A stretch of 64,000 bases of DNA. Source: Adhaeribacter arboris. Lineage in GTDB: Bacteria; Bacteroidota; Bacteroidia; Cytophagales; Hymenobacteraceae. The stretch covers positions 6,386,001-6,450,000 of the forward strand of contig NZ_PYFT01000001.1 of the NCBI RefSeq assembly GCF_003023845.1, in the 5' to 3' direction. The first letter of the stretch is position 1, and each line of letters starts with the position of its first letter. The notes below the pieces were generated by a model, which had not been told where the DNA came from, made no database searches, and saw nothing but the letters and a program-made list of their open reading frames with translations. Shown here one piece after another: positions 1 through 64,000 of the stretch. Both the position numbers and the translations under genes were made by a program.

Positions 1-194
1 TAAGCCATAAACCCAATTTTTGGTCGAACAAAAACTGTGGTTGCAAAAGCAATAGCTACAACTAATCCGACCAAAACCAAAGGCAAAGCTAAACCTACTT
101 TAACCGTTAACCAGCCGGTTATAATAGCAACAATAATTGCTAGAGGCAAAAAAAAATAGTTTGCTTTGGGCTCCTTAATGCTTAATTGTTGCAC
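1..194 (-). CDS. Partial N-terminus of a polytopic membrane protein (possibly O-antigen ligase/polymerase type)
   Basis: The minus strand reads open from a GTG at 194 to the window edge, giving 64 residues beginning MQQLSIKEPKANYFF. An in-frame TAA lies four codons upstream of the GTG, so this GTG is the most likely start. Two hydrophobic segments are visible (about residues 15-28 and 32-52), separated by a short basic turn, then VRPKIGF and the edge. The gene follows the chain-length protein by about 50 bases on the same strand. A Wzy/O-antigen ligase role is inferred from this position in an exopolysaccharide cluster and from the membrane topology; the sequence is too short for a firm family assignment. 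Confidence 0.55.
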   Translation of the reverse strand, partial: MQQLSIKEPKANYFFLPLAIIVAIITGWLTVKVGLALPLVLVGLVVAIAFATTVFVRPKIGFMA

Positions 195-245
195 GCCTTT
201 TACTTAAATAAAGTATAAAAATCTACTCGTAGGATATGTAAGAAT

Positions 246-2438
246 TTAAGCAGGTAAGAGTACTTCATCCGGCTGAATAATGATTGGCTGAGGTAATTTT
301 GCTTTGTTTGACTTTTTAGATGATTTATGCTTGGTTAAAGCGAGCGTATCGTCGTTTTTGACTAAAACTCCATTTAATAACACTTCAATAGGAGCTTGAG
401 TTACTTTCATAATGTCCTCAAAAACGGCTTGGTCTGTCTCCTGCCAAGAGCGGTTTGCTCTTACGGTAAGCACAATCAAATCAAGATACTTTAAAAGAGA
501 AGTTGGATATGTACTTTCCAGTACGGCCGGAAACTCCACCAAAACCACAGAATAATTTGAATGATTTTCGCCAATAATATCTGCAAAAATTATTCGATTA
601 TTTAATCCGTAGATAGGCGAGTAAAAGCAGGTGTGTGTACCAGAAGCTACTTGCTTGGCATGATCATCCGGGAATAAAGCTAAGGTTTTTATTCCTTTTG
701 CATTTAGTTGATTTGCCAGGATGCTGATAACCGTGCTTTTTCCTTCTTCGGTTAAGCTGCTTAAAACACCAATGATGAACGGTTCACGCGCATTTCTTTT
801 CTGTTGCATTTTTAAAAGAAGCTGCCGGGTAAGAGTATCTTCTGCCCTCTTACTAATTAAAACCTGGCGTTTACTTTTACCAAATAATATAGGCAGAATA
901 CCTAATACCGGAAAACCGGTTTGGCGGGCAGCTTCCCGCATATTTCTTAGAGAGTTATCTAATAATTCGGAACCCACCATGTAAGCGGAAACCACAAAAA
1001 AGGTTCCGAAGGTGCCAAACAACAATAACAGTAATAAATTAGATTTTGTGGGTTTAATGGGAGTATAAGGTGGATCTACTACCGTAAGTTGCGAAGTAAT
1101 TTCGATATTACGCTGATTAAGTTTACTTTCGGATAAGCCATTCAGTAAAGAGAAATACTCTTTTTCAGCCAGATCTTTTTCGCGCTCAATTTTTCGTAAT
1201 TCAGCTCCCAAAGGCGCTACTTTATTATATTCTTCGCCAAATACTTTTAATTGTCTCCGGATTACAAATAATTGTCCTTTAAGCTCCTCCACCAGAACAG
1301 TGTTTTTTATCCATTCATCCAGTAAATCTTTACTCACAACGGCTTGAGCAGATTGAATTTTAGAATAAGCATTATCCAAAGTAATTTTTATCTTGTTTTC
1401 AATTACATCGGCTTTCTGTTTAAAGCTAGCTAATTGGTTTGTAGCAGTAGGATTGGTTCTACTCCGGTTAATTATTTCTATTTCCGCAATCTGAGTATTT
1501 AATTTTGATAATTGATCTCTTAACTCTATAATTTCCTGGTTATACAATGTTACCGCGCCACGCTCTTTTAAAGTTCTTTCCACTACTTTAAGCGCCGAAA
1601 ATGCTCCGGCATATTGCATTTCTAAGGAGTTATAATTTTCCAGCATGTGCTGTTTATCTGCCGCAATAGCCGAAGCTTGTTCGCTGTAATTAATAAGGCT
1701 ATTGGTTTTATGAAATTGTAAGAAACTTTCCTCCGCGGCCTCCAATCTCTTATATGAATTTGAGGTAGCAGTTTCGAAATATTTCATTACCGATTCGTTT
1801 TGGCCTTCCATTAATTCGGTATGCTTCCGGATAAAAACGCTGCTTAGAATTTCGAGAGTTTGCCGGCACATGGCGGCATCGTTAGACGTATAATCGACTC
1901 TTAATAAATTGCTGTTAGGTAATTGGCTAGCGTAAATATTAGAAAGTGCTTTCAGAGAATACCCAGCTACGTCTGAGTTTAGAATAGTGTAAATTTCGTT
2001 TTGCTCGCCGGATTTTAAATAATTTTCCAGATTCTTAACCGTTTCTTCCAAGGTTGCACCCACTAATTTTTTCTTTAAAGATTCTGAAATCAGCCCTTTT
2101 AAGTCCGTGTAGGTTTTCCAGCTAAGCACCGATGGATCATACTCCTTTAACATAAGGTGCGATGCTAATAAACGTAGGGCAACTTCTTGCTTTGTTTCTC
2201 GGGAGTTAATAAGGTTGAGAAGGTTTGCAAAAGCGCGGGTAGTAGCAAAGTAATCAGAGCTGTTATCTGCTTTTATCCCTACGCCAGACGCTATACCAGT
2301 ATAAATAACAGTATCCGAAGCATACTCTTTATCCATTCTGCGGGCAAAGAAAAATATAGTGGCTCCGGTAATTAAAGGTATACTGATTAGTATAAGCCAA
2401 TTGCGCAGTATTAACCGGTAAAAACTCTTAAATGTCAT
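246..2438 (-). CDS. GumC/Wzc-like exopolysaccharide chain-length protein with degenerate BY-kinase domain
   Basis: This 730-residue inner-membrane protein has the polysaccharide co-polymerase layout: a membrane segment near residues 13-32, a long periplasmic coiled-coil part (about 190-450), a second membrane segment near 478-500, and a cytoplasmic P-loop domain from about 550. The family regulates polymer length and export together with the outer-membrane channel. The P-loop reads SSLTEEGKST (GKST at 566-569), lacking the usual PGEGKS glycine. The Walker B-like strand is VVLVEFP instead of a strand ending in Asp, and the C-terminal tyrosine cluster of BY-kinases is missing. It overlaps the upstream TolC-like gene by four bases (ATGA), suggesting translational coupling. 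Family assignment is firm; kinase activity is doubtful. Confidence 0.88.
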   Translation of the reverse strand: MTFKSFYRLILRNWLILISIPLITGATIFFFARRMDKEYASDTVIYTGIASGVGIKADNSSDYFATTRAFANLLNLINSRETKQEVALRLLASHLMLKEYDPSVLSWKTYTDLKGLISESLKKKLVGATLEETVKNLENYLKSGEQNEIYTILNSDVAGYSLKALSNIYASQLPNSNLLRVDYTSNDAAMCRQTLEILSSVFIRKHTELMEGQNESVMKYFETATSNSYKRLEAAEESFLQFHKTNSLINYSEQASAIAADKQHMLENYNSLEMQYAGAFSALKVVERTLKERGAVTLYNQEIIELRDQLSKLNTQIAEIEIINRSRTNPTATNQLASFKQKADVIENKIKITLDNAYSKIQSAQAVVSKDLLDEWIKNTVLVEELKGQLFVIRRQLKVFGEEYNKVAPLGAELRKIEREKDLAEKEYFSLLNGLSESKLNQRNIEITSQLTVVDPPYTPIKPTKSNLLLLLLFGTFGTFFVVSAYMVGSELLDNSLRNMREAARQTGFPVLGILPILFGKSKRQVLISKRAEDTLTRQLLLKMQQKRNAREPFIIGVLSSLTEEGKSTVISILANQLNAKGIKTLALFPDDHAKQVASGTHTCFYSPIYGLNNRIIFADIIGENHSNYSVVLVEFPAVLESTYPTSLLKYLDLIVLTVRANRSWQETDQAVFEDIMKVTQAPIEVLLNGVLVKNDDTLALTKHKSSKKSNKAKLPQPIIIQPDEVLLPA

Positions 2439-3181
2439 TTGCCGTTCATTAAATCGTTAAGGTTCATTCCTATTAGTTCTTCTAGTAACAGAAATGTTGT
2501 TTCGTATTTGTTTTTAAATTGCTCCTGAACTAAAGCCGCTTTGGTGTATAAATCATTTACAGTCATTAATTCATCCAGTTGGATCTGCCCAAGCTTAAAC
2601 TTTTTATCGGCTATTTTTTTATTTACATTCGCCGATTGCAGCGCATCCACCGTTTGTTCCCAAGTAACCTTTGCTAAGGTTAGCTCCTGGTAAGTGTTAA
2701 TAATAAGTTGCCTGATTTCTCTTTCCTGGGTTTTACGGTCCGATTCAGCTTGTTTTAAGACTAATTCCTGGCGATGCAGTTCGTACCGACGGCTTAAAAG
2801 TTGCCCTAAGGATAGGCTTAGATTTACTCCCACATTGTACTGGGCTCGGGCGGGCATATTAAAAGCATTAATTTGACTTACCTGTTGGTCGCCATTAACA
2901 GTATTCAACATGGAGCCGTAACTATAACCAGTGCCTACAGCTAAACCATTTAATACTTGTTTTCGGGATAAGCGAATATTGTCGTAGGCGATTTGTTTAG
3001 CCGCATCTAGTTTTTCAACTTGGGCAGAATATTTAACAGCAGCGTCTATTAACAAGGGGAGTGTTACTTCCGGAGCTTTAAAAAATCTTTCCTGCCAATC
3101 TGCCGTTAGCTTGGAATTGCTTTGCCCGAATGCTAGTAAAATGCTACAGGATAAAAGAATAGAAAGTAAAAATTTTTTCAT
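2435..3181 (-). CDS. Short TolC-family outer-membrane protein
   Basis: The protein starts with a signal peptide (MKKFLLSILLSCSILLAFGQ) and is otherwise alpha-helical with TolC-like features: ILLs of small and charged residues, long amphipathic helices, and a central stretch YNVGVNLSLSLGQLL resembling the strand-rich part of TolC proteins. At 248 residues it is about half the usual 420-480, so it holds one helical-hairpin repeat instead of two. It is squeezed between the sugar transferase, whose stop it abuts, and the chain-length protein, which it overlaps by four bases. It may be the outer-membrane or periplasmic partner of polysaccharide export; the channel role is inferred. Confidence 0.75.
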   Translation of the reverse strand: MKKFLLSILLSCSILLAFGQSNSKLTADWQERFFKAPEVTLPLLIDAAVKYSAQVEKLDAAKQIAYDNIRLSRKQVLNGLAVGTGYSYGSMLNTVNGDQQVSQINAFNMPARAQYNVGVNLSLSLGQLLSRRYELHRQELVLKQAESDRKTQEREIRQLIINTYQELTLAKVTWEQTVDALQSANVNKKIADKKFKLGQIQLDELMTVNDLYTKAALVQEQFKNKYETTFLLLEELIGMNLNDLMNGK

Positions 3182-4353
3182 TAAACGTTTTCTTTTTGAA
3201 AGAGAGCCGGAAAGGTTTTTAGAATAATCTGTAAGTCCTTCTTAAGGGAGAAGCTTTTGGCGTACTCAATGTCTAACTCTTTGCGTTCTTCTTCCGACAT
3301 ATTTCCGCCTTTACCCCGTTTGCTAACCTGCCAAAGACCAGTAATGCCGGCCGGAGCAATAAATCTGGCTGCAAATTGGTCGGTAGTAATTTTTTCTGCT
3401 TCGTATAAAGGCAGCGGACGATTTCCAACAATAGACATGTCGCCACGCAAAACATTATATAACTGGGGAAGTTCATCTAAACTGGTATTGCGTAGGAACA
3501 TGCCTATTTTAGTTATACGAGGATCATTGGCGATTTTAATAAAAGCAGCGCCATTTTCGGCTCGTTTTGCTACTTTGTATTGCTTTTCACATACTGGTTT
3601 TCCGTGGCCATCAATAAGCTGATTCTGACACATGGTACCAGCTGCCGCACAGGCAGTACATAGAGAGGTAAATTGTTGAGTCGGCTCCTCTACGGACGAT
3701 TTCTGGTACTGGTTTAAGTTTTTCATGGAAGCCAGCATCTTATCGGCATTTGGTCGCATAGAGCGAAATTTCCAAAATCGAAAGGTGCGGTATCCGGTAC
3801 CTACCCGGTAGGAGTAATAGAATGCAGGTCCTTTAGATTCCAGCTTTACTAATAGAGCGAGGAGCAGAAACAAAGGGGAGAGACATAATAAAGCAGTGAC
3901 GGATACTAAAACATCAAAAATACGCTTACCAATTGGATTCTTGTAAGCGTAAGGATTTTTTTTGGATTGAAGAGCAGCAGTTTTACCTGAGTGCGATAAA
4001 TAATCAAGCCGGGTTAGTAGTTTTTCTTTTTCTGGGTTTTGCGAAAATATGTCGGAAACTCCAGCCTCTGCAAGCAGGGTTTCTAAATTAGAAGAAACAG
4101 CATCGTTCGTTAACCAGAAAACCGGTTCTTTAATGCCTATATCTTTTTTAAGGGTCCGAATCAGATTCAGGCCCAACGGTGAAGTAAGAGTGGCAGAATT
4201 AAAGATAGCATCAAAATATTCGCCTTTGGCTAACCAGGAAAGGAAATTAGTTGGATTATCAAAGTACCATACCTCTAAATCTTCCGCGAATTCGGAAGTG
4301 AAGTTTTGAATTTCCTGTTCGTCAGAAGCGAGACAGACTACTCTCTTTCTCAT
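3181..4353 (-). CDS. Polyprenyl-phosphate sugar-1-phosphate transferase with N-terminal pseudo-receiver
   Basis: The C-terminal half (about 140-390) is a bacterial sugar transferase of the WcaJ/EpsL type. It has one membrane helix at 146-170, a WKFRSM motif near 195-199, the catalytic stretch SLDELPQLYNVLRGDMS (291-307), and NRPLP. It would transfer a hexose-1-phosphate to undecaprenyl phosphate, the first step of exopolysaccharide repeat-unit assembly. Residues 1-120 resemble a response-regulator receiver fold, but the phospho-acceptor region reads FDAIFNS, with no suitable Asp. Between these parts of the catalytic domain is an insert with four cysteines (232, 235, 242, 255) that could bind a metal. 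It is in an operon with the TolC-like and chain-length genes and 11 bases from the response regulator upstream. Confidence 0.9.
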   Translation of the reverse strand: MRKRVVCLASDEQEIQNFTSEFAEDLEVWYFDNPTNFLSWLAKGEYFDAIFNSATLTSPLGLNLIRTLKKDIGIKEPVFWLTNDAVSSNLETLLAEAGVSDIFSQNPEKEKLLTRLDYLSHSGKTAALQSKKNPYAYKNPIGKRIFDVLVSVTALLCLSPLFLLLALLVKLESKGPAFYYSYRVGTGYRTFRFWKFRSMRPNADKMLASMKNLNQYQKSSVEEPTQQFTSLCTACAAAGTMCQNQLIDGHGKPVCEKQYKVAKRAENGAAFIKIANDPRITKIGMFLRNTSLDELPQLYNVLRGDMSIVGNRPLPLYEAEKITTDQFAARFIAPAGITGLWQVSKRGKGGNMSEEERKELDIEYAKSFSLKKDLQIILKTFPALFQKENV

Positions 4354-4364
4354 GGTAAAAATTA

Positions 4365-4742
4365 TTATACTTTAATTCTTCTTAATATATTTTTAATCCG
4401 AACATCTAATTCCTCCGGATTAAAAGGCTTTACCATGTAATCGTCGGCACCTTGTCTTAAGCAGGTTATCTTATTACTAGTCTCATCTTTGCCCGACAAC
4501 ATAATTAATGGAATGTTACAAAACCGGGTGCTGATTCGTAATTGTTTAATAAAATCAAGACCATTCATGAAAGGCATTTCGAAGTCAGCCACAATAACAT
4601 CTATGTGATGACCTTCTTGAAGCCAGGCCATTGCTTCCTGACCGTTCGACTTTAGCTGTACGCTGTATTCTTTAGAAAAATAATGTTCTAATATCAGCCC
4701 TATAGATGGCTCATCGTCCACGATTAGTAGTTTTTTCTTCAT
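4365..4742 (-). CDS. Single-domain response regulator (CheY/OmpR-type receiver)
   Basis: A 125-residue stand-alone receiver domain: acidic pair D9-D10, phospho-acceptor D53 in VADFEMP, the LSG switch segment, and K105 in VKPFNPEEL. There is no output domain. The start MKKKLLIVDDE at 4742 is preferred because the receiver fold begins right there; an in-frame ATG 24 codons upstream (4814) would add a tail without family resemblance. It lies 11 bases upstream of the sugar transferase and is the first gene of that operon, so phosphorylation may tune exopolysaccharide synthesis by protein contact. The upstream hybrid sensor, with an intact Hpt domain, is a plausible phospho-donor by position. Confidence 0.9.
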   Translation of the reverse strand: MKKKLLIVDDEPSIGLILEHYFSKEYSVQLKSNGQEAMAWLQEGHHIDVIVADFEMPFMNGLDFIKQLRISTRFCNIPLIMLSGKDETSNKITCLRQGADDYMVKPFNPEELDVRIKNILRRIKV

Positions 4743-4814
4743 AGATGGAAAAATTGATAAGTATTGTTTAAATATTCTGAAAGATGCACATTGTCTTATG
4801 TCTGTAAAATCCAA

Positions 4815-5167
4815 TTCCGTGCCAGTAAAGCATTAATGCTTTTTACTTGAAAGAATTTTATGAAACAAAACTTCTTATATTAATTTCATAAGAGTAAGAG
4901 GAAGTAAATGTATATTTCTTTTTATTAACAAAATAATATTTAGAGAAATATTATTTTGTTAATCTCCTTGCTTTTAATCAATAAAATATGCGTTTTATAA
5001 GCTGTAAACCGAATATTTATGACTTAAGTTCAATTATGTAAAAAGCTAAAATATTAATAATTTTATATTTATATGGGATTATGTAAATAGAAAATATAAA
5101 AAGATAAAGTGCGGGAATTAGTAATAGTGTTGTTTAATTTGCTTTAATTATTTATATGTATACGGAT
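4815..5167. other. Intergenic region with AT-rich hairpin
   Basis: This 353-base AT-rich gap separates the response regulator from the upstream hybrid sensor, both on the minus strand. Its one clear structure is the perfect inverted repeat at 4925-4962. The part nearer 4814 must hold the promoter of the response regulator-exopolysaccharide operon, but no confident promoter could be picked by eye. No gene is seen. Confidence 0.6.
4925..4962 (-). terminator. Perfect 17-bp AT-rich hairpin
   Basis: Two 17-base arms (4925-4941 and 4946-4962) are perfectly complementary around an AGAG loop. The arms end in A/T runs, but the stem is almost free of G and C. It lies about 200 bases downstream of the hybrid sensor stop codon. 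It could be a weak terminator or, equally, a palindromic binding site upstream of the exopolysaccharide operon. Confidence 0.4.
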
Positions 5168-7111
5168 TTAAGACTTAACTTCTGCGTGTAGTTGTTCTTG
5201 GAATATAGCTATAACCTTTTCCGTTATATCCAAAACTGTTTGGAGTAAGATATCTAACTCTGGTAAGCTGGTTTTCTTACTACTTAGTTCTTCCATCTTC
5301 ATAGCAGCTTGGGCAGCTTCTACAATTCCTATATTTCCGTAAGTAGATTTAAGGCTATGCGCAATTTGGGCAACAGTGTTCCAATCTTTCTGGGAGATGG
5401 CACTGGAAAGCTTGTCGAGTTGGCCAGGTACTAAATCGATAAATAATTGCTGCATCTTTCTAACAAAATCTGCGTCTTCTGCCAAATTGCCTAAACCCGA
5501 AAAATCGTACAAGGCAGGCTCATATTTTGTTGATTCTGACTCTTTACTAGGCTGATAATCAGTAAGTTGCTCCTGGGTATTTTCAATAACAAACGAGGAT
5601 TCGTTCTCATTAGCTATTTCATCTAATTGATCTTTAGCTGCAATGTTGCGGGTAACAGTAAGATACAAGTTTGCTTCGGGATAGGGTTTGAATAAATAAT
5701 CGGAAAAGCCAGATTCTTTATATTTATTTACATCAATTTTTAAAGCATTAGCGGTGAATGCAATTATAGGTGTGCTCTGATTAGGGTTAGGCTCTTTTCG
5801 AATAATAGCTGTTGCCTCAATACCGTTCATGTGAGGCATGTCTATATCCATTAATATAAGATCATACGGCTTCGCTTTAGCTTTTTCCCAAGCTTCTTTT
5901 CCGTCATGGGCTACTTCTACCTGCGTTTCCCAAAATTTTAATTGAGAAACAACTAATAATTGATTAGCGGGATTGTCTTCGGCTAATAAAATATGTAAGC
6001 CTTTTAAATCATTTGAATTTTCGGGTATCTTCAGGTCTTTTGATGCATTTAGGTTTTCACTTAATGGAAAAGGTAAAACAAACGAAAATTGAATTTCTTT
6101 TTTAAGTTTGGTTTCCAGCCATATTTGGCCACCCTGAAGCTCAATTATTTTTTTACAAATTTTAAGTCCAATATCCGAATGGTTAAATGCATACTCTTCA
6201 TTAGATTCGTTCTTTGAAGGGTTATTAAAAAAAAATTTCAATTTGTCTATTTCATGACTCCAATCACTCGCTTGAATAGAAAACTCCACATACACTACAT
6301 CTTCTATTTTCTCTTTCATTCGGGAACTTACCAAAATCCTACCATTAGAGGTATGTTTAATACTGAAGTAAATAAGATTAGTAATTATTTGATTTAAACG
6401 ATATAGATCGCCTTTTACTAAAGGAAGGTTAGGAGCTAGTTCACCAATTTGCAATAAAACATCATGATCTTCTGCTTGAGCTACTAAAGCACTGATAATG
6501 TATTGTAAGATAGAAGTTATATCAAACGTAGTAGTTTTAAATTCAACATTGCTTGTTTGAAGCTTAGAAAACTCTAATATTTGAGCAGGAGTTTCTAAAA
6601 GATTACCGGCAACTTTTTGAATTAAGTTTAGATAACCTTCCTGTTCTTTATGGATGTTACCTTTTTTTAAAAAACTTGTGATGCCGGATATTGTATTTAT
6701 ATCTGCTTTAAATTCTTTAATTAAAGTACTTAAAAACAATTGCGTGTATTTAGCAGGCTCCTGGTTTTTTTGGATAATCTCTTTAAACTTAGTAATATCA
6801 TTGGAAGTAGATAAGAGAAAACGTGTACCACTAAGCGCTGTAAATGCTTTCTTGGTGGTATTAAACCAAATTACTTGTCCATTCTGCTGTTTATAGAACT
6901 CCTCAAAAGTAACTTGAGAATGTGATTTTATAATTTCCAGGTCCTTATCATAATACAAATCCGGATCCAGCCCACCTTTATCTAATAAAGCCGATGCACT
7001 TTGTCCGTACAGTTGAGCAAAGGCTTCGTTCATAAATACAAATTTACCTTGCTCATTCCGCACATAAATAGGATTAGGATTAATTTCGATTAGCTGCTGA
7101 ATAAATTCCAT
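5168..7111 (-). CDS. PAS - degenerate histidine kinase - receiver - Hpt hybrid signalling protein
   Basis: Domains in order: PAS (about 5-110, NPIYVRNEQGKFVFMNEAF), a region in the place of HisKA (about 123-190), an HATPase_c-like region (195-350), a receiver (371-490) and an Hpt domain (540-640). In the HisKA part the usual SHEIRTPL box is IKEFKADI, so the phospho-His is replaced by K132. The N-box reads NLIYFSIKHT, with the second Asn replaced by F249, and the G1 box DxGxG is DWSHE. By contrast the receiver keeps its acidic pair, D422 (MDID) and K475, and the Hpt keeps H585 (AHSLKST). It therefore looks like a phosphotransfer or phosphatase/adaptor protein without autokinase activity. No membrane segments, so it is cytoplasmic. 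It stands upstream of the response regulator and exopolysaccharide genes on the same strand. Confidence 0.87.
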   Translation of the reverse strand: MEFIQQLIEINPNPIYVRNEQGKFVFMNEAFAQLYGQSASALLDKGGLDPDLYYDKDLEIIKSHSQVTFEEFYKQQNGQVIWFNTTKKAFTALSGTRFLLSTSNDITKFKEIIQKNQEPAKYTQLFLSTLIKEFKADINTISGITSFLKKGNIHKEQEGYLNLIQKVAGNLLETPAQILEFSKLQTSNVEFKTTTFDITSILQYIISALVAQAEDHDVLLQIGELAPNLPLVKGDLYRLNQIITNLIYFSIKHTSNGRILVSSRMKEKIEDVVYVEFSIQASDWSHEIDKLKFFFNNPSKNESNEEYAFNHSDIGLKICKKIIELQGGQIWLETKLKKEIQFSFVLPFPLSENLNASKDLKIPENSNDLKGLHILLAEDNPANQLLVVSQLKFWETQVEVAHDGKEAWEKAKAKPYDLILMDIDMPHMNGIEATAIIRKEPNPNQSTPIIAFTANALKIDVNKYKESGFSDYLFKPYPEANLYLTVTRNIAAKDQLDEIANENESSFVIENTQEQLTDYQPSKESESTKYEPALYDFSGLGNLAEDADFVRKMQQLFIDLVPGQLDKLSSAISQKDWNTVAQIAHSLKSTYGNIGIVEAAQAAMKMEELSSKKTSLPELDILLQTVLDITEKVIAIFQEQLHAEVKS

Positions 7112-8016
7112 CCGTATCTGTCTTGAAAAATCTAGCCAGCTTACCTAAAGCAAAGATTGGCTTGGCTGTTTAAATTAGCTTAACGTTTGTGCTTTGTGTT
7201 TGTTTTTAAAGTGCTTTCGTTTAAGCTTCTTAAAAATATTCTTTAAAGGCATTTATTAAAGTTAGCAGAAGAAATATTTTGAATTTAAGAAAATGTTAAT
7301 AAGAGAAAGTAAAACATTCTTGCTGCTAAATCTATTTAAATCACTCTTTTTAAAGTAATGTAAATTTGCAATTTTTTAGCAAAAGTACAGGAAGAAGTAA
7401 TTTTGAAGAAATAAAAATAAATTTATATTCTGTTTATAATATAACTATTTAGTTATAAGTATAGGAGTATAGGTTAATAATCTTGTAAAACCTAATTAGG
7501 GAAGTTTTAGCAAGTATATTAAGATAAGATCGAATGTGTATTTTATCTTTTTGGTTGAGAGAACGAAAATCACACAACAGTAAGATTGAACATTTTCATT
7601 CTTGATGAGGTTAAGTGCAATAAACTTAATGGTGATATATTCTTGAATTATTCTTATAATAAATTTAAGGCTTTATTTGACCTACAGTGTCCTTGAACTA
7701 AGGTTATAATTTCCAAGATTAAATTGGAGAATAATGTAAGTTAATATGTGGCTAAGATAAATGGAATAGTATTTGAATATGCAAATATTAAATTTAAATA
7801 ATATAAAAGAGAATGTACTTAATTATTACCTATTATGATATTTAGCCAAACAAGATAAAGACTTATATAAGCAACTTAGTTCTACTATTTTAATTGGACA
7901 AACCTTTAAATGCTTACTTTTTATTTTGCCGCTTAGTTATCATAGATTTTAATTTTTGCCCCATCTCATTTGTATAAGAATCTAAATTATAGGATATACT
8001 ATTTACTCATTAAAAA
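7112..8016. other. Long divergent intergenic region, no gene seen
   Basis: This 905-base very AT-rich stretch separates the divergent hybrid sensor and glycan synthase genes. No open frame with protein-like composition, RNA gene or strong hairpin was recognised. Promoters for both genes must lie here. The length is unusual for this otherwise compact window, so a small RNA or a long leader cannot be excluded. Confidence 0.6.
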
Positions 8017-11000
8017 ATGGTTAATACCCAAGAGCCAGGTGTCACTCGTACCCAGGCCGCAAACATTGTGGGCGTGAAAACTCCTAAGCGCAAAGAGTTG
8101 TTCATTCTTAAAGTTCTCCTTATTGCCGGCCTCATTAGCCTGGTCGTATTTGCGCGGTGGTTGTTGCAGGAGGAGCATAGCGGATATTTTCCCCTTTATT
8201 TTTTATTGCTGCTTTCCTTAGGCTATAAAATGCTGCGAGTACTGCACGAATGGTACCATTACTGGGGCTTGAAAATTACGCCGCGGCCTCAGCCTACCCG
8301 TATCTGGACCGTTGATATGCTGACTACGGCCGTGCCGGGGGAGCCCTTCGAGATGATTAAGCAGACCTTGGAAGCCATGAAAGCAGTGCGCTACCCGCAT
8401 ACAACGTATCTCTGCGATGAAGGAAACGATCCTGCGCTGATAGCGCTTTGTCAAGAGCTGGATGTGGTACATGTAACCCGGACAGTAAAAGTAAATGCAA
8501 AAGCGGGCAATATCAACAACGCATTGCAGCAGGCTACCGGAGAACTTTGCGTGATTATGGATCCCGACCATATTCCGGTGCCTTCTTATCTGGATGAAGT
8601 GGTAGCTTACTTCGAAGATCCGCAAGTAGGTTACGTACAAATGGTACAAGCTTACTACAATGCCGAAGAAAGCTTTTTTGCCCGCGGCGCGGCGCAACAA
8701 ACGTATTTGTTTTACGGTCCGATGATGATGGGCATGAATGGTTACGGCACCGTGCAAGCTATTGGGGCGAATTGTACTTTCCGCCGGGCCGCTCTGGATT
8801 CTATTGGCGGGCATGCTCCTGGCCTCTCCGAAGATATGCATACGGCCATGCAGTTGCACGCCAAAGGCTGGAAATCGGTATATACACCGAAAATATTAAC
8901 CCGCGGCCTGGTGCCTAACACGCTGGCTTCGTACTTTAAACAACAGATCAAGTGGTCGCGCGGCACCTTTGATTTATTAGCTCATGTATATCCCCGGTTA
9001 TTCAAGAATTTTACCTGGCGCCAGAAGCTACATTACTTATTATTGCCCTTGCATTATGCCTTCGGTTTAATTGTGTTATTAGATATGCTCATTCCTGCTG
9101 CGGCTTTAGTAATGGGGCAGACTCCTTTATATATTGAATGGCACCAGTTTCTTTGGGTACTGCTTCCTTACTTAGGGCTAACTACCCTTATCCGGCAGTA
9201 CGCCCAGCGCTGGTTGCTGGAAGACCACGAAAAAGGCTTTCACCTGACGGGAGGAATATTGTTGTTTGCCAGTTGGTGGGTATTTTCTTTAGGATTGATT
9301 TATACCATTTTAAACATTAAAGTACCCTACATTGCCACCCCAAAGAACGACGAAGACCGCAACAACTGGTCTTTAAGTATGCCTAATTTAATTGTAGGTG
9401 GGTTGAACGTAGCTGCCTTGGTATATGGGTTATCACGCGATTGGAGTCCTTATAGTTGGATGATGGGCAGTTATGTCGGACTAAATATTGTTTTATTGAC
9501 GGTAGTTATTGCAGCCGCTCAGCCGGTATTACTCAAGCGGGTGAAAAAGTGGCTGCAACCTTTTTCTTTTATTCATTTGCTTTACCAGCCTTTTAAGATG
9601 CTGCGTCAGGTTATTTTGCCGGATACTTACCGTCTATTGCGCACGGGCGCACCTGTTTTAGCTATTCTTCTTTTCCTGACGTGTAATAGTTTTATTCTCT
9701 TTGACTACAATCCCAGCAAAGACTTAGAAGTACTCTACGGACCACAAACCAAAGACACGGGTGGTTTCTATACTGGTATGTATTTACCAACCAGTCAGCG
9801 AAATAATTTAGCTTCCGTTGATGCTTTGGAGAAAGATCTGGGAACAGACGTAAATATTGTTTCGGTTCATCAATCCTGGAAACCAGATAGCTTGTCTGCT
9901 TTTCCGCACTCTTTGTTCAACCGCCTTGCTCAACGGGGCGCTATTCCCCTGATTACTTGGAACCCACTTATTAGTAGCGCAACCGAAAGAGCAGAGAAAA
10001 CAGGACCAAATATTTTAAAAGCTATTGCTGCCGGAAAATACGATTCCTATATCAAAGCTTATGCAGGCTATATTCAGCAATATAATTATCCAGTTTTCAT
10101 TCAGTTTGCTCCCCAAGTAGATAACGAGGATAAATCGGGAAAGCTACACAATACGATTCACCCAGAAGTATTCAAAGCCGCTTACCGGCACGTTGTGGCT
10201 ACTTTTGCTACCTCCGGTGTTAATAATGTAAGCTGGGTGTGGCATCCGGCTCAACCCGAAGATATTACTTCTTATTACCCAGGCGAGAATTATGTAGATT
10301 GGATAGGAGTAACGTGTTTAAACTACGGCAAGGCCGCTAAAGATGGCAAATGGCGCACCTTTGAAGAACTTTATAAACCTTACCGCAACGAGGTTCTGAA
10401 ACTTAATAAGCCGGTTATGCTGACGGAGTTTGGTTCTACTAACTTCGGGGGCAACGGACAAGAATGGCTGGAATATTACTTGCCTTTGATTCCCAATTAC
10501 TACCGGGAAATCCGCTCTTTAGTGTTTTACCAAACCAACCAGGATCAAAACTGGCCCACTACCTGGCGACCAGAATCCAAAGCTAAAGGAATAGATTGGA
10601 CCATTAAAAATTCCACCCGGATAGCTAGAAATTACAAAAGAATAAGCCAAGAAGCATTTATCTGGCAAAAGCCCACGCTCGAACAGCGGGCTCTCCAACC
10701 GGCTTTGCTCAAAACTTTCCGGAAGAACCAAAAGCATTACTTAACGGGAACAGCGGGCCAGTATACGCTGCTGGTAAAAGGGCAACCTTTTTACGTGAAA
10801 GGAGTGGCTTACAACCCAGGACACGATTGGCGCGATGGCAATTATCCGCTTACCCGCCATCAGCTCGAACAAGATTTTTCTGCCATTAAAGCTATGGGAG
10901 CGAACACTATTCGCCGGTACAGTCCTAGTTTATACGATGATAATATTCTGACGATTGCTCAGGAGAAGGAGTTAAAAGTACTCTACGGTTTCTGGTTCGA

Positions 11001-11985
11001 TCCAAAAGTAGATTATTATAAAGATACCCTAAAAGTAAAAAAATACCTGCAAAAGGTAGAAGAAATGGTAAGTAAGTTTAAGGGAGAGCCGGCGGTACTA
11101 GGCTGGTCGGTGGGCAATGAAACCAGCAGTTTGCTCAAAAAGCATTTCAGTCAGCCTTACCTAAGTTTGAACCGGCTGGCCTATATGCACATGGTTGAGC
11201 TCATGGCGGAACGTATTCACCAACTCGATCCTACCCGGCCCGTCTTCACTTCGCTGGAACATTCGCGCCAGCTGCCCGGTGAGTTGCTGGCGTTTGATCA
11301 ACTGGTTCCAGGTGTAGATGTAGTAGGTATTAATTCGTATTATATCCAGCAAATCGGGCAATTACAAAAAATAGCTGCTCAGTTTAACCCGCATCGGCCT
11401 TACTTGGTTTCGGAGTTTGGCCCGAGTGGTTATTGGGATCCAGAATACACTTCTACCGATAAGAACAGTTTATTAATTGAAGAATCAAGCTCGCAGAAGA
11501 CCGCTTTATACACGCAAGAGTGGAAAGAATTTATTTCTAAGCATCAAGGATACAATATTGGCGGAGTGGCTTTCTGTTGGCGCGACCGGTTTGAGGGCTC
11601 CGCTACCTGGTTTGGCTTAACGGATTTCCGTGGCCGCAAAAAACCTGTTTATTATGCCCTGCAAAATACGTGGACCAAGCAAGTTTTTGTTCCCCAACCA
11701 AAAATAGCAATTGTGGGTCCTTCGGGTTATCTGGTGCCCAAAACTTCTTTCGAATTTACTGTTATTGGAGCTGGAGCCACTTACCACAAAATAGAATGGC
11801 AATTATATAAAGACGATTATTTAGATAAAATGGAAGTTATAGAAAAAACAGAACAAGCCAATAAAATAATGATTACGCTTCCGGAGCCGACTGGAGAGTA
11901 CCATTGCAATAAATACCGCTTGTATGTGTATGTATCAGATGGGAAAGGCAACGTGCTAACGGCTAGTAAATCCCTGGTGATGTAA
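8017..11985 (+). CDS. Membrane GT2 glycan synthase fused to GH26-like and GH2/GH5-like domains
   Basis: This 1322-residue protein has three modules. Residues 90-440 are a processive cellulose-synthase-like GT2 domain: CDEGND at 133-138, DPDH at 182-185, SED at 271-273 as the catalytic acid, and QQIKW (309-313) as a Q(Q/R)xRW variant. It is flanked by about two membrane helices before and six after (up to about 563). The last helix leads to the periplasm, where residues 570-880 resemble GH26: the strand WVWHP, YYPGENYVDWIGV, and a nucleophile-like E804 in MLTEFGS. The acid/base position appears to be Q700 (FAPQVDN). Residues 910-1230 are a GH2/GH5-type barrel with E1035 (GNE) and E1133 (SEFGP) both present. 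An Ig-like tail follows. The start was chosen at the first ATG; product and linkage are unknown. The gene probably forms an operon with the next one. Confidence 0.88.
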   Translation: MVNTQEPGVTRTQAANIVGVKTPKRKELFILKVLLIAGLISLVVFARWLLQEEHSGYFPLYFLLLLSLGYKMLRVLHEWYHYWGLKITPRPQPTRIWTVDMLTTAVPGEPFEMIKQTLEAMKAVRYPHTTYLCDEGNDPALIALCQELDVVHVTRTVKVNAKAGNINNALQQATGELCVIMDPDHIPVPSYLDEVVAYFEDPQVGYVQMVQAYYNAEESFFARGAAQQTYLFYGPMMMGMNGYGTVQAIGANCTFRRAALDSIGGHAPGLSEDMHTAMQLHAKGWKSVYTPKILTRGLVPNTLASYFKQQIKWSRGTFDLLAHVYPRLFKNFTWRQKLHYLLLPLHYAFGLIVLLDMLIPAAALVMGQTPLYIEWHQFLWVLLPYLGLTTLIRQYAQRWLLEDHEKGFHLTGGILLFASWWVFSLGLIYTILNIKVPYIATPKNDEDRNNWSLSMPNLIVGGLNVAALVYGLSRDWSPYSWMMGSYVGLNIVLLTVVIAAAQPVLLKRVKKWLQPFSFIHLLYQPFKMLRQVILPDTYRLLRTGAPVLAILLFLTCNSFILFDYNPSKDLEVLYGPQTKDTGGFYTGMYLPTSQRNNLASVDALEKDLGTDVNIVSVHQSWKPDSLSAFPHSLFNRLAQRGAIPLITWNPLISSATERAEKTGPNILKAIAAGKYDSYIKAYAGYIQQYNYPVFIQFAPQVDNEDKSGKLHNTIHPEVFKAAYRHVVATFATSGVNNVSWVWHPAQPEDITSYYPGENYVDWIGVTCLNYGKAAKDGKWRTFEELYKPYRNEVLKLNKPVMLTEFGSTNFGGNGQEWLEYYLPLIPNYYREIRSLVFYQTNQDQNWPTTWRPESKAKGIDWTIKNSTRIARNYKRISQEAFIWQKPTLEQRALQPALLKTFRKNQKHYLTGTAGQYTLLVKGQPFYVKGVAYNPGHDWRDGNYPLTRHQLEQDFSAIKAMGANTIRRYSPSLYDDNILTIAQEKELKVLYGFWFDPKVDYYKDTLKVKKYLQKVEEMVSKFKGEPAVLGWSVGNETSSLLKKHFSQPYLSLNRLAYMHMVELMAERIHQLDPTRPVFTSLEHSRQLPGELLAFDQLVPGVDVVGINSYYIQQIGQLQKIAAQFNPHRPYLVSEFGPSGYWDPEYTSTDKNSLLIEESSSQKTALYTQEWKEFISKHQGYNIGGVAFCWRDRFEGSATWFGLTDFRGRKKPVYYALQNTWTKQVFVPQPKIAIVGPSGYLVPKTSFEFTVIGAGATYHKIEWQLYKDDYLDKMEVIEKTEQANKIMITLPEPTGEYHCNKYRLYVYVSDGKGNVLTASKSLVM

Positions 11986-12032
11986 AAGGTAGGTACATTT
12001 TAAAATAACAGTACTGTTCAATAACTTATTTC

Positions 12033-13415
12033 ATGCAGCTTAAAAACATTTTACTTTTACTTCTATCCTGTTTAACCTTGCTGGCCTTAGTCCTGGTGGT
12101 TAGTAGTAGTCGAAAACCTCGCCTTCGGAAACATCTTAATTTCCACTACGTGGAAGTACGACAAGAGAATGCTCACTATCAATTGTATCGCAATGGTATT
12201 CCGTATTTTATCAAAGGGGCTTGTGTGTACAAGGACTTTCCTTTACTAAAAGAAAGCGGTGGTAATTCCATTCGCCTGTATAACGTTAACCCCGACAGTG
12301 CTTTAATGATCTTGGACCGGGCACAAAAAGAAGGGTTAACGGTTACCGTAGGTTTAAATATCACTCCTGCCGGAACCTTAGACTACAGTGATGAAAAAGC
12401 AGTTGCCGCTCAGTTAAAGAGAATCAGGCAAGATGTACTTAAACTTAAAAATCATCCGGCCTTGCTTATGTGGGGTATTGGTAATGAATTAAGTTTTAAA
12501 TTAGAATTTAAGCACATCACCGAACATTACCGTTTGTGGACAGCAGTGAACGACATTGCCAAAATGATTCACGAACTGGACCCGGACCATCCTACTACCA
12601 CTATGATTTCCTCTGATGCAAAACCTTTAGTGCTTATTAGCTTACTCTGCGATGAAATTGATATTTTATCTATTAACATATTCGATAAAATGTCAGAAGT
12701 ATTAAAATTTACGATAGATTGGGCTTGGCGAGGACCTTATATGGCATCGGAATACGGCCCTCCGGGTTACTGGACTGCCGATCATACTGATTGGTATGCC
12801 AAAGTAGAATTAACCAGTTATGCTAAATCGCAAATTATTCGAAAACAATATCAAGAGCTGTTTGCCAATAAAAGTGAATGTTTGGGGTCTTACGCTTTTT
12901 TATGGAGTCAGAAACAAGAATATACAACTACTTGGTTTAGTTTATTTACCCAAACGGGCCAGCCAACGGAAATGATAGATGCTTTGCAATACAATTGGAT
13001 GAACGAATGGCCAGTAAACCGTGCTCCTAGTATTGCTTCTCTTATCATTAATCGCCAAAAAAACTCCAAGAATACTTATTTACAAGGAACTCTTAAGAAG
13101 TTCAAAGCAATCATTACAGCTAAAGATTTTGAAAATGATAAACTACAGCTTAATTGGGAAGTACAAAAAGACAACGTAGAAATTTATTTTGATCCTACTC
13201 TGGCACAAAATAAACCTGAAATAATTGTTAAAGGCAGGTTAAACTATAAAACATTACAAGAGAATAGACTAAAAACCTCTTCCACAACTTGGCAAAATTA
13301 TCAATTAGAGGTCCCTTCTCCTTCGCACGAAGGCCCTTATAGATTATTTATATATTTAACCGATGAACATAACAAAGTAGCTACGGGAAATGCTGCGTTT
13401 TACGTTACAAACTAA
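12033..13415 (+). CDS. Membrane-anchored GH2/GH5-type glycosidase or transglycosidase
   Basis: The 460-residue protein begins with a hydrophobic segment (about 4-23), then a basic stretch, which suggests an N-terminal membrane anchor; LLSC at 10-13 could be a lipobox but is followed by more hydrophobic residues. The barrel (about 45-320) is clearly related to the last catalytic module of the preceding synthase: both have a YFIKG/FYVKG opening, NSIRLYN/NTIRRYS, GIGNE/SVGNE, and ASEYGPPGYW/VSEFGPSGYW. E152 and E240 are the predicted acid/base and nucleophile. An Ig-like domain follows (about 335-455). It lies 47 bases after the synthase, so it likely acts on the same glycan, trimming or remodelling it on the periplasmic side. 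Substrate unknown. Confidence 0.82.
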   Translation: MQLKNILLLLLSCLTLLALVLVVSSSRKPRLRKHLNFHYVEVRQENAHYQLYRNGIPYFIKGACVYKDFPLLKESGGNSIRLYNVNPDSALMILDRAQKEGLTVTVGLNITPAGTLDYSDEKAVAAQLKRIRQDVLKLKNHPALLMWGIGNELSFKLEFKHITEHYRLWTAVNDIAKMIHELDPDHPTTTMISSDAKPLVLISLLCDEIDILSINIFDKMSEVLKFTIDWAWRGPYMASEYGPPGYWTADHTDWYAKVELTSYAKSQIIRKQYQELFANKSECLGSYAFLWSQKQEYTTTWFSLFTQTGQPTEMIDALQYNWMNEWPVNRAPSIASLIINRQKNSKNTYLQGTLKKFKAIITAKDFENDKLQLNWEVQKDNVEIYFDPTLAQNKPEIIVKGRLNYKTLQENRLKTSSTTWQNYQLEVPSPSHEGPYRLFIYLTDEHNKVATGNAAFYVTN

Positions 13416-13490
13416 AAAATAAAGAAGATACTTTTTATGACTGAGTGCAGGAGCTATAAGCCAGGAGGAAGTTGCTTAACTATTTAAAAA

Positions 13491-13526
13491 TTTTATTTAA
13501 ACGCAAGTTGAGCCGTTTAAATAAAA
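13491..13526. terminator. Bidirectional terminator hairpin
   Basis: A 13-bp stem (13491-13503 with 13514-13526) has CG at the loop end, a 10-base loop and T/A-rich outer arms that provide a U tract on either strand. It sits between the convergent glycosidase and hemW genes. Confidence 0.7.
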
Positions 13527-13558
13527 ATAATTTTAGGAAATAGAGTTAAACAGCGTAG

Positions 13559-14689
13559 CTACTCGGCAATAAATAAATCTAAAGTAATTTGGTCGGCTAA
13601 TAATTTACCTTGGTTGGTTAAAGTAAGAGTATGATTTTTAATTTGACCCAACCCTTTTTGAATAACTTTGGCTAAGTAATCGCCGTGTAATAACTCCAAA
13701 TCAAAGCCATATTTATCTTTTAACTTATCTAAATCACAGCCCCATATAGTTCGGAGCGTAGTCATCAGATATTCATTAGCTTGGTCAGCTGGGGTTAAAA
13801 CCTCAGCGGTGGCAGGTATAGTATTTTGGGTAATGGCTGTTAAATACCGGCTATTACTCGCCACATTATATTGCCGCGAAGTACCGTTAAAAGAGTGGGC
13901 GCTCGGTCCTATGCCCAGATACGGAATCCCTTTCCAGTAATTGCTATTATGTCTGGATTCCCAGCCAAGCTTCGCAAAATTAGATATTTCGTATTGTTCG
14001 TAGCCATAAGTTTGCATCTGGGCCAGTAGCATTTCAAATTCGGTAGCTATAAATTCGTCTTCGCTGGGAATAAATTTGCCTTTTTTCGTCCAGGTTCCTA
14101 AAGCTGTTTTTGGCTCAATTGTTAACGCGTAAGCCGAAATATGCGAAACCTGCAGCGCAATAGCTTGGTCTAAATCTTTTGCCCAGATAAGATGATTGGG
14201 TGCCGGAATGCCATAGATTAAGTCTACGGTAATATTACAAAAACCCGCATCTTGCGCTAATTGTACCGAAGCTAAAGATTCAGCAGCCGAGTGGGCCCGG
14301 TTCATGAGCCGCAAGTGGGGTTCGTGAAAAGATTGCAGTCCGATACTCAAGCGATTTACCGGCGATTGTTTTAATTCTTTGATTTTAGCTGCGGTTAAAT
14401 CGTCGGGGTTGGCTTCTAAAGTTATTTCAGCATTAGGAGCAATCTTAAAATATTGATGTAGAGTATTAAAAATGGCATCCAGTTCAAGGTTAGTTAACAA
14501 GGACGGCGTGCCGCCACCCAAATAAATTGTTTGCAGCTCCTGGCCAGATAAATAGTTTTGCTGTAGCTTAATTTCTTGACAAATAGCTTGTACTACTTCT
14601 TCTTTCCGGCGTAAAGAAGTGCTGAAATGAAAATCGCAGTAATGACAAGACTGCTTGCAGAAAGGAACATGAATGTAAATACCAGCCAA
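13559..14689 (-). CDS. hemW: HemW-type radical SAM protein
   Basis: The 376-residue protein starts MAGIYIHVPFCKQSCHYCDF, with the radical SAM CxxxCxxC cysteines at 11, 15 and 18. The short N-terminus and CDF after the third cysteine fit HemW, the heme chaperone related to oxygen-independent coproporphyrinogen III oxidase, better than HemN, which has a longer N-terminal extension. Further family marks are YLGGGTPSLL, EANPDDL and the C-terminal HemN-type domain with GIGPSAHSF. It is convergent with the upstream glycosidase and divergent from the Omp85-family gene. HemW proteins are often annotated as HemN, but true oxidase activity is not expected. Confidence 0.9.
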   Translation of the reverse strand: MAGIYIHVPFCKQSCHYCDFHFSTSLRRKEEVVQAICQEIKLQQNYLSGQELQTIYLGGGTPSLLTNLELDAIFNTLHQYFKIAPNAEITLEANPDDLTAAKIKELKQSPVNRLSIGLQSFHEPHLRLMNRAHSAAESLASVQLAQDAGFCNITVDLIYGIPAPNHLIWAKDLDQAIALQVSHISAYALTIEPKTALGTWTKKGKFIPSEDEFIATEFEMLLAQMQTYGYEQYEISNFAKLGWESRHNSNYWKGIPYLGIGPSAHSFNGTSRQYNVASNSRYLTAITQNTIPATAEVLTPADQANEYLMTTLRTIWGCDLDKLKDKYGFDLELLHGDYLAKVIQKGLGQIKNHTLTLTNQGKLLADQITLDLFIAE

Positions 14690-14861
14690 TTTTATAGTAA
14701 ATTTATTGTGTTTTTAAAATAGGAAACATTGCTTTTGTAAACTAAAAACAAACACCAGGATGGTATTGGTTTGATTTTTTCGGAACAATAGCTCAAATTT
14801 ATAGTGTTACCCCAACATGCTCGCCGGTAATTAGTAATACTACTGGCTTTATATAAAGCAA

Positions 14862-16613
14862 ATGTACAAAAATGTAACCGGCCTTTTATTCTTCTTACTA
14901 TTCAGCTTTACCGCCTGGGCCCAGAAAGAAGTTACTTTAAGAATAAAATGTTCCGGCAAGGACCGGGAGATTTTACGCAAGTACGTGTATCCGTCCCGTT
15001 TTCCTGATTCACTGGTGGCCCGCCAAGGCATTATTAGTTTGATGCAGCAATTGCAGCACGATGGTTATTTAACGGCCTCTATTGATACTTTTTACTTTCA
15101 ACAAGGTGTTTTGTATAGCCAGTTTTTTATTGGCGAAAAATACCAATGGGCTCAACTGCGAAACGGAAATGTAGAGGATAATTTATTAATACAGGCCGGG
15201 TACAAAGAGAAATTATACACTGGTAAACCATTTATACCGGCTGAATGGGTGAAATTACAGGAAGCTGTTCTCACCCAGGCTGAAAATAACGGGTACCCAT
15301 TTGCCACTATCCGCCTGGATTCAATTGATATTGCCAATGATTACATTAATGCCTCCATTTTGGTGGAGAAAGGGCCAATCATATTGTTTGATTCGTTGCA
15401 GATTTCGGGTAGTACCAAAATTACGCAACGTTTTTTAAGCCGCTATTTACAAATTTACCCCGGCCAGTTGTATGACCAACAGAAGATAAATAATGTGCCG
15501 CGTTTACTTAAGCAATTATCTTACTTAGAAGTATTTCAACCGCCTTTGCTACAGTTTGGTCGGGAAAGGGCGCGATTATACTTATTTCTCAATGATAAAA
15601 AGGCAAATCAATTTGATGGAATTGTTGGGTTTCTGCCTGACCCTAATGGAAAAGAGCAAAAATTATTAGTTACGGGCGAAGTAAATTTAGACATTCGCAA
15701 TTTAAAAGGCAGTGGTAAAGCCCTAGGTTTGCATTGGCGCAAGGTGCAGCGAGGTTCCCAGTTGCTAAATGCCAGTTATATTCATCCTAATTTGCTCGGC
15801 TCACCCATTGAATTGGGATTTACATTTAACTTGTATAAACAGGATACGGCTTTTATTACGCTAAAACCCCGGCTGCAATTTGGATTTAACACGCCGCGCG
15901 CCGGAAAAATTACTTTCTTCACCGAACTACAGAATTCGCGGCTTTTATTATCGTCGGTTGGTTTGCAGGAGCGCCGCGATTCTGTCCCGCTCGCTGATTT
16001 CAATTATCATGCTTACGGCATGCAGTACCTGCGCCAAACCCTCGATGATCTTTATTTCCCACGGAAAGGTTACCAGATTAGCGGCCAAGTGGCAATTGGT
16101 AATAAAAACATTAAGCGCAATCTCAACCGGGAAGCCAGTTATTACGATACTATTCGCTTGAAAACTACTCAAGTATCATTGGGGTTGCACAGCGAGTACT
16201 ACATTAAACTAACCCGCCGGAGTGTAGTATTAACGCGTTTTAAAGGCGAAGTTCTGATTAACCCGCAGTTATTTTATAATGATTTATTTCGGTTAGGTGG
16301 TCTTACTACTCTGCGAGGTTTCCCGGAATATACTTTTTATGCCTCGCGCTATGCCGTAGGTACTTTAGAATACCGGCTGTTTACTGGCCCTAATTCATAC
16401 GTGTTGCTTTTTTACGATCAAGGGTATTATCGCCGAAGCATTGGCAAAGATCAGGCACAGGAATATCCTTTTGGACTTGGCACCGGCATTAGTTTCAGTA
16501 CCGGGGCTGGCATATTTCAGTTTATCTATTCAGTGGGGCAATCTAAGATCCTAAATCAGCCTATTAACCTTAACTACTCACGTATTCATTTTGGCCTTAC
16601 CAGTAAGTTTTAA
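14862..16613 (+). CDS. Omp85-superfamily outer-membrane protein (BamA/TamA-like)
   Basis: Signal peptide (about 1-20, ending TAWAQ), then two or three POTRA-like units (about 22-240; for example the strand-helix pattern around SIDTFYFQQGVLYSQFFIGE and INASILVEKGPIILFDSLQISG), then a C-terminal beta-barrel (about 250-583). The barrel carries FRLGGLTTLRGF, the conserved RGF loop of the Omp85 surface-antigen domain, and the protein ends in the strand IHFGLTSKF with a terminal Phe. At 583 residues it is shorter than BamA (about 800), so a TamA-like or secretion accessory role is more likely than being the main BamA. Single-gene unit, followed by tRNA-fMet. Confidence 0.85.
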   Translation: MYKNVTGLLFFLLFSFTAWAQKEVTLRIKCSGKDREILRKYVYPSRFPDSLVARQGIISLMQQLQHDGYLTASIDTFYFQQGVLYSQFFIGEKYQWAQLRNGNVEDNLLIQAGYKEKLYTGKPFIPAEWVKLQEAVLTQAENNGYPFATIRLDSIDIANDYINASILVEKGPIILFDSLQISGSTKITQRFLSRYLQIYPGQLYDQQKINNVPRLLKQLSYLEVFQPPLLQFGRERARLYLFLNDKKANQFDGIVGFLPDPNGKEQKLLVTGEVNLDIRNLKGSGKALGLHWRKVQRGSQLLNASYIHPNLLGSPIELGFTFNLYKQDTAFITLKPRLQFGFNTPRAGKITFFTELQNSRLLLSSVGLQERRDSVPLADFNYHAYGMQYLRQTLDDLYFPRKGYQISGQVAIGNKNIKRNLNREASYYDTIRLKTTQVSLGLHSEYYIKLTRRSVVLTRFKGEVLINPQLFYNDLFRLGGLTTLRGFPEYTFYASRYAVGTLEYRLFTGPNSYVLLFYDQGYYRRSIGKDQAQEYPFGLGTGISFSTGAGIFQFIYSVGQSKILNQPINLNYSRIHFGLTSKF

Positions 16614-16681
16614 AAAAATAGTAAATAAAGTGCTTGAAGATAAATAAGTTAGCGCTAAGTTTTGGCAGAAAATAAGAATTA

Positions 16682-16713
16682 TTTGGTTTTTTGAAATAGA
16701 CCCACTACTTTTG
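16682..16713 (+). promoter_or_regulatory. Bacteroidota-type promoter of the initiator tRNA
   Basis: TTTG at 16682-16685 and TACTTTTG at 16706-16713 match the Bacteroidota -33 (TTTG) and -7 (TAnnTTTG) elements, 20 bases apart. The predicted start is about 5 bases before the tRNA. This is seen by eye, not tested. Confidence 0.6.
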
Positions 16714-16725
16714 TATTACAAACAG

Positions 16726-16798
<73 letters not shown>

Positions 16799-16801
16799 CC
16801 T

Positions 16802-16845
16802 AAAAGGTCTGACAGGTGAATAACTTGTCAGACCTTTTTATTTTA
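16802..16845 (+). terminator. Intrinsic terminator after tRNA-fMet
   Basis: Perfect 13-bp stem (16802-16814 with 16826-16838) built on AGGTCTGACA, followed by a T-rich stretch. It starts four bases after the tRNA. The A-rich left flank means it can also serve the convergent sbcD gene. Confidence 0.85.
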
Positions 16846-16885
16846 ATATCTTCAGCTTCTCTTTTTGACTAAATTTTAAAGAAAT

Positions 16886-18106
16886 TTAATCTGCTTGGGC
16901 CATTTTTTCCAGCAGCTCGTCGAATGTAGTGAGCAGGTCCGAGAAATCGGTATATGGGTAAATTGAGGAACATTTTTTTTGAAATACTTCTTTGGGATCC
17001 AATTCCTGTAGATTTACTAATTGATCAAACGAATCATCGTGAAGGGCAATAGGTAGTTTCAGGCGAATTTGGCGGGTAAAAACACGTTCCAGGTGCGGTA
17101 AATTTTCTGTAATTCGGGTGAGTTGATAATCTAAGTCGGCAATAAAGTTTTCTGTTTCTACTTGTACTTCTACCCAAGCCGGGTACAAAGAATTGTCCTT
17201 GCCTAAAGTAGTCAAGCGGTGAACTATAGCTTCTAAATCTCCTTTTAAGCGGATAAGCTTACGGCAACAAGGTACCTCTATTTCGGTAAGGTTCATTAAT
17301 TGGCCCCCGGCAAAATCGAGCAGGAGCACTAATTTAGTATCTTCCACTTCGCTGAAAGAAAGCGGAATAGGAGAGCCGCTGTACCGGATATGCGGCATAT
17401 TATTTACTACTTGGGGCCGATGCAAGTGCCCTAAAGCAATATAATCGAATTCAGCCGGAAACTGGTCGCCGCAAATCTGCCCCAAATTACCTACGTGTAT
17501 TTCTTTTTCACTATCCGAAGCACTACTGCCCGCCGCGAATAAATGACCCATAGCTATAACAGGTATTTGCTGGGCTTTATAAGAAGCAATGTGACTCACT
17601 AATTGTTGGTAATGGGCACAAATTCCTTCTTTCAGGCGCGCTTCGCGCTCCGCATGGGTTTCGCCGGGTACGGAAAGGCGCACATCTTTATCCCGCAAAA
17701 AAGGAACTGCACATACTACTAATTCCGTTTCACCCGCTTCGTTTTTTATAGGGATAATTTGTTCGGTAAACTCAGCAGGAACGCCACCTACCACGTGAAC
17801 CCGAAAATATTTTAACAGAGCTTGGGGAGCATTTAGCGTCGCAACCGAATCGTGATTACCGCCAATTATAATTACTTCGCGGCAATTAGTCGTCTGTAAA
17901 GCCCACAAAAAGTCGTAATACTGTTTTAAAGCTGTATTAGAAGGTGAGCCGGTATCAAATACATCGCCGGCAATAAGTAATACATTCACTTGCTGGTCGC
18001 GGATAAAGGCGAGGAGCCAATCTAGAAAATGCTGGTGTTCGTCTGTTCGTTCGCATTGTTCCAGCCGTTTACCTAAATGCCAATCAGAAGTATGTAAAAT
18101 TTTCAT
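16886..18106 (-). CDS. sbcD: SbcD-type nuclease subunit
   Basis: This 406-residue calcineurin-like phosphoesterase opens with MKILHTSDWHLGK. The metal ligands are in DWH (8-10), GDVFD (about 47-51) and GNHDS; later histidines are in MGHL and LGHLHRPQ. Length and the C-terminal capping domain fit SbcD, the Mre11-like subunit that with SbcC cuts hairpin and blocked DNA ends. No sbcC is adjacent on either side: upstream is a response regulator, downstream the tRNA terminator. It must therefore find its partner elsewhere in the genome. Confidence 0.9.
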   Translation of the reverse strand: MKILHTSDWHLGKRLEQCERTDEHQHFLDWLLAFIRDQQVNVLLIAGDVFDTGSPSNTALKQYYDFLWALQTTNCREVIIIGGNHDSVATLNAPQALLKYFRVHVVGGVPAEFTEQIIPIKNEAGETELVVCAVPFLRDKDVRLSVPGETHAEREARLKEGICAHYQQLVSHIASYKAQQIPVIAMGHLFAAGSSASDSEKEIHVGNLGQICGDQFPAEFDYIALGHLHRPQVVNNMPHIRYSGSPIPLSFSEVEDTKLVLLLDFAGGQLMNLTEIEVPCCRKLIRLKGDLEAIVHRLTTLGKDNSLYPAWVEVQVETENFIADLDYQLTRITENLPHLERVFTRQIRLKLPIALHDDSFDQLVNLQELDPKEVFQKKCSSIYPYTDFSDLLTTFDELLEKMAQAD

Positions 18107-18251
18107 GCGCCCCTGGAGCTACCGTTTCTGATAATGAAGATACAACGAAAATATAATTTACCTCTCAACTTAAACGGAGTATATTCTACCAACACCTTTT
18201 TCTGCTTGCAAAAAGGAGCCCTATTACCCTACGCGTCTTAAGGAAAATTAC

Positions 18252-18665
18252 TTAATCTTCCGGAAAGTGCTTATATAAAATGTATTGTAAATTTTCTTCG
18301 GTAAGAGGTTTGCTCAGGTAAATTTCCACTTCAGCGTAACGTTGTAGTTGCTCAAAATCACGGGTGTTAGTAGAAGTAGTTAAAATAATTATGACGGAAT
18401 GGTTATTTTCATCTGCCACTTCCCGGAAAGCTTCTAAAAACTCAAAGCCGTTCATTACGGGCATATTTATATCTAAGAGAATTAACTCCGGAAAAGGGTG
18501 ATTGGCGGCTTTTTCTTGCTGCAAAAACTGTAAAGCTTCTTCGCCATTTAAAGTTACTTTAATGTTTCGGGTAACTTGCATTTCTTTTAACAGACGAGTG
18601 TTTAAGAAATTACTTATAGCATCATCATCAATCAGCAAAACCGAGTTCAGTACTGTCCGGGTCAT
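18252..18665 (-). CDS. Single-domain response regulator (Rcp/CheY-like)
   Basis: A 137-residue receiver alone: LLIDDDAIS at the N-terminus provides the acidic pocket, the phospho-acceptor Asp is in LILLDINMPVMNG, and the switch Thr and Lys are in ILTTST and YLSKPLTEE. Such Rcp-type regulators are common in Cytophagales and usually act with a sensor encoded elsewhere. It is about 145 bases upstream of sbcD on the same strand, but that spacing suggests a separate unit. No link to DNA repair is implied. Confidence 0.9.
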   Translation of the reverse strand: MTRTVLNSVLLIDDDAISNFLNTRLLKEMQVTRNIKVTLNGEEALQFLQQEKAANHPFPELILLDINMPVMNGFEFLEAFREVADENNHSVIIILTTSTNTRDFEQLQRYAEVEIYLSKPLTEENLQYILYKHFPED

Positions 18666-19122
18666 CGTGTAGCTTTTATAGACTAAGCCGAAAAATTAAC
18701 TTGTTCAATAGAATAAAGCAATAAACCTGGGAAATAGCTTCCAATCAATAGTATTCCAATTATGGTCTTAGGCTTAATTCTATTTAATGATTTATTTTTT
18801 TCGGCTAATTCAAGTAAATACGTTGTGGTAAAGGTAAAGGCACAATCTAGTTGTGCTGGTTATTTTATGATTAAAATTCGTTACAAAATATATTTATATA
18901 TTCTTGGAGATAGTGACTGTACGTTTTCGTGCCAAAAAAGCTGCAAAATAGGCCGGCAGATTAATTAAGCAAGTGAAAATTAGCAGAAAAATAATTTAAG
19001 ATACTTAGCGAAAGGTATAATTCGGAGCTACATCTAAAAATATTTTTTTTCTCTGACATGCATTTAAAACAAAAAGCACGACTAAAGTCATGCTTTTTGT
19101 TTTCAATAACGCGAAAATAGCA
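18666..19122. other. Intergenic region, terminator only
   Basis: The gap between the response regulator start and the malate dehydrogenase stop holds the mdh terminator and otherwise AT-rich sequence. A 68-codon plus-strand frame here has no protein-like features and was not accepted. Confidence 0.6.
19066..19103 (-). terminator. Terminator of mdh
   Basis: Arms of 13 bases (AAAACAAAAAGCA and its complement) plus a 3-bp inner extension after one mismatch form a long hairpin with a TAAA loop. On the minus strand it ends in a T run, 20 bases past the mdh stop. Confidence 0.8.
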
Positions 19123-20064
19123 TTACGATTTAGAAGCCGTCATACTATCTAATACTTCCATTACCTCGCGTACGTGCTTTTCAGAGTTGCGCAGTAAAGT
19201 CATTTCTTCGTCGTTCAGTTGTAATTCAATTACTTTTTCCACGCCTTTTTTACCTAATACTACCGGTACACCCAGGTAAGTGCCCGTAATACCATATTCG
19301 CCTTCCAGCTTAATGCAAACCGGGAAGATGCGTTTTTGATCCCGGGCAATGGCTTCTACCATTTGAGCTGCCGCGGAGCCAGGTGCATACCAGGCCGAGG
19401 TACCCATTAATTTTACCAGTTCGCCGCCCCCATTTTTAGTACGTTCAATAATAGCGTTTAAGGTAGCTTCCTCAATTAATTCGGTTACCGGAATACCGCC
19501 CACGGTTGTATAGCGCGGTAGGGGAACCATGGTATCGCCGTGACCACCTAGTAATACTGCCTGAATATCTTTAGGAGATACATTTAAAGCTTCGGCCAAG
19601 AAAGCCCGGTAACGGGCAGTATCTAAAATACCGGCCATTCCCATTACTTTGGTGCGAGGCAACTTAGCGGTTAAATGCGCCGCGTAAGTCATAACGTCTA
19701 ATGGGTTAGATACCACGATAATAATAGCATTCGGCGAGTGCTGAATGACATTTTCCGTAACTGATTGTACAATGCCGGCGTTAGTTGAAATTAAGTCATC
19801 GCGGGTCATGCCCGGTTTACGAGGTAAGCCAGAAGTAATTACCACAATATCCGAATCGGCAGTGCGGGAGTAATCATTCGTGACACCCACCGTACGGGTA
19901 TCGTACAGGTTTATGGGTGATTTTTGCCAAATGTCCAGCGCTTTACCTTCGGCAAAACCTTCTTTAATATCTACTAACACTACTTCATTGGCAATTTCGC
20001 GGTAAGCCAGCACATCGGCACAAGTAGCACCCACATTTCCGGCTCCTACAACAGTTACTTTCAT
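19123..20064 (-). CDS. mdh: Malate dehydrogenase
   Basis: The 313-residue NAD-dependent dehydrogenase starts with the nucleotide-binding motif VVGAGNVGAT, followed by VLVDIKEG, whose Asp selects NAD. The substrate loop reads GLPRKPGMTRDDL; an Arg at the second position of RKPGM, as in malate dehydrogenases, replaces the Gln of lactate dehydrogenases. The catalytic His is in LGGHGDTMVPL. It oxidises malate to oxaloacetate in the TCA cycle. Single-gene unit with its own terminator. Confidence 0.94.
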   Translation of the reverse strand: MKVTVVGAGNVGATCADVLAYREIANEVVLVDIKEGFAEGKALDIWQKSPINLYDTRTVGVTNDYSRTADSDIVVITSGLPRKPGMTRDDLISTNAGIVQSVTENVIQHSPNAIIIVVSNPLDVMTYAAHLTAKLPRTKVMGMAGILDTARYRAFLAEALNVSPKDIQAVLLGGHGDTMVPLPRYTTVGGIPVTELIEEATLNAIIERTKNGGGELVKLMGTSAWYAPGSAAAQMVEAIARDQKRIFPVCIKLEGEYGITGTYLGVPVVLGKKGVEKVIELQLNDEEMTLLRNSEKHVREVMEVLDSMTASKS

Positions 20065-20313
20065 GGTATAAACAGATTAAGATGGAACGGTTTAGATTTT
20101 AGAGGTCGTAAAATTATAAAAAAAGCGTAACGGAAAATGTTTTGTTAGATTTATTTCCGGGGAAAGTTTAGGTAAAATATAGTATTGTTTTATAAAATTG
20201 GATTGTCGAGTTTTATTTTTAGAAGAAAGGGAAATAATTTAATAGAAAAGAGTCACCAAAATGTTCGGCTTTATCCTTATACATTACCATTCTGTTAATC
20301 CTCAGATTAAACT

Positions 20314-21636
20314 TTACAATATTTTAATTTCCAGTACTTGTTCCGTTTTAGGAGTTACTTTAAACCGGTTGTCGAGCCGGTGGCCGATTACCCACATAAT
20401 GGAATTTGCCGATAAGAGCACTTTGATGGTAGATTTTAGATTTACCGGTATTTTCTCGTCAATTAAAAAATCACTGATTTTCTTTTTGCCATTCATTCCC
20501 AGTGGTACAAACCAATCACCTTCTTTCCAGGGGCGGATTTTTAACGGAAATTGCAACAATCCGGCATCCAGAGCCGCTAATTTTTTATTAGAGTTAATTT
20601 TATAATGAAGAGCAGGTACAGAGTTAAGCCTTAGATGCAATTCGGGCATTATCCATTCCGTTTGACCGGCTCCTAATTCATAGCTGCCAAAAGCTTCCGT
20701 ATCTTTAGAAGTAATTACCAGTTGGGCCCGGTCTTTCACCAGAGTATGCGTAGCGGATGAAAAGATTTTACCGGATTCTCCATTTAAAGCCGGTATAATC
20801 ATTTGGGTTACCTCAAAAGTAAACGCGTAGGGCTGTAACAACTCAAATAAAATTAATGGCAGCGCTTCGGTATCCGGCAAAGCAGCAATATTTAAGTAAG
20901 AGATTCCGTTTTCTGAGCGGAGAGCTTGTTCCCTGATTTTCTGAACATGGTCACGCACAATTATTTCGGCTGCATTAATTTTTGCCGCGGTTTGTTGCAT
21001 GGTGTGTTCCAGGTTAGGGTTGAGTTGCTTGAGTACCGGAATAACTTCGTGCCGGATTTTATTGCGCTGGTATAAGGTAGTTTCGTTCGAAGAATCTTCG
21101 CGCCAGATAAGTTGCTGGGCGGTTACATAATCGTAGATATCGTCTTTTTGCAGGCAAAGTAAGGGCCGGATGAGGGAGCCATTTTTAGGCGCAATGCCGT
21201 GTAAACCGGGTAAGCCCGTACCACGAGTAAGATTAAGTAAAATAGTTTCAACGGAATCGTTTTGGTGATGAGCAACGGCTATCAGGTCGTAACTATGTTG
21301 TTGGCGCAATTTCTCGAACCAGTTGTACCGTAAAGTACGAGCGGCCATTTGCGTAGAAATTTTTTCTTGGGTAGCAAAAGCTTTGGTATTAAACTGTTCA
21401 CTGAAAAAAGGAACATTATATTTTTTGGCCAGTTTTCTTACAAAAAGCTCATCGGCATCCGATTCTTCGGCCCGTAAGCCAAAATTACAATGCGCTATAG
21501 CAAAATTTACTTTTAATTCAGATAAGATATCGCATAATACTACAGAGTCTATTCCGCCGCTTACCGCTGCTATAATTTTTTGGTTGGAGGCAAAGAGCTG
21601 ATGTTGCTGCACAAAGGCTAAAACTTTCTGAACCAT
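20314..21636 (-). CDS. tilS: tRNA(Ile)-lysidine synthetase
   Basis: The 440-residue protein has the PP-loop signature AVSGGIDS near residues 23-30, the N-type ATP pyrophosphatase domain to about 215 (with AHCNFGLR, AHHQNDSVET, NLTRGTG and RPLL) and a C-terminal TilS domain with RPWKEGDWFVPLGM and KKISDFLIDEKIP. It converts C34 of tRNA-Ile(CAT) to lysidine so that it reads AUA; the enzyme is essential. It is divergent from the OstA-like gene, with only 48 bases between the starts. Confidence 0.95.
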   Translation of the reverse strand: MVQKVLAFVQQHQLFASNQKIIAAVSGGIDSVVLCDILSELKVNFAIAHCNFGLRAEESDADELFVRKLAKKYNVPFFSEQFNTKAFATQEKISTQMAARTLRYNWFEKLRQQHSYDLIAVAHHQNDSVETILLNLTRGTGLPGLHGIAPKNGSLIRPLLCLQKDDIYDYVTAQQLIWREDSSNETTLYQRNKIRHEVIPVLKQLNPNLEHTMQQTAAKINAAEIIVRDHVQKIREQALRSENGISYLNIAALPDTEALPLILFELLQPYAFTFEVTQMIIPALNGESGKIFSSATHTLVKDRAQLVITSKDTEAFGSYELGAGQTEWIMPELHLRLNSVPALHYKINSNKKLAALDAGLLQFPLKIRPWKEGDWFVPLGMNGKKKISDFLIDEKIPVNLKSTIKVLLSANSIMWVIGHRLDNRFKVTPKTEQVLEIKIL

Positions 21637-21684
21637 AAAAGACTAAAAGTAATTTTACTAATTTTGCGGCAATTATAATTTTGG

Positions 21685-23316
21685 ATGAAACACACAAAGA
21701 TATTTTATTCTCTTATCTTTCTCTTACTAACTTCCTTTTCTGTTTACGCGCAGCAGGAACAAATTCAATTAGTGGGTGCCGGTTCTTTACAGGGCGGAGT
21801 GAAAAATGGCGTACGGTTTAATCGGTTAATTTCAAATGTCCACTTAAAACAGAAAGAAACCGATTTGTACTGCGATTCCGCGCATCTATACCGCGAAACC
21901 AACACTGTAGAAGTTTTCAGCAACGTTCGGGTAACCCAAGGCACCTTAGTAATAACCAGTAACACGGCCGTTTACGATGGGAATAAGCGAAATGCTACTT
22001 TTCGGGGGAATGTAAACCTGCGCGACGAAAAAATGACCTTAACTACTCCTTCGTTGTTTTATGATATGGTGGCTAAAACGTCGCGGTACACTGAAGGAGG
22101 AACTATTCTGGAAGAAAGTAACACTCTTACGAGTCAGTTTGGCTATTACAATACCATTACCAAATTGCTGGCTTTTAAAGGAAATGTACATTTAATCAGT
22201 CCCGACGCCGATATAACCTCCGATACCCTGCAGTACAATACGCAAAGTAAGCTGGTTTTTTTTGTGGCGCCTACGCAAATTAAAAACGAAGATGGATTAC
22301 TAACCGCTAAAGGCGGAACGTACAATACGGTTACGAAAGAATCCATTTTTAGGGGTTCGCGGGTGGAAACTCCGGATTACCTCGTGGATGCGGATTACTC
22401 CGTTTATGATCGGGCGGCGCAATATTTATACGCTAGTGGCAAGGTTAAATTAACCTCGAAAGACCCGGATAATAAAACGGTTATCACCGGCCAAATTTTA
22501 CAAAGCTGGAAAAATATTGGTAAAACAAAGGTTTACGGAAGCCCGGTAATGCGATCATTGGTTTCAGAAGATACTTTATATGTGTCCGGGGATACCTTAA
22601 TTGCTATCAATCATGATAAAGTGGCGAAACAAAAAGATCCTAAGTTGAAAGATTTTATTTATGCGTATTACGATGTGCGCATCTATAAATCTGACTTACA
22701 GGGAAAATGTGACTCGCTTACGTATAGCGTGAACGATTCTATTATGTACCTGAACCGGAACCCGATTGTATGGAGCGAGAAAAGTCAATTAGTGGCCGAT
22801 AGTATGGAAATATTTATTCGCCGTAAAACTTTGGACCGGATGAACCTATATAGTAACGCGTTTATTATATCGGAAGATACGCTTCAAAATTTTAACCAGG
22901 TAAAAGGCCGGAATATGGAAGCTTTTTTTAAGGAAGGGAAGCTGGCTAAAGTAAATGTAAACGGAAACGGCGAGAGCATTTATTTTGCTTTAGAAGGAGA
23001 TACGGCAGTTACCGGAATGAACCGCAGCATTTCCAGTGATTTAGTTTTAAGATTTAAAGATAGTAAACTAAATACTGTATCCTTACTCACAAATGCGGAA
23101 GCTAGTTTTATTCCGCCCCACGAGCTAAAAGAGCCAGATAAACGCTTAAAAGGTTTTAGTTGGCGCATCGAAGAACAGCCCACCAAGGAAATGGTTTTAG
23201 CCAAGAGAACGCCCAAGCAGGCAACCCCTAAGCCAGAAAAAGCATCTGCCATAAAAACGGAACCAACCCGTAAGAAATCGCTGTTTAAAAAGAACCAAAA
23301 GCCGAACCTACAATAG
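21685..23316 (+). CDS. OstA/LptA-like periplasmic protein
   Basis: Signal peptide (about 1-22, ending SVYAQQ) followed by repeated beta-jellyroll-type units such as KETDLYCDSAHLY, VTQGTLVITSNTAVYDG, DEKMTLTTPSLFYD and DADITSDTLQYN, typical of the OstA-like N-terminal domain family. In Proteobacteria OstA/LptA proteins form the periplasmic bridge for LPS; the Bacteroidota form is longer (543 residues here) and its exact role in LPS transport is inferred. The C-terminal 60 residues are basic and low in complexity (KPEKASAIKTEPTRKKS). bamD follows by 78 bases, fitting an envelope-assembly neighbourhood. Confidence 0.85.
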   Translation: MKHTKIFYSLIFLLLTSFSVYAQQEQIQLVGAGSLQGGVKNGVRFNRLISNVHLKQKETDLYCDSAHLYRETNTVEVFSNVRVTQGTLVITSNTAVYDGNKRNATFRGNVNLRDEKMTLTTPSLFYDMVAKTSRYTEGGTILEESNTLTSQFGYYNTITKLLAFKGNVHLISPDADITSDTLQYNTQSKLVFFVAPTQIKNEDGLLTAKGGTYNTVTKESIFRGSRVETPDYLVDADYSVYDRAAQYLYASGKVKLTSKDPDNKTVITGQILQSWKNIGKTKVYGSPVMRSLVSEDTLYVSGDTLIAINHDKVAKQKDPKLKDFIYAYYDVRIYKSDLQGKCDSLTYSVNDSIMYLNRNPIVWSEKSQLVADSMEIFIRRKTLDRMNLYSNAFIISEDTLQNFNQVKGRNMEAFFKEGKLAKVNVNGNGESIYFALEGDTAVTGMNRSISSDLVLRFKDSKLNTVSLLTNAEASFIPPHELKEPDKRLKGFSWRIEEQPTKEMVLAKRTPKQATPKPEKASAIKTEPTRKKSLFKKNQKPNLQ

Positions 23317-23355
23317 AATTTTGCAAGTAAGCCGTTCTACTACCAGTTGAAACAG

Positions 23356-23387
23356 CTTGCATATAGGAACTAATTTTTCTAATTTTG
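23356..23387 (+). promoter_or_regulatory. Candidate promoter before bamD
   Basis: CTTG at 23356-23359 and TAATTTTG at 23380-23387 fit the Bacteroidota consensus (TTTG and TAnnTTTG), 20 bases apart. Transcription would begin almost at the bamD ATG at 23395, implying a leaderless or very short-leader mRNA. Visual call only. Confidence 0.35.
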
Positions 23388-23394
23388 TCCATCC

Positions 23395-24234
23395 ATGACT
23401 AGAATCTCATACATAGGAGTTATACTTGCCTTTTTTACGCTGGTATTAAGTGCCTGCAGCGATTACAACAAAATCCTGAAAAGCACCAGTGCTGAAAAAA
23501 AATACGAAGCTGCCTTAAAATATTATGAAAAGCAGGATTATTACCGGGCCAGTACTTTGCTGGAAGAGTTAATTCCGGTTTTAAAAGGAAGACCAGAGGC
23601 GGAGAAGGCCCAGTTTTATTTTGCTTACACCCAATTTTACCAGCGGTCTTATCCTTTAAGTGCGTTTCACTTTAAATCTTTTTACGATACGTACCCCCGT
23701 AGCGAATATGCCGAGGAGGCGCTTTTTATGCACGCTAAATCGTTGTACCGCGATTCTCCGACTTTTAATCTCGACCAAACCAGCACTTACACGGCCATTG
23801 AAGCTATTCAGGATTTCCTGAATCGGTATCCGGCCAGTAAAATGAAAGACGAAGCAGATAAAATGTACCAGGAACTTTCGGCGAAAGTAGAGCGGAAAGC
23901 TTTTGAAAGTGCCCGGATTTACGCCTCTATGCGTTACTACCAGGCAGCCGTTACCGCCTTTAATAATTTTCAGCGAAGTTTTCCTTCTTCTAATTATAAC
24001 GAAGAGGCTTTGTTCCTGAAATTGGAAGCTCAATATAATTTGGCTGAGCGCAGTGTAACAGAAAAACAGCGCGAACGTTATTTCGAAGCAGTAGCTTTTT
24101 ATCAGGATTTAGTAGATAAATACCCCAAAAGCAAATACCTGAAAGACGCCGAAAACTTCTATGATAAAAGCGTTAAACAACTGGAAAGACTAAAAGAATC
24201 TCCTGCTAAAGCAGCTAATACAGCTAGTAAATAG
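23395..24234 (+). CDS. bamD: Outer-membrane assembly lipoprotein BamD
   Basis: A lipoprotein signal ends in the lipobox LSAC (C20), then tetratricopeptide-type helices run through the protein: EKKYEAALKYYEKQDYYRA, KAQFYFAYTQFYQRSYPLSA, and FLNRYPASKMKDEADKMYQEL. The 279-residue length and the DYNKILKS start of the mature protein match Bacteroidota BamD, the lipoprotein partner of BamA in outer-membrane protein insertion. It is first in the run bamD-rpoZ-coaC-coaB-porD-recN, an order common in this phylum. Confidence 0.92.
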   Translation: MTRISYIGVILAFFTLVLSACSDYNKILKSTSAEKKYEAALKYYEKQDYYRASTLLEELIPVLKGRPEAEKAQFYFAYTQFYQRSYPLSAFHFKSFYDTYPRSEYAEEALFMHAKSLYRDSPTFNLDQTSTYTAIEAIQDFLNRYPASKMKDEADKMYQELSAKVERKAFESARIYASMRYYQAAVTAFNNFQRSFPSSNYNEEALFLKLEAQYNLAERSVTEKQRERYFEAVAFYQDLVDKYPKSKYLKDAENFYDKSVKQLERLKESPAKAANTASK

Positions 24235-24384
24235 GTATTAGGTCTTATGTTATTTAGTAGTACGTTTTACGTTAGCTGCTTATAAACCGTTAATTAAGAA
24301 GTAAATAGAATAAATTTTATAATAATTGAGTTAGCTAGGTTGATAGAATGTAATAATACAAATGGTGCTTTAATTGATTTTTAC

Positions 24385-24435
24385 CCAACTTGTAACCTAT
24401 AACTTGCAACTTTTCAACCTTTTAACCTTACAACA
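24385..24435 (+). repeat. Dispersed TAACTTGCAAC-type repeat before rpoZ
   Basis: The stretch contains the words GTAACCTATAACTTGCAAC and TTTTCAACCTTTTAACC. Close variants occur at 26885-26940, 27107-27140, 30555-30597 and 41730-41798, always in gaps between genes and often just before a start codon. Confidence 0.55.
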
Positions 24436-24448
24436 ATAAACTAAATAT

Positions 24449-24772
24449 ATGGCAGTATCATCATCCATTATTACCCGCAATATGGCCGATTTCGCCAACG
24501 AAACGGGTAACGTATACGAATCAGTAGCAATTATCTCAAAAAGAGCAAACCAGATTTCGGTTAAAATTAAAGAAGAGTTAAACTCTAAATTAGCCGAATT
24601 TGCTACTACCGTTGATAACTTAGAAGAAATTTTTGAAAACCGCGAGCAAATAGAAATTTCTAAGTACTACGAGCGGATGCCAAAACCTACTAACCTGGCC
24701 ATCGAAGAATTCTTGGAAGGTAAAGTGTTTTTCCGTCGGCCAGATATGGAAGAAGAAACTTCTGGTTTATAA
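24449..24772 (+). CDS. rpoZ: RNA polymerase omega subunit, Bacteroidota type
   Basis: The 107-residue protein contains TGNVYESVAIISKRANQI, the omega signature in which the subunit clamps the beta-prime C-terminus; this phylum's form has a longer C-terminus than the E. coli one (KPTNLAIEEFLEGKVFF). The position directly before the coenzyme A gene pair (8-base gap) is the usual synteny in Bacteroidota and parallels rpoZ location near core genes elsewhere. Confidence 0.9.
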   Translation: MAVSSSIITRNMADFANETGNVYESVAIISKRANQISVKIKEELNSKLAEFATTVDNLEEIFENREQIEISKYYERMPKPTNLAIEEFLEGKVFFRRPDMEEETSGL

Positions 24773-24780
24773 AAAGCTGC

Positions 24781-25341
24781 ATGCTGCGGCATAAGAAAAT
24801 TATTTTAGGAGTATGCGGGAGTATTGCGGCTTACAAAGCAGCGCTACTCACGCGTTTATTAGTAAAAGCAGAAGCGGAAGTACAAATAATACTTACGGCT
24901 TCTGCTTCTGCTTTTATTACGCCTTTAACTTTAGCTACGCTTTCGAAGCGCCCGGTTCTTACTAATTTTGTGCAGGACGAGTCCAGCGGACAATGGACAA
25001 ACCACGTAGCTTTGGGTTTGTGGGCCGATGCCTTGCTGGTAGCACCAGCCAGTGCCAATACCATTGCCAAAGCAGCTAACGGATTTTGTGACAACTTACT
25101 TACCGCCACTTATCTTTCCGCGCGCTGTCCGGTATTCTGGGCGCCGGCAATGGATTTAGATATGTATGCCCATCCGGCAGTACAAAGTAATTTTGCAAAG
25201 CTCCGTTCCTATGGAAATACCATAATTGAAGCCAGTTACGGCGAGTTAGCCAGCGGATTAGAAGGGCAGGGACGACTAGCTGAGCCGGAAGAAATACTCG
25301 AAGTTCTCCAAAAACATTTTGAAGTCAGTGCCATTGCTTAA
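24781..25341 (+). CDS. coaC: Phosphopantothenoylcysteine decarboxylase (CoaC half of a split coaBC)
   Basis: The 186 residues form a complete flavodoxin-like HFCD domain: GVCGSIAAYKA at the start for FMN binding, the active-site His in TNHVALGLWAD, the ASANTIAKAANG motif, and the PAMDLDMY loop (usually PAMNxxMW/Y). It decarboxylates 4-phosphopantothenoylcysteine to 4-phosphopantetheine. In most bacteria, including most Bacteroidota, it is fused to the ligase domain as CoaBC. Here the frame ends just after the usual linker (KHFEVSAIA) while the ligase continues in the +1 frame. Both halves look intact, so two separate proteins could work. Start ATG is 8 bases after rpoZ. Confidence 0.88.
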   Translation: MLRHKKIILGVCGSIAAYKAALLTRLLVKAEAEVQIILTASASAFITPLTLATLSKRPVLTNFVQDESSGQWTNHVALGLWADALLVAPASANTIAKAANGFCDNLLTATYLSARCPVFWAPAMDLDMYAHPAVQSNFAKLRSYGNTIIEASYGELASGLEGQGRLAEPEEILEVLQKHFEVSAIA

Positions 25342-25984
25342 AGGTAAAACTGTTCTGCTTACGGCCGGTCCTACCCAGGAAGCGCTCGATCCGGTCCGTT
25401 ATATCAGCAATCATTCTACGGGTAAAATGGGCTACGCTTTAGCCGAGTGTTTAGCGGAAGAAGGAGCAATAGTGTATTTAGTATCTGGTCCAACTGCTTT
25501 AAAGGCACATCATCCCCTTATAAAAACTTTTCCGGTAATCTCCGCCGAACAAATGTACCAGCAATGCCGACAATTGGCCGAACAGGCAACTATTTGGGTA
25601 TTTGCCGCCGCCGTGGCCGATTACCGTCCGAAAAAACCATCTCTTAGTAAAATAAAAAAAAACGAAGATATTTTAACAATTGAGATGGTAAAAAACGTTG
25701 ATATAGCAGCTACCTTGGGTCAAACCAAAAAACCAAATCAGCTTTCGGTGGGTTTTGCCCTGGAAACGGACCAGGAAATAGAAAATGCCCGAGCCAAGCT
25801 GGTAAAGAAAAATTTTGATTTAGTTATTCTTAATTCTCTGAACGATTCGGGCGCCGGCTTTCAGCACGATACGAATAAGATTTCGATCATCGAAAAAAAT
25901 AAAATTACTAAATTTGAGTTAAAGCCGAAAAACGAAGTAGCCCGCGATATTGTACGATTTATAAGTGAAAAAATACATGCTTAA
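25319..25984 (+). CDS. coaB: Phosphopantothenate-cysteine ligase (CoaB half of a split coaBC)
   Basis: The frame opens at TTG 25319 (or GTG 25328) and overlaps the end of coaC by 23 bases. It has LLTAGPTQEALDPVRYISNH, STGKMG, the FAAAVADYRP loop, VKNVDI and the FALETD segment, i.e. the complete ligase domain of about 220 residues. It adds cysteine to 4-phosphopantothenate with CTP. The start is not supported by a Shine-Dalgarno sequence; expression probably depends on coupling to coaC or on frameshifting. Removing one T from the TTTT at about 25317-25320 would restore a single CoaBC frame. Confidence 0.85.
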   Translation: MKSVPLLKGKTVLLTAGPTQEALDPVRYISNHSTGKMGYALAECLAEEGAIVYLVSGPTALKAHHPLIKTFPVISAEQMYQQCRQLAEQATIWVFAAAVADYRPKKPSLSKIKKNEDILTIEMVKNVDIAATLGQTKKPNQLSVGFALETDQEIENARAKLVKKNFDLVILNSLNDSGAGFQHDTNKISIIEKNKITKFELKPKNEVARDIVRFISEKIHA

Positions 25985-26882
25985 ATACGTGTTTGCTCTT
26001 GCCTTAAGCTTCTTTTTAGCTTATAGTGTTACAGCGCAAGAACTACAATGCGAGGTAATTATTAACGACGACCAGGTAACGGTAACTGATAAACGGGTTT
26101 TCCGGGATATGCAGCGCGATATCTTTAATTTTATTAATAATCAGCGCTGGACTTCTACTTTATATAAACCAGAAGAACGCATTCAAGCCCGGATGCTGAT
26201 AACCATTACCAGTGTTCCGACGATAGGGAACTATACGGCTACGGTTCAAATACTTTCTGCCCGGCCAGTCTATGGTACGGGTTACGAAACTACGGTACTT
26301 TCTTTCTTCGATAAAGATTGGGCTTTTGAATACAACGATGCTCAGCCGCTGCAATTTTCGGAAAATTCGTATACCTCTCAATTGGCTTCATTGCTTACTT
26401 TTTATTCTTACCTGATGATTGGGTTGGATAACGATAGTTTTTCGCGGTTAGGTGGTTCGGCTATGTACGACCGGGCAACAAATGTGCTAAACAATGTGGC
26501 GGCTCAAAATTTAAATGCACCGGGCTGGAAAGCCTTTGAAGATACGCGTAACCGGTATTGGTTGCTAACTAATTTGCAGGACCCACAGATAGAACCTTTC
26601 CGGACGGCGGTATACAATTACTTCCGGCAGGGAATGGATATTTTTATTCAGAAACCGGCCGATGCCCGCACGAATATACTAAAGGCAATCAAAAGTATTC
26701 AGCAGGTAGCGCAGCGTAGGCCGGGTACCGCTATTATCCGATCGTTTTTCGACGCTAAATCCGACGAGATTGTTTCTGTTTTTAAAGGCGGTGCTCCCGG
26801 CGATAAACAAGCAGTATACGCTATTTTGTCCGAATTAGATCCTACTAATATTACTAAATACCAAGTATTATTGCAAAAATAG
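25977..26882 (+). CDS. porD: PorD-type type IX secretion protein (DUF4835)
   Basis: The protein begins with a signal peptide (MLKYVFALALSFFLAYSVTAQ) and continues with the DUF4835 pattern: ELQCEVIINDDQV, FNFINNQRWT, FSENSYTSQLASLLTFYSYLMIGLDNDSF, and GWKAFEDTRNRYWL. It is 301 residues when started at ATG 25977; a GTG at 25965 is also in frame. Pfam links this family to PorD, needed for the type IX secretion and gliding system. It overlaps the coaB stop by 8 bases. The secretion role is from family knowledge; the type IX-tailed protein later in the window agrees with it. Confidence 0.85.
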   Translation: MLKYVFALALSFFLAYSVTAQELQCEVIINDDQVTVTDKRVFRDMQRDIFNFINNQRWTSTLYKPEERIQARMLITITSVPTIGNYTATVQILSARPVYGTGYETTVLSFFDKDWAFEYNDAQPLQFSENSYTSQLASLLTFYSYLMIGLDNDSFSRLGGSAMYDRATNVLNNVAAQNLNAPGWKAFEDTRNRYWLLTNLQDPQIEPFRTAVYNYFRQGMDIFIQKPADARTNILKAIKSIQQVAQRRPGTAIIRSFFDAKSDEIVSVFKGGAPGDKQAVYAILSELDPTNITKYQVLLQK

Positions 26883-26884
26883 GT

Positions 26885-27140
26885 AAGTAAGTTAAGAGTT
26901 ATAAGTTTAAAGTTATAAGTTATGTTTTTGACTATAACTTAGATCTAACCCAGCTTACTATACTTTTACCGTTAAGTTGTTTGTAAAAGCATCTAGCGGC
27001 AACAGAACGGACATTGTTTTATTTAAAATCTACGCCTGTATTCCAAATCGGACCTGATATTCTATTTTTAATTAACAAATATTTATATACATATTTAGTT
27101 AAGCGTTAACTCATAACTCTAAACGCATAACTTTTAACTC
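26885..27140 (+). repeat. Dispersed TAACTT-type repeats between porD and the Sm-like gene
   Basis: The gap starts with AGTTAAGAGTTATAAG and AAAGTTATAAGTTATG and ends with GTTAACTCATAACTC and CATAACTTTTAACTC, so the two ends are roughly inverted versions of each other. They share words with the stretches before rpoZ and the radical SAM gene. Confidence 0.45.
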
Positions 27141-27148
27141 AATAAAGC

Positions 27149-27376
27149 GTGGGTAAACGGCAATTCCGAATCGGTCAGAAAGATTTACTAAACAAATCAG
27201 ACGATTTATTGGGCCGGAAGATACAAGTAATTTTAAATAATAATCGGGTACTTAGTGGCTCTCTGGAAGTTTTATCGGCTTCGGAATTATTACTGAAAGA
27301 TGCCCGCTTTAATTTGCACCGTATTTCGCCAAACGACGTAAGGGAGGTGGTATACGACCAAGAAACATTATACTAA
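27149..27376 (+). CDS. Small Sm-like protein upstream of recN
   Basis: This 75-residue protein starts at GTG 27149 and stops three bases before recN. Residues 20-70 read like a five-stranded Sm fold: LGRKIQVILNNNRVLSG matches the first strands of LSm proteins (hydrophobic-Gly-x-hydrophobic spacing, Leu then Asn/Asn and a conserved Gly), followed by LEVLSASELLLKDARF and a last strand VREVVYD. Hfq is usually not found in Cytophagales, so RNA binding would be notable, but this is an inference from pattern only. Coupling to recN suggests co-transcription. Alternative: an unrelated small beta-barrel. Confidence 0.6.
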   Translation: MGKRQFRIGQKDLLNKSDDLLGRKIQVILNNNRVLSGSLEVLSASELLLKDARFNLHRISPNDVREVVYDQETLY

Positions 27377-27379
27377 AGA

Positions 27380-29032
27380 ATGCTGGTTAATTTACGGATA
27401 AAGAATTACGCTTTAATTGAGCAATTAGAGCTGCAACCTTCGCCGTTGCTGAATATAATTACGGGGGAAACGGGGGCCGGAAAGTCGATTATGCTGGGAG
27501 CAATTGGTTTGTTGCTGGGTAATCGGGCAGATACCAAGGTGCTCTTTAATACCGCCGAAAAATGTGTGGTAGAAGGAATTTTTGATATTTCGTCGTATAA
27601 TCTCGAAGAATTGTTTAACAAGGAAGATGTAGATTACGATAGCCAGTGTATTTTGCGTCGGGAAATTACTCCCACCGGAAAATCCCGGGCTTTTATCAAT
27701 GATACTCCGGTAACTCTGGATGCCCTACGTACTATTGGCGCTAACCTAATGGATATTCATTCGCAGCACGATACGCTTTTGCTGGGTGATACCGCTTTTC
27801 AATTAAATATAGTGGACCTGTACGCGGGAAATAATGGAATAAAAGAACACTATCAAAACACCTATCGGCAGTACAAAAAACTGGAAAGTGATTATAAGAA
27901 GCTGGAAGCCGAACTAGCGCAAGCCCAAAAAGAACTAGATTATAATACTTTCCTGCTGAACGAACTGGAAGAAGCAAAACTGGTTGAGAACGAACAAGAA
28001 GAACTCGAAACGCAACTAAAACAACTGGAGCACGCCGAAGAAATTAAATTAAAGCTGAGCCAGGCTCTACAATATCTGTCGGAATCGGAATACAATGTAG
28101 CTGTTTCGTTGAAAGATGCTTCTTATTTGCTGAACCAGGTAACACCTTATGGCGAACATTTCCAGGAATTAAAAGAACGCTTAGATTCTTGCCTGATTGA
28201 AATAAATGATATTGCGGCAGAAGTAGAAACAGCCGAACGGAGGACCGAAGCCGATCCGGAAAAAGCAGAACAAACCCAGGAACGCTTAACGCTTATCTAC
28301 AACTTACAGCGCAAACACCAGGCCCGGGATAATGCTGAATTATTGCAAATTCAAGCGGATTTGCAGCAAAAAGTAAGCAGCGTATTAAACCTCGATGAAT
28401 CCATTAGTCGCACTAAAAAGCAAATGGATATTGCTTACGAACAAGTAACGCAGTTAGCTGGTCAGCTTTCTGAATCGCGGCAGTTGGTTTTTCCTAAGTT
28501 TCAGGAAGAAATACACGCTTTACTCGCCGAACTGGGAATGCCTAATGCCCGGATTGTTTTTCAGCACGGAACCGGTTCACCTACGGCTACCGGAATAGAT
28601 GTCATCAGTATTTTATTTAGTGCGAATAAAGGATCAGCACCGCAAACTTTAAGCAAAGCAGCATCGGGAGGTGAATTCTCCCGGCTAATGCTTTGTGTAA
28701 AATATCTTCTGGCCGATAAAACCGCTTTGCCCACTATTATTTTCGACGAAATAGATACCGGTATTTCCGGGGAAATTGCGGTAAAAGTAGGGAAGATGAT
28801 GCAGCAAATGGCTAAAAAGCACCAGTTAATTGCGATATCGCATTTGCCGCAAATGGCGGCGCAAGGTAATGCGCATTATTTTGTGTATAAAGAAGATCGG
28901 GCCGATCGTACTATTAGCCGCATCCGGGAATTAAGTGAAGAAGAACGGGTAAAAGAAATTGCGATTATGATTGCCGGGGCTAACCCGAGTAACCATGCCT
29001 TCCAAAGCGCCCGGGAGTTATTAGCCCTTTAG
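27380..29032 (+). CDS. recN: DNA repair ATPase RecN
   Basis: The 550-residue SMC-like protein has an N-terminal Walker A (ITGETGAGKSIML, near 28-40), a central long coiled coil, the ABC signature SKAASGGEFSRL (about 428-439) and a Walker B IIFDEIDTGISG. RecN acts in double-strand break repair, holding DNA ends or sister chromatids. Length matches the family. It is the last gene of the bamD-recN run; the stop is followed within six bases by a 33-base dispersed repeat. Confidence 0.95.
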   Translation: MLVNLRIKNYALIEQLELQPSPLLNIITGETGAGKSIMLGAIGLLLGNRADTKVLFNTAEKCVVEGIFDISSYNLEELFNKEDVDYDSQCILRREITPTGKSRAFINDTPVTLDALRTIGANLMDIHSQHDTLLLGDTAFQLNIVDLYAGNNGIKEHYQNTYRQYKKLESDYKKLEAELAQAQKELDYNTFLLNELEEAKLVENEQEELETQLKQLEHAEEIKLKLSQALQYLSESEYNVAVSLKDASYLLNQVTPYGEHFQELKERLDSCLIEINDIAAEVETAERRTEADPEKAEQTQERLTLIYNLQRKHQARDNAELLQIQADLQQKVSSVLNLDESISRTKKQMDIAYEQVTQLAGQLSESRQLVFPKFQEEIHALLAELGMPNARIVFQHGTGSPTATGIDVISILFSANKGSAPQTLSKAASGGEFSRLMLCVKYLLADKTALPTIIFDEIDTGISGEIAVKVGKMMQQMAKKHQLIAISHLPQMAAQGNAHYFVYKEDRADRTISRIRELSEEERVKEIAIMIAGANPSNHAFQSARELLAL

Positions 29033-29324
29033 GATGCCTGAATCGCAGATTTACGCGGATTACACAGATTATTTTGGGTAGTTTGTAAGAATAATAAACA
29101 TAGAGTTAGGTAATGCCAAAATTGCTCTGCGAATGTGGATGTATTTTCACACCACCTATACAATTAAGAATCCGTGCAATCCGCGGAAATCCGCAATTCA
29201 GACTTTAAAGCTCGAAAAATTTGCTAAGGTAGTATATCATTTGCGCAGATTTGGTAATATTGTGGCACAGAATGGTTCTTTAAGAAACCAATTCACCTAA
29301 ATTAAACTTCTAACGATACACACT
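29033..29324. repeat. Inverted pair of a 33-base dispersed repeat after recN
   Basis: 29038-29070 and the reverse complement of 29169-29201 match at 28 of 33 positions (core CGCGGATT), so the transcript could fold into a long hairpin with a 98-base loop. A third copy lies at 42793-42825, overlapping the stop codon of the radical SAM gene. No gene is seen in this gap. Confidence 0.75.
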
Positions 29325-30137
29325 ATGGCGTATAACCTGCTGCAAGGTAAAAAAGGGATTATATTTGGTGCCCTCGACGAAAAATCAATTGCTTGGAAAG
29401 TAGCACAGCGTGCCCGCCAGGAAGGAGCAGAATTTGTTTTAACGAATGCTCCTTTGGCCATGCGGATGGGAGAAATAAAAAAACTGGCCGAAGAATGCCA
29501 GGCGCAAATTATTCCGGCGGATGCAACTTCCGTGGAAGACCTGCAAAATTTGTTTACCCAGGCTCAGGAAATTTTGGGTGGTAAAATTGACTTTGTGTTG
29601 CACTCTATTGGCATGAGCCCAAATATCCGGAAAAGTAAAGCTTACGGCGACTTAAATTACGAATGGTTTCAGAAGACTTTGGATGTATCGGCTTTATCGT
29701 TTCATAAAGTAATGCATGTGGCGGAAAAGCAAGACGCCATGAATGAGTGGGGTTCTATTGTAGCCCTGTCGTATATTGCGGCTCAACGCGTGTTCCCGGA
29801 TTATACCGACATGGCCCAGGCAAAAGCCATGTTAGAATCTATTGCCCGTTCATACGGGTATCGTTTCGCTAAACTTAAAAAAGTACGGGTAAACACCATT
29901 TCTCAGTCGCCGACTAAAACTACGGCGGGTACCGGCGTAGGAGGTTTCGATGCTTTCTATGAATACGCCGATAAAATGTCGGCGTTGGGCAATGCCAGTG
30001 CCGAAGATTGCGCTAATTATTGCATTACCTTGTTCTCGGATTTAACCCGTATGGTTACCATGCAAAATTTAATGCACGACGGGGGATTTTCAAGCGTAGG
30101 TATTTCAGAAGAAGTAGTAGCTCAAATGAGTAGATAG
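29325..30137 (+). CDS. fabI: Enoyl-[acyl-carrier-protein] reductase (NADH)
   Basis: The 270-residue short-chain dehydrogenase starts MAYNLLQGKKGIIFGALDEKSIAWKVA; the FabI type of motif (G-x5-S-I-A-W) replaces the ordinary GxxxGxG. LHSIGMSP, a Tyr in FPDYTDMAQAKAMLE with the FabI Tyr-x6-Lys spacing, and the SQSPTKTTAGTG substrate loop are present. It catalyses the last reduction step of fatty-acid elongation. It is a single gene with a strong terminator. Confidence 0.95.
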   Translation: MAYNLLQGKKGIIFGALDEKSIAWKVAQRARQEGAEFVLTNAPLAMRMGEIKKLAEECQAQIIPADATSVEDLQNLFTQAQEILGGKIDFVLHSIGMSPNIRKSKAYGDLNYEWFQKTLDVSALSFHKVMHVAEKQDAMNEWGSIVALSYIAAQRVFPDYTDMAQAKAMLESIARSYGYRFAKLKKVRVNTISQSPTKTTAGTGVGGFDAFYEYADKMSALGNASAEDCANYCITLFSDLTRMVTMQNLMHDGGFSSVGISEEVVAQMSR

Positions 30138-30155
30138 ATCTCTTACATAATTACA

Positions 30156-30198
30156 CCAAAGAAGCGGCAAATAGCTATTTGCCGCTTCTTTGGTTTTT
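30156..30198 (+). terminator. Strong terminator of fabI
   Basis: A perfect inverted repeat (30156-30193) of 17 paired bases around an AGCT loop, GC-rich in the middle (GCGGC), is followed by TTTTTC. It begins 19 bases after the fabI stop. Confidence 0.9.
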
Positions 30199-30277
30199 CT
30201 ACTAACCTATATCAATCTTTGTAAATTATCTCTTATACTGGATTGAATAAAAGAGGCTTATTTGTTCTTTGTCTTTG

Positions 30278-30375
30278 GAGCCTTTTTCAGGCTCCATTCT
30301 GCGGCGCGGATGCGGTTTGAGAAGTAGGCTGTTTGCCTCCTGGCCGGCGGGCTTCGTTTGACTCTTCCGGGCGGG
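30278..30375 (+). repeat. GC-rich dispersed repeat, copy A
   Basis: The core GTTTGCCTCCTGGCCGGCGG at 30331 onwards, followed by CGTTTGACTCTTCCGGGCGG, matches copies at 34990-35176 (reverse orientation) and 44455-44640. The upstream half GGAGCC...TCCATTC...GCG.GGATGCG is shared with the 44455 copy. Confidence 0.75.
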
Positions 30376-30596
30376 TGTCAATTGCTCGTAGTTGGAGCTT
30401 ACTACCATAATAGTATTTAGTAAATGCATTTAATTTATTTCAAATGATATTCTCAGACAGAACCTCCTAAATTACAAAAAGGAATTATAAGTTAAAACGA
30501 GTTTCCCTTGTACGGGAAGATTGGTATTACCTTTTAATAGTGTACCCACCGCTTAATTTGTAACTTGCAATTTGCAACGTATAACCTGCAACCTAT

Positions 30597-30965
30597 TTAT
30601 TCTCCTTCCCGGTGTACCGTACTTATATCAAAAGCGGGTACGCACACCGACCAATATTCCGTTTCTTCGTCGAAAGGATTGGAATACTTTACTCTTGCCC
30701 CTGATTTTACCAGGAGCGTTTCGCCGGCGGTTAATTCAATTACTTCGCCGTCTACTTCAATCTGCTTACGGCCGCGGATAACAATGGTAATTTCATCAAA
30801 TTCCGGTTCCTGGTGTGGCTCGCTCCAATGCGGCGGCGCAATCATATGGGCTATACTAAACTTAGCTGATCGGGTAGAAGCAAGACCAAAATGTTCCTCA
30901 ATTAACTTATTATCAATAGTGGGTACCCGGAAAGGTTTAGTCTGCTTAAAATATTTTTGCTCCAT
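30597..30965 (-). CDS. Cupin-domain protein
   Basis: The 122-residue protein has a single conserved beta-barrel. The metal-binding motif region reads HWSEPHQEPEFDEITIVIRGR (two His and Glu, 46-66), and the second motif is AGETLLVKSGARVKYSNPF. The function of such small cupins is very diverse: isomerase, dioxygenase or regulator. It is convergent with fabI and stands alone; the coding start at ATG 30965 gives MEQKYFKQTKPF, typical for this group. No specific substrate can be given. Confidence 0.75.
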   Translation of the reverse strand: MEQKYFKQTKPFRVPTIDNKLIEEHFGLASTRSAKFSIAHMIAPPHWSEPHQEPEFDEITIVIRGRKQIEVDGEVIELTAGETLLVKSGARVKYSNPFDEETEYWSVCVPAFDISTVHREGE

Positions 30966-31508
30966 TTTATCGTATTTAGTAAGCGGAAAGATAAGGGGTA
31001 TACTTGCAAATAAGCATTAAGGTACAATAATTTTTAGCGTTCCCGTCAGCATTTATAAATATTGGGAGCTAACCTATATAATCTTTCAGCACCGAAGTTG
31101 TAATTGGCTCTGGTTAGTTAAAGAACAAACCTATTTTTCTGAACCAAGTTATATTTTAATTCCGCGAATTTCACCGGAAGTATAGCATTAGATTTATAGG
31201 TAATTGTATAGCAGTATTAGGGCCGATTAATATTAGTAAAAATGTTTTAAAAATTTTACAGACTCATAGAGTATCTAACCAAGTAAAAAGCAAGTTGTTT
31301 CAGATAACCAGGCTCTATGGTAAAAAAATAATTTACCAATTTATATTCTCTTTGTTCACTAATATACTTGTGGCTTAACTATTAAAGTATTGTAGCGTAT
31401 AGAGAGTGCAATTAATACATTGCCCGATAGTTGTTCATGCAACGGCTATTTTTTAGTTATAATTTTTTTAGTCTATTCTAAAAATTAAAACCTAAAATTA
31501 ATAAAACT
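30966..31508. other. Intergenic region, no feature recognised
   Basis: This divergent 543-base AT-rich gap between the cupin gene and the first YtxH gene must contain both promoters. No hairpin, repeat or small gene stood out. Confidence 0.55.
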
Positions 31509-31910
31509 ATGATGTTGAGAGTAAAAGACAAAAGCGGTAAAGTAATATTAGCCGCCGTTGCCGGACTAAGCGCCGGACTTATTGCCGGCTTATTAATGGC
31601 GCCTGAATCAGGTAAAGATACAATTAGTGCTCTGAGAAACAAAGCTTTAGATTACGGTGATCAGTTAGAGGATGCCGTCCGGAAACTGATGCGTCGGTTA
31701 GAAGGCGAGAATATTACTGATACCGGTAGTAGTTTGAAAATGCAGGGAGTCTGGGACGAGGTTAAAGGTCGTTTGAAAACCAAATACGGCGATTTAACCG
31801 ATGAAGACTTGGCGTACGTAGAAGGAGAAGAAGATAAGTTTTTGGGTAACCTGGAATTTAAATTAGGAAAAGGCAAAAAAGAGCTGCGCCGGATAATCGA
31901 AGAAATCTAA
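31509..31910 (+). CDS. YtxH-CsbD fusion stress protein
   Basis: Residues 8-60 form a YtxH-type domain: a glycine-rich hydrophobic segment (VILAAVAGLSAGLIAGLLMAP) followed by ESGKDT and an amphipathic helix. Residues 75-133 form a CsbD-like domain: MQGVWDEVKGRLKTKYG, LTDEDLAYVEGEEDKFLG and a basic end. Both families belong to general-stress or osmotic-stress proteins of unknown biochemical role and are usually on separate genes. It is followed by a second YtxH gene 155 bases later; the two probably arose from duplication, sharing KDxSGKxILA and LLMAP. Confidence 0.8.
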   Translation: MMLRVKDKSGKVILAAVAGLSAGLIAGLLMAPESGKDTISALRNKALDYGDQLEDAVRKLMRRLEGENITDTGSSLKMQGVWDEVKGRLKTKYGDLTDEDLAYVEGEEDKFLGNLEFKLGKGKKELRRIIEEI

Positions 31911-32065
31911 TCTGGAATTTATCAGAAGTAGGAATATTTTACAAAGTTCTTACATTTGGATAATTAAAACATTCTGGACGTATTATCGTTAGTAATCCTT
32001 TAAGTAATGGTAAAACGCCATTTATGATGAAATTGAAAACTAAAAAATTAAAAACTTACAACACT

Positions 32066-32440
32066 ATGAAAGACAATAGCGGTAAAATTATCCTTGCCTT
32101 GTTAGCAGGGGCAAGTGCAGGAATAGTAGCTGGTTTATTAATGGCACCGGATAGCGGTACTGTATCCAGAGAAAACCTGAAAAACTACGCCGGTAAACTA
32201 AGTAAAGATCTGGAAAAAACTTTCCAGGATAGCCTTTCTAAAATTGATACCAATGCTATTTTAAGTTCTATTGGCTTAGGTGGTAAAGGCGGCGATACTG
32301 GTAACAGTGATGCTGGCGGATCAGCAGCGGGCACTGGAACAACAGGTGGTGCCGGTAAAAAAGCGGGTGGTGCGGGTGTAGCCGATGCCGGTGCTGAAGG
32401 CGCCGGTGGATCAGCTGCCGGCGAGCAAGGCCATTCTTAA
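32066..32440 (+). CDS. YtxH-domain protein with Gly/Ala-rich tail
   Basis: The protein from ATG 32066 reads MKDNSGKIILALLAGASAG, with the same hydrophobic glycine-zipper and LLMAPDSG motif as the neighbour; an in-frame ATG at 32024 would add 14 basic residues (KLKTKKLKTYNT) without family match. A helix follows to about residue 75, then a low-complexity tail of Gly, Ala, Ser and Thr (GGAGKKAGGAGVADAGAEGA). The tail has a higher GC content than the neighbourhood. Membrane association by the N-terminus is likely. Function unknown beyond the general stress family. Confidence 0.75.
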   Translation: MKDNSGKIILALLAGASAGIVAGLLMAPDSGTVSRENLKNYAGKLSKDLEKTFQDSLSKIDTNAILSSIGLGGKGGDTGNSDAGGSAAGTGTTGGAGKKAGGAGVADAGAEGAGGSAAGEQGHS

Positions 32441-32805
32441 AAAAGATGAAACCCTAAGAATTTATTTTCCGTATAAACAAGAAAGGTTGATTAAATAGTA
32501 AAGAGTGAAGTAAAATTGATGAATTCTTAGCAAATTAGATATAGAAATAGGATGTAAATTTTATGATGTAGTTAAATCGCTAAAGAAGAAAACTTAAAAC
32601 GTTTTTTATCATAATAGTAACTCTAAAGAAATTATTTAATCAACAAAAAAAGCCTTCCCTTCAAAAAGGAAGGCTTTTTTATTGGCCTTAATTTTTATTT
32701 TTTAAAAAAACAGCTCTACTCTTAAGTAAGTCCTTCTAAAAGCAGTAAAGCAACCTTGAGTCAATCAAAAGTTTACCGAAGTTTTTAATTATCCATTACC
32801 AATCT
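32441..32805. other. Convergent gap with terminator
   Basis: The 365-base AT-rich stretch between the second YtxH gene and the lysS stop holds one terminator and no gene. Confidence 0.6.
32646..32680. terminator. Bidirectional terminator between YtxH gene and lysS
   Basis: Arms AAAAAAGCCTTCC (32646-32658) and GGAAGGCTTTTTT (32668-32680) pair perfectly around a 9-base loop, with a U tract on either strand. Confidence 0.88.
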
Positions 32806-34344
32806 TTATTCTTCTGATTGATCTTCTGTTCTTTCGGGTTTCATTTGCGGGAAGAACAATACATCCTGGATGGATTTAGAGTTGGTCATGATCATGCTCA
32901 ACCGGTCAATACCAATACCTAAACCAGCGGTTGGTGGCATGCCGTACTCCAATGCCCGTAAAAAATCCTCATCCAGAACCATGGCTTCGGTGTCGCCGCG
33001 CTTGCCGAGCTCTAATTGTTCTTCAAAACGAGAGCGTTGGTCGATGGGGTCATTCAGTTCCGAGAAAGCATTACAAATTTCTTTACCGTTGCAAATAGCT
33101 TCGAACCGTTCTACCAAGCCGGGTTTACTGCGGTGCTTTTTGGCTAACGGCGACATCTCGACGGGATAATCGGTGATAAATGTAGGCTGAATCAGGTGCG
33201 GCTCGCACATTTCGCCGAATATCTCATCAATGATTTTACCTTTTCCTAGATTTGGGTTTAAATGAATGTTTAAGCTCGCGGCAGTTTCCCGCAACTGCGG
33301 CTCTTCCATCTCCGCAATATCGATTTTGGTAAAATGCGCAATGGCCTCGAACATGGTGAAACGTTGCCAAGGCCGCTTAAAATCAATGATATTTTCGCCT
33401 ACTTTAACTTGGGTGGTACCGTGCAAATCCAGCGTAATTTTTTCCACCATTTCTTCCACCAGGTCCATCATCCAGTAATAATCTTTGTAAGCAACGTACA
33501 GCTCCATTTGGGTAAATTCCGGATTATGGAACCGGCTCATGCCTTCGTTCCGAAAATCTTTCGAAAATTCGTACACGCCATCAAAACCACCCACAATTAG
33601 CCGCTTTAGATACAGTTCGTTCGCTATTCGCAGGTACAAAGTCATGTCCAGGGTATTGTGGTGGGTTTTAAACGGACGCGCGGCAGCCCCGCCGTATAAA
33701 GGCTGCAGAATGGGCGTTTCTACTTCCAAGTAACCGCGGTTGTTTAAATAAGAACGCATAGAATTAGTGAGCTGGGTGCGTTTAATAAAAGTATTGCGCA
33801 CTTCCGGATTTACCACCAGGTCCACGTAGCGTTGGCGGTAGCGCAATTCAGGATCAGTGAAGGCATCGTAGGTTATTTTATTGCCTTGCTCATCCACAAC
33901 TTCTTTTACAACGGGTAAGGGTTTTAAAGATTTGCTCAGCAATTTTAACTCGGTAACGTGCACCGAAATTTCCCCTACCTGCGTGATAAAAACATACCCT
34001 TTTATGCCGATAAAGTCGCCGATATCGAGCATTTTTTTAAATACAGTATTATACAAATCCTTATTCTCGCCGGGAGCAATATCGTCGCGCGACACGTAAA
34101 TCTGAATGCGGCCCGTGGAATCCATGAGCTCGGCAAAGGAAGCTTTTCCCATGATGCGGCGGCTCATGAGGCGGCCAGCCAAGGCTACCTGCTGGTAATT
34201 ATTTTGTTCCGGGTGATAATTTTCTTTTATTTCTTTGGCCCAGGCATTTACCTCAAATAATTCGGAAGGGTAGGGGTTAATGCCCAATTTTTCCAGCTCT
34301 TCGCGTTCGTGGCGGCGGCGGAGTTCTTGTTCGCTTAAATGCAT
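32806..34344 (-). CDS. lysS: Lysyl-tRNA synthetase, class II
   Basis: The 512-residue enzyme has an OB-fold anticodon-binding domain (about 45-155, [18 protein letters not shown]), then the class II catalytic core: motif 2 [20 protein letters not shown] and motif 3 [12 protein letters not shown] near the end. Typical class II lysine recognition segments ([27 protein letters not shown]) are present. It charges tRNA-Lys. Single gene in the minus direction. The start at ATG 34344 is supported by the family's short helical N-terminus. Confidence 0.96.
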
Positions 34345-35241
34345 GCGTTTAAATTTTAATTACCTAAAAGGTATACAAGCTGCAAAATTGATAAATTATT
34401 TGGCATGTATCTATATTAATTTGGTAAATGCCGGAAAAACTTTCGGGTAAGAAGGTGGTAAGAACAAGTAAATTTGACGGAAGGCTGGTTTATTTTATTT
34501 AAAATACCTATATTAGTAAGGCCTATACTAAAACAAAATGGTTAAAGTATAACATTTAGCTAAGCGTATAAGCTTTAGATAGTATTTAGTGGTAGGTGAT
34601 TGGAATAATTTTTTGGAAGAACAAACGGGTTGATTAACAATAAAATTTTAATCAATAAAGTAATTTATTAAGGAAACAGTTAGTAGAAAAAAACATTTTG
34701 GCGGCTTTTTAGTTAAAGGTTTTATCGTGACTAGCCAGTAAAGATGCTTGTTTTGTAACCTGCCAACTAAATACTTATTACGTAAAAACTTTATTATTTT
34801 AAAATATTCCCGAGAGAGACTATGGGTGTTTTCGGACATTCGTAGTCTCATCGCTTTTTCAGGGGTTTAAGTCAAGGCAGCTCCTCTTTAAAACTGCCTT
34901 GAAAGAGATATCATTTATACTTATTTGAAATGAATAAGCTGTATTTAGCATATGTTTTTATTAGAAGCTAAATAAACCGTAGCTACTAGCAACTGACAGC
35001 CATTTGGCTAGGAAGGGCCTTTAAAGGTTCCGGTGCTTGAGCATTCCGACATTAGGAGGAAAGGAAGCTTAGAGACCGGAAGAGCCAAACGGGACCCGCC
35101 GGCCACGAGGCAAACCGGGTACTGCTCAATGAAGATAGCCCCGTCACCTGGAGACGGGCACCGGCTCCAAAGACAAACAGCTACTGTTATCTTTCCAAAT
35201 ACATCTTAAAAGATTCTATCTTGTAAAATTTCCATTTAAAA
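34345..35241. other. Long gap containing a GC-rich dispersed repeat
   Basis: The 897 bases hold no convincing gene. The left part, upstream of lysS, is AT-rich and must contain its promoter; a 67-codon minus-strand frame at 34648-34851 has no protein-like features. The right part (34990-35176) is a GC-rich repeat copy, sharply different in composition. Confidence 0.65.
34990..35176 (-). repeat. GC-rich dispersed repeat, copy B (reverse orientation)
   Basis: On the minus strand it reads GTTTGCCTCGTGGCCGGCGG from 35115, then CGTTTGGCTCTTCCGG, and further on TGTCGGAATGCT, AAGCACCGGAACCTT and AAGGCCCT. All these blocks recur in the same order at 44509-44614. Between the two halves, the middle 30-40 bases differ. 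Confidence 0.8.
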
Positions 35242-35613
35242 TTAGTGAATAGAAGTAATCCACCAGACATTACCGGTAGGATCGGTTATGCCGCAAGTAC
35301 GGCCGTAATCCTGGTTCGATAAAGGCATAATGGTTTCGGCCCCGGCGTTTACGGCTTTTTGGTAGGTTTCGTCGGCGTTGGCTACGTACACAAACAAATT
35401 AGCCGTATGGGCTTTCCACTCCTCGGTAGCATCGCAGAACATAATAGTAGAATTATTGATTTGAACTTCGGCGTGCATTAGTTGGTGCTCGTTTCGTTTC
35501 CGCTCCAGGGTAAGTTCGGCGTTAAATACTTGCTGCACAAAGCTGATAAAAGCGCTGGCGTTATTCAGCATTAAATAGGGCATGACTGTTTGGTGTCCGT
35601 TCGGAATATTCAT
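35242..35613 (-). CDS. VOC-superfamily (glyoxalase/PhnB-like) protein
   Basis: The 123-residue protein has the paired beta-alpha-beta-beta-beta layout: MPYLMLNNASAFISFVQQVFNAEL, MHAEVQINNSTIMFCDA, LFVYVANADETYQKAVNAGAE and GRTCGITDPTGNVWWI. The PhnB/YdeM type of vicinal-oxygen-chelate proteins are this size. Potential metal ligands are His near residue 47 and Glu 49; the C-terminal Glu is not obvious. It is downstream of the AraC regulator by 70 bases on the same strand and may be regulated by it. Substrate unknown. Confidence 0.82.
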   Translation of the reverse strand: MNIPNGHQTVMPYLMLNNASAFISFVQQVFNAELTLERKRNEHQLMHAEVQINNSTIMFCDATEEWKAHTANLFVYVANADETYQKAVNAGAETIMPLSNQDYGRTCGITDPTGNVWWITSIH

Positions 35614-35683
35614 AGGGTTTGAATTAGTTTAGGCGCAAGGTAAAGCACTTTATTATTCCAGAATTGGAAAAATCCGACATTTT

Positions 35684-36496
35684 TCAGCCATCTCTGTAAG
35701 CACTTTCGGCGGATTGACCCGAAAAATAGAGGCGGGGATGATGACCCGAAAATTCTTTAAAATCGTGAATAAAATGCGATTGGTCGTAATAACCACAGGC
35801 GTAACTAATTTGAGTCAAGGATTTTTGTTGGTTGCCGTATTCGTTTAAGGCCGCCTGAAAACGAATTATCCGGGAAAATAACTTCGGGCTAAAACCGGAA
35901 TGCGTTTTAAAAGTACGTTCAAATTGCCGGGGAGAAAGGCTGGCTTGTTCGGCTAACTGGTTTACGGACAGTAAGCCTTTGTTCTGAATAATAGCTTGAA
36001 TGCTCGCAAAAACCGGCGGCGGTTGCTTTATATAATTTTTACTTAACTTTTTTTGCAGAAATCCGGAAAGAAGCTGCCTACGGGTATTATTATCCGGCGC
36101 CGTCATTATTTTATCTTCCAGGTCTTTACCTTCGGCGCCCAGCAAGCTAGCCATATCGGGCATTTGGTTTTTAACTTCCACGGCCGGAATAGAAAAAAGC
36201 TGGGTTAAAGCAAAAGGGTACAAATAAACCCCGAAAATGCCAAAGCCTTGCTCAATAGCAAACCGCCGGAACGTTTGCGATGGCCCGTGTAAGCCGGCGG
36301 TAAAAGATTTTTCTGTTTTGTCAGCGGCTACTAATTCGTTAAACTGCCCTTTATAATGAAAAATTAATTCGGCGCAGCCGTCCGCCATCGACCGGTGAAT
36401 GTAAGGCTGGCTAACCGAAGCCTCACTCTCCAACACCCAAAAAAAACGGACGTACCGGGCTAATTCGGGCGCGGGCGGTAGAGTATAATAAATCAT
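35684..36496 (-). CDS. AraC-family transcriptional regulator
   Basis: From ATG 36496 the protein is MIYYTLPPAPELARYVRFFW..., 270 residues. The N-terminal part (about 1-130) is the DUF6597-type sensing domain, with the usual AELIFHYKGQF and GVYLYPFAL segments. The C-terminal 100 residues contain two helix-turn-helix motifs: NQLAEQASLSPRQFERTFK and ISYACGYYDQSHFIHDFKEF, followed by GHHPRLYF. The upstream in-frame extension would overlap the preceding gene. It is 17 bases after the secreted protein gene, so both are likely cotranscribed. Confidence 0.87.
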   Translation of the reverse strand: MIYYTLPPAPELARYVRFFWVLESEASVSQPYIHRSMADGCAELIFHYKGQFNELVAADKTEKSFTAGLHGPSQTFRRFAIEQGFGIFGVYLYPFALTQLFSIPAVEVKNQMPDMASLLGAEGKDLEDKIMTAPDNNTRRQLLSGFLQKKLSKNYIKQPPPVFASIQAIIQNKGLLSVNQLAEQASLSPRQFERTFKTHSGFSPKLFSRIIRFQAALNEYGNQQKSLTQISYACGYYDQSHFIHDFKEFSGHHPRLYFSGQSAESAYRDG

Positions 36497-36513
36497 ACTA
36501 ATTGGGCGAAATA

Positions 36514-37224
36514 CTAGTTCGTTAAACTCCGGCAATAGTGCAGTAATTGTAAAAGAGCTTTTTCGTGGTTCACGTTAATTTTATTCGTTTTGATATACGC
36601 CGTTATTTCGTTTTTATAGAGAGGAAAAGCGTTTAACAGAGTAGCCTTGCTAACCGGATGAACCAGACGGTTTTTATCGATGATAAAGTAGCTATTCTCT
36701 TTTACCAGCAGCAAATTGCCTTTCGGCTCCAGTTTCTTTAGTTGTCCGTTTGCATCGGTATAATAGCTGTACTGGCGAATGGCAGAAACCGCCGAATTTT
36801 GATCGTAGCCGGCTTGTTTCCCGTTTCGCAGCACTTGAATACTTTGCTTCACGGCCAGGTTGATGGGTTTAAAGTAATCTATTACTCGCAGGTACCCGAT
36901 TTTGGCCTGGTAATAAAAAGTATCCGGCGCGATAACCACCATTTTAATTAAATATTCATCGGATAAAGAAAGGGTATCGTTTTGCGGACTAATAAAATGA
37001 ATTTCATCGAGCAAAAAGTTATAATTTAATTTACCCGCCGCCTGAGTGCCATTGTTGTAAGTAATGGTGCCGGCATTAAACGCGGGGTACTGGTATTTTT
37101 GGTTATTCGGAATTTTTTTTGCCAAATTATCGCCCGTAGTAATCTTCGTGAATTTAGAATTTTGCCCCAACAAAGTATAGCTGCCCAACAGCCACAAACT
37201 AACGAATAAGATAAATTTTTTCAT
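36514..37224 (-). CDS. Secreted protein of unknown function
   Basis: The 236-residue protein begins with a signal peptide (MKKFILFVSLWLLGSYTLLGQ). The mature part is rich in Tyr, Asn and Lys with predicted beta strands; a segment AGTITYNNGTQAAGKLNYNF followed by ISPQNDTLSLSDEYLIKM resembles small beta-rich periplasmic proteins of Bacteroidota. I do not recognise a named family. It sits directly upstream of the AraC regulator (17 bases), on the same strand. Confidence 0.7.
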   Translation of the reverse strand: MKKFILFVSLWLLGSYTLLGQNSKFTKITTGDNLAKKIPNNQKYQYPAFNAGTITYNNGTQAAGKLNYNFLLDEIHFISPQNDTLSLSDEYLIKMVVIAPDTFYYQAKIGYLRVIDYFKPINLAVKQSIQVLRNGKQAGYDQNSAVSAIRQYSYYTDANGQLKKLEPKGNLLLVKENSYFIIDKNRLVHPVSKATLLNAFPLYKNEITAYIKTNKINVNHEKALLQLLHYCRSLTN

Positions 37225-37454
37225 GATTAATCCATTAGCGTAGAGCCAATTTTTGCAGCAATTTTTAGCCAGGTAAATAATCTTAAATATTCTTCCCCAG
37301 GCTTAAATATAATCAAGCTATTGAAGGAATGCTACGTTGAGAACGATTCTTATTAACTGCTTTTAAGGTGAAGCAGATAAACGCCAAGAACTCGAACTTA
37401 ATGAAGGCTAACTTGTCAGGAAAGAAAAGCAATAATAGAAGGAAGAATTTTAAT

Positions 37455-38035
37455 CTAAAACCGGTATTTTCCAGCAATACCAATTCCTAAGCCCGCTTCT
37501 TCTAAGGTCTGAACAGAGCCAAAGCGAATTTCGGGTTCCAGAATAAATTGCTGGTTTAAAGGAATAACGCGGCTCACTTTGGCTAAGAAACCAATTCTAA
37601 CCTTCGGGTTTACTTTAAAATTCTCCACCTCAACTAGCGAGCCCGATTCTTTTTGCCGCCATCCTAGGTAGTAATCAAAGGTGGGACCAACTGAAAAATT
37701 AAGTATTCTGGAATAGTACTTATATAAAAGAGGCAAAACCAGGCGCCGTTGCGAAACAATAAAATGATAAGATTGCGAACCACTAGGGCCTGTTTGAGTT
37801 ATGTTACCAATGGTGAGTTCTGTACGATAAAACAGGCCGGTTTCTCCACCGCTGTGTTTCGTGCGTTGTTTTTCTGCTGTTAACCAAATGTTGGCCGGAA
37901 GGAGCCTGGGTAAAGCTCACCGTTTACATTCAAACCGATTAAGGTTTGTTTTTGAGCGTTAGCCGAAAAAGCCAGCGCGAAACAAAACAGAATACTTAAA
38001 GCTACTCGCCGGGTTAAAAGGTTAACATTCATCAT
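37455..38035 (-). pseudogene. Frameshifted outer-membrane beta-barrel protein gene
   Basis: From ATG 38035 the frame encodes a signal peptide (LSILFCFALAFSANAQ), then TLIGLNVNGELYPGSFRPTFG and a stop (TAA at 37880-37882). Around 37885-37900 a shift to another frame continues uninterrupted as WLTAEKQRTKHSGGETGLFYRTELT and onwards through YHFIVSQRRLVLPLLYKYY to the terminal YRF at 37455. Together they make a small barrel of about 190 residues ending in Phe, typical of outer-membrane proteins. The intact second part alone would be 93 residues from a TTG. The break looks like a true single-base indel or a sequencing error; both fragments retain protein-like composition. Confidence 0.75.
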
Positions 38036-38154
38036 AATTTTTATATTTTTATCATCTGTAAACTACTTGCCCTAGCTTTTTAATGGTCGCTAGAGTGCCA
38101 TTAGCAAATTAATATGCCGTAAATAAACCTTAGAATGTAAGACTAGTACTCAGA

Positions 38155-38186
38155 GTATAAAAGAAAATCCCAGCAGATATTGCTGG
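38155..38186 (-). terminator. Terminator of the HigA-like gene
   Basis: CCAGCA and TGCTGG (38170-38186) form a short stem with a 5-base loop. On the minus strand it is followed by GATTTTCTTTT. It begins 9 bases after the HigA-like stop. Confidence 0.55.
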
Positions 38187-38194
38187 AGTTTTTT

Positions 38195-38572
38195 TTACGC
38201 CGCTGCTAAAACTTGCTCGTTTATAAATACTTCCAAGGGCAAACCTAAATGCTTGTGCAGGCGGTAAATCTGTTGAATGGTAAAGTATCTCTTTCGGTTT
38301 AATATTTCCGATACGCGGGATTTAGGCCCAATAAATGGCTCTAAATCTTTATTGCTCCAACCCTTTTCTTCCATAATATATTTAATAGCATCAATCGGAT
38401 CGGGTAGTTCAATGGAGTAATGCTTTTGTTCATAAGCATGCACTAAAGTAGTAAGTACTTCCAGCGCATCATCTAACTCGGAGCCTGGTTCGGGGTCCAT
38501 GTCAAGCAACTTATCCAAGTGCTTAATGGCTTCTTGGTAATCATGCTCGGTTCTAATGGGGGAAATTGTCAT
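38195..38572 (-). CDS. higA: HigA-type helix-turn-helix antitoxin, apparently orphan
   Basis: The 125-residue protein has an N-terminal linker (HDYQEAIKHLDKLLDMDP, the usual HigA opening) followed by ELPDPIDAIKYIMEEKGWSNKDLEPFIGPKSRVSEILNRKR, a helix-turn-helix of the Xre/HigA kind, and a short tail. In type II HigBA modules the toxin HigB normally lies directly upstream of HigA. Here only about 200 bases separate it from a divergent 63-residue protein and no HigB-like frame is visible. A perfect 26-base palindrome (38664-38689) upstream may be its operator. Confidence 0.82.
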   Translation of the reverse strand: MTISPIRTEHDYQEAIKHLDKLLDMDPEPGSELDDALEVLTTLVHAYEQKHYSIELPDPIDAIKYIMEEKGWSNKDLEPFIGPKSRVSEILNRKRYFTIQQIYRLHKHLGLPLEVFINEQVLAAA

Positions 38573-38663
38573 CTGATTCTATTTATTTAAGATCAACAAA
38601 ATAGCATCTTAATTTTACAAAATACTGAAACAATAAGTGTACATCTTGTAGTATATAAGTCTA

Positions 38664-38689
38664 TATATGTATGAAAATTCATACATATA
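38664..38689. promoter_or_regulatory. Palindromic operator candidate
   Basis: Two perfectly complementary 12-base arms (TATATGTATGAA and its complement) flank AA. The site lies between the divergent HigA-like gene and the 63-residue gene, about 90 bases from each. Palindromes of this size are usual for HigA autorepression. Confidence 0.6.
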
Positions 38690-38775
38690 CTGAACGAAAG
38701 AATCTGATTATAATCTTTTTATAAAAGCAGCCTTATTCAGTATTTGTTTAAATAGGTTAATTGTAAATCAAAATC

Positions 38776-38967
38776 GTGAAATTAAGAGAGAAGTATAGCC
38801 AATTGCAAGATGAGGAATTTGTACGGTCAATGGTGATTAAATCCGTTTATGGCTCGATGCAGCTAGAAAACCAAGGTGTTTCAATGGACAGATTACAACA
38901 AATCTACACCCAGGTGAATCAAGAAAGAAAGGCTATAGCAGAAAGAGAAAAGAAAAACCCTTATTGA
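38776..38967 (+). CDS. Small protein with a Fic-inhibitor-like motif
   Basis: From GTG 38776 a 63-residue helical, charged protein is encoded. Residues 32-37 in SVYGSMQLENQGVSM read SMQLEN, which fits the (S/T)xxxE(G/N) motif by which antitoxin helices of Fic AMP-transferases block the active site. The rest (DRLQQIYTQVNQERKAIAER) is a charged helix. There is no Fic domain nearby; the motif is short and may be chance. It is divergent from the HigA-like gene and upstream of the DUF4062 gene, which is on the opposite strand. The gene may be a real small ORF or the N-terminal remnant of a larger Fic protein. Confidence 0.45.
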   Translation: MKLREKYSQLQDEEFVRSMVIKSVYGSMQLENQGVSMDRLQQIYTQVNQERKAIAEREKKNPY

Positions 38968-39005
38968 AACACAATCTTAAAGCCAATTACCCCATAAAAC
39001 AGCAG

Positions 39006-39083
39006 TTACTTATTGGTGAACTTGGAGCCTTCCTCTTCCGAGGATACGAGCATGGCCATAAAATCTTCTAATATTTTGCGCAT
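39006..39083 (-). other. Possible short ORF or gene remnant
   Basis: On the minus strand an ATG at 39083 opens a 25-residue frame, MRKILEDFMAMLVSSEEEGS and a further five residues, just downstream of the DUF4062 stop. The composition looks protein-like and the frame is open upstream into the end of the DUF4062 gene. It could be the tail of a longer lost protein. Weak evidence. Confidence 0.25.
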
Positions 39084-39121
39084 AATAGCTTTATTAAAAT
39101 AGTATGACCCATCAAGCTTAT

Positions 39122-41104
39122 TTACCCTCTGAGCTTTTTAATAAGCTCTAAAATCTTTATATGTGTCTCTTGAGCCTCTATAAATTTTTTTTGCTCGTAG
39201 AGAGCATCTTTTAAACCAATATAGTTCTTAATTAGGCTTTCATAATTTTCTATTTCTATGTTGATTTCGATAGCTTTTGTGAACATCTCTTCTGCATCCG
39301 CATACTCTTCTTGTTTTCGTAGTATATTTCCTAAATTTCCATAATCACTTGCTATACCGCTTTTTCTTCCAAGTTCTTTTTCAATTTGCAGACTTTTTTT
39401 AATCATTTCTTTGGCTTTATCAAATTCCTCCTTTTTCTGAAAGATTATTCCGAAATTCCCATAAACAAGTGCTAAGCCTTCACGGCTTCCAAGCTTTTGG
39501 TTTAAAACTAAAGCCTTATTAAGCAGCTCTTCTATTCTATTTAAATTAACCTTGGTTTGACGAAAGTCATCTTTAGCTTGGAGTGTCATTGCTAGATTTA
39601 CATAATCTAAACCAAGGCTTTCAGAATCTCCGAGTTGTTGGTGAATAATCAAAGATTTGTTAAGCATCTCTTCAGCTCCCACAAAATCTTCTTTGTATAC
39701 TAAAATTTTTGCCAAACTACCATAATTCGCAGCTATGCCTTCTTGTCTTCCAAGTTTTTCTTCAATCTCTAAGCTATTTTTAAAAATCTGCTCGGCTTTG
39801 GACAAGTCAATACCATCGATATAAAGGTTTCCTAAACTTCCATAGGTTGAAGCCATTCCTGTTAGATTTCCGAGTTGATGGTAGATTTCTAAACTTTGAG
39901 AATACAGTTCAATGGCTTCTAGAATTTTACCTTGATTTGTAAGAAGATTCGCTAAGTTGCCAAGACAAGCTGCAATCCCTTCCTGGTTCTCAATCGTTTC
40001 GTAAAATTTTAATGCCTTCCTATACATTTGTTCAGCAATGGACCAATCCCCTTTGGCTAGATGAACTATACCTAAACTATTGAGACTAGAAGCAGTACCT
40101 TCATAATTATTTAACTTTTCATAGATTTCTAATGCCTTGTTATACATCTGTTCGGATTCTTGCCAATCTCCTCTGTCTTGAAGAAGATTTCCTAAAGTTT
40201 TCAATGCATATGCTTCGTTTAAATTGTCTTTTGAATCACGAGTTAACTTTAGTACTTTTTGTACCATGTGCAGCGCTTGATCAATACGGCCAATCCTAGT
40301 TAAAAAATTAGCATAATTTAGTAGCTGGAATACACCAGGCTCATTAACTAATGCTTTAGAAAATTCAATTTCAGCTTGTACTAATTGCCCATTGTCAGCA
40401 AGTTGCCAAGCATTTGTTATTCCTTCAACTATCTCAGTGGTTACATTTAACCTATAACTAGAAATTTTTTCTTCAGGTGTAGTAACATTGGGTACATAAC
40501 TGGCGTCTATGATTTTTGAAGTAGTAGGCGTGCTAATTATTTTGTCACTCTTTGGTAGATCAGTTAAATCATTTATCCATATTGCTAAATGATTTTCAAG
40601 TATATTATTGAATTCACGTGTAGTAGTAAAGGTACCATAGCCAAGTATTTTCTCAGTAGTCTCAAATTTCTTTCTAAAAGCTAATACTTTTTTTAACTGG
40701 GGACCCGCATCACTTAACTGATTAGCGTTACTAATGGACTTAAACAATACAATAATATCTCTCATTGGGAATTCTTTACTATCATAGCATTCCCTTGCCA
40801 CATTAAATTCTTCCTCAGTTCCGGAGGTTGCATTATATGCATTTTTACCGGGATTAGAACCCCATCGATCATGTAATACCATTATAAAATAATCACACTT
40901 TCTTATTTCCTCATTAATGCGAGCCTGAGCTCTTCCCATACCAGCAGGCATTTCTTCGTAACGTATTGCTTCAAATATTACTCCTCTGCGTTTAGCTTCC
41001 TTGGTATTATAATTTTCAATTGCCTTTTTAAAACTATCGCGTTCTTTTTTAAGATTTCCAGGAGAAGCAATGAAAATTTTATACCCTTTAAGTTCAAATG
41101 ACAT
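39122..41104 (-). CDS. DUF4062-TPR protein
   Basis: Residues 1-190 match the DUF4062 pattern: GYKIFIASPGNLKKERDSF, IFEAIRYEE, EEIRKCDYFIMVLHDRWG and SGTEEEFNVAREC, a Rossmann-like fold related to TIR domains. From about 225 to 655 the protein is made of about nine to ten tetratricopeptide repeats of 40 residues (for example AYALKTLGNLLQDRGDWQESE), of the TPR_12 kind. There is no ATPase or NACHT domain. DUF4062 is often found in STAND and defence-like proteins, so a sensing role is conceivable. It stands alone between the small antitoxin-like genes and tRNA-Leu. Start ATG at 41104. Confidence 0.85.
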   Translation of the reverse strand: MSFELKGYKIFIASPGNLKKERDSFKKAIENYNTKEAKRRGVIFEAIRYEEMPAGMGRAQARINEEIRKCDYFIMVLHDRWGSNPGKNAYNATSGTEEEFNVARECYDSKEFPMRDIIVLFKSISNANQLSDAGPQLKKVLAFRKKFETTEKILGYGTFTTTREFNNILENHLAIWINDLTDLPKSDKIISTPTTSKIIDASYVPNVTTPEEKISSYRLNVTTEIVEGITNAWQLADNGQLVQAEIEFSKALVNEPGVFQLLNYANFLTRIGRIDQALHMVQKVLKLTRDSKDNLNEAYALKTLGNLLQDRGDWQESEQMYNKALEIYEKLNNYEGTASSLNSLGIVHLAKGDWSIAEQMYRKALKFYETIENQEGIAACLGNLANLLTNQGKILEAIELYSQSLEIYHQLGNLTGMASTYGSLGNLYIDGIDLSKAEQIFKNSLEIEEKLGRQEGIAANYGSLAKILVYKEDFVGAEEMLNKSLIIHQQLGDSESLGLDYVNLAMTLQAKDDFRQTKVNLNRIEELLNKALVLNQKLGSREGLALVYGNFGIIFQKKEEFDKAKEMIKKSLQIEKELGRKSGIASDYGNLGNILRKQEEYADAEEMFTKAIEINIEIENYESLIKNYIGLKDALYEQKKFIEAQETHIKILELIKKLRG

Positions 41105-41423
41105 TAATTAGATTTTACAATAATTGAAAGATAGACTATGTACCCCTTCTAAATATAAGCATTTCTTCAATTAAGCTAAAAGTTTCTATAGTTAATTTAA
41201 GATAATCTTAAGTTAACTATAGGAAATAGTTCGAAATTTCCGGAATATATCCCCGAATTATTATCTTTGTATCGCTAGATAAATCAGTGGACCAGATGCC
41301 ACTTTAAAACTATCTGAAGTTTTTAGGATGGTATTTTTATTTATAGGAAAGTTATTTTTGAGTCAATTTTTACAAACAAAAAGCCTTGCAAATCAATTAT
41401 TTACAAGGCTTTTTTGTTATAAG
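41105..41423. other. Gap upstream of the DUF4062 gene
   Basis: The 319 bases contain the tRNA-Leu terminator (41378-41414) and the promoter region of the DUF4062 gene. Nothing else was recognised. Confidence 0.55.
41378..41414 (-). terminator. Terminator of tRNA-Leu
   Basis: AAAAAGCCTTG (41378-41388) pairs with CAAGGCTTTTT (41404-41414); on the minus strand a T run follows. It is 10 bases from the 3' end of the tRNA. Confidence 0.8.
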
Positions 41424-41507
41424 TACCCAGAGCCGGGGTCGAACCGGCACAACCGTGAAGTTATTGGTGTTTGAGACCAACGCGTCTACCAATTCCGCCA
41501 TCTGGGC
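41424..41507 (-). tRNA. tRNA-Leu (CAA)
   Basis: On the minus strand the acceptor GCCCAGA pairs with TCTGGGT (one G-T pair), with discriminator A. The anticodon arm TTGGT-CTCAAAC-ACCAA gives anticodon CAA. The long variable arm typical for class II tRNAs is present, and the T-arm is GCCGG-TTCGACC-CCGGC. CCA is not encoded. Confidence 0.93.
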
Positions 41508-41729
41508 AATTTGTAGCTTCCTTTCGTAAGCCAGGCTGGGTTAAACGGCAGTAAATCCGCGGCCATTGTTTTACGATTGGGTTGCAAACTTAGATAAACT
41601 TTCGGGAATACGCAATAGATTTTTATTCCTAAAATAATAAAAATTCACCTTGTTCCCCGAAGTTATAGGTTACGGCCTGCTTGCTCAGAAATCCGCGATT
41701 TCGCTAAATTTTTTTCAACTTTATAACCT

Positions 41730-41798
41730 TCCTACTTTTCAACCTTTAAACTCAATTTAACCTGTAACTTGCAACCTGTAACTTGCAACCTGCAGCCC
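41730..41798 (+). repeat. Tandem TAACTTGCAACCTG repeat before the radical SAM gene
   Basis: AACCTGTAACTTGC is repeated twice and begins a third time, preceded by CTTTTCAACCTTTAAAC. The same words occur before rpoZ and after the cupin gene. The repeat runs into the radical SAM reading frame upstream of the chosen ATG, which is one reason to start that gene at 41804. Confidence 0.65.
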
Positions 41799-41803
41799 CT
41801 AAC

Positions 41804-42796
41804 ATGCGCCTTGTTCATCATCCGGTTTTGTGCAATTATTACGTGACGTACCGCTGTAATGCCCGGTGTTCGTTCTGTGATATCTGGGAAAAGCCATCGC
41901 CGTACATTAAATTAGCCGATGTAGAGCAAAACCTGCGGGATTTACGGGAACTCGGCGTGCGGGTAGTAGATTTTACCGGCGGCGAACCTTTGCTGCACCA
42001 GCAAATAGATCAGTTTTTAGGGCTGGCACACGACCTGGGTTTTATTACCACGCTTACTACTAATTGCCTGTTATATCCTAAATGGGCGGAGCGCTTACGA
42101 GGGAAAGTAGATATGCTGCATTTTTCGCTGGATGCGGCCGATAAAGACTTACACGACCAGGGCAGGGGAGTAGCTTGTTTTGATTTTGTGCAAGAGTCAA
42201 TTCAAATAGCGAAAGCTTTAGGCGAACGGCCCGATATTTTGTTCACCGTTTTCAGCGAAAATATCGACCAGGTAGAACGGGTGTATACTGAGATAGCTTT
42301 GCCTAACCATTTAATGCTGCTCCTGAATCCGGCCTTTTCGTACAATACCGTTGAAACCGGCGCACCTTTAACTCTCAATGAACTAAATTATCTTTCGACA
42401 TTTGGCAAGCGTCGGAACGTATATCTAAACGAAGCTTTTATGCAGTTGCGGCGGGAGGGTGGCAATCATATTACCGCTCCGGTTTGCAAAGCCGCCAGCA
42501 CTACGCTGGTTATTTCGCCGGAAAATGAATTAATTTTACCTTGCTACCATTTGGGCCAGCAGAATTTTCCGATTGACGGGAATTTAAAAAAATTATACCA
42601 ATCCGAGGAGGTACGGCAGCTAATTGCATTAGAGGGGCGTTTGCCGGCTTGTGAAGGTTGCACCATTAATTGTTACATGCAGCCTAGTTTTGCCGTTGAG
42701 TTAAATTCTTATTTCTGGAAAGCCTTGCCCAGCACACTTAAATACAATTGGCAAAAAGGCACCTGGAAGCGGTTGCTAAAACAGGCAATTACCTGA
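41804..42796 (+). CDS. Radical SAM protein with SPASM-like C-terminus
   Basis: The 330-residue protein from ATG 41804 has the CxxxCxxC cluster in CNARCSFCDIW, then the SAM-binding FTGGEPLL. The C-terminal part has CKAASTTLVISPENELILPCYH and ACEGCTINCYMQ, giving extra cysteines for an auxiliary iron-sulphur cluster (SPASM-like). Such proteins often modify peptides or cofactors. Neither a peptide gene nor other biosynthetic genes are adjacent, so the substrate is unknown. An in-frame TTG at 41783 lies in the dispersed repeat and was not used. The stop overlaps a 33-base dispersed repeat. Confidence 0.85.
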   Translation: MRLVHHPVLCNYYVTYRCNARCSFCDIWEKPSPYIKLADVEQNLRDLRELGVRVVDFTGGEPLLHQQIDQFLGLAHDLGFITTLTTNCLLYPKWAERLRGKVDMLHFSLDAADKDLHDQGRGVACFDFVQESIQIAKALGERPDILFTVFSENIDQVERVYTEIALPNHLMLLLNPAFSYNTVETGAPLTLNELNYLSTFGKRRNVYLNEAFMQLRREGGNHITAPVCKAASTTLVISPENELILPCYHLGQQNFPIDGNLKKLYQSEEVRQLIALEGRLPACEGCTINCYMQPSFAVELNSYFWKALPSTLKYNWQKGTWKRLLKQAIT

Positions 42797-42825
42797 ATCG
42801 CGGATTTTCGCCGATTATACGGATT
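42793..42825 (+). repeat. 33-base dispersed repeat, third copy
   Basis: It starts within the TGA stop codon of the radical SAM gene and reads CTGAATCGCGGATTTTCGCC, followed by GATTATACGGATT. It matches the two copies after recN (29038-29070 and 29169-29201), which suggests a role or preference at gene ends. Confidence 0.75.
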
Positions 42826-43295
42826 ATTCAAATTACTTTTTAATGCCTCAGGTAAAACAGGGAAGTCAGTTAGCTTAATACTTATGTAGGTTGTTGTTTT
42901 TGGCAGGATAATGTAATCATCCCTAACCTCCTTCGAAGGGGGACTATCTTCTTAACTGGACAATCCACTACCCTCAACCTCTCCTTATCCAAGGTGAGGA
43001 GCTTTTTTACATTTACCAATTTCCATGTGCCAGATCTGGTTTGTTATTTCTCTTTGGTAATTTCTCTTTGGTAATTTCTTTAGAACGCAAAACCTTCTTA
43101 AAATTAAATTTTAAGCCAAAGTTTGTAAACAAAAGCTCCCCGCCTTGGATAAGGAGGGGTTGGGGGTGGTTGATTGTTAAGCCCAGCAATTACTTAACAG
43201 TCGTACCTCCGAAGGGGCCTTTTCAGGATGGCTCTTTTCTTAACATATCTCGTTACCAAAATACTTAGGACAACGGCATAAAAACGGTTAGAATT
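42797..43295. other. Repeat-rich gap
   Basis: The 499 bases contain no gene. They hold a large imperfect inverted repeat (42910-43015 with 43125-43250) and, at the start, the third 33-base repeat copy. A 75-codon plus-strand frame here is part of the repeat and was rejected. Confidence 0.65.
42910..43250. repeat. Inverted repeat pair with CTCCTTATCCAAGG core
   Basis: The left arm reads CTTCGAAGG, TTAAC, CAATC.AC, CAACC and CTCCTTATCCAAGGTGAGGA; the right arm is the reverse complement version with the same order (CTTGGATAAGGAGGGG, GTTGGGGG and CTCCGAAGGGG). The pair could fold into a long stem, or be two copies of a dispersed element in opposite orientation. Confidence 0.65.
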
Positions 43296-43619
43296 TTATA
43301 TTGGCTCCACTGGCAATTCGTACAATTCGGCGTAATCATGGATTAATCTGGCATTTGATTGCGCATATCCTTTCTCCGCCAGACTCAACAGACTATCTTC
43401 CCCACCCCCGCTTATAATATCAATGTAAATGAATGAAGCTGCTTTTTTTAAAATGACTATGTTCAGGTGAGCGGTCAGGTCTATCAGAAGAAGATTGTTA
43501 CTTATAAGAATGGACATATCTTCGCCGTGGTTTTCGTAATCAAATTTTCCATCCTTAATTAAGTAATTTACCAGTTGGTCTAAGTTCGTATCTGTTAGTT
43601 TTAACTTTAAGGTTGTCAT
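43296..43619 (-). CDS. Small protein of unknown function
   Basis: The 107-residue protein (MTTLKLKLTDTNLDQLVNYL...) has alternating hydrophobic strands and helices, for example HLNIVILKKAASFIYIDIISG, and no signal peptide or membrane helix. I do not recognise a family. Codon use and composition resemble real genes of this window. It has no obvious operon partner: the neighbour on the right is on the opposite strand. Confidence 0.6.
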   Translation of the reverse strand: MTTLKLKLTDTNLDQLVNYLIKDGKFDYENHGEDMSILISNNLLLIDLTAHLNIVILKKAASFIYIDIISGGGEDSLLSLAEKGYAQSNARLIHDYAELYELPVEPI

Positions 43620-43874
43620 TATGATTGCTGTTAAGTGGTACTTGGTTGGGTTAAAACCTCCAGGGGCTGAATACTAAAGGTAAATGATTTCAAAGTAAAA
43701 GAGGCAGCAAAGGCGGTATTATTGAAATTCAGGTGATATACAGGTATAATACTTCGGAAAAATTTACTTGATTAAGGTTCATTTGTCAATAGCAGTACCG
43801 CTAAGCTTTTTCTTTGGCTTTCTAGTTTACAATACGTATCTAGGGGTACTTAAAAAATCTTAATCAATTCGGGC

Positions 43875-44342
43875 ATGTATCCTACTTTGTTAGCTTTGCA
43901 CTCCTGGGTGCGGTGGTTGGTTTTAGCAAGTTTGCTTTTAGCGATTTTTACGGCGTATAAAGGTTGGTTCACGAATAAAACATTTACCCGAACCGATAAT
44001 TCTATCCGGAACATCGCCACCAGCTTGGCGCATATTCAAATACTACTCGGGCTTTTTTTGTATTACCTGAGTCCGTTAACCACTTATTTTTTGCATTATT
44101 TTAAAGATGCCGTTCATCAGCGAGAATTCCGGTTTTTTGGTATGGAGCACAGTTCCGTCATGTTTCTAGCTCTTGTTTTAATTACCATAGGTTCGAGTAA
44201 AGTGAAACGCTTAACTACCGACAAAGAAAAATTTAAAACTATGGCGATTTGGTTTACCATTGGGCTGATTCTTATTTTTTCGTCTATACCCTGGGCATTT
44301 TCGCCGTTAGTACACCGGCCTTATTTTAGAGTTTTTTGGTGA
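43875..44342 (+). CDS. Small four-helix membrane protein
   Basis: The 155-residue protein has four hydrophobic segments: about 11-27 (WVRWLVLASLLLAIFTA), 49-68 (SLAHIQILLGLFLYY), 92-108 (SVMFLALVLITIG) and 121-140 (MAIWFTIGLILIFSSIP). Histidines near the membrane (H9, H53, H91) suggest similarity to cytochrome b-like membrane proteins, as which such Bacteroidota proteins are often annotated, but heme binding cannot be concluded. Single gene. The frame ends in a GC-poor stretch before repeat copy C. Confidence 0.75.
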   Translation: MYPTLLALHSWVRWLVLASLLLAIFTAYKGWFTNKTFTRTDNSIRNIATSLAHIQILLGLFLYYLSPLTTYFLHYFKDAVHQREFRFFGMEHSSVMFLALVLITIGSSKVKRLTTDKEKFKTMAIWFTIGLILIFSSIPWAFSPLVHRPYFRVFW

Positions 44343-44454
44343 GAGAGGTTTTTTAGAATGTGGCAGTGGCTGAATTGGGCTTTTACAAGCTATCATATTT
44401 ATTACTAGATAGAAATTTGTAAAAAGGGGAAAGAAATCGTTAACTGCTTTTACT

Positions 44455-44640
44455 TGGAGCCTTTTCAAGTCTCCATTCATTGGCGCTGATGCGATGGAAC
44501 GGTAACCCGTTTGCCTCGTGGCCGGCGGGCCTCGTTTGGCTCTTCCGGGCGGGAACGTGCGCAGCACGCCCCTACACGTCGGAATGCTAAAGCACCGGAA
44601 CCTTAGAAGGCCCTCCACCGCCAAACTGGTGTCAGTTTTA
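44455..44640 (+). repeat. GC-rich dispersed repeat, copy C
   Basis: The core from 44509 reads GTTTGCCTCGTGGCCGGCGG, then CGTTTGGCTCTTCCGGGCGG, followed by a short palindrome (GTGCGCAGCAC). Then come GTCGGAATGCTAAAGCACCGG and AACCTTAGAAGGCCCT. It shares the first half with copy A (30278) and both halves with copy B (34990). Confidence 0.8.
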
Positions 44641-44782
44641 CTTAGCTACTGTTTCTGCTAAATAACGGTAGTTGCATTTATAATAGAATCTATTTTGTTT
44701 CTGGTCGGTATAATATAGTACGCTCAGGCGGATGTTGAAATTAGATTTATTTTGGAAAACTTTTTTGGTGATTAGCATTAAT

Positions 44783-44815
44783 AAAAAAGGCTCGTTTAAG
44801 TAACGAGCCTTTTTT
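44783..44815 (-). terminator. Terminator of the SusC/SusD operon
   Basis: Arms AAAAAAGGCTCGTT and AACGAGCCTTTTTT pair perfectly around TAAGT. It ends 18 bases past the susD stop and provides T runs on both strands. Confidence 0.9.
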
Positions 44816-44832
44816 GTGAAAGTGGGAAATTT

Positions 44833-46560
44833 TTAATAGCCGGGGTTTTGGGTTAAAGTATTTTGTCCGTTTACCTTGCTGTTAAATATTTCCTGCAGCG
44901 GAATGGGGAAGTATTCGTGTTTACCCGGCACAAACTGCACGCCGGCCAGGTAAGATCGCTTCTTCGATTCGGTGGCGTAGTAGTTGTTCAGGGTTACGGC
45001 GGCAATGCCCCAACGGACTAAATCAAACCGGCGGTGGCCTTCCATCCCAAATTCCAGGCGCTCTTCAAACTGCACGGCTTTCCGGGCTACGGCCTGATCG
45101 GTCCAGGGAGCACTATACTCGTTGATAACGTATTGGGCGGCTGGTGTACCATCCGCATTTTTTACATAACCGTCGGGGTTAGCGGCTCTTCTTCTGATTT
45201 GGTTGACGTAGCCACGGGCGGCTTCCAGATTGCCCAACTCTGTTTCCACTTCGGCTAACCACAATAATACGTGCGAATACCGGATCAGGCGGTAATTATT
45301 CGCGTTTAAGCGCGGGTTGCCGGCAAAGGTATTGGTGCCCACATCGGAACGGTACATAACGTGTTTTTTCGGCGAGTAAGGACCACCGTAGGCTTGGTCG
45401 CGCACGTAGGTTTTGCCCGGATGCACGCCCCAGTCCAGGAACGGAATGCCCCGGCGGCCAACCGTCCAATCGAGGCGGGGGTCTACGGTGCCGTTATAAG
45501 GCGTAAAAGGTTGCGTAGCTTCAATGCCCTGGTCGCTGGTTACGTCTTCGTTGTTAAAGGTATCCAGTAGGGGTAAGCCATCGGCTCCGGTTTTAAAGGC
45601 ATTCACCAGGTTTTGTGAAGGCTGGAAGAAACCGCAGCAAGTGGTAACGCCACCACCGCCGTACGGATAATTTAAGGTAGAACCAATATTGCCGTTTTCG
45701 CCGCCGGAAGCCCCATCGTTCACGGAGTATTGCACTTCAAAAATAGACTCGGCGTTGTTGTTGGTTACCGCCCGGAAATTATCGTGGTAACGGTCCATTA
45801 ACCGGAATTGGTTGCTGGCGACAATAGCATCGAGCAAAGTCTTTGCTTCGGCGTATTTTTTCTGGAATAAATAGGCTTTGGCCATGGTGGCACCCGCGGC
45901 CCATTTACTTGCTCTACCCACTTGCGTTTGCTTTACCGGCAGGTTCTCGTACGCAAAAGTTAAATCGGCCATAATTTTAGGCCAAATATCTTCGGTATTG
46001 GGTTTTTTGGTGCTTTCCAGATCGTTGGGGTTGTAGATGGTTTCGTCGATGTACGGCACCATGTTAAACATTTTCTTCAGTTCGAAGTGGTAATGTCCCC
46101 GTAAAAACCGGGCTTCAGCCGTAATTTGCAAACGTTCGGCATCGGTAACATCGGTAACTTTCGCTAAAGTTTGTAAAACATCGTTGGTGCGGGCAATCCC
46201 GTCGTACATTCCCCGCCACTTGCCCCGGAAATAAATATTATCCGAAGAGATATTCCCTTGCTCAATTAAAGAAATAGGAGGTTGATCGCCGGCTATTGTT
46301 CCTTTATACGCATCATCCGAAGCCACACTGCCATATACCCAGTTATCGGCCCCTACCTGGTAAGAACGATACGCTCCTTCGGGCGTAGCCCAGCCATCCA
46401 GCAAAGAATAAGCGCTAACTAATAAGGAATTAACTCCTTTATTGGTGGTTAAAGCGTCGATCGTGAGAGCGGCTTTCGGTTTTACGTCCAGAAACGAATC
46501 GGAGCAGGAGCTTAATATACTGAGTAAAATGCCGCTGCCTATAATTATACTTCTTTTCAT
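44833..46560 (-). CDS. SusD/RagB-family outer-membrane lipoprotein
   Basis: From ATG 46560 the protein begins MKRSIIIGSGILLSILSSCSDSFLDVKPK, a lipoprotein signal with lipobox LSSC; nine extra residues upstream (MYKSNKFKK) are unlikely. The SusD pattern is clear: ARFLRGHYHFELKKMFN, DLTFAYENLPVK, NYRLIRYSHVLLWLAEVE, VNQIRRRA, ERLEFGMEGHRRFDLVRWG, and YFPIPLQEI at the end. It is the surface lid that captures glycan or another ligand for its SusC partner, whose gene precedes it by 45 bases. No glycosidase gene is adjacent, so the ligand remains open. Confidence 0.95.
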   Translation of the reverse strand: MKRSIIIGSGILLSILSSCSDSFLDVKPKAALTIDALTTNKGVNSLLVSAYSLLDGWATPEGAYRSYQVGADNWVYGSVASDDAYKGTIAGDQPPISLIEQGNISSDNIYFRGKWRGMYDGIARTNDVLQTLAKVTDVTDAERLQITAEARFLRGHYHFELKKMFNMVPYIDETIYNPNDLESTKKPNTEDIWPKIMADLTFAYENLPVKQTQVGRASKWAAGATMAKAYLFQKKYAEAKTLLDAIVASNQFRLMDRYHDNFRAVTNNNAESIFEVQYSVNDGASGGENGNIGSTLNYPYGGGGVTTCCGFFQPSQNLVNAFKTGADGLPLLDTFNNEDVTSDQGIEATQPFTPYNGTVDPRLDWTVGRRGIPFLDWGVHPGKTYVRDQAYGGPYSPKKHVMYRSDVGTNTFAGNPRLNANNYRLIRYSHVLLWLAEVETELGNLEAARGYVNQIRRRAANPDGYVKNADGTPAAQYVINEYSAPWTDQAVARKAVQFEERLEFGMEGHRRFDLVRWGIAAVTLNNYYATESKKRSYLAGVQFVPGKHEYFPIPLQEIFNSKVNGQNTLTQNPGY

Positions 46561-46605
46561 TTTTTTAAACTTGTTTGATTTATACAAAAATTAAATCAAG
46601 TATCC

Positions 46606-49600
46606 TTAAAAACTTACATTTAAACCCACCAGGTATTGCTTAGCAATCGGGTAATTACCGCCATCCACGCCAATTTGGCGGTCGTTGCCGGAGGTATAAT
46701 TCCGCAGGTTCACTTCGGGATCCATACCGGAATATTTAGTGAAGGTAAATACGTTCTGACCTTGCACGTACACCCGCACCGAACCTAAACCGATTTTAGA
46801 AACAAGCGGACCCGGTAAAGTATAGGTAAGCTGAATGTTCTTAAAGCGGAAGTAAGAACCGTTTTCGAGGTAATAAGTGGAAGGCAAAATACTTACCTGG
46901 TCGCTGGAGGTTAACTGCGGCAGCACAGCATCGGTTTTGCCGGGGCGCCAAGAATCGTATAACATGCGCTTGCTGCGGTTACCCCCAAAAGTTGGGAAAT
47001 CGGTGAAGTATTTCACCATATTAAAGATCTGGTTGCCTTGTACTCCCTGGCCAAAAACGCTTAAACCAAAGTTTTTATAATTTACATTCAGGTTAATACC
47101 ATAGGTAAAATCAGGGTGCGGACTGCCGATAATAGATAAATCTTTAGAATCAATTACGCCATCGCCGTTTACATCGCGGTAATGGAACCGACCAGCTTTA
47201 TTTTGATTTACGCCGAGGTTATTTTTAGGAGCCGCCGCTGCTTCGTCATCGCTCTGGAAAATACCATCGATGGTATAGCCAAAGAAGGAAGATATAGGAA
47301 AACCTTGCTGGGTTACCACAATGTTCTGGATCCGTTCATCATTCAGGCCAAAGTACTGCGTATTCGGGTCGCCGGTGGTTTTAATTACCTCGTTCCGGTA
47401 GGTACTCAGGTTACCGCCAATGCTGTAAGTTAATTTTCCTTCCGCGGCCTGGCCGTTGTAAGTTAAAGCCGCATCTACCCCGCGGTTGCGCATAGAACCA
47501 ATATTTTGGAACGGAGTTACCGCTACGCCCGAAGTAAGCGGCGCTTGCACCGGAAAGAGCATGTCGGAGGTAGTACGGGTGTACCAATCAAAGGAAGCAT
47601 CAATTTTATCGTTTAATAAAGAAAGGTCTACGCCCACGTTCGTAGCCGTGGTGGTTTCCCATTTGGCGTTGGGGTTACCAAATTGCGTTAATTCATAACC
47701 GGGTATAGCCGTAGTGCGGGTACCGCCTAAATCGTAAAAAGAAGTAATAGGGTTAGTGGCGTACTGGGTAATAGAGTTGTAATTACCAATTTCCTGGTTA
47801 CCGGTTTGGCCCCAACCTACCCGTAGTTTCGCCCGGCTTAACCAAGAACCCCAGTTTTCCGCAAAATTTTCTTCGGAGAACACCCAACCCGCGCTGGCCG
47901 CCGGAAAATAAGCGGTCCGGAATTGCGGAGCAAAGCGGGAAGAACGGTCCCGGCGAATGGTGGCTTCGAGTAAATATTTATCGGCAAAGGCGTAATTGGC
48001 TTTGGCAAACTCCGAGGCTAAGGACCAGTTATAACCACCTCCGTTGTTGGTTTGTACCCCGGTACCGCCGCTCAAATAACGGTTATCTAATTCATCGGAA
48101 GCAAAGTTGGTGCGGGATGCATCAAAAAATTCGTAATAATCTTTAATGGCTTCGGTACCAACTAAAAAGTTTAACCGGTGATTTTCGCCCAAGGTAGTGT
48201 TATAAGCCAAGGTGTTAAACCAGGTCCAGGTCCATTCGTAGTTGTTAGTGGTTTGTAAGCTGTTAGAACCTCTGGCTTCGGCTGATTCATAATCCCGGAA
48301 AGTATAATTCCGGTAATTGTACAAGTTGTAGTCTATCCCAAAACTGGTTTTAGCCGTTAAGTTTTTTAAGATATCCACCTCGGCGTAAGCATTTCCGAAT
48401 AGGCGAATTTCTTTTTGGTGATTGTCTTTATTGCGGTACAACATACTTACCGGGTTGTTGGAGTTATCCAGGTCGGTACCACGGGTTCCGGCAAAGTTGC
48501 CGGCTACATCGTAAACGGGTATAAGCGGTTGAATGCGATAAGCAAAAGAAGTAGGATTATTTTCGAAACCATTAGAACCAGGCTGCACGATGCGGTCGCC
48601 AACGGCTACCTGGAAGTTTTCGCCTACGCGAATGCGTTTGTTCACGTTAAACTCGGTATTGGCCCGCAAAGAATAGCGTTTAAAACCAGTATAAAGCATA
48701 ATACCTTCCTGGTTAAAATAATTCACCGACATGGCATACCGGCCGCTTTCATTGCCGCCGGAAACGCCTAACTGGTGGTTCTGAATGGGAGCCGGATCGA
48801 AAATTTCGTCCATCCAATTAGTACCGGTTTTATTGGCTTTGGTAATTAGCCATTTGGTTTTGTTAAAATTAGGATCGTCGATGTTGTTGCTGTAGTTAAT
48901 GTATTTGCCGCTGGCATCTTGGGCTACCCTAGGATCACCTTCCATGGCGCCGGCTGGAAAAATATAGTCGGGAATTACCGGCTCTGCTCCGTTCCCAAAT
49001 TGGGCATGAGTTGGATTACCATTATTACCGTTAGCTCTCAATACGTTTATTCGAGATTCCCACACCAGTTGCGCGTATTCCTGGGTATTTAGCAAATCCA
49101 AAAACTTACCGGGGCGTTGCGTACCCACGTAAGTATCGTAAGTAAACACGGGCTTACCGGCTTTCCCTTTTTTAGTAGTTACAATTACTACCCCGTTACC
49201 GGCCCGGGAACCGTAGATCGAAGCCGCCGAAGCATCTTTCAAAATCTGCATCGACTCAATATCGTTTAGGTTCAAGGTATTTAAATTTCCCTTGGTAGGA
49301 ACCCCGTCGATAACGTAAAGCGGCGAGTTATCGTTGATGGTACCAAAACCCCGGATACGCACCATTACGCCCCCACCCGGACTATTTTCGTTACCGACCG
49401 TTACTCCGGCCACTTTGCCTTGCATGGCTTGCCCCAGGTTAGTAGAAGGAGTAGCTAATAATTGTTTGGCATCGATGGTTGCAACGGCCCCGGTAATGTC
49501 TTTTTTGGATTGGGCGGTATAGCCGGTAACTACTACTTCCTGCAGGGCTTTGGTGTCTTCGAGGAGGGTAACATTAACGGAACCTGGCCCGGTAAAGGCT

Positions 49601-49944
49601 TTTTCCTGGGTAGCAAACCCGATAAAAGAAAATACTATGGTACCGGCTGTTTCCGGAACGGTTAAGGTATACTCACCATTGGGAGCAGTAGTGGCCCCGG
49701 TAGAAGTTCCTTTTAATAGTACGGTTACGCCGGGTAGCGGATCGCCGGTAGCGGAGGAAACCCGACCCGAAATAGTCCAAGTAACTGCTTTTTTGATACC
49801 GTTACTGTTGGCTGAGGTTAGCCCCGAGGTAGGAGAGAAAATGGAAGCAGCTTTGGCGGTATTACCGACACTGCCGCTTAAGGCGCAGACCAGGATTAAA
49901 CTGCAAACCTGCTTTTGCCAGTCAGGGGTAAAGGGTTTTTTCAT
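46606..49944 (-). CDS. SusC/RagA-family TonB-dependent transporter
   Basis: The 1112-residue protein has an N-terminal signal (about 1-32, VCSLILVCALSGSVGNTAKA), a CarboxypepD_reg-like domain (about 53-130, SGRVSSATGDPLPGVTVLL), a TonB-dependent plug with DITGAVATIDAKQL and the SusC mark PLYVIDGVP, and a large beta-barrel ending VGLNVSF. The TonB box-like VVVTGY is in place. It moves a ligand delivered by SusD through the outer membrane. First gene of a two-gene operon; no ECF sigma/anti-sigma pair or hybrid regulator is next to it. Confidence 0.95.
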   Translation of the reverse strand: MKKPFTPDWQKQVCSLILVCALSGSVGNTAKAASIFSPTSGLTSANSNGIKKAVTWTISGRVSSATGDPLPGVTVLLKGTSTGATTAPNGEYTLTVPETAGTIVFSFIGFATQEKAFTGPGSVNVTLLEDTKALQEVVVTGYTAQSKKDITGAVATIDAKQLLATPSTNLGQAMQGKVAGVTVGNENSPGGGVMVRIRGFGTINDNSPLYVIDGVPTKGNLNTLNLNDIESMQILKDASAASIYGSRAGNGVVIVTTKKGKAGKPVFTYDTYVGTQRPGKFLDLLNTQEYAQLVWESRINVLRANGNNGNPTHAQFGNGAEPVIPDYIFPAGAMEGDPRVAQDASGKYINYSNNIDDPNFNKTKWLITKANKTGTNWMDEIFDPAPIQNHQLGVSGGNESGRYAMSVNYFNQEGIMLYTGFKRYSLRANTEFNVNKRIRVGENFQVAVGDRIVQPGSNGFENNPTSFAYRIQPLIPVYDVAGNFAGTRGTDLDNSNNPVSMLYRNKDNHQKEIRLFGNAYAEVDILKNLTAKTSFGIDYNLYNYRNYTFRDYESAEARGSNSLQTTNNYEWTWTWFNTLAYNTTLGENHRLNFLVGTEAIKDYYEFFDASRTNFASDELDNRYLSGGTGVQTNNGGGYNWSLASEFAKANYAFADKYLLEATIRRDRSSRFAPQFRTAYFPAASAGWVFSEENFAENWGSWLSRAKLRVGWGQTGNQEIGNYNSITQYATNPITSFYDLGGTRTTAIPGYELTQFGNPNAKWETTTATNVGVDLSLLNDKIDASFDWYTRTTSDMLFPVQAPLTSGVAVTPFQNIGSMRNRGVDAALTYNGQAAEGKLTYSIGGNLSTYRNEVIKTTGDPNTQYFGLNDERIQNIVVTQQGFPISSFFGYTIDGIFQSDDEAAAAPKNNLGVNQNKAGRFHYRDVNGDGVIDSKDLSIIGSPHPDFTYGINLNVNYKNFGLSVFGQGVQGNQIFNMVKYFTDFPTFGGNRSKRMLYDSWRPGKTDAVLPQLTSSDQVSILPSTYYLENGSYFRFKNIQLTYTLPGPLVSKIGLGSVRVYVQGQNVFTFTKYSGMDPEVNLRNYTSGNDRQIGVDGGNYPIAKQYLVGLNVSF

Positions 49945-50276
49945 AATGGATTGTTAAAGGTTAGTACTGTATTAAAGCTAAGATTAATTTTTAAATGGAC
50001 TGGTTATCAAAAAGTTATTTTGAAAAATTTAGAAAACCTTTTATGAAAAGGAAACTTGATTGAAAGTTTTACATGAATGCAGGTATTTAGCCTAAAATAT
50101 TAATAAAAAGTGCTTCTTTCCTGCTGATTTAATTGAAGTGTATAGCCTGAGAAGAGATTGAAAAAATAGATTATAAATAAGGATACAGGCAAAATAGGAG
50201 TCAGCACGTAAGAATAAGCGCAAATAATTGTAGCTTCGCTTTAAATAAATTTTGAACGATTTAAGCGTAAGTAAGC
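49945..50276. other. Divergent promoter region of susC and the carbonic anhydrase-like gene
   Basis: This 332-base AT-rich gap contains the two divergent promoters. No structure was recognised. Confidence 0.5.
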
Positions 50277-50801
50277 GTGCCACTTCTTTTACCCGTTAAA
50301 GATAAATTCCCTGCTTTTGGCGAGAATTGTTTTATTGCCGAAAATGCTACCATTGTGGGTGATGTAGTTTTTGGGGCAGATTGTACTATTTGGTTTAATG
50401 CGGTTATAAGGGGCGATGTAAACAGCATCCGGATCGGAAATAAAACGAATATCCAGGATGGAGCCATTATTCATTGTACTTACGAACGAGCGGCAACCGT
50501 AATTGGCAATAATGTATCAGTGGGGCATAATGCCATTGTGCACGGCTGTACTATTGAAGACAACGTATTAATTGGCATGGGGGCCATTGTAATGGATAAA
50601 GCAGTTGTACAACAAAATTGTATTATAGCCGCCGGAGCAACCGTGCTCGAAAACACCATTTGCGAAGCCGGGTATATTTACGCAGGCACTCCCGCCCGTA
50701 AAGTAAAACTGGTTAGTGAAGAGCAAATAGCTAATATGGCCCGTACGGCGAATAATTATGTGATGTACGCCGGCTGGTTTAAGCCCCAAGCATCCAAATA
50801 A
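50277..50801 (+). CDS. Gamma carbonic anhydrase-like hexapeptide-repeat protein
   Basis: The 174-residue protein from GTG 50277 is a left-handed beta-helix with hexapeptide repeats: FIAENATIVGDVVFGADC, NAVIRGDVNSIRIGNKTNIQDG and NVSVGHNAIVHGCTIEDNVLIGMG. The three His that bind zinc in the gamma family are present in AIIHCT and VGHNAIVHG. It ends with a short C-terminal helix (MARTANNYVMYAGW). Proteins of this YrdA/PaaY type are broadly found; carbonic anhydrase activity is not proven for most. Single gene with a very strong terminator. Confidence 0.88.
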   Translation: MPLLLPVKDKFPAFGENCFIAENATIVGDVVFGADCTIWFNAVIRGDVNSIRIGNKTNIQDGAIIHCTYERAATVIGNNVSVGHNAIVHGCTIEDNVLIGMGAIVMDKAVVQQNCIIAAGATVLENTICEAGYIYAGTPARKVKLVSEEQIANMARTANNYVMYAGWFKPQASK

Positions 50802-50804
50802 AAT

Positions 50805-50857
50805 CCGGCCAGGTAATTTCCTGCTTTTTAGCGCCAGAAATTACCTGGCCGGGTTTT
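50805..50857. terminator. Strong terminator after the carbonic anhydrase-like gene
   Basis: A perfect 16-bp stem, CCGGCCAGGTAATTTC with its complement (50805-50820 and 50837-50852), is followed by GTTTTG. Downstream lies the convergent T9SS protein gene. Confidence 0.9.
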
Positions 50858-50889
50858 GTTTACTCTAATTTTTAAAAACAATAGCCGTA

Positions 50890-53800
50890 TTAACGGGTGA
50901 GTATTACTTTCTGATTACTTTGGATATCCTTGGTTTGCAGGCGCAGAATGTAAATACCAGCTGATGCATGATTGCCCTGCCATTGACGCATATAAGTTTG
51001 ATTAGCGAGGGCTTCTCCTTGAAATAAAGTGGTTACTTCCCGGCCTTGGCTATCGTACACCTTTAAACTAACTTTTTGCGTTTGCGGCACCCTAAAACGG
51101 ACGGTTACTTCTTGCACAAACGGATTCGGATAGGCTGAGAAGGGTAGGAGTGAAGCGGGGTTCGTAACTTCCTGATTAACGGCCGGCTGCCTGGCAGCTA
51201 CCAGCGGCGTAATAGTTTTTACCGGAGCTACTTTCACTAACCAGAAATCATTTTCTCCTTGGCTGGGCTGGGCTCGGTCGCCGCTTACGCCCGAACTTGA
51301 CCGCCCGCCCAGCAAATATCCGCCATCACTGGTCGGCCACACGGCCCGGAGCTCTTCTTCCTGGCTGCCGCCATAGCGTTTGTCCCAGAGCTTATTACCC
51401 GCCGCATCAGTTTTAACAATCCAGTAATCACTCGCGCCCTGGCTGGCCTGACTTTTATCCCCACTTTTGCCGGAGAAAGAAGTTCCCCCAAGTACATAAC
51501 CACCATCTTTATCGGTAATCAACGAACGTAAGGTTTCTTCTCCCGCGCCACCGTAAGTTTTATCCCATTGTTTTTCTCCTAAGTTATTCACTTGCAGCAG
51601 CCAGTAATCTTTACTCCCTTGGCTAGCCTGGCTCTTATCCCCGCTTACTCCGGAAGCACTATGGCCGGCTAAAAGGATAGTGTTGAAACTAGGGTTAACT
51701 ATTGCTAAAAGCTGATCTTGGTTATTACCGCCGTAACGTTTGTCCCAGAGTTTTTTACCTTGGTTATCCGTGCGTAGCAGCCAATAATCACTTCCGCCCT
51801 GGTTGCCCTGAGTTTTATCGCCGGAAGCCGATGAGAAGGAAGTGCCGCCCACCAGTAAATCTCCGTTGGCCAAGGCTAATACATCTCCCATATATTCATC
51901 GTCTGCTCCCCCGTAGCGGTTATCCCAGCCTATGGCACCGTTAAAACTATAAATTTTTACTAACCAGTAATCTTTACCTCCTTGGCTGTCTTGAGTTTTA
52001 TCCCCGCTCACCGGCGAATCACTGTATCCGGCTAGTAAATAAGTATCGGAATAGGCATCGGGTAATAATATAATTTTCTGAAGATCTTCGGTGTTGCTAC
52101 CGCCATAGCTTCGATCCCATTCTTTTTCCCCGCTGCTGCTTATTTTTACTACCCAAATATCCCGGCCTCCTTTATTGGGCGCCGTTTTATTGCCGTTGAT
52201 TCCCGATTCGGAACTTCCGCCCAGTAAAAAGCCGCCATCTTTAGTGGAGATAATACTTTTCAGGTAATCTTCCCCTGAGCCACCGTATCGTCTATCCCAA
52301 AGTTTGGCACCTGCTGCATCCGTTTTCACGACCCAATAGTCGCTCTTCCCGTAACTGCTCTGGCTTTTATCGCCTGATTGACCAGAATTGGAGTAACCGC
52401 CGAGCAAATATCCGCCGTCGTTAGTGGGAAGAACCGTGGTTAAGTAATCGGATTGATTCCCTCCGTAACGCAGGTTCCAGGCCGCGAGAGAAGCAGGTGG
52501 AAAGGCGCTGATTTTGGTTTCTACTAACCAGAAATCGTAATCGCCTTTACTATTTTCCGTTTTTTCGTAGCCGATATTAGAATTAGAATGGCCCCCGAGT
52601 AAATATCCGCCGTTGGGAGTAGCCATAATGGCCGCTAATTGGTCGGATTCGCTGGAACCGAAACTTTTATCCGCTATCTTTTTACCATCTCCATCTATTT
52701 CTACGAGCCAGTAATCTTGATTGCCTCTATTTTCTTCGGTCCGGTCAAATCCAATGTTTGACCAGGAATAACCCGCTATTAAATAATGATCATTGGAGGT
52801 AGGCAGAATATCGATCGGAATAGAATAGTTTGTTTCACAGGCAAAACAATAAATAGAATTTCCTAAGAAAAAATTACTCCAAACAGAATTTCCTTTAGCG
52901 TCGACTTTAAGGGCCCAATAGCCATAGGTTTCAAAACCAGAAATTCCTACCAGTACATAACCGCCATCGGGCGTAGCAACCATTGAGGTAAGTTTATTAT
53001 AAAAATCCCGGTTGTAGTTTTTATCCCAGAGCTGATTGCCATTACCGTTTATTTTTACCAACCAAAAGTCATTGCCACCTTCATTATTTGTATTTTGCCC
53101 GCCTACCAGGTAATTTCCATCGGGCGTAGCAATGAGGGAAGTAAGAATTTCATCGGTTGCTTTACCCAGGGTTTTATCCCAAACTTTATTGCCTTTGCTA
53201 TCTACCTTTACTACCCAGAAGTCAGTAGGAGTTTGGCCAAATTCATCGGTTTTACCTTGATTTTCTTCGCTTTTATCGCCGCTCTTCCCTGATTTAGAAG
53301 TACCTCCCAGTACATAACCGCCATCCGTGGTGGCCACTAAAGTTGAAAGATTGTCATCTAAATTACCGCCAATGGTTTTGTTCCACAGTTTATTGCCATA
53401 GGCATCTACTTTTACCAGCCAATAATCATTATTTCCTTTACTAGCCTCACTTTTATCGCCGTTTATACCCGAACTGGAAGTACCACCCAGCAAATAACCG
53501 CCGTCCGAAGTAGAAATAATAGTAGCTAGTTTTTCAGTACCTTTGCCGCCGAAAGATTTATCCCAAATTTTCTTTTTGTTCGTATCGGTTTTTACCAGCC
53601 AGTAATCGGAAAGTCCTTTATTAGCGGTGCTTTTATCGCCGGAAATACCCGAAAAAGAGGTGCCGCCTATTAAATAACCGCCATCCGGCGTAGCTACCAT
53701 ATCGGCTAAGTTATCGATGCTATTTCCGCCAATGGTTTTATCATTTTGGGGAGTGAGACGTTGTACCCGAAAACTAGCGGTAAATTCAACGGGGCTATAA

Positions 53801-55410
53801 GTAGTATTACCCGCCTGAGAAGCTTTTACCACCACTATGCCGTAACCGGTAAAGTGCAATTGATTTCCTTTTTGGGTAGCCGGTCCGGAAATAAGTTTGA
53901 AAGTAACGGGCAAACCGGAACTTGCTTTAGCCGAAAGAGTAAACGGGGAACTGGTGAGGGCCTTATCGGGGGGGTAAAAGGCAATAGTTTGTACTTTTTT
54001 ATTTGGTATCTGAAGTTTCACTAACCAATAATCATTAGCCGGATAGAAACCGGAGGTACCACCCAACAGGATATTGCCGTCGGAAGCAGAAGTAATTTGG
54101 GAACCACTGGCCACGCTTGTATCCCAAAGTTTTTTTCCTTGGGCATCTATTCTTATAAGCCAAGTATCGCCTATACCTCTTCGTGGACCCACGTCTCCTC
54201 CACGGTCCGAATCGGAATTGCCACTCAACAGGTAACCCCCACCTTTTATTGGTAAAATAGAGGTCAGGTTATCTCTTTCATTCCCACCAAAAGTTTTGTC
54301 CCATACTTTGTTGCCGGAGGTGCCAATTTTAATTACCCAATAATCGCCTAAAAGATCATCATCGGTAGCATCCCGGCTAGGTTCGCTTTTATCTAAACCC
54401 TTAGAAGATTCTGAACGTCCTCCCAGCAGGTAGCCGCCATCCGGGGCCACTGCCAAGGCATTCAAAACATCATCCCGGTTTCCACCGAAAGTTTTATCCC
54501 ATTGTTTGGTACCCAGGCCCGAAATTTTAACTACCCAATAATCATCGCAGGGAGTACCAAAACCATCGGTACAATCACTTTTTCGAGGTTCGCTCTTATC
54601 CCCACTTTTATCCGAGTTAGAACGACCGCCGAGTAAATAGCCTCCATCCGGAGTAGTAATTAAGGAAGAAAGATTATCTGCTTCGCCGCCGCCAAAAGTT
54701 TTGTCCCACACCTTGCTGCCATCCGCTTTTAATTTAATCACCCAATAATCATAGCTGCCCTTGTTGTCTTGCGTTTTATCCCCCGATTTTCCGGAATAAG
54801 AAAAACCTCCCAAAATATAGCCACCATCATTTGTTAGTTGGAGAGCATATAAATAATCATTCTCATATCCACCCAAGGTTTTATCCCATACTTTTTTGCC
54901 GCTGGCATTTAACTTAACGATCCAGTAATCACGGTTAAAATAGGAGCCTTTATTATTTTCGGATTTATCGCCGGATTTCTCGGAGGAAGAGTATCCAGCC
55001 AGAATATAGCCTCCGTCACTGGTTTGTTTTATGGCGGTTAAATAATCCGCGTCATTTCCACCAACAGTGGTATTCCAGGCTTTGCTGCCGTCCGGTTTTA
55101 TTTTAATTACCCAATAATCCGTGGTGCACTTATCCGTATTACATTCTCCCCGGTTGGGTTCAGATTTATCGGCACCGATGCCCGAGGAGGAAGACCCACC
55201 CGCTATATAGCCGCCATCGCTGGTTTGCTCCACTATAGTTAATTGATCGCTGTGGTTTCCGCCAAAGGTTTTTTCCCAAAGTTTAATTTGAGCCTGGGAA
55301 GAAAGGGTAGTTAAAAGCCCTAGTAATAACGTTATGGCTAGTTGGCAGTAAAAAGAAGAAAAAGTAAAAAGATACCCTCTTTTCGATAAAAGTGATACGG
55401 GTGTTTTCAT
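50890..55410 (-). CDS. Large type IX-secreted protein with about 21 propeller-like repeats
   Basis: The 1506-residue protein has a signal peptide (about 20-41) and then repeats of roughly 55-60 residues of the form GG..D.L......DGGY.LGG.S.SG..GDKS....G..DYWVVK.D..G.K.WDK. I count seven before, and fourteen after, an Ig-like insert (about residues 475-550, TLSAKASSGLPVTFKLISG). Some repeats are degenerate, for example the seventh and the thirteenth. The last 87 residues (from LLPFSAYPNPF) are a type IX C-terminal sorting domain with a SAGIYILRL segment, so the protein is exported and probably attached to the cell surface. The 7+14 layout fits three seven-bladed beta-propellers. Ligand unknown. 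Confidence 0.88.
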   Translation of the reverse strand: MKTPVSLLSKRGYLFTFSSFYCQLAITLLLGLLTTLSSQAQIKLWEKTFGGNHSDQLTIVEQTSDGGYIAGGSSSSGIGADKSEPNRGECNTDKCTTDYWVIKIKPDGSKAWNTTVGGNDADYLTAIKQTSDGGYILAGYSSSEKSGDKSENNKGSYFNRDYWIVKLNASGKKVWDKTLGGYENDYLYALQLTNDGGYILGGFSYSGKSGDKTQDNKGSYDYWVIKLKADGSKVWDKTFGGGEADNLSSLITTPDGGYLLGGRSNSDKSGDKSEPRKSDCTDGFGTPCDDYWVVKISGLGTKQWDKTFGGNRDDVLNALAVAPDGGYLLGGRSESSKGLDKSEPSRDATDDDLLGDYWVIKIGTSGNKVWDKTFGGNERDNLTSILPIKGGGYLLSGNSDSDRGGDVGPRRGIGDTWLIRIDAQGKKLWDTSVASGSQITSASDGNILLGGTSGFYPANDYWLVKLQIPNKKVQTIAFYPPDKALTSSPFTLSAKASSGLPVTFKLISGPATQKGNQLHFTGYGIVVVKASQAGNTTYSPVEFTASFRVQRLTPQNDKTIGGNSIDNLADMVATPDGGYLIGGTSFSGISGDKSTANKGLSDYWLVKTDTNKKKIWDKSFGGKGTEKLATIISTSDGGYLLGGTSSSGINGDKSEASKGNNDYWLVKVDAYGNKLWNKTIGGNLDDNLSTLVATTDGGYVLGGTSKSGKSGDKSEENQGKTDEFGQTPTDFWVVKVDSKGNKVWDKTLGKATDEILTSLIATPDGNYLVGGQNTNNEGGNDFWLVKINGNGNQLWDKNYNRDFYNKLTSMVATPDGGYVLVGISGFETYGYWALKVDAKGNSVWSNFFLGNSIYCFACETNYSIPIDILPTSNDHYLIAGYSWSNIGFDRTEENRGNQDYWLVEIDGDGKKIADKSFGSSESDQLAAIMATPNGGYLLGGHSNSNIGYEKTENSKGDYDFWLVETKISAFPPASLAAWNLRYGGNQSDYLTTVLPTNDGGYLLGGYSNSGQSGDKSQSSYGKSDYWVVKTDAAGAKLWDRRYGGSGEDYLKSIISTKDGGFLLGGSSESGINGNKTAPNKGGRDIWVVKISSSGEKEWDRSYGGSNTEDLQKIILLPDAYSDTYLLAGYSDSPVSGDKTQDSQGGKDYWLVKIYSFNGAIGWDNRYGGADDEYMGDVLALANGDLLVGGTSFSSASGDKTQGNQGGSDYWLLRTDNQGKKLWDKRYGGNNQDQLLAIVNPSFNTILLAGHSASGVSGDKSQASQGSKDYWLLQVNNLGEKQWDKTYGGAGEETLRSLITDKDGGYVLGGTSFSGKSGDKSQASQGASDYWIVKTDAAGNKLWDKRYGGSQEEELRAVWPTSDGGYLLGGRSSSGVSGDRAQPSQGENDFWLVKVAPVKTITPLVAARQPAVNQEVTNPASLLPFSAYPNPFVQEVTVRFRVPQTQKVSLKVYDSQGREVTTLFQGEALANQTYMRQWQGNHASAGIYILRLQTKDIQSNQKVILTR

Positions 55411-56133
55411 TTTGGAAAATGTTTAAGAAGAAGTACAGCTAGTAGATGAACATCAGAATGAAAACCCGGCGATACCTAGAAAAGGAATAAACCAGGCCAC
55501 TGGGGCAGGTATAAAGCTACTGCAATAAGCTTTATGTATTAAAGTGAACAAGGGCAATAAGCGCGAATCATGGGTGCAGGGTGTCCAATTGCTCCCTGGT
55601 ATTATAAGCTTCCGGGAGTAATTAATTTTTGATTGAAAATAGTTTATCCATTATTTAGCAGATTAAGTGATTTAGAGGTATCAATACTATTCTCTTGTAC
55701 ATCCGCTGAATAGATAAATTGTTACCTGGTTCTGCCTGGAATCTTAAAAAGTTCATCTAACCGCAGGAATTGGTTCTGGCAAATACCAGATGATTCTGGA
55801 TTGAATCGCTCTTGGTGGAACCCGGGAAGGGAGAGTAGGAGATTGTAAAGTGTGTATATTTTATAGATGGAAGAGCTGTTTTGCTGCGGTAAATCAATTT
55901 GGATTACTCCGGAAAAAAGTTGATTTAGCGCGATTTTTTTGCCCGTTAGATACTTAACCAAGCCTATGTCATAGAAGAGAGGTAAGTTTTTTAGAACACT
56001 AAAATGCTTTAAAAATTAAAAATGTATACCGTTTAATTTTTAGTATCTAATATAAACCTGCGGAAAAAACGAGGTATTTTTAGCTTTTTACAACAACCTA
56101 AAATAAGTTTATTTTTGAAGAAATAGGGTACAT
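55411..56133. other. Gap without a recognised gene
   Basis: The 723 bases upstream of the T9SS protein gene are AT-rich, apart from two moderately GC-rich patches near 55440-55620 and 55730-55850. A minus-strand frame of 79 codons (55722-55961) shows no family features, signal peptide or supported start. It may be a degraded gene. Confidence 0.5.
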
Positions 56134-58344
56134 CTACTTTACTGAACTTTTATACGCAGCAAGACCCGCATCCAGAAAATTTACAAAATCAGCTACGTTT
56201 AAGTTATAAGCGGTTGGTTTTATCAAAGGTTTTCCCTCCCGGCCTAAAAGCACATAGAAAGGTTGGGCATTGTTCTGAAAAGCGGTAATTTGAAAATCAG
56301 CGTATTTTTTTCCAATTGTTGTTTTTTGTTTTTGATCGTAGGTAGAAGTATACCATTCGGATTGGGGCAATTCGGTTTTATCATCTACGTAGAGAGCCAC
56401 TACCACATAATCATTTTTCAGTCGACGCAGTACTTCCGGATCCGACCAAACGTTAGCTTCCATCTCGCGGCAGTTTACGCAACCATGACCGGTAAAATCA
56501 ATAAAAATAGGTTTATTCTGTTGCGCGGCACAGCGCTTGGCCTGCTCTAAGTCAAAATAACCTTGTAACCCGTGCGGTAAATGCAAAAAATCGGCGTATT
56601 TAGGCTTTTCGCACAAAGTACTGGCACTTGTATTAGTATTAGCGATGCCCGAAGTGAATAACCGCGATAAATCAAAGTCGTGCGTACTTTGCGGGGGCAG
56701 GTAACCGGCCAACGCTTTTAATGGAGCACCAAACATGCCCGGAATTAAGTACACGACAAAACTAAATGCTACTACCGCTAAAAACAGGCGCGGTACACTA
56801 ACAAAAGGCAGATCGCTGTCGTGCGCAAACTTAAGTTTACCGAGTAAATAAAAACCCAGCAAAGTAAAAAGTACTACCCAAATAGCCAGGTAAATTTCAC
56901 GATCCAGAATGCCCCAATGGTAAGCCTGGTCGGCCACGCTTAAAAATTTAAGGGCTAAAGCCAGTTCAATAAACCCTAAACAAACTTTTACCGAATTAAG
57001 CCAGCCACCCGATTTTGGTAAATTGCGCAGCCACGAAGGGAAAGCTGCAAATAAAGTAAAGGGCAAGGCAAAAGCCAAAGAATAAGCAAACATACCGGCA
57101 ATAGGTTTTAACGTTTCGCCACCGGCCGAGGCTACCAAAATACTACCCACAATAGGACCGGTGCAGGAAAAAGATACCAGTACCAGCGTAAAAGCCATGA
57201 AAAATATTCCGTACCAACCGCCTTTGTCGCTTTGGCTATCCGCCTTATTAACCAACCCACTCGGTAACGTGATTTCGAATAAACCCAAAAAAGATAAGCC
57301 GAAAAGCAGAAAAATTAAAAAGAAAATACTGTTGGGGAGCCAATGGGTACTGATAAAATTAGCCGCATCGGGCCCGGCTAGCTTAGAAAAAACTACCCCG
57401 ATAAAAGAATAAATGACAATAATGGAAATACCGTAAGCCAAGGCTTTCAGAATAGATTCGCCGCGTCCGTTGCTGTTACCCGTAAAGAAAGTTACCGTCA
57501 TGGGTACCATCGGGAATACACAGGGAGTTAATAAAGCAATTAAACCGGAGCCGAAAGCGAGTAAAATAAATTTCCAGAGGTCAGATAACCCGGTCTCGGG
57601 CGTTCTTACGGGTTCTGAAGGCAGGTAAGCCGCCATGGAATTAGAAACAGCGCTATCGGTAGCCTTGGCCAGTTTATTTGCCTTTCGAGCCGAGTCAGCC
57701 TGAGCAGAATCAACTCTGGTAATAACATTTTGAAAATCCGGATTATCGGCTAATAAAGTTTCGGGTTCTTCGGTCGGAACCGTAGGTTTACTAATTGGGG
57801 TAGTTGCCTGACCAATAACGGGTTTTTGGGCGGGAGTAACGTTAACGGCTCCCAGGTCCTCGCCCGCCACCGGAATAGGTTCCAACGTAAACGAATCATC
57901 GAAAGGAATGCACCGCCCATCCACTTCGGTACAAACCTGGTACTCCACCGACCCGGCCAGGCGCAAATCCTTTTGCAAAACTTTAATCCGCTGACGAAAC
58001 TGGGCCGTTTTAGTAAAGTAGGTTACATCGCCCCCAAAAATTTTGTCGAACTTTTTCTTTGGATTAACCGGTTTAATTTTGCCTACCAGTTGGTAGGAGG
58101 GGTGAGGAGTAAAAGTAAACGTAGTTACGGTTGGCCCTACATTGGGGTCGAAATCACTGGAGTACAAATACCAATCCGGATCTATTTTTATGTCGAACAC
58201 CACCTCTATTTCGTCGCCGGTTTTTGCTTCTTTTTTAGAAAAAGAATACGACCATTTAGCCGGTTTTAAAACTTGCGCAAACAAAGAGTTGGTTACTACA
58301 AGTAATAAAGTAAATAAGAATATAGAGCGCTTTAGAAGTATCAT
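56134..58344 (-). CDS. dsbD: DsbD-type thiol:disulfide interchange protein
   Basis: From ATG 58344 the protein starts MILLKRSIFLFTLLLVVTNSLFAQ; 21 upstream residues in frame are not typical. Residues 25-145 are the N-terminal DsbD/DsbC-interacting domain. After an acidic linker come about eight membrane helices with the cysteine motifs TPCVFPMVPMT and SFSCTGPIVG, and the C-terminal thioredoxin domain carries FTGHGCVNCREME (CVNC). It carries electrons from cytoplasmic thioredoxin to periplasmic partners. Length of 736 residues fits Bacteroidota DsbD. It follows phoD by about 230 bases on the same strand. Confidence 0.93.
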   Translation of the reverse strand: MILLKRSIFLFTLLLVVTNSLFAQVLKPAKWSYSFSKKEAKTGDEIEVVFDIKIDPDWYLYSSDFDPNVGPTVTTFTFTPHPSYQLVGKIKPVNPKKKFDKIFGGDVTYFTKTAQFRQRIKVLQKDLRLAGSVEYQVCTEVDGRCIPFDDSFTLEPIPVAGEDLGAVNVTPAQKPVIGQATTPISKPTVPTEEPETLLADNPDFQNVITRVDSAQADSARKANKLAKATDSAVSNSMAAYLPSEPVRTPETGLSDLWKFILLAFGSGLIALLTPCVFPMVPMTVTFFTGNSNGRGESILKALAYGISIIVIYSFIGVVFSKLAGPDAANFISTHWLPNSIFFLIFLLFGLSFLGLFEITLPSGLVNKADSQSDKGGWYGIFFMAFTLVLVSFSCTGPIVGSILVASAGGETLKPIAGMFAYSLAFALPFTLFAAFPSWLRNLPKSGGWLNSVKVCLGFIELALALKFLSVADQAYHWGILDREIYLAIWVVLFTLLGFYLLGKLKFAHDSDLPFVSVPRLFLAVVAFSFVVYLIPGMFGAPLKALAGYLPPQSTHDFDLSRLFTSGIANTNTSASTLCEKPKYADFLHLPHGLQGYFDLEQAKRCAAQQNKPIFIDFTGHGCVNCREMEANVWSDPEVLRRLKNDYVVVALYVDDKTELPQSEWYTSTYDQKQKTTIGKKYADFQITAFQNNAQPFYVLLGREGKPLIKPTAYNLNVADFVNFLDAGLAAYKSSVK

Positions 58345-58578
58345 TAATGTTTGGTACAAAGTAAGTACTACAAAATAACGTAATTGCCGGCACATAATAT
58401 AACCCAACGTGCATTTACCTGATAACCTAATTGAATACTTAAAAAGTAAAGCTTGCTAATAATTAGTCAGAACGAATAACAGTTAAACCTGGGAAGAGGT
58501 TACAGGATGAAAAAAGTAAAGTAGGGTTAAAAGAGCAAAATCAACTAATTTATTGCTGCCTAGCCAAGCAACGAAATG

Positions 58579-59910
58579 TTATTTTAAATCATTCGCTCTA
58601 ATTTGCTGCTGCCAGATTGGCTCAGCATCGGAGCTATAAACCGTAATAGTTAAAAGCCGCTCGGCTGTAGAACCGGATACATTTAAAACCGCAAAGTTGC
58701 GCTGGTTGTAAAAAGTACCCGGCAATTGGTTTTTATTAGCCTTGCCATCGCCTTTAGCCGGGCTGGCAGTTAGCGGAGATACGGTTAAATCGTAAAGCGG
58801 ATAAGTGCCCCGCCGGGTTATTCGGCTTAATTCGGTATGGTGCCGATCGCCATCCAGAAATATTACCCCAGGAATTTTAGCAGCGGTTATTTTAGTTAAC
58901 AATTGCTGTTTTTCTGCCGGAAAAGTGCTGTAATTTTCAAAAGCATTCACGGTATTTAATACCTGGCCTCCTATACAGACAAATTTAAAATTTGCTTTAC
59001 TGGAAGTTAAAGCATCTAGTAACCAATCCAGTTGAGTTTTACCTAATAACACCTTGTTTTTGGTGCTGTTGTTGGGGCTCCGGAAATACCGATCATCTAG
59101 GAGGAAAAATTGGGCATCGTTCCAGGTAAAGGTGCCGGTTATCCCACCCTGACCGGTAAGGTTGTAATTAGGATTGGCCCAAAAAAGTTTAAAGGTTTCG
59201 GTGGTAATATCTTTGTTGGAAAAGCTACGATCAGCGTCGTTAGATCCATAATCGTGGTCATCCCAGATAGCATACTGGTGTACCGAACCCAGCAGCGGCT
59301 GCATTTCTGGTACGGAACGCGTATGGGTATACCGGTGAAAAATGCCGGTGCGGGTATTCCAATCGGGCTCCCGCAAATAGGTATTATCGCCGAGCCAAAG
59401 CATAAAATCCGGTTTCTGAGTTAAAATAGAGGAAAAAATCTGGTAATCGCCGCCGTAAGCTTCGCCGGGCCGGTCTGCTTCTGGTTCGTTGATGTAATTG
59501 CAGGAGCCAATAACAAACCGGAAATTGGGCGCATCTTTGCGGAACTGCCATAATTCTTGCGTCTGAAATTGGAGCGTATAAGGTCGGCTTACTTTTTTAT
59601 TATTAATGTATAATTCATAGCCATATTGCCGGCCGGGTTGCACTTTGTCGGCTAGTAAATGAGCGGTAAAGGCCAGGCTCTTGCTTGTTTTCACCGAGGT
59701 AGTGTTGTATTTAATTTTTGGAGCTGTTTTATCCCAGTACATTATTTTTACCTCCGCTTCGGTGCGGGTCTGTACCCAGAGCATTACTTCTTTCATATCG
59801 GCGTAACCTACCATAGGTCCGGCTTGCAACATATTGGTTTGCGCATGAAGGGGGCGCATCCCGATAATACAAAGTAGTAATACCAAGTTATACAGTAGTC
59901 TTGCACGCAT
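58579..59910 (-). CDS. PhoD-like phosphatase
   Basis: The 443-residue protein has a signal peptide (about 1-23, IIGMRPLHAQ), an N-terminal fibronectin-like PhoD domain (AGPMVGYADMKEVMLWVQT, near 30-125) and a calcineurin-like phosphatase domain. Metal motifs are FRFVIGSCNY, FMLWLGDNTYL, YAIWDDHDYGSND and DGDRHHTELS. It is a periplasmic or secreted phosphodiesterase/alkaline phosphatase; the likely role is release of phosphate. The start ATG is at 59910. No pho regulator is adjacent. Confidence 0.9.
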   Translation of the reverse strand: MRARLLYNLVLLLCIIGMRPLHAQTNMLQAGPMVGYADMKEVMLWVQTRTEAEVKIMYWDKTAPKIKYNTTSVKTSKSLAFTAHLLADKVQPGRQYGYELYINNKKVSRPYTLQFQTQELWQFRKDAPNFRFVIGSCNYINEPEADRPGEAYGGDYQIFSSILTQKPDFMLWLGDNTYLREPDWNTRTGIFHRYTHTRSVPEMQPLLGSVHQYAIWDDHDYGSNDADRSFSNKDITTETFKLFWANPNYNLTGQGGITGTFTWNDAQFFLLDDRYFRSPNNSTKNKVLLGKTQLDWLLDALTSSKANFKFVCIGGQVLNTVNAFENYSTFPAEKQQLLTKITAAKIPGVIFLDGDRHHTELSRITRRGTYPLYDLTVSPLTASPAKGDGKANKNQLPGTFYNQRNFAVLNVSGSTAERLLTITVYSSDAEPIWQQQIRANDLK

Positions 59911-60095
59911 AAATTATAAAATAATCGGGTAGAATAAGACGGATGGAAGAGGTAATGTGGAGGCGAAAATAAGAATTTTTTAAATTTTAGCTACTTTATT
60001 AAGCCGTACTTGACCAATTGTTTAAAAGTATTGTTTTAAAAGTTTGAAACATCCGGCTACTTATCCTAGTTTAAAAGCAAAATATTTGCTTTTTT

Positions 60096-60737
60096 ATGTC
60101 GCTCGTTAAAGCCCGTGATTCGCATAAATTGCTTCATGTTCTTCGCAATCCTGTACTAGCCGGAAGTATATTGGTATTTGTTTTAGCTTGGGTATACAGC
60201 GGCATTGCCACTACCAATTTGCTTAACTGGTTACTCGAAAACACGCTCACTTTACCCGGAATAGTTGCTTTTGGATTCTTCTATGTTCGTTATTCTTTAT
60301 CCGACAAGAGTGTTATTTGTGTTTTTTTATTTTTATTACTGCATTTATACGGTAGCCAATATACTTATCAGGAAAACCCCGTGGGTCGGTGGCTACAGGA
60401 AACTCTTGCTTTAGAGCGTAATCACTACGACCGGGTAGTCCATTTTAGCTTTGGTTTATTAATGGCTTTACCTATATACGAAATCTGCCGGTACCACTTA
60501 AAATCAGCGAGGTGGTTACCTTACCTGATACCTTTGGAACTTACTTTATCGATGAGTGTATTTTTTGAGTTAGTAGAATGGGTTTTTGCTACTATGTTTG
60601 TGCAGGAGAAAGCATCGGTCTACCTTGGCATGCAAGGCGATATTTGGGACGCCCAAAAAGATGTAATAGTGGCTTTTGGCGGAGCATTACTGGCCGTGTT
60701 ATGGATTTGGTTCAGTACCAAAAAAAGCGGGCATTAA
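60096..60737 (+). CDS. DUF2238 (YjdF) family membrane protein
   Basis: The 213-residue protein has about six membrane helices (for example GSILVFVLAWVYSGIA and LTLPGIVAFGFFYV). The conserved C-terminal stretch NHYDRVVHFSFGLL, SVFFELVEWVFA, GMQGDIWDAQKDV is the DUF2238 signature, with polar residues inside the membrane (D, H, E, D, D). The biochemical role is unknown. It stands alone, divergent from the phosphatase gene. Confidence 0.9.
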   Translation: MSLVKARDSHKLLHVLRNPVLAGSILVFVLAWVYSGIATTNLLNWLLENTLTLPGIVAFGFFYVRYSLSDKSVICVFLFLLLHLYGSQYTYQENPVGRWLQETLALERNHYDRVVHFSFGLLMALPIYEICRYHLKSARWLPYLIPLELTLSMSVFFELVEWVFATMFVQEKASVYLGMQGDIWDAQKDVIVAFGGALLAVLWIWFSTKKSGH

Positions 60738-60806
60738 AAGCAAAGTTAATTTTAGGTATAGTAAAGGTGCTTACTATTTTTTCGTTTGGTTTATAATCCC
60801 ATAAAA

Positions 60807-60833
60807 AAACGGCTGCCCAAAGAGCAACCGTTT
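60807..60833 (+). terminator. Weak terminator of the DUF2238 gene
   Basis: AAACGGCTGC and GCAACCGTTT pair with one C-A mismatch around a short loop, followed by AATTTG. Confidence 0.45.
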
Positions 60834-61013
60834 AATTTGTAAGTAGGAACAGAATCTGCTATAGACAACTCTCTTGCCAATTTTTATTAATTGCTCTTAT
60901 TTATTAAATTTTTACTATATAATCCAAGGTTTCTAAATTCTTTTATACCTATATTATTTAAGTAGGGGCCTTTACACCGGAAAGCTTGTATTTAAAGAAA
61001 ACCGGATAATAAA

Positions 61014-61038
61014 AAAGCCACACTAAAGGTGTGGCTTT
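61014..61038 (-). terminator. Terminator of the OmpA-like gene
   Basis: AAAGCCACAC and GTGTGGCTTT form a perfect 10-bp stem with a 5-base loop. On the minus strand it runs into TTTTTTAT. It lies 23 bases after the stop codon. Confidence 0.85.
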
Positions 61039-61061
61039 CTTTTCATAATTGTTTGTTTCAA

Positions 61062-61805
61062 TTATTTAATATCGCCGCGTTCAGCCGCTTTTTTTAGTTT
61101 TTCGTTCGCAAAAATCGCAACTTCTACTCGCCGGTTAGCTTGTTTACCGGCAGCGGTAGTATTATCCGCAACCGGTTGGCTAGAACCATAACCTTCGGCC
61201 GTAAGACGGCTTGGCTCTACCCCCAACGAAGTAATATAATCTTGAACAGCTTGGGCCCGGCGCTCGGATAAGGGCTGATTAATAGCATCAGAACCGGTGT
61301 TATCGGTATGGCCTTGAATAAGCACGTTGGTATCCCCGTATTTTTTTAGAGTAGCCGCTAACTTTTCAATATCGGTTTTAGAAGTGGGCTGCAACTCCGC
61401 GGAGTTAGTAGCAAATAAAATTCCAGAGTTAAAAGTAATTTTAATTCCTTCGCCTACTCGCTCAATTTTAGCGTTCTCCATGTCACGACGTAGTTCTTCG
61501 GCTTGTTTATCCATGCGTCGGCCAATCACGGCGCCGGTAGAACCACCTACTGCTGCCCCAATAATAGCACCAGCAGCCGTATTACCGGTTAATTTACCTA
61601 TTACACCACCTACTACCGCACCGGCTCCCGCGCCAATAATACCGCCTTTTGCTGTTTTATTCATTTTTCTGTTTGAACCAGCTGTCCGACTTGGTCCACC
61701 GCTATCCGGAGCGCCTGAAGTACGTCCTGTTTCGGAGGTTTTACAAGAAGAAAAAAGAATCAATACCGATAAGAAAACGGATAAAAATAACTTTGAAATT
61801 TTCAT
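61062..61805 (-). CDS. OmpA-family lipoprotein with glycine zipper
   Basis: From ATG 61805 (MKISKLFLSVFLSVLILFSSC) it has a lipoprotein signal with lipobox FSSC at C21. A glycine-zipper segment follows (GGIIGAGAGAVVGGVIGKL, near 55-100), then an OmpA C-terminal domain (about 120-240) with ILIN-like start TFNSGILFATNS, VLIQGHTDNTGS and LSERRAQAVQDYI, and NRRVEV. This domain holds peptidoglycan. Single gene. Eight upstream residues (MQNLKFNS) were discarded because the signal peptide begins at MKISK. Confidence 0.93.
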   Translation of the reverse strand: MKISKLFLSVFLSVLILFSSCKTSETGRTSGAPDSGGPSRTAGSNRKMNKTAKGGIIGAGAGAVVGGVIGKLTGNTAAGAIIGAAVGGSTGAVIGRRMDKQAEELRRDMENAKIERVGEGIKITFNSGILFATNSAELQPTSKTDIEKLAATLKKYGDTNVLIQGHTDNTGSDAINQPLSERRAQAVQDYITSLGVEPSRLTAEGYGSSQPVADNTTAAGKQANRRVEVAIFANEKLKKAAERGDIK

Positions 61806-62004
61806 AGAATTAAATTTTAGATTTTGCACTTTCTAATACGTTAATACGCCCTTTTTACTTGTTTTACACAAAATAGTTTAAAAATATATAAAATTTTATA
61901 TATGTAATTAGTTGCAAAAGTCAGGCCAACCTATTATAAATAAGCGAAAATGCAGGTGGGAAAACGTAGTTAAATTAAAGCTAGAAACGGAAAGTAACAG
62001 ACTA

Positions 62005-62949
62005 TCAGTAAGTTTTTTCAGGACTTATTTTTACTTGATTGGTTACTTTTTCTCCATTTACATTTAACGATTCAGATGTTTCAGCAAAAGCAGCATTTAC
62101 TTTTTCCGGGCGAAGCAAAAGCAGCAAATCCGTTAATTTCTGTTTCAGCTCTTTGCGATGCACGATAAAATCGAGGAAACCATGATCCAGCACAAACTCT
62201 GCCCGCTGAAAATCTTTAGGTAAATCTTTGCCAATGGTTTCTTTAATTACCCTTGGACCGGCAAATCCAATTAAGGCACCCGGTTCCGCTATGTTAAAAT
62301 CGCCGAGCATCGCAAAAGAAGCCGTAACCCCACCCGTGGTAGGGTCCGTTAAAAGGGAAATGTACGGAATCTTAGCTTCGGAGAGTAAAGCTAACTTAGC
62401 CGAAGTTTTAGCCATTTGCATTAAAGAATAACCAGCTTCCATCATGCGGGCGCCACCCGATTTAGAAATCATTAAAAACGGTATTTGGTGCTGACGGGCA
62501 TAGTCGATTGCCCGGGAGATTTTTTCGCCGACTACCGAGCCCATGGAGCCGCCAATAAAACTAAAATCCATACAAGCTATTACCAGTTCCAGGTCATGTA
62601 GTTTGCCGTGAGCCGTCCGGACAGCATCTTTTAAATGGGTCTTTTTTTGTGAAGCAGCAATGCGGTTAGGATAAGCCTGTGTATCCACAAACTCCAGCGG
62701 ATCGGAAGAAGTTAAATTCGCATCGAGTTCTTTAAATTTATTTTCATCAAATAATATTTCAAAATATTCCTCTGAGTTAATTCGATCGTGGTAACCACAG
62801 TTATTACACGTGTATAAATTGGCCTTATGCTCGGTGGTGTTGGTAACACGTTTACATTCCGGACATTTATACCAAAGGCCATCGGGTGTTTCTTTTTTCT
62901 CTTCGGTAGGGGTTACTATTCCCTTCTCTACTCTTTTAAACCAAGCCAT
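62005..62949 (-). CDS. accD: Acetyl-CoA carboxylase carboxyltransferase subunit beta
   Basis: The 314-residue protein starts [12 protein letters not shown] four-cysteine zinc finger uses C29, C32, C48 and C51 (CPEC...CNNC). The crotonase-like carboxyltransferase core has [21 protein letters not shown] and the [14 protein letters not shown] loop, and [12 protein letters not shown]. It forms malonyl-CoA with AccA, and is the first committed step of fatty-acid synthesis. accA is not in the window. Single gene. Confidence 0.96.
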
Positions 62950-63332
62950 ATTTTTAGATTAACGGCGCTGATGCGCTCTTTACAAACGTATGCAATCTTT
63001 TTATCTGTACCGAATGTTGCAATAAATTTATAGTTTCTGGGGTAGTATTAGAATAATTATATATTCTGAAAACCAGAAAATTAGTGTGCAAATATAGCAG
63101 TTAATTTTACGGGTTAAAAACATTCCTGATTTGTTATAAGGGATTAGGATGGATAGCTAGATTGGGTATTGGTATTTCTGGTTTTACTATTTCAATTAAT
63201 GCCCCCTTCGGCGCTAATTTATAAATTTTGATAAATTAGCTTAAGTGGGTTTTATGATTAAAACCATCAGAGCCGACTACAATAGTCGGCTCTGATGGTT
63301 TTAATGGAGTTTTATTTGGTTAAAGAAATTTT
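62950..63332. other. Gap with long hairpin
   Basis: The 383 bases between accD and the transsulfuration gene contain the accD promoter region and one very long hairpin (63257-63305). No gene is seen. Confidence 0.6.
63257..63305 (-). terminator. Long terminator hairpin of the transsulfuration gene
   Basis: A perfect 23-bp stem (63257-63279 and 63283-63305) with a CAA loop, centred on AGAGCCGACTA. It lies 27 bases after the stop at 63333 on the minus strand, ending in TTTTAAT. Confidence 0.85.

Positions 63333-64000
<668 letters not shown>

Follow-up and report, generated by a model that had tools for sequence, protein, structure and literature searches.

What does a bacterium make with a polysaccharide synthase that carries two glycosidase modules in its own chain, and what do these modules do to the product? 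The question is raised by a gene of Adhaeribacter arboris, which we analysed within a stretch of 64,000 nucleotides (the window) and compared with a set of 149 non-redundant synthases, each with its fetched surrounding stretch.

A conserved three-module synthase of the Bacteroidota

8017..11985, + strand: whole synthase gene, 1322 aa, GT2 - TM - GH26 - GH158 (Pfam, NCBIfam and PDB matches)

The preliminary description had read this gene as one 1322-residue open reading frame joining a GT2 domain, a GH26 domain and a further glycosidase module; the reading frame and the PDB matches bear this out, and sequence and profile matches recovered GT2, GH26 and GH158, whose presence and order are read directly from the chain. 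GH17 is not among the domain matches listed for the window chain and its neighbours. The layout is that of a conserved Bacteroidota family: two sister species share the whole chain with the window synthase (80% identity), the same chain occurs in dozens of other genomes as well, and relatives occur throughout the phylum. The protein was present in three of the eight searched genomes of the genus and, across the order, in 79 of 390 genomes sampled. That the layout is an assembly artefact or a chance fusion has a negligible probability and is excluded by the identical arrangement in the two sister species and those dozens of other genomes, and by the relatives found throughout the phylum.

GT2 core and membrane topology

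8281..9216, + strand: GT2 catalytic core, residues 89-400 (D134, D182xD184, E272-D273, Q309-xx-K312-W313)
9646..9702, + strand: extra membrane helix (residues 544-562) preceded by a K/R-rich loop (hydropathy and positive-inside rule)

The core matched BcsA in the PDB (E 1e-39, residues 89-401) and its named residues, including Q309, K312 and W313, are shared by at least 148 of the 149 relatives (D134 in 148/149; D182, D184, E272 and D273 in 149/149). All 149 read QxxKW in place of QxxRW, with the Q and W retained and the R replaced by K. Of the gating-loop pattern FxVTxK, T441 and K443 are present in 149/149, but the window reads YIATPK. The family shares with the beta-glucan synthases BcsA, CrdS and BgsA the D, DxD and ED motifs and the gating-loop T and K, and differs from them in that these have QxxRW and no fused glycosidase (PMC6821405). 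The GT2 tree sets BcsA apart from the family, together with a protein that carries a curdlan synthase annotation.

Membrane helices had been counted before as about eight; their presence holds, and the count is better given as seven membrane helices and one interface helix. The loop of residues 504-543 carries a net charge of +7 in the window (family mean +6.4, n = 145), and a 19-mer with KD >1.6 is found at the site of the extra helix in 122/145 relatives. Because this loop is strongly positive, helix 544-562 should run outward and, judging from hydropathy and charge, should place the C-terminal modules in the periplasm, in agreement with the earlier description, in which a GT2 synthase and periplasmic glycosidase modules share one chain.

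The GH26 module has lost active-site residues

9754..10656, + strand: GH26 module, residues ~580-880, lichenase lineage, degenerate active site
10114..10116, + strand: codon of Q700 (CAA), GH26 acid/base position (alignment)
10426..10428, + strand: codon of E804, GH26 nucleophile position (alignment)

The best PDB match of this module, residues 600-856, is the lichenase CtLic26A (endoglucanase H; 4e-19 in the whole chain, 4e-20 for the module alone), and a GH26 profile built from 14 relatives gave CtLic26A 138 bits against 41.5 for the next match, which confirms the GH26-like domain and assigns it to the lichenase lineage. In the alignment with CtLic26A, Q700 stands opposite the glutamate of 'HE' and E804 opposite that of the second motif; we take these to be the acid/base and the nucleophile, respectively. 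The window reads P699-Q700 where GH26 has His and the acid/base Glu, and keeps the nucleophile as E804; the suspected loss of the one and retention of the other are therefore both reproduced, position 700 agreeing in the sequence alignment. Q700 itself is not a family feature: it was found in one genome, both sister species carry E700, and the two GH26 acids survive in 76 of the 93 three-module synthases. At least five further residues (E649, R696, H699, Y706 and W708), however, are lost in all three protein-carrying genomes of the window genus and are 93-97% conserved in 113 domains that keep both acids, and we read Q700 as one step in this wider loss of active-site residues. Divergence of the entire module is not raised in the window genus (70 and 72%, other pairs of similar GT2 divergence averaging 72%, n = 23), an observation against the pseudo-glycosidase reading. 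It had been proposed that the domain may bind or transglycosylate; the loss of the further conserved residues speaks for the former, and the likeliest role of the GH26 module here is that of a pseudo-glycosidase, binding the chain or guiding it.

The last module is a GH158

10714..11982, + strand: tethered GH158, barrel ~900-1222 and Ig-like part ~1226-1322 (PDB and profile matches)
11119..11121, + strand: codon of E1035, GH158 acid/base position (GNE; alignment)
11413..11415, + strand: codon of E1133, GH158 nucleophile position (alignment)
12033..13415, + strand: gene for a free GH158 of 460 aa, 47 bp after the synthase gene, same strand

In place of the GH2/GH5-like barrel with a separate Ig tail described earlier, barrel and tail form a single GH158 module. 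Residues 955-1317 matched the GH158 entry 9oro (3e-24 in the chain, 3e-25 for the module alone), a profile of the last module of 30 relatives gave GH158 149 and 145 bits in the PDB and the next family 42, and the matches run over barrel and Ig, which together make up the GH158 fold (PMC7157763). E1035 (GNE) and E1133 (SEFGP), correctly named before as the two acids, align with GNE and TE(F/W)GP of two GH158 structures, and correspond to the N-E acid/base and the E nucleophile given for the family in PMC7157763. Of the residues conserved in the free enzymes, the tethered module keeps twelve: W1030, G1033, N1034, E1035, D1101, N1106, E1133, W1140, E1155, K1161, W1188 and E1193. Missing from it are W1147, K1191 and H1074, present in 93-100% of the free GH158s, which weighs against an active module. 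With BuGH158 (6pal) and 9oro it shares barrel and Ig and the GNE and (S/T)E(F/W)GP motifs; it differs from them by an N-terminal part and by its own set of signature residues. By these residues, the last module is a complete GH158, a member of an endo-beta-1,3-glucanase family with its catalytic core kept, and its expected substrate is therefore a beta-1,3-containing glucan.

The free GH158 of the next gene is 25% identical to the tethered one (384 columns), matches 9oro at 1e-60 (209 bits) and keeps both acids. This neighbourhood is conserved: a GH158 gene was present in the fetched stretch around 138/149 synthases, and no more than 500 bp away in 132 of these. The family combines GT2, GH26 and GH158 in at least five ways, joined in one chain or encoded apart, as expected for parts of one pathway.

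Proposed product and mechanism

We favour, at a probability of roughly 0.55, a synthase of a beta-1,3-containing glucan, the chain of which meets a pseudo-glycosidase GH26 and an active tethered GH158, complemented by the free GH158. The processive GT2 of the inner membrane would make the glucan (beta-1,3 or mixed beta-1,3;1,4) and extrude it into the periplasm, where the nascent chain would reach the two modules tethered by the extra membrane helix; the GH26 would bind or guide it, and the tethered GH158 would probably cut or re-join it, along with the free GH158. Activity and order of events are predictions, and the families of the two glycosidases, tethered and neighbouring, suggest that the product is probably a beta-1,3 or mixed beta-1,3;1,4 glucan. 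Described GH158 enzymes act mainly on beta-1,3-glucan, and for BuGH158 both mixed-linkage glucan and curdlan are ~100x poorer substrates than the best one, apparently laminarin (PMC7157763), so that curdlan or a mixed-linkage product is less favoured. The proposal predicts that many Bacteroidota, best known as glucan eaters, have a dedicated synthase with which they produce a beta-1,3-containing glucan themselves.

Comparison with known synthases and alternative readings

The literature searched, with most subscription papers and bioRxiv preprints outside its scope, contained no characterised synthase of GT2-GH26-GH158 layout, and this large Bacteroidota family is, as far as could be found, uncharacterised. 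The earlier statement that no such synthase is known thus stands for the exact layout; the idea itself has a precedent in the NdvB type. The nearest precedents are the NdvB-type GH17-GT2 synthases and rhizobial ApsS/ApsE, and each brings an alternative with it.

Instead of a beta-glucan, the polymer could be a polysaccharide of another kind, GH26 and GH158 having drifted in specificity; the rhizobial APS system is an example, with an arabinose-containing product (PMC7902896). Among the GT2s in the tree, the ApsS-like synthases of two rhizobial loci (L240, L242) are the nearest outside Bacteroidota and group with the window family (support 93/84); in BLAST with the window GT2, ApsS-like and BcsA sequences scored about equally (135 and 134 bits). 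A GH26 of the same lineage as the window's is encoded beside these GT2s; it fits the family GH26 model at ~137 bits, compared with 18-45 bits for the other four GH26s of the window genome. Given this kinship and the arabinose-containing product, the sugar of the window polymer is not certain. The rhizobial components, however, are separate proteins, the GT2 identity is 28-29%, the scanned rhizobial stretches (~6 kb each) hold no GH158, and the Pfam scan of window neighbours showed no UDP-sugar enzyme, including the decarboxylase and epimerase genes that are a feature of the ApsS operon. We regard a non-glucan product as unlikely.

The tethered GH158 could also act by transglycosylation, cyclising, elongating or branching the chain, as is thought for the GH17 module of the NdvB-type ('Orphan') synthases of pseudomonads, for which beta-1,3-glucan is the proposed product (PMC10237404). 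The two systems share the logic of a BcsA-like GT2 with a periplasmic glycosidase in one chain. They differ in that the NdvB type has one GH17 before the GT2; in the window, a GH26 and a GH158 follow the GT2, and a further GH158 is encoded by a gene of its own. The tethered module has the signature residues mentioned and matches the Pfam glucanosyltransferase family GH72 (34.9 bits, cut-off 25.9), as do, at E<=0.001, 16/30 scanned tethered modules, the window's included; GH72 was listed for none of 18 free GH158s at this threshold (the window's free enzyme matches at 0.03). Clan-A families cross-match, however, and GH2_C scores higher (48 bits); the 25 PDB sequences that the module matched at 1e-5 include no GH72 entry, and no residue marking transglycosylation was found. 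A transglycosylase is on this evidence doubtful.

Loss of catalytic residues across the family

Both acids are kept in 136/138 free GH158s versus 37/103 tethered ones; in the other 66/103 they are not both shown, one of these (L179) ending before the second acid. The tethered GH26 of two-module synthases has both acids in 0/30. Catalytic residues, as judged from these alignments, decay in the tethered modules. A live GH26 does not strictly exclude a live GH158, as 22/93 three-module synthases keep both pairs.

Cellulose synthase works alongside a separate endoglucanase that trims chains, and the modules here could likewise be endoglycanases for release or clearing, which trim misplaced or stalled periplasmic chains. 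A two-acid free GH158 is usually near the synthase, even where the tethered module is absent (a GH158 gene at 11/16 loci, both acids in 11/11). Such a role leaves unexplained why modules are retained that have lost catalytic residues (25/39 tethered GH158s, 30/30 two-module GH26s), and we consider it improbable. As a tentative extension of the glucan synthase proposed above, the modules may begin as active GH26 or GH158, repeatedly lose catalysis in the chain and become exit guides, i.e. pseudo-glycosidase channels, while a free active GH158 would do the cutting. The family provides a natural series of synthases with tethered modules absent, dead, half-dead or intact, in which the role of a glycosidase where the polysaccharide leaves its channel can be tested directly.

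Compensation of a dead tethered GH26 by a free one is not general. In a search of 16 genomes, a free GH26 of ~800 bits turned up in G664 and G699, both with a dead tethered GH26. No such gene was found in the window genome or its two sisters, in G539, or in the two-module genomes G011, G020 and G303, and G708 has one though its tethered GH26 keeps both acids.

Architecture of the synthase and its GT2 core

The synthase and its closest neighbour occupy the following positions (tethered denotes a glycosidase module within the synthase chain, free one encoded by a separate gene):

8017-11985, + strand: synthase ORF (1322 aa), consisting of GT2 core, membrane helix, GH26 and GH158
residues 544-562 of the synthase: extra membrane helix, directly after a strongly positive loop
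12033-13415, + strand: free GH158 gene, 47 bp downstream of the synthase on the same strand (match to the GH158 structure 9oro, 1e-60)

Residues 89-400 constitute the GT2 synthase core (BcsA match, E 1e-39) and, together with the GH26 and GH158 matches, this bears out the preliminary description of one chain in which a GT2 synthase is joined to a GH26 module and a C-terminal glycosidase module. On the basis of hydropathy and charge we read the membrane layout as two helices N-terminal to the GT domain, four C-terminal to it, an interface helix that by analogy with BcsA would lie near 413-432, and the extra helix; the helix count including the latter predicts a periplasmic C-terminus.

The comparison sets were pooled and rows whose core was short or identical to another were dropped, which reduced 164 synthases to 149, among which species may still recur. 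QxxKW replaces QxxRW in 149/149 relatives. In a GT2 tree of 32 rows the synthase family groups with ApsS-like synthases of the rhizobial polysaccharide system APS (support 93/84), with BcsA and a protein annotated as curdlan synthase set apart (97/95); the grouping is moderate evidence because long branches meet. BLAST scores gave no separation between ApsS-like and BcsA-type matches.

Identity of the glycosidase modules

The profile built from 30 tethered C-terminal modules, each with both acids, matched the two GH158 structures with 149 and 145 bits (next family GH2, 42), and in a profile comparison the tethered C-terminal modules aligned to 18 free GH158s with probability 100 (25% identity, 384 columns). 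The solved GH158 consists of a barrel and a C-terminal Ig-like part, has E137 and E220 as catalytic residues and acts mainly on beta-1,3-glucan (PMC7157763, available text). The barrel and the Ig-like part described earlier are thus both present, but the latter is no separate tail: by the profile matches and the published fold, both belong to the GH158 enzyme. For GH26, a profile built from 14 tethered modules that retain both acids (the window's excluded) matched the lichenase CtLic26A with 138 bits (next entry a beta-1,3-xylanase, 41.5). Judged from sequence, the product suggested by both modules is a glucan with beta-1,3 and possibly also beta-1,4 links. The preference of BuGH158 (6pal) counts against curdlan or a mixed-linkage glucan, since, within the text available of PMC7157763, it is ~100x weaker on these than on its best substrate.

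The two modules in the window

Residue Q700 of the GH26 module is encoded by CAA and is E in both sister species that carry the same chain. Five residues that are conserved among 113 GH26 domains with both acids (of 161; not de-duplicated, both sisters included), namely E649 (95%), R696 (97%), H699 (93%), Y706 (96%) and W708 (94%), are lost in the window and in both sisters, so that E700 of the sisters is weak evidence of activity. In the window and in both sisters the module is therefore, as far as the residues indicate, most likely a pseudo-glycosidase. It retains E804 as well as framework residues including W742, P744, P755, D761, W817 and W861, and its whole-module divergence is ordinary.

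The tethered GH158 has an intact catalytic core (W1030, G1033, N1034, E1035, D1101, N1106, E1133, W1140, E1155, K1161, W1188, E1193), within which E1035 and E1133 are the two acids that the last domain had been said to keep. It carries extra signature residues common to its subfamily; W1147, K1191 and H1074 of the free GH158s are absent. A lipobox-like Cys seems present in the signal of both sisters' free GH158s (ACS, ACN) but is lacking from that of the window (VVS; 12033-12130).

Distribution and layouts

At E<=1e-60 the family is patchy, being found in 3/8 genomes of the genus, 79/390 of the order and 16/395 of the phylum. Named genomes were also scanned with an alignment of 16 three-module chains, which recovered 480 relatives; the best 79 of these 480 loci, which are biased to the three-module layout, include Pontibacter, Algoriphagus, Belliella, Chitinophaga, Pedobacter, Gelidibacter, Larkinella and others. 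The window and 84 other loci (L048 omitted) comprised 32 GT2-GH26-GH158, 30 GT2-GH26, 16 GT2-alone and 7 GT2-GH158 layouts, the last with a free GH26 gene in 7/7. In L048 (6459-11986, genome G040), stops and frame changes break a three-module synthase and its GH158 neighbour. The free GH26 genes next to GT2-GH158 chains (L069 10991-12676 and relatives) each give two matches to the GH26 model, and by consensus the nucleophile Glu seems missing from the first half.

A GH158 gene was present in the fetched stretch for 138/149 synthases, at <=500 bp in 132 and in all orientations. Three of the 11 others (L071, L158, L159) have a free GH26 gene, and their synthases possibly make a different linkage.

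Catalytic residues across the family

Within the 85 loci both acids are kept in 78/78 free and 14/39 tethered GH158s. Free GH26s keep theirs in 12/12 cases and the tethered GH26s of three-module chains in 27/32; the nucleophile is kept in 0/30 two-module chains, where the alignment is gapped near the acid/base in 12/30 rows, so that those single letters are uncertain. The 93 three-module chains among the 149 retain the GH26 acids only (54), both pairs (22), the GH158 acids only (12) or neither (5); one of the 54, L179, is not countable as a GH158 loss because its contig ends before the second acid. GT2-GH158 chains of the same set keep the GH158 acids in 3/10, and free GH158s both acids in 136/138, the other two (L210, L236) being gapped at the acid/base column. 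On a FastTree tree a minimum of 11 changes accounts for the GH26 state, 3 for that of GH158 and 10 for the layout, counts that give no direction.

Proposed mechanism

Most likely, the synthase would extrude a beta-1,3-containing glucan, and the nascent chain would pass the GH26 module, which would serve as a guide, and then meet the tethered GH158, which is predicted to be active; the free GH158 would share or complete cutting. That modules remain in the chain after catalysis is lost speaks for a role in binding or structure, and that the acids of free GH158s are hardly ever lost argues that cutting is needed. The tethered GH158 is possibly a transglycosylase rather than a hydrolase, given its GH72 match above the cut-off and the parallel with NdvB-type proteins (GH17-GT2 synthases), from which the combination of a GT2 synthase with a glycosidase is already known (PMC10237404, available text). 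The literature searches made found neither the GT2-GH26-GH158 layout, its Bacteroidota spread nor the repeated module decay, in agreement with the earlier statement that no synthase of this layout is known to have been characterised.

Rhizobial comparison

Two rhizobial plasmid clusters (L240, L242) combine an ApsS-like GT2 with a GH26 of the lineage of the tethered module. These GH26s score ~137 bits against the family GH26 model, and the other four GH26s of the window genome 18-45 bits. The gene order of L242 fits the APS operon as named in the available part of PMC7902896, and from this order we would match its genes one by one to uxs1, uxe, apsS, apsH1, apsE and apsH2.

Other features of the window

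246-7111, - strand: block beside the synthase and divergent from it
39122-41104, - strand: DUF4062 and TPR-repeat protein
50890-55410, - strand: 1505-residue protein, with a C-terminal secretion sorting domain as only Pfam match at 1e-5

The block at 246-7111, also present in both sisters, comprises genes for an unassigned protein of 730 residues, for an efflux-type outer-membrane protein and a sugar transferase, and also for a response regulator and a hybrid histidine kinase. The gene for the 1505-residue protein is close to TonB-receptor and SusD genes.
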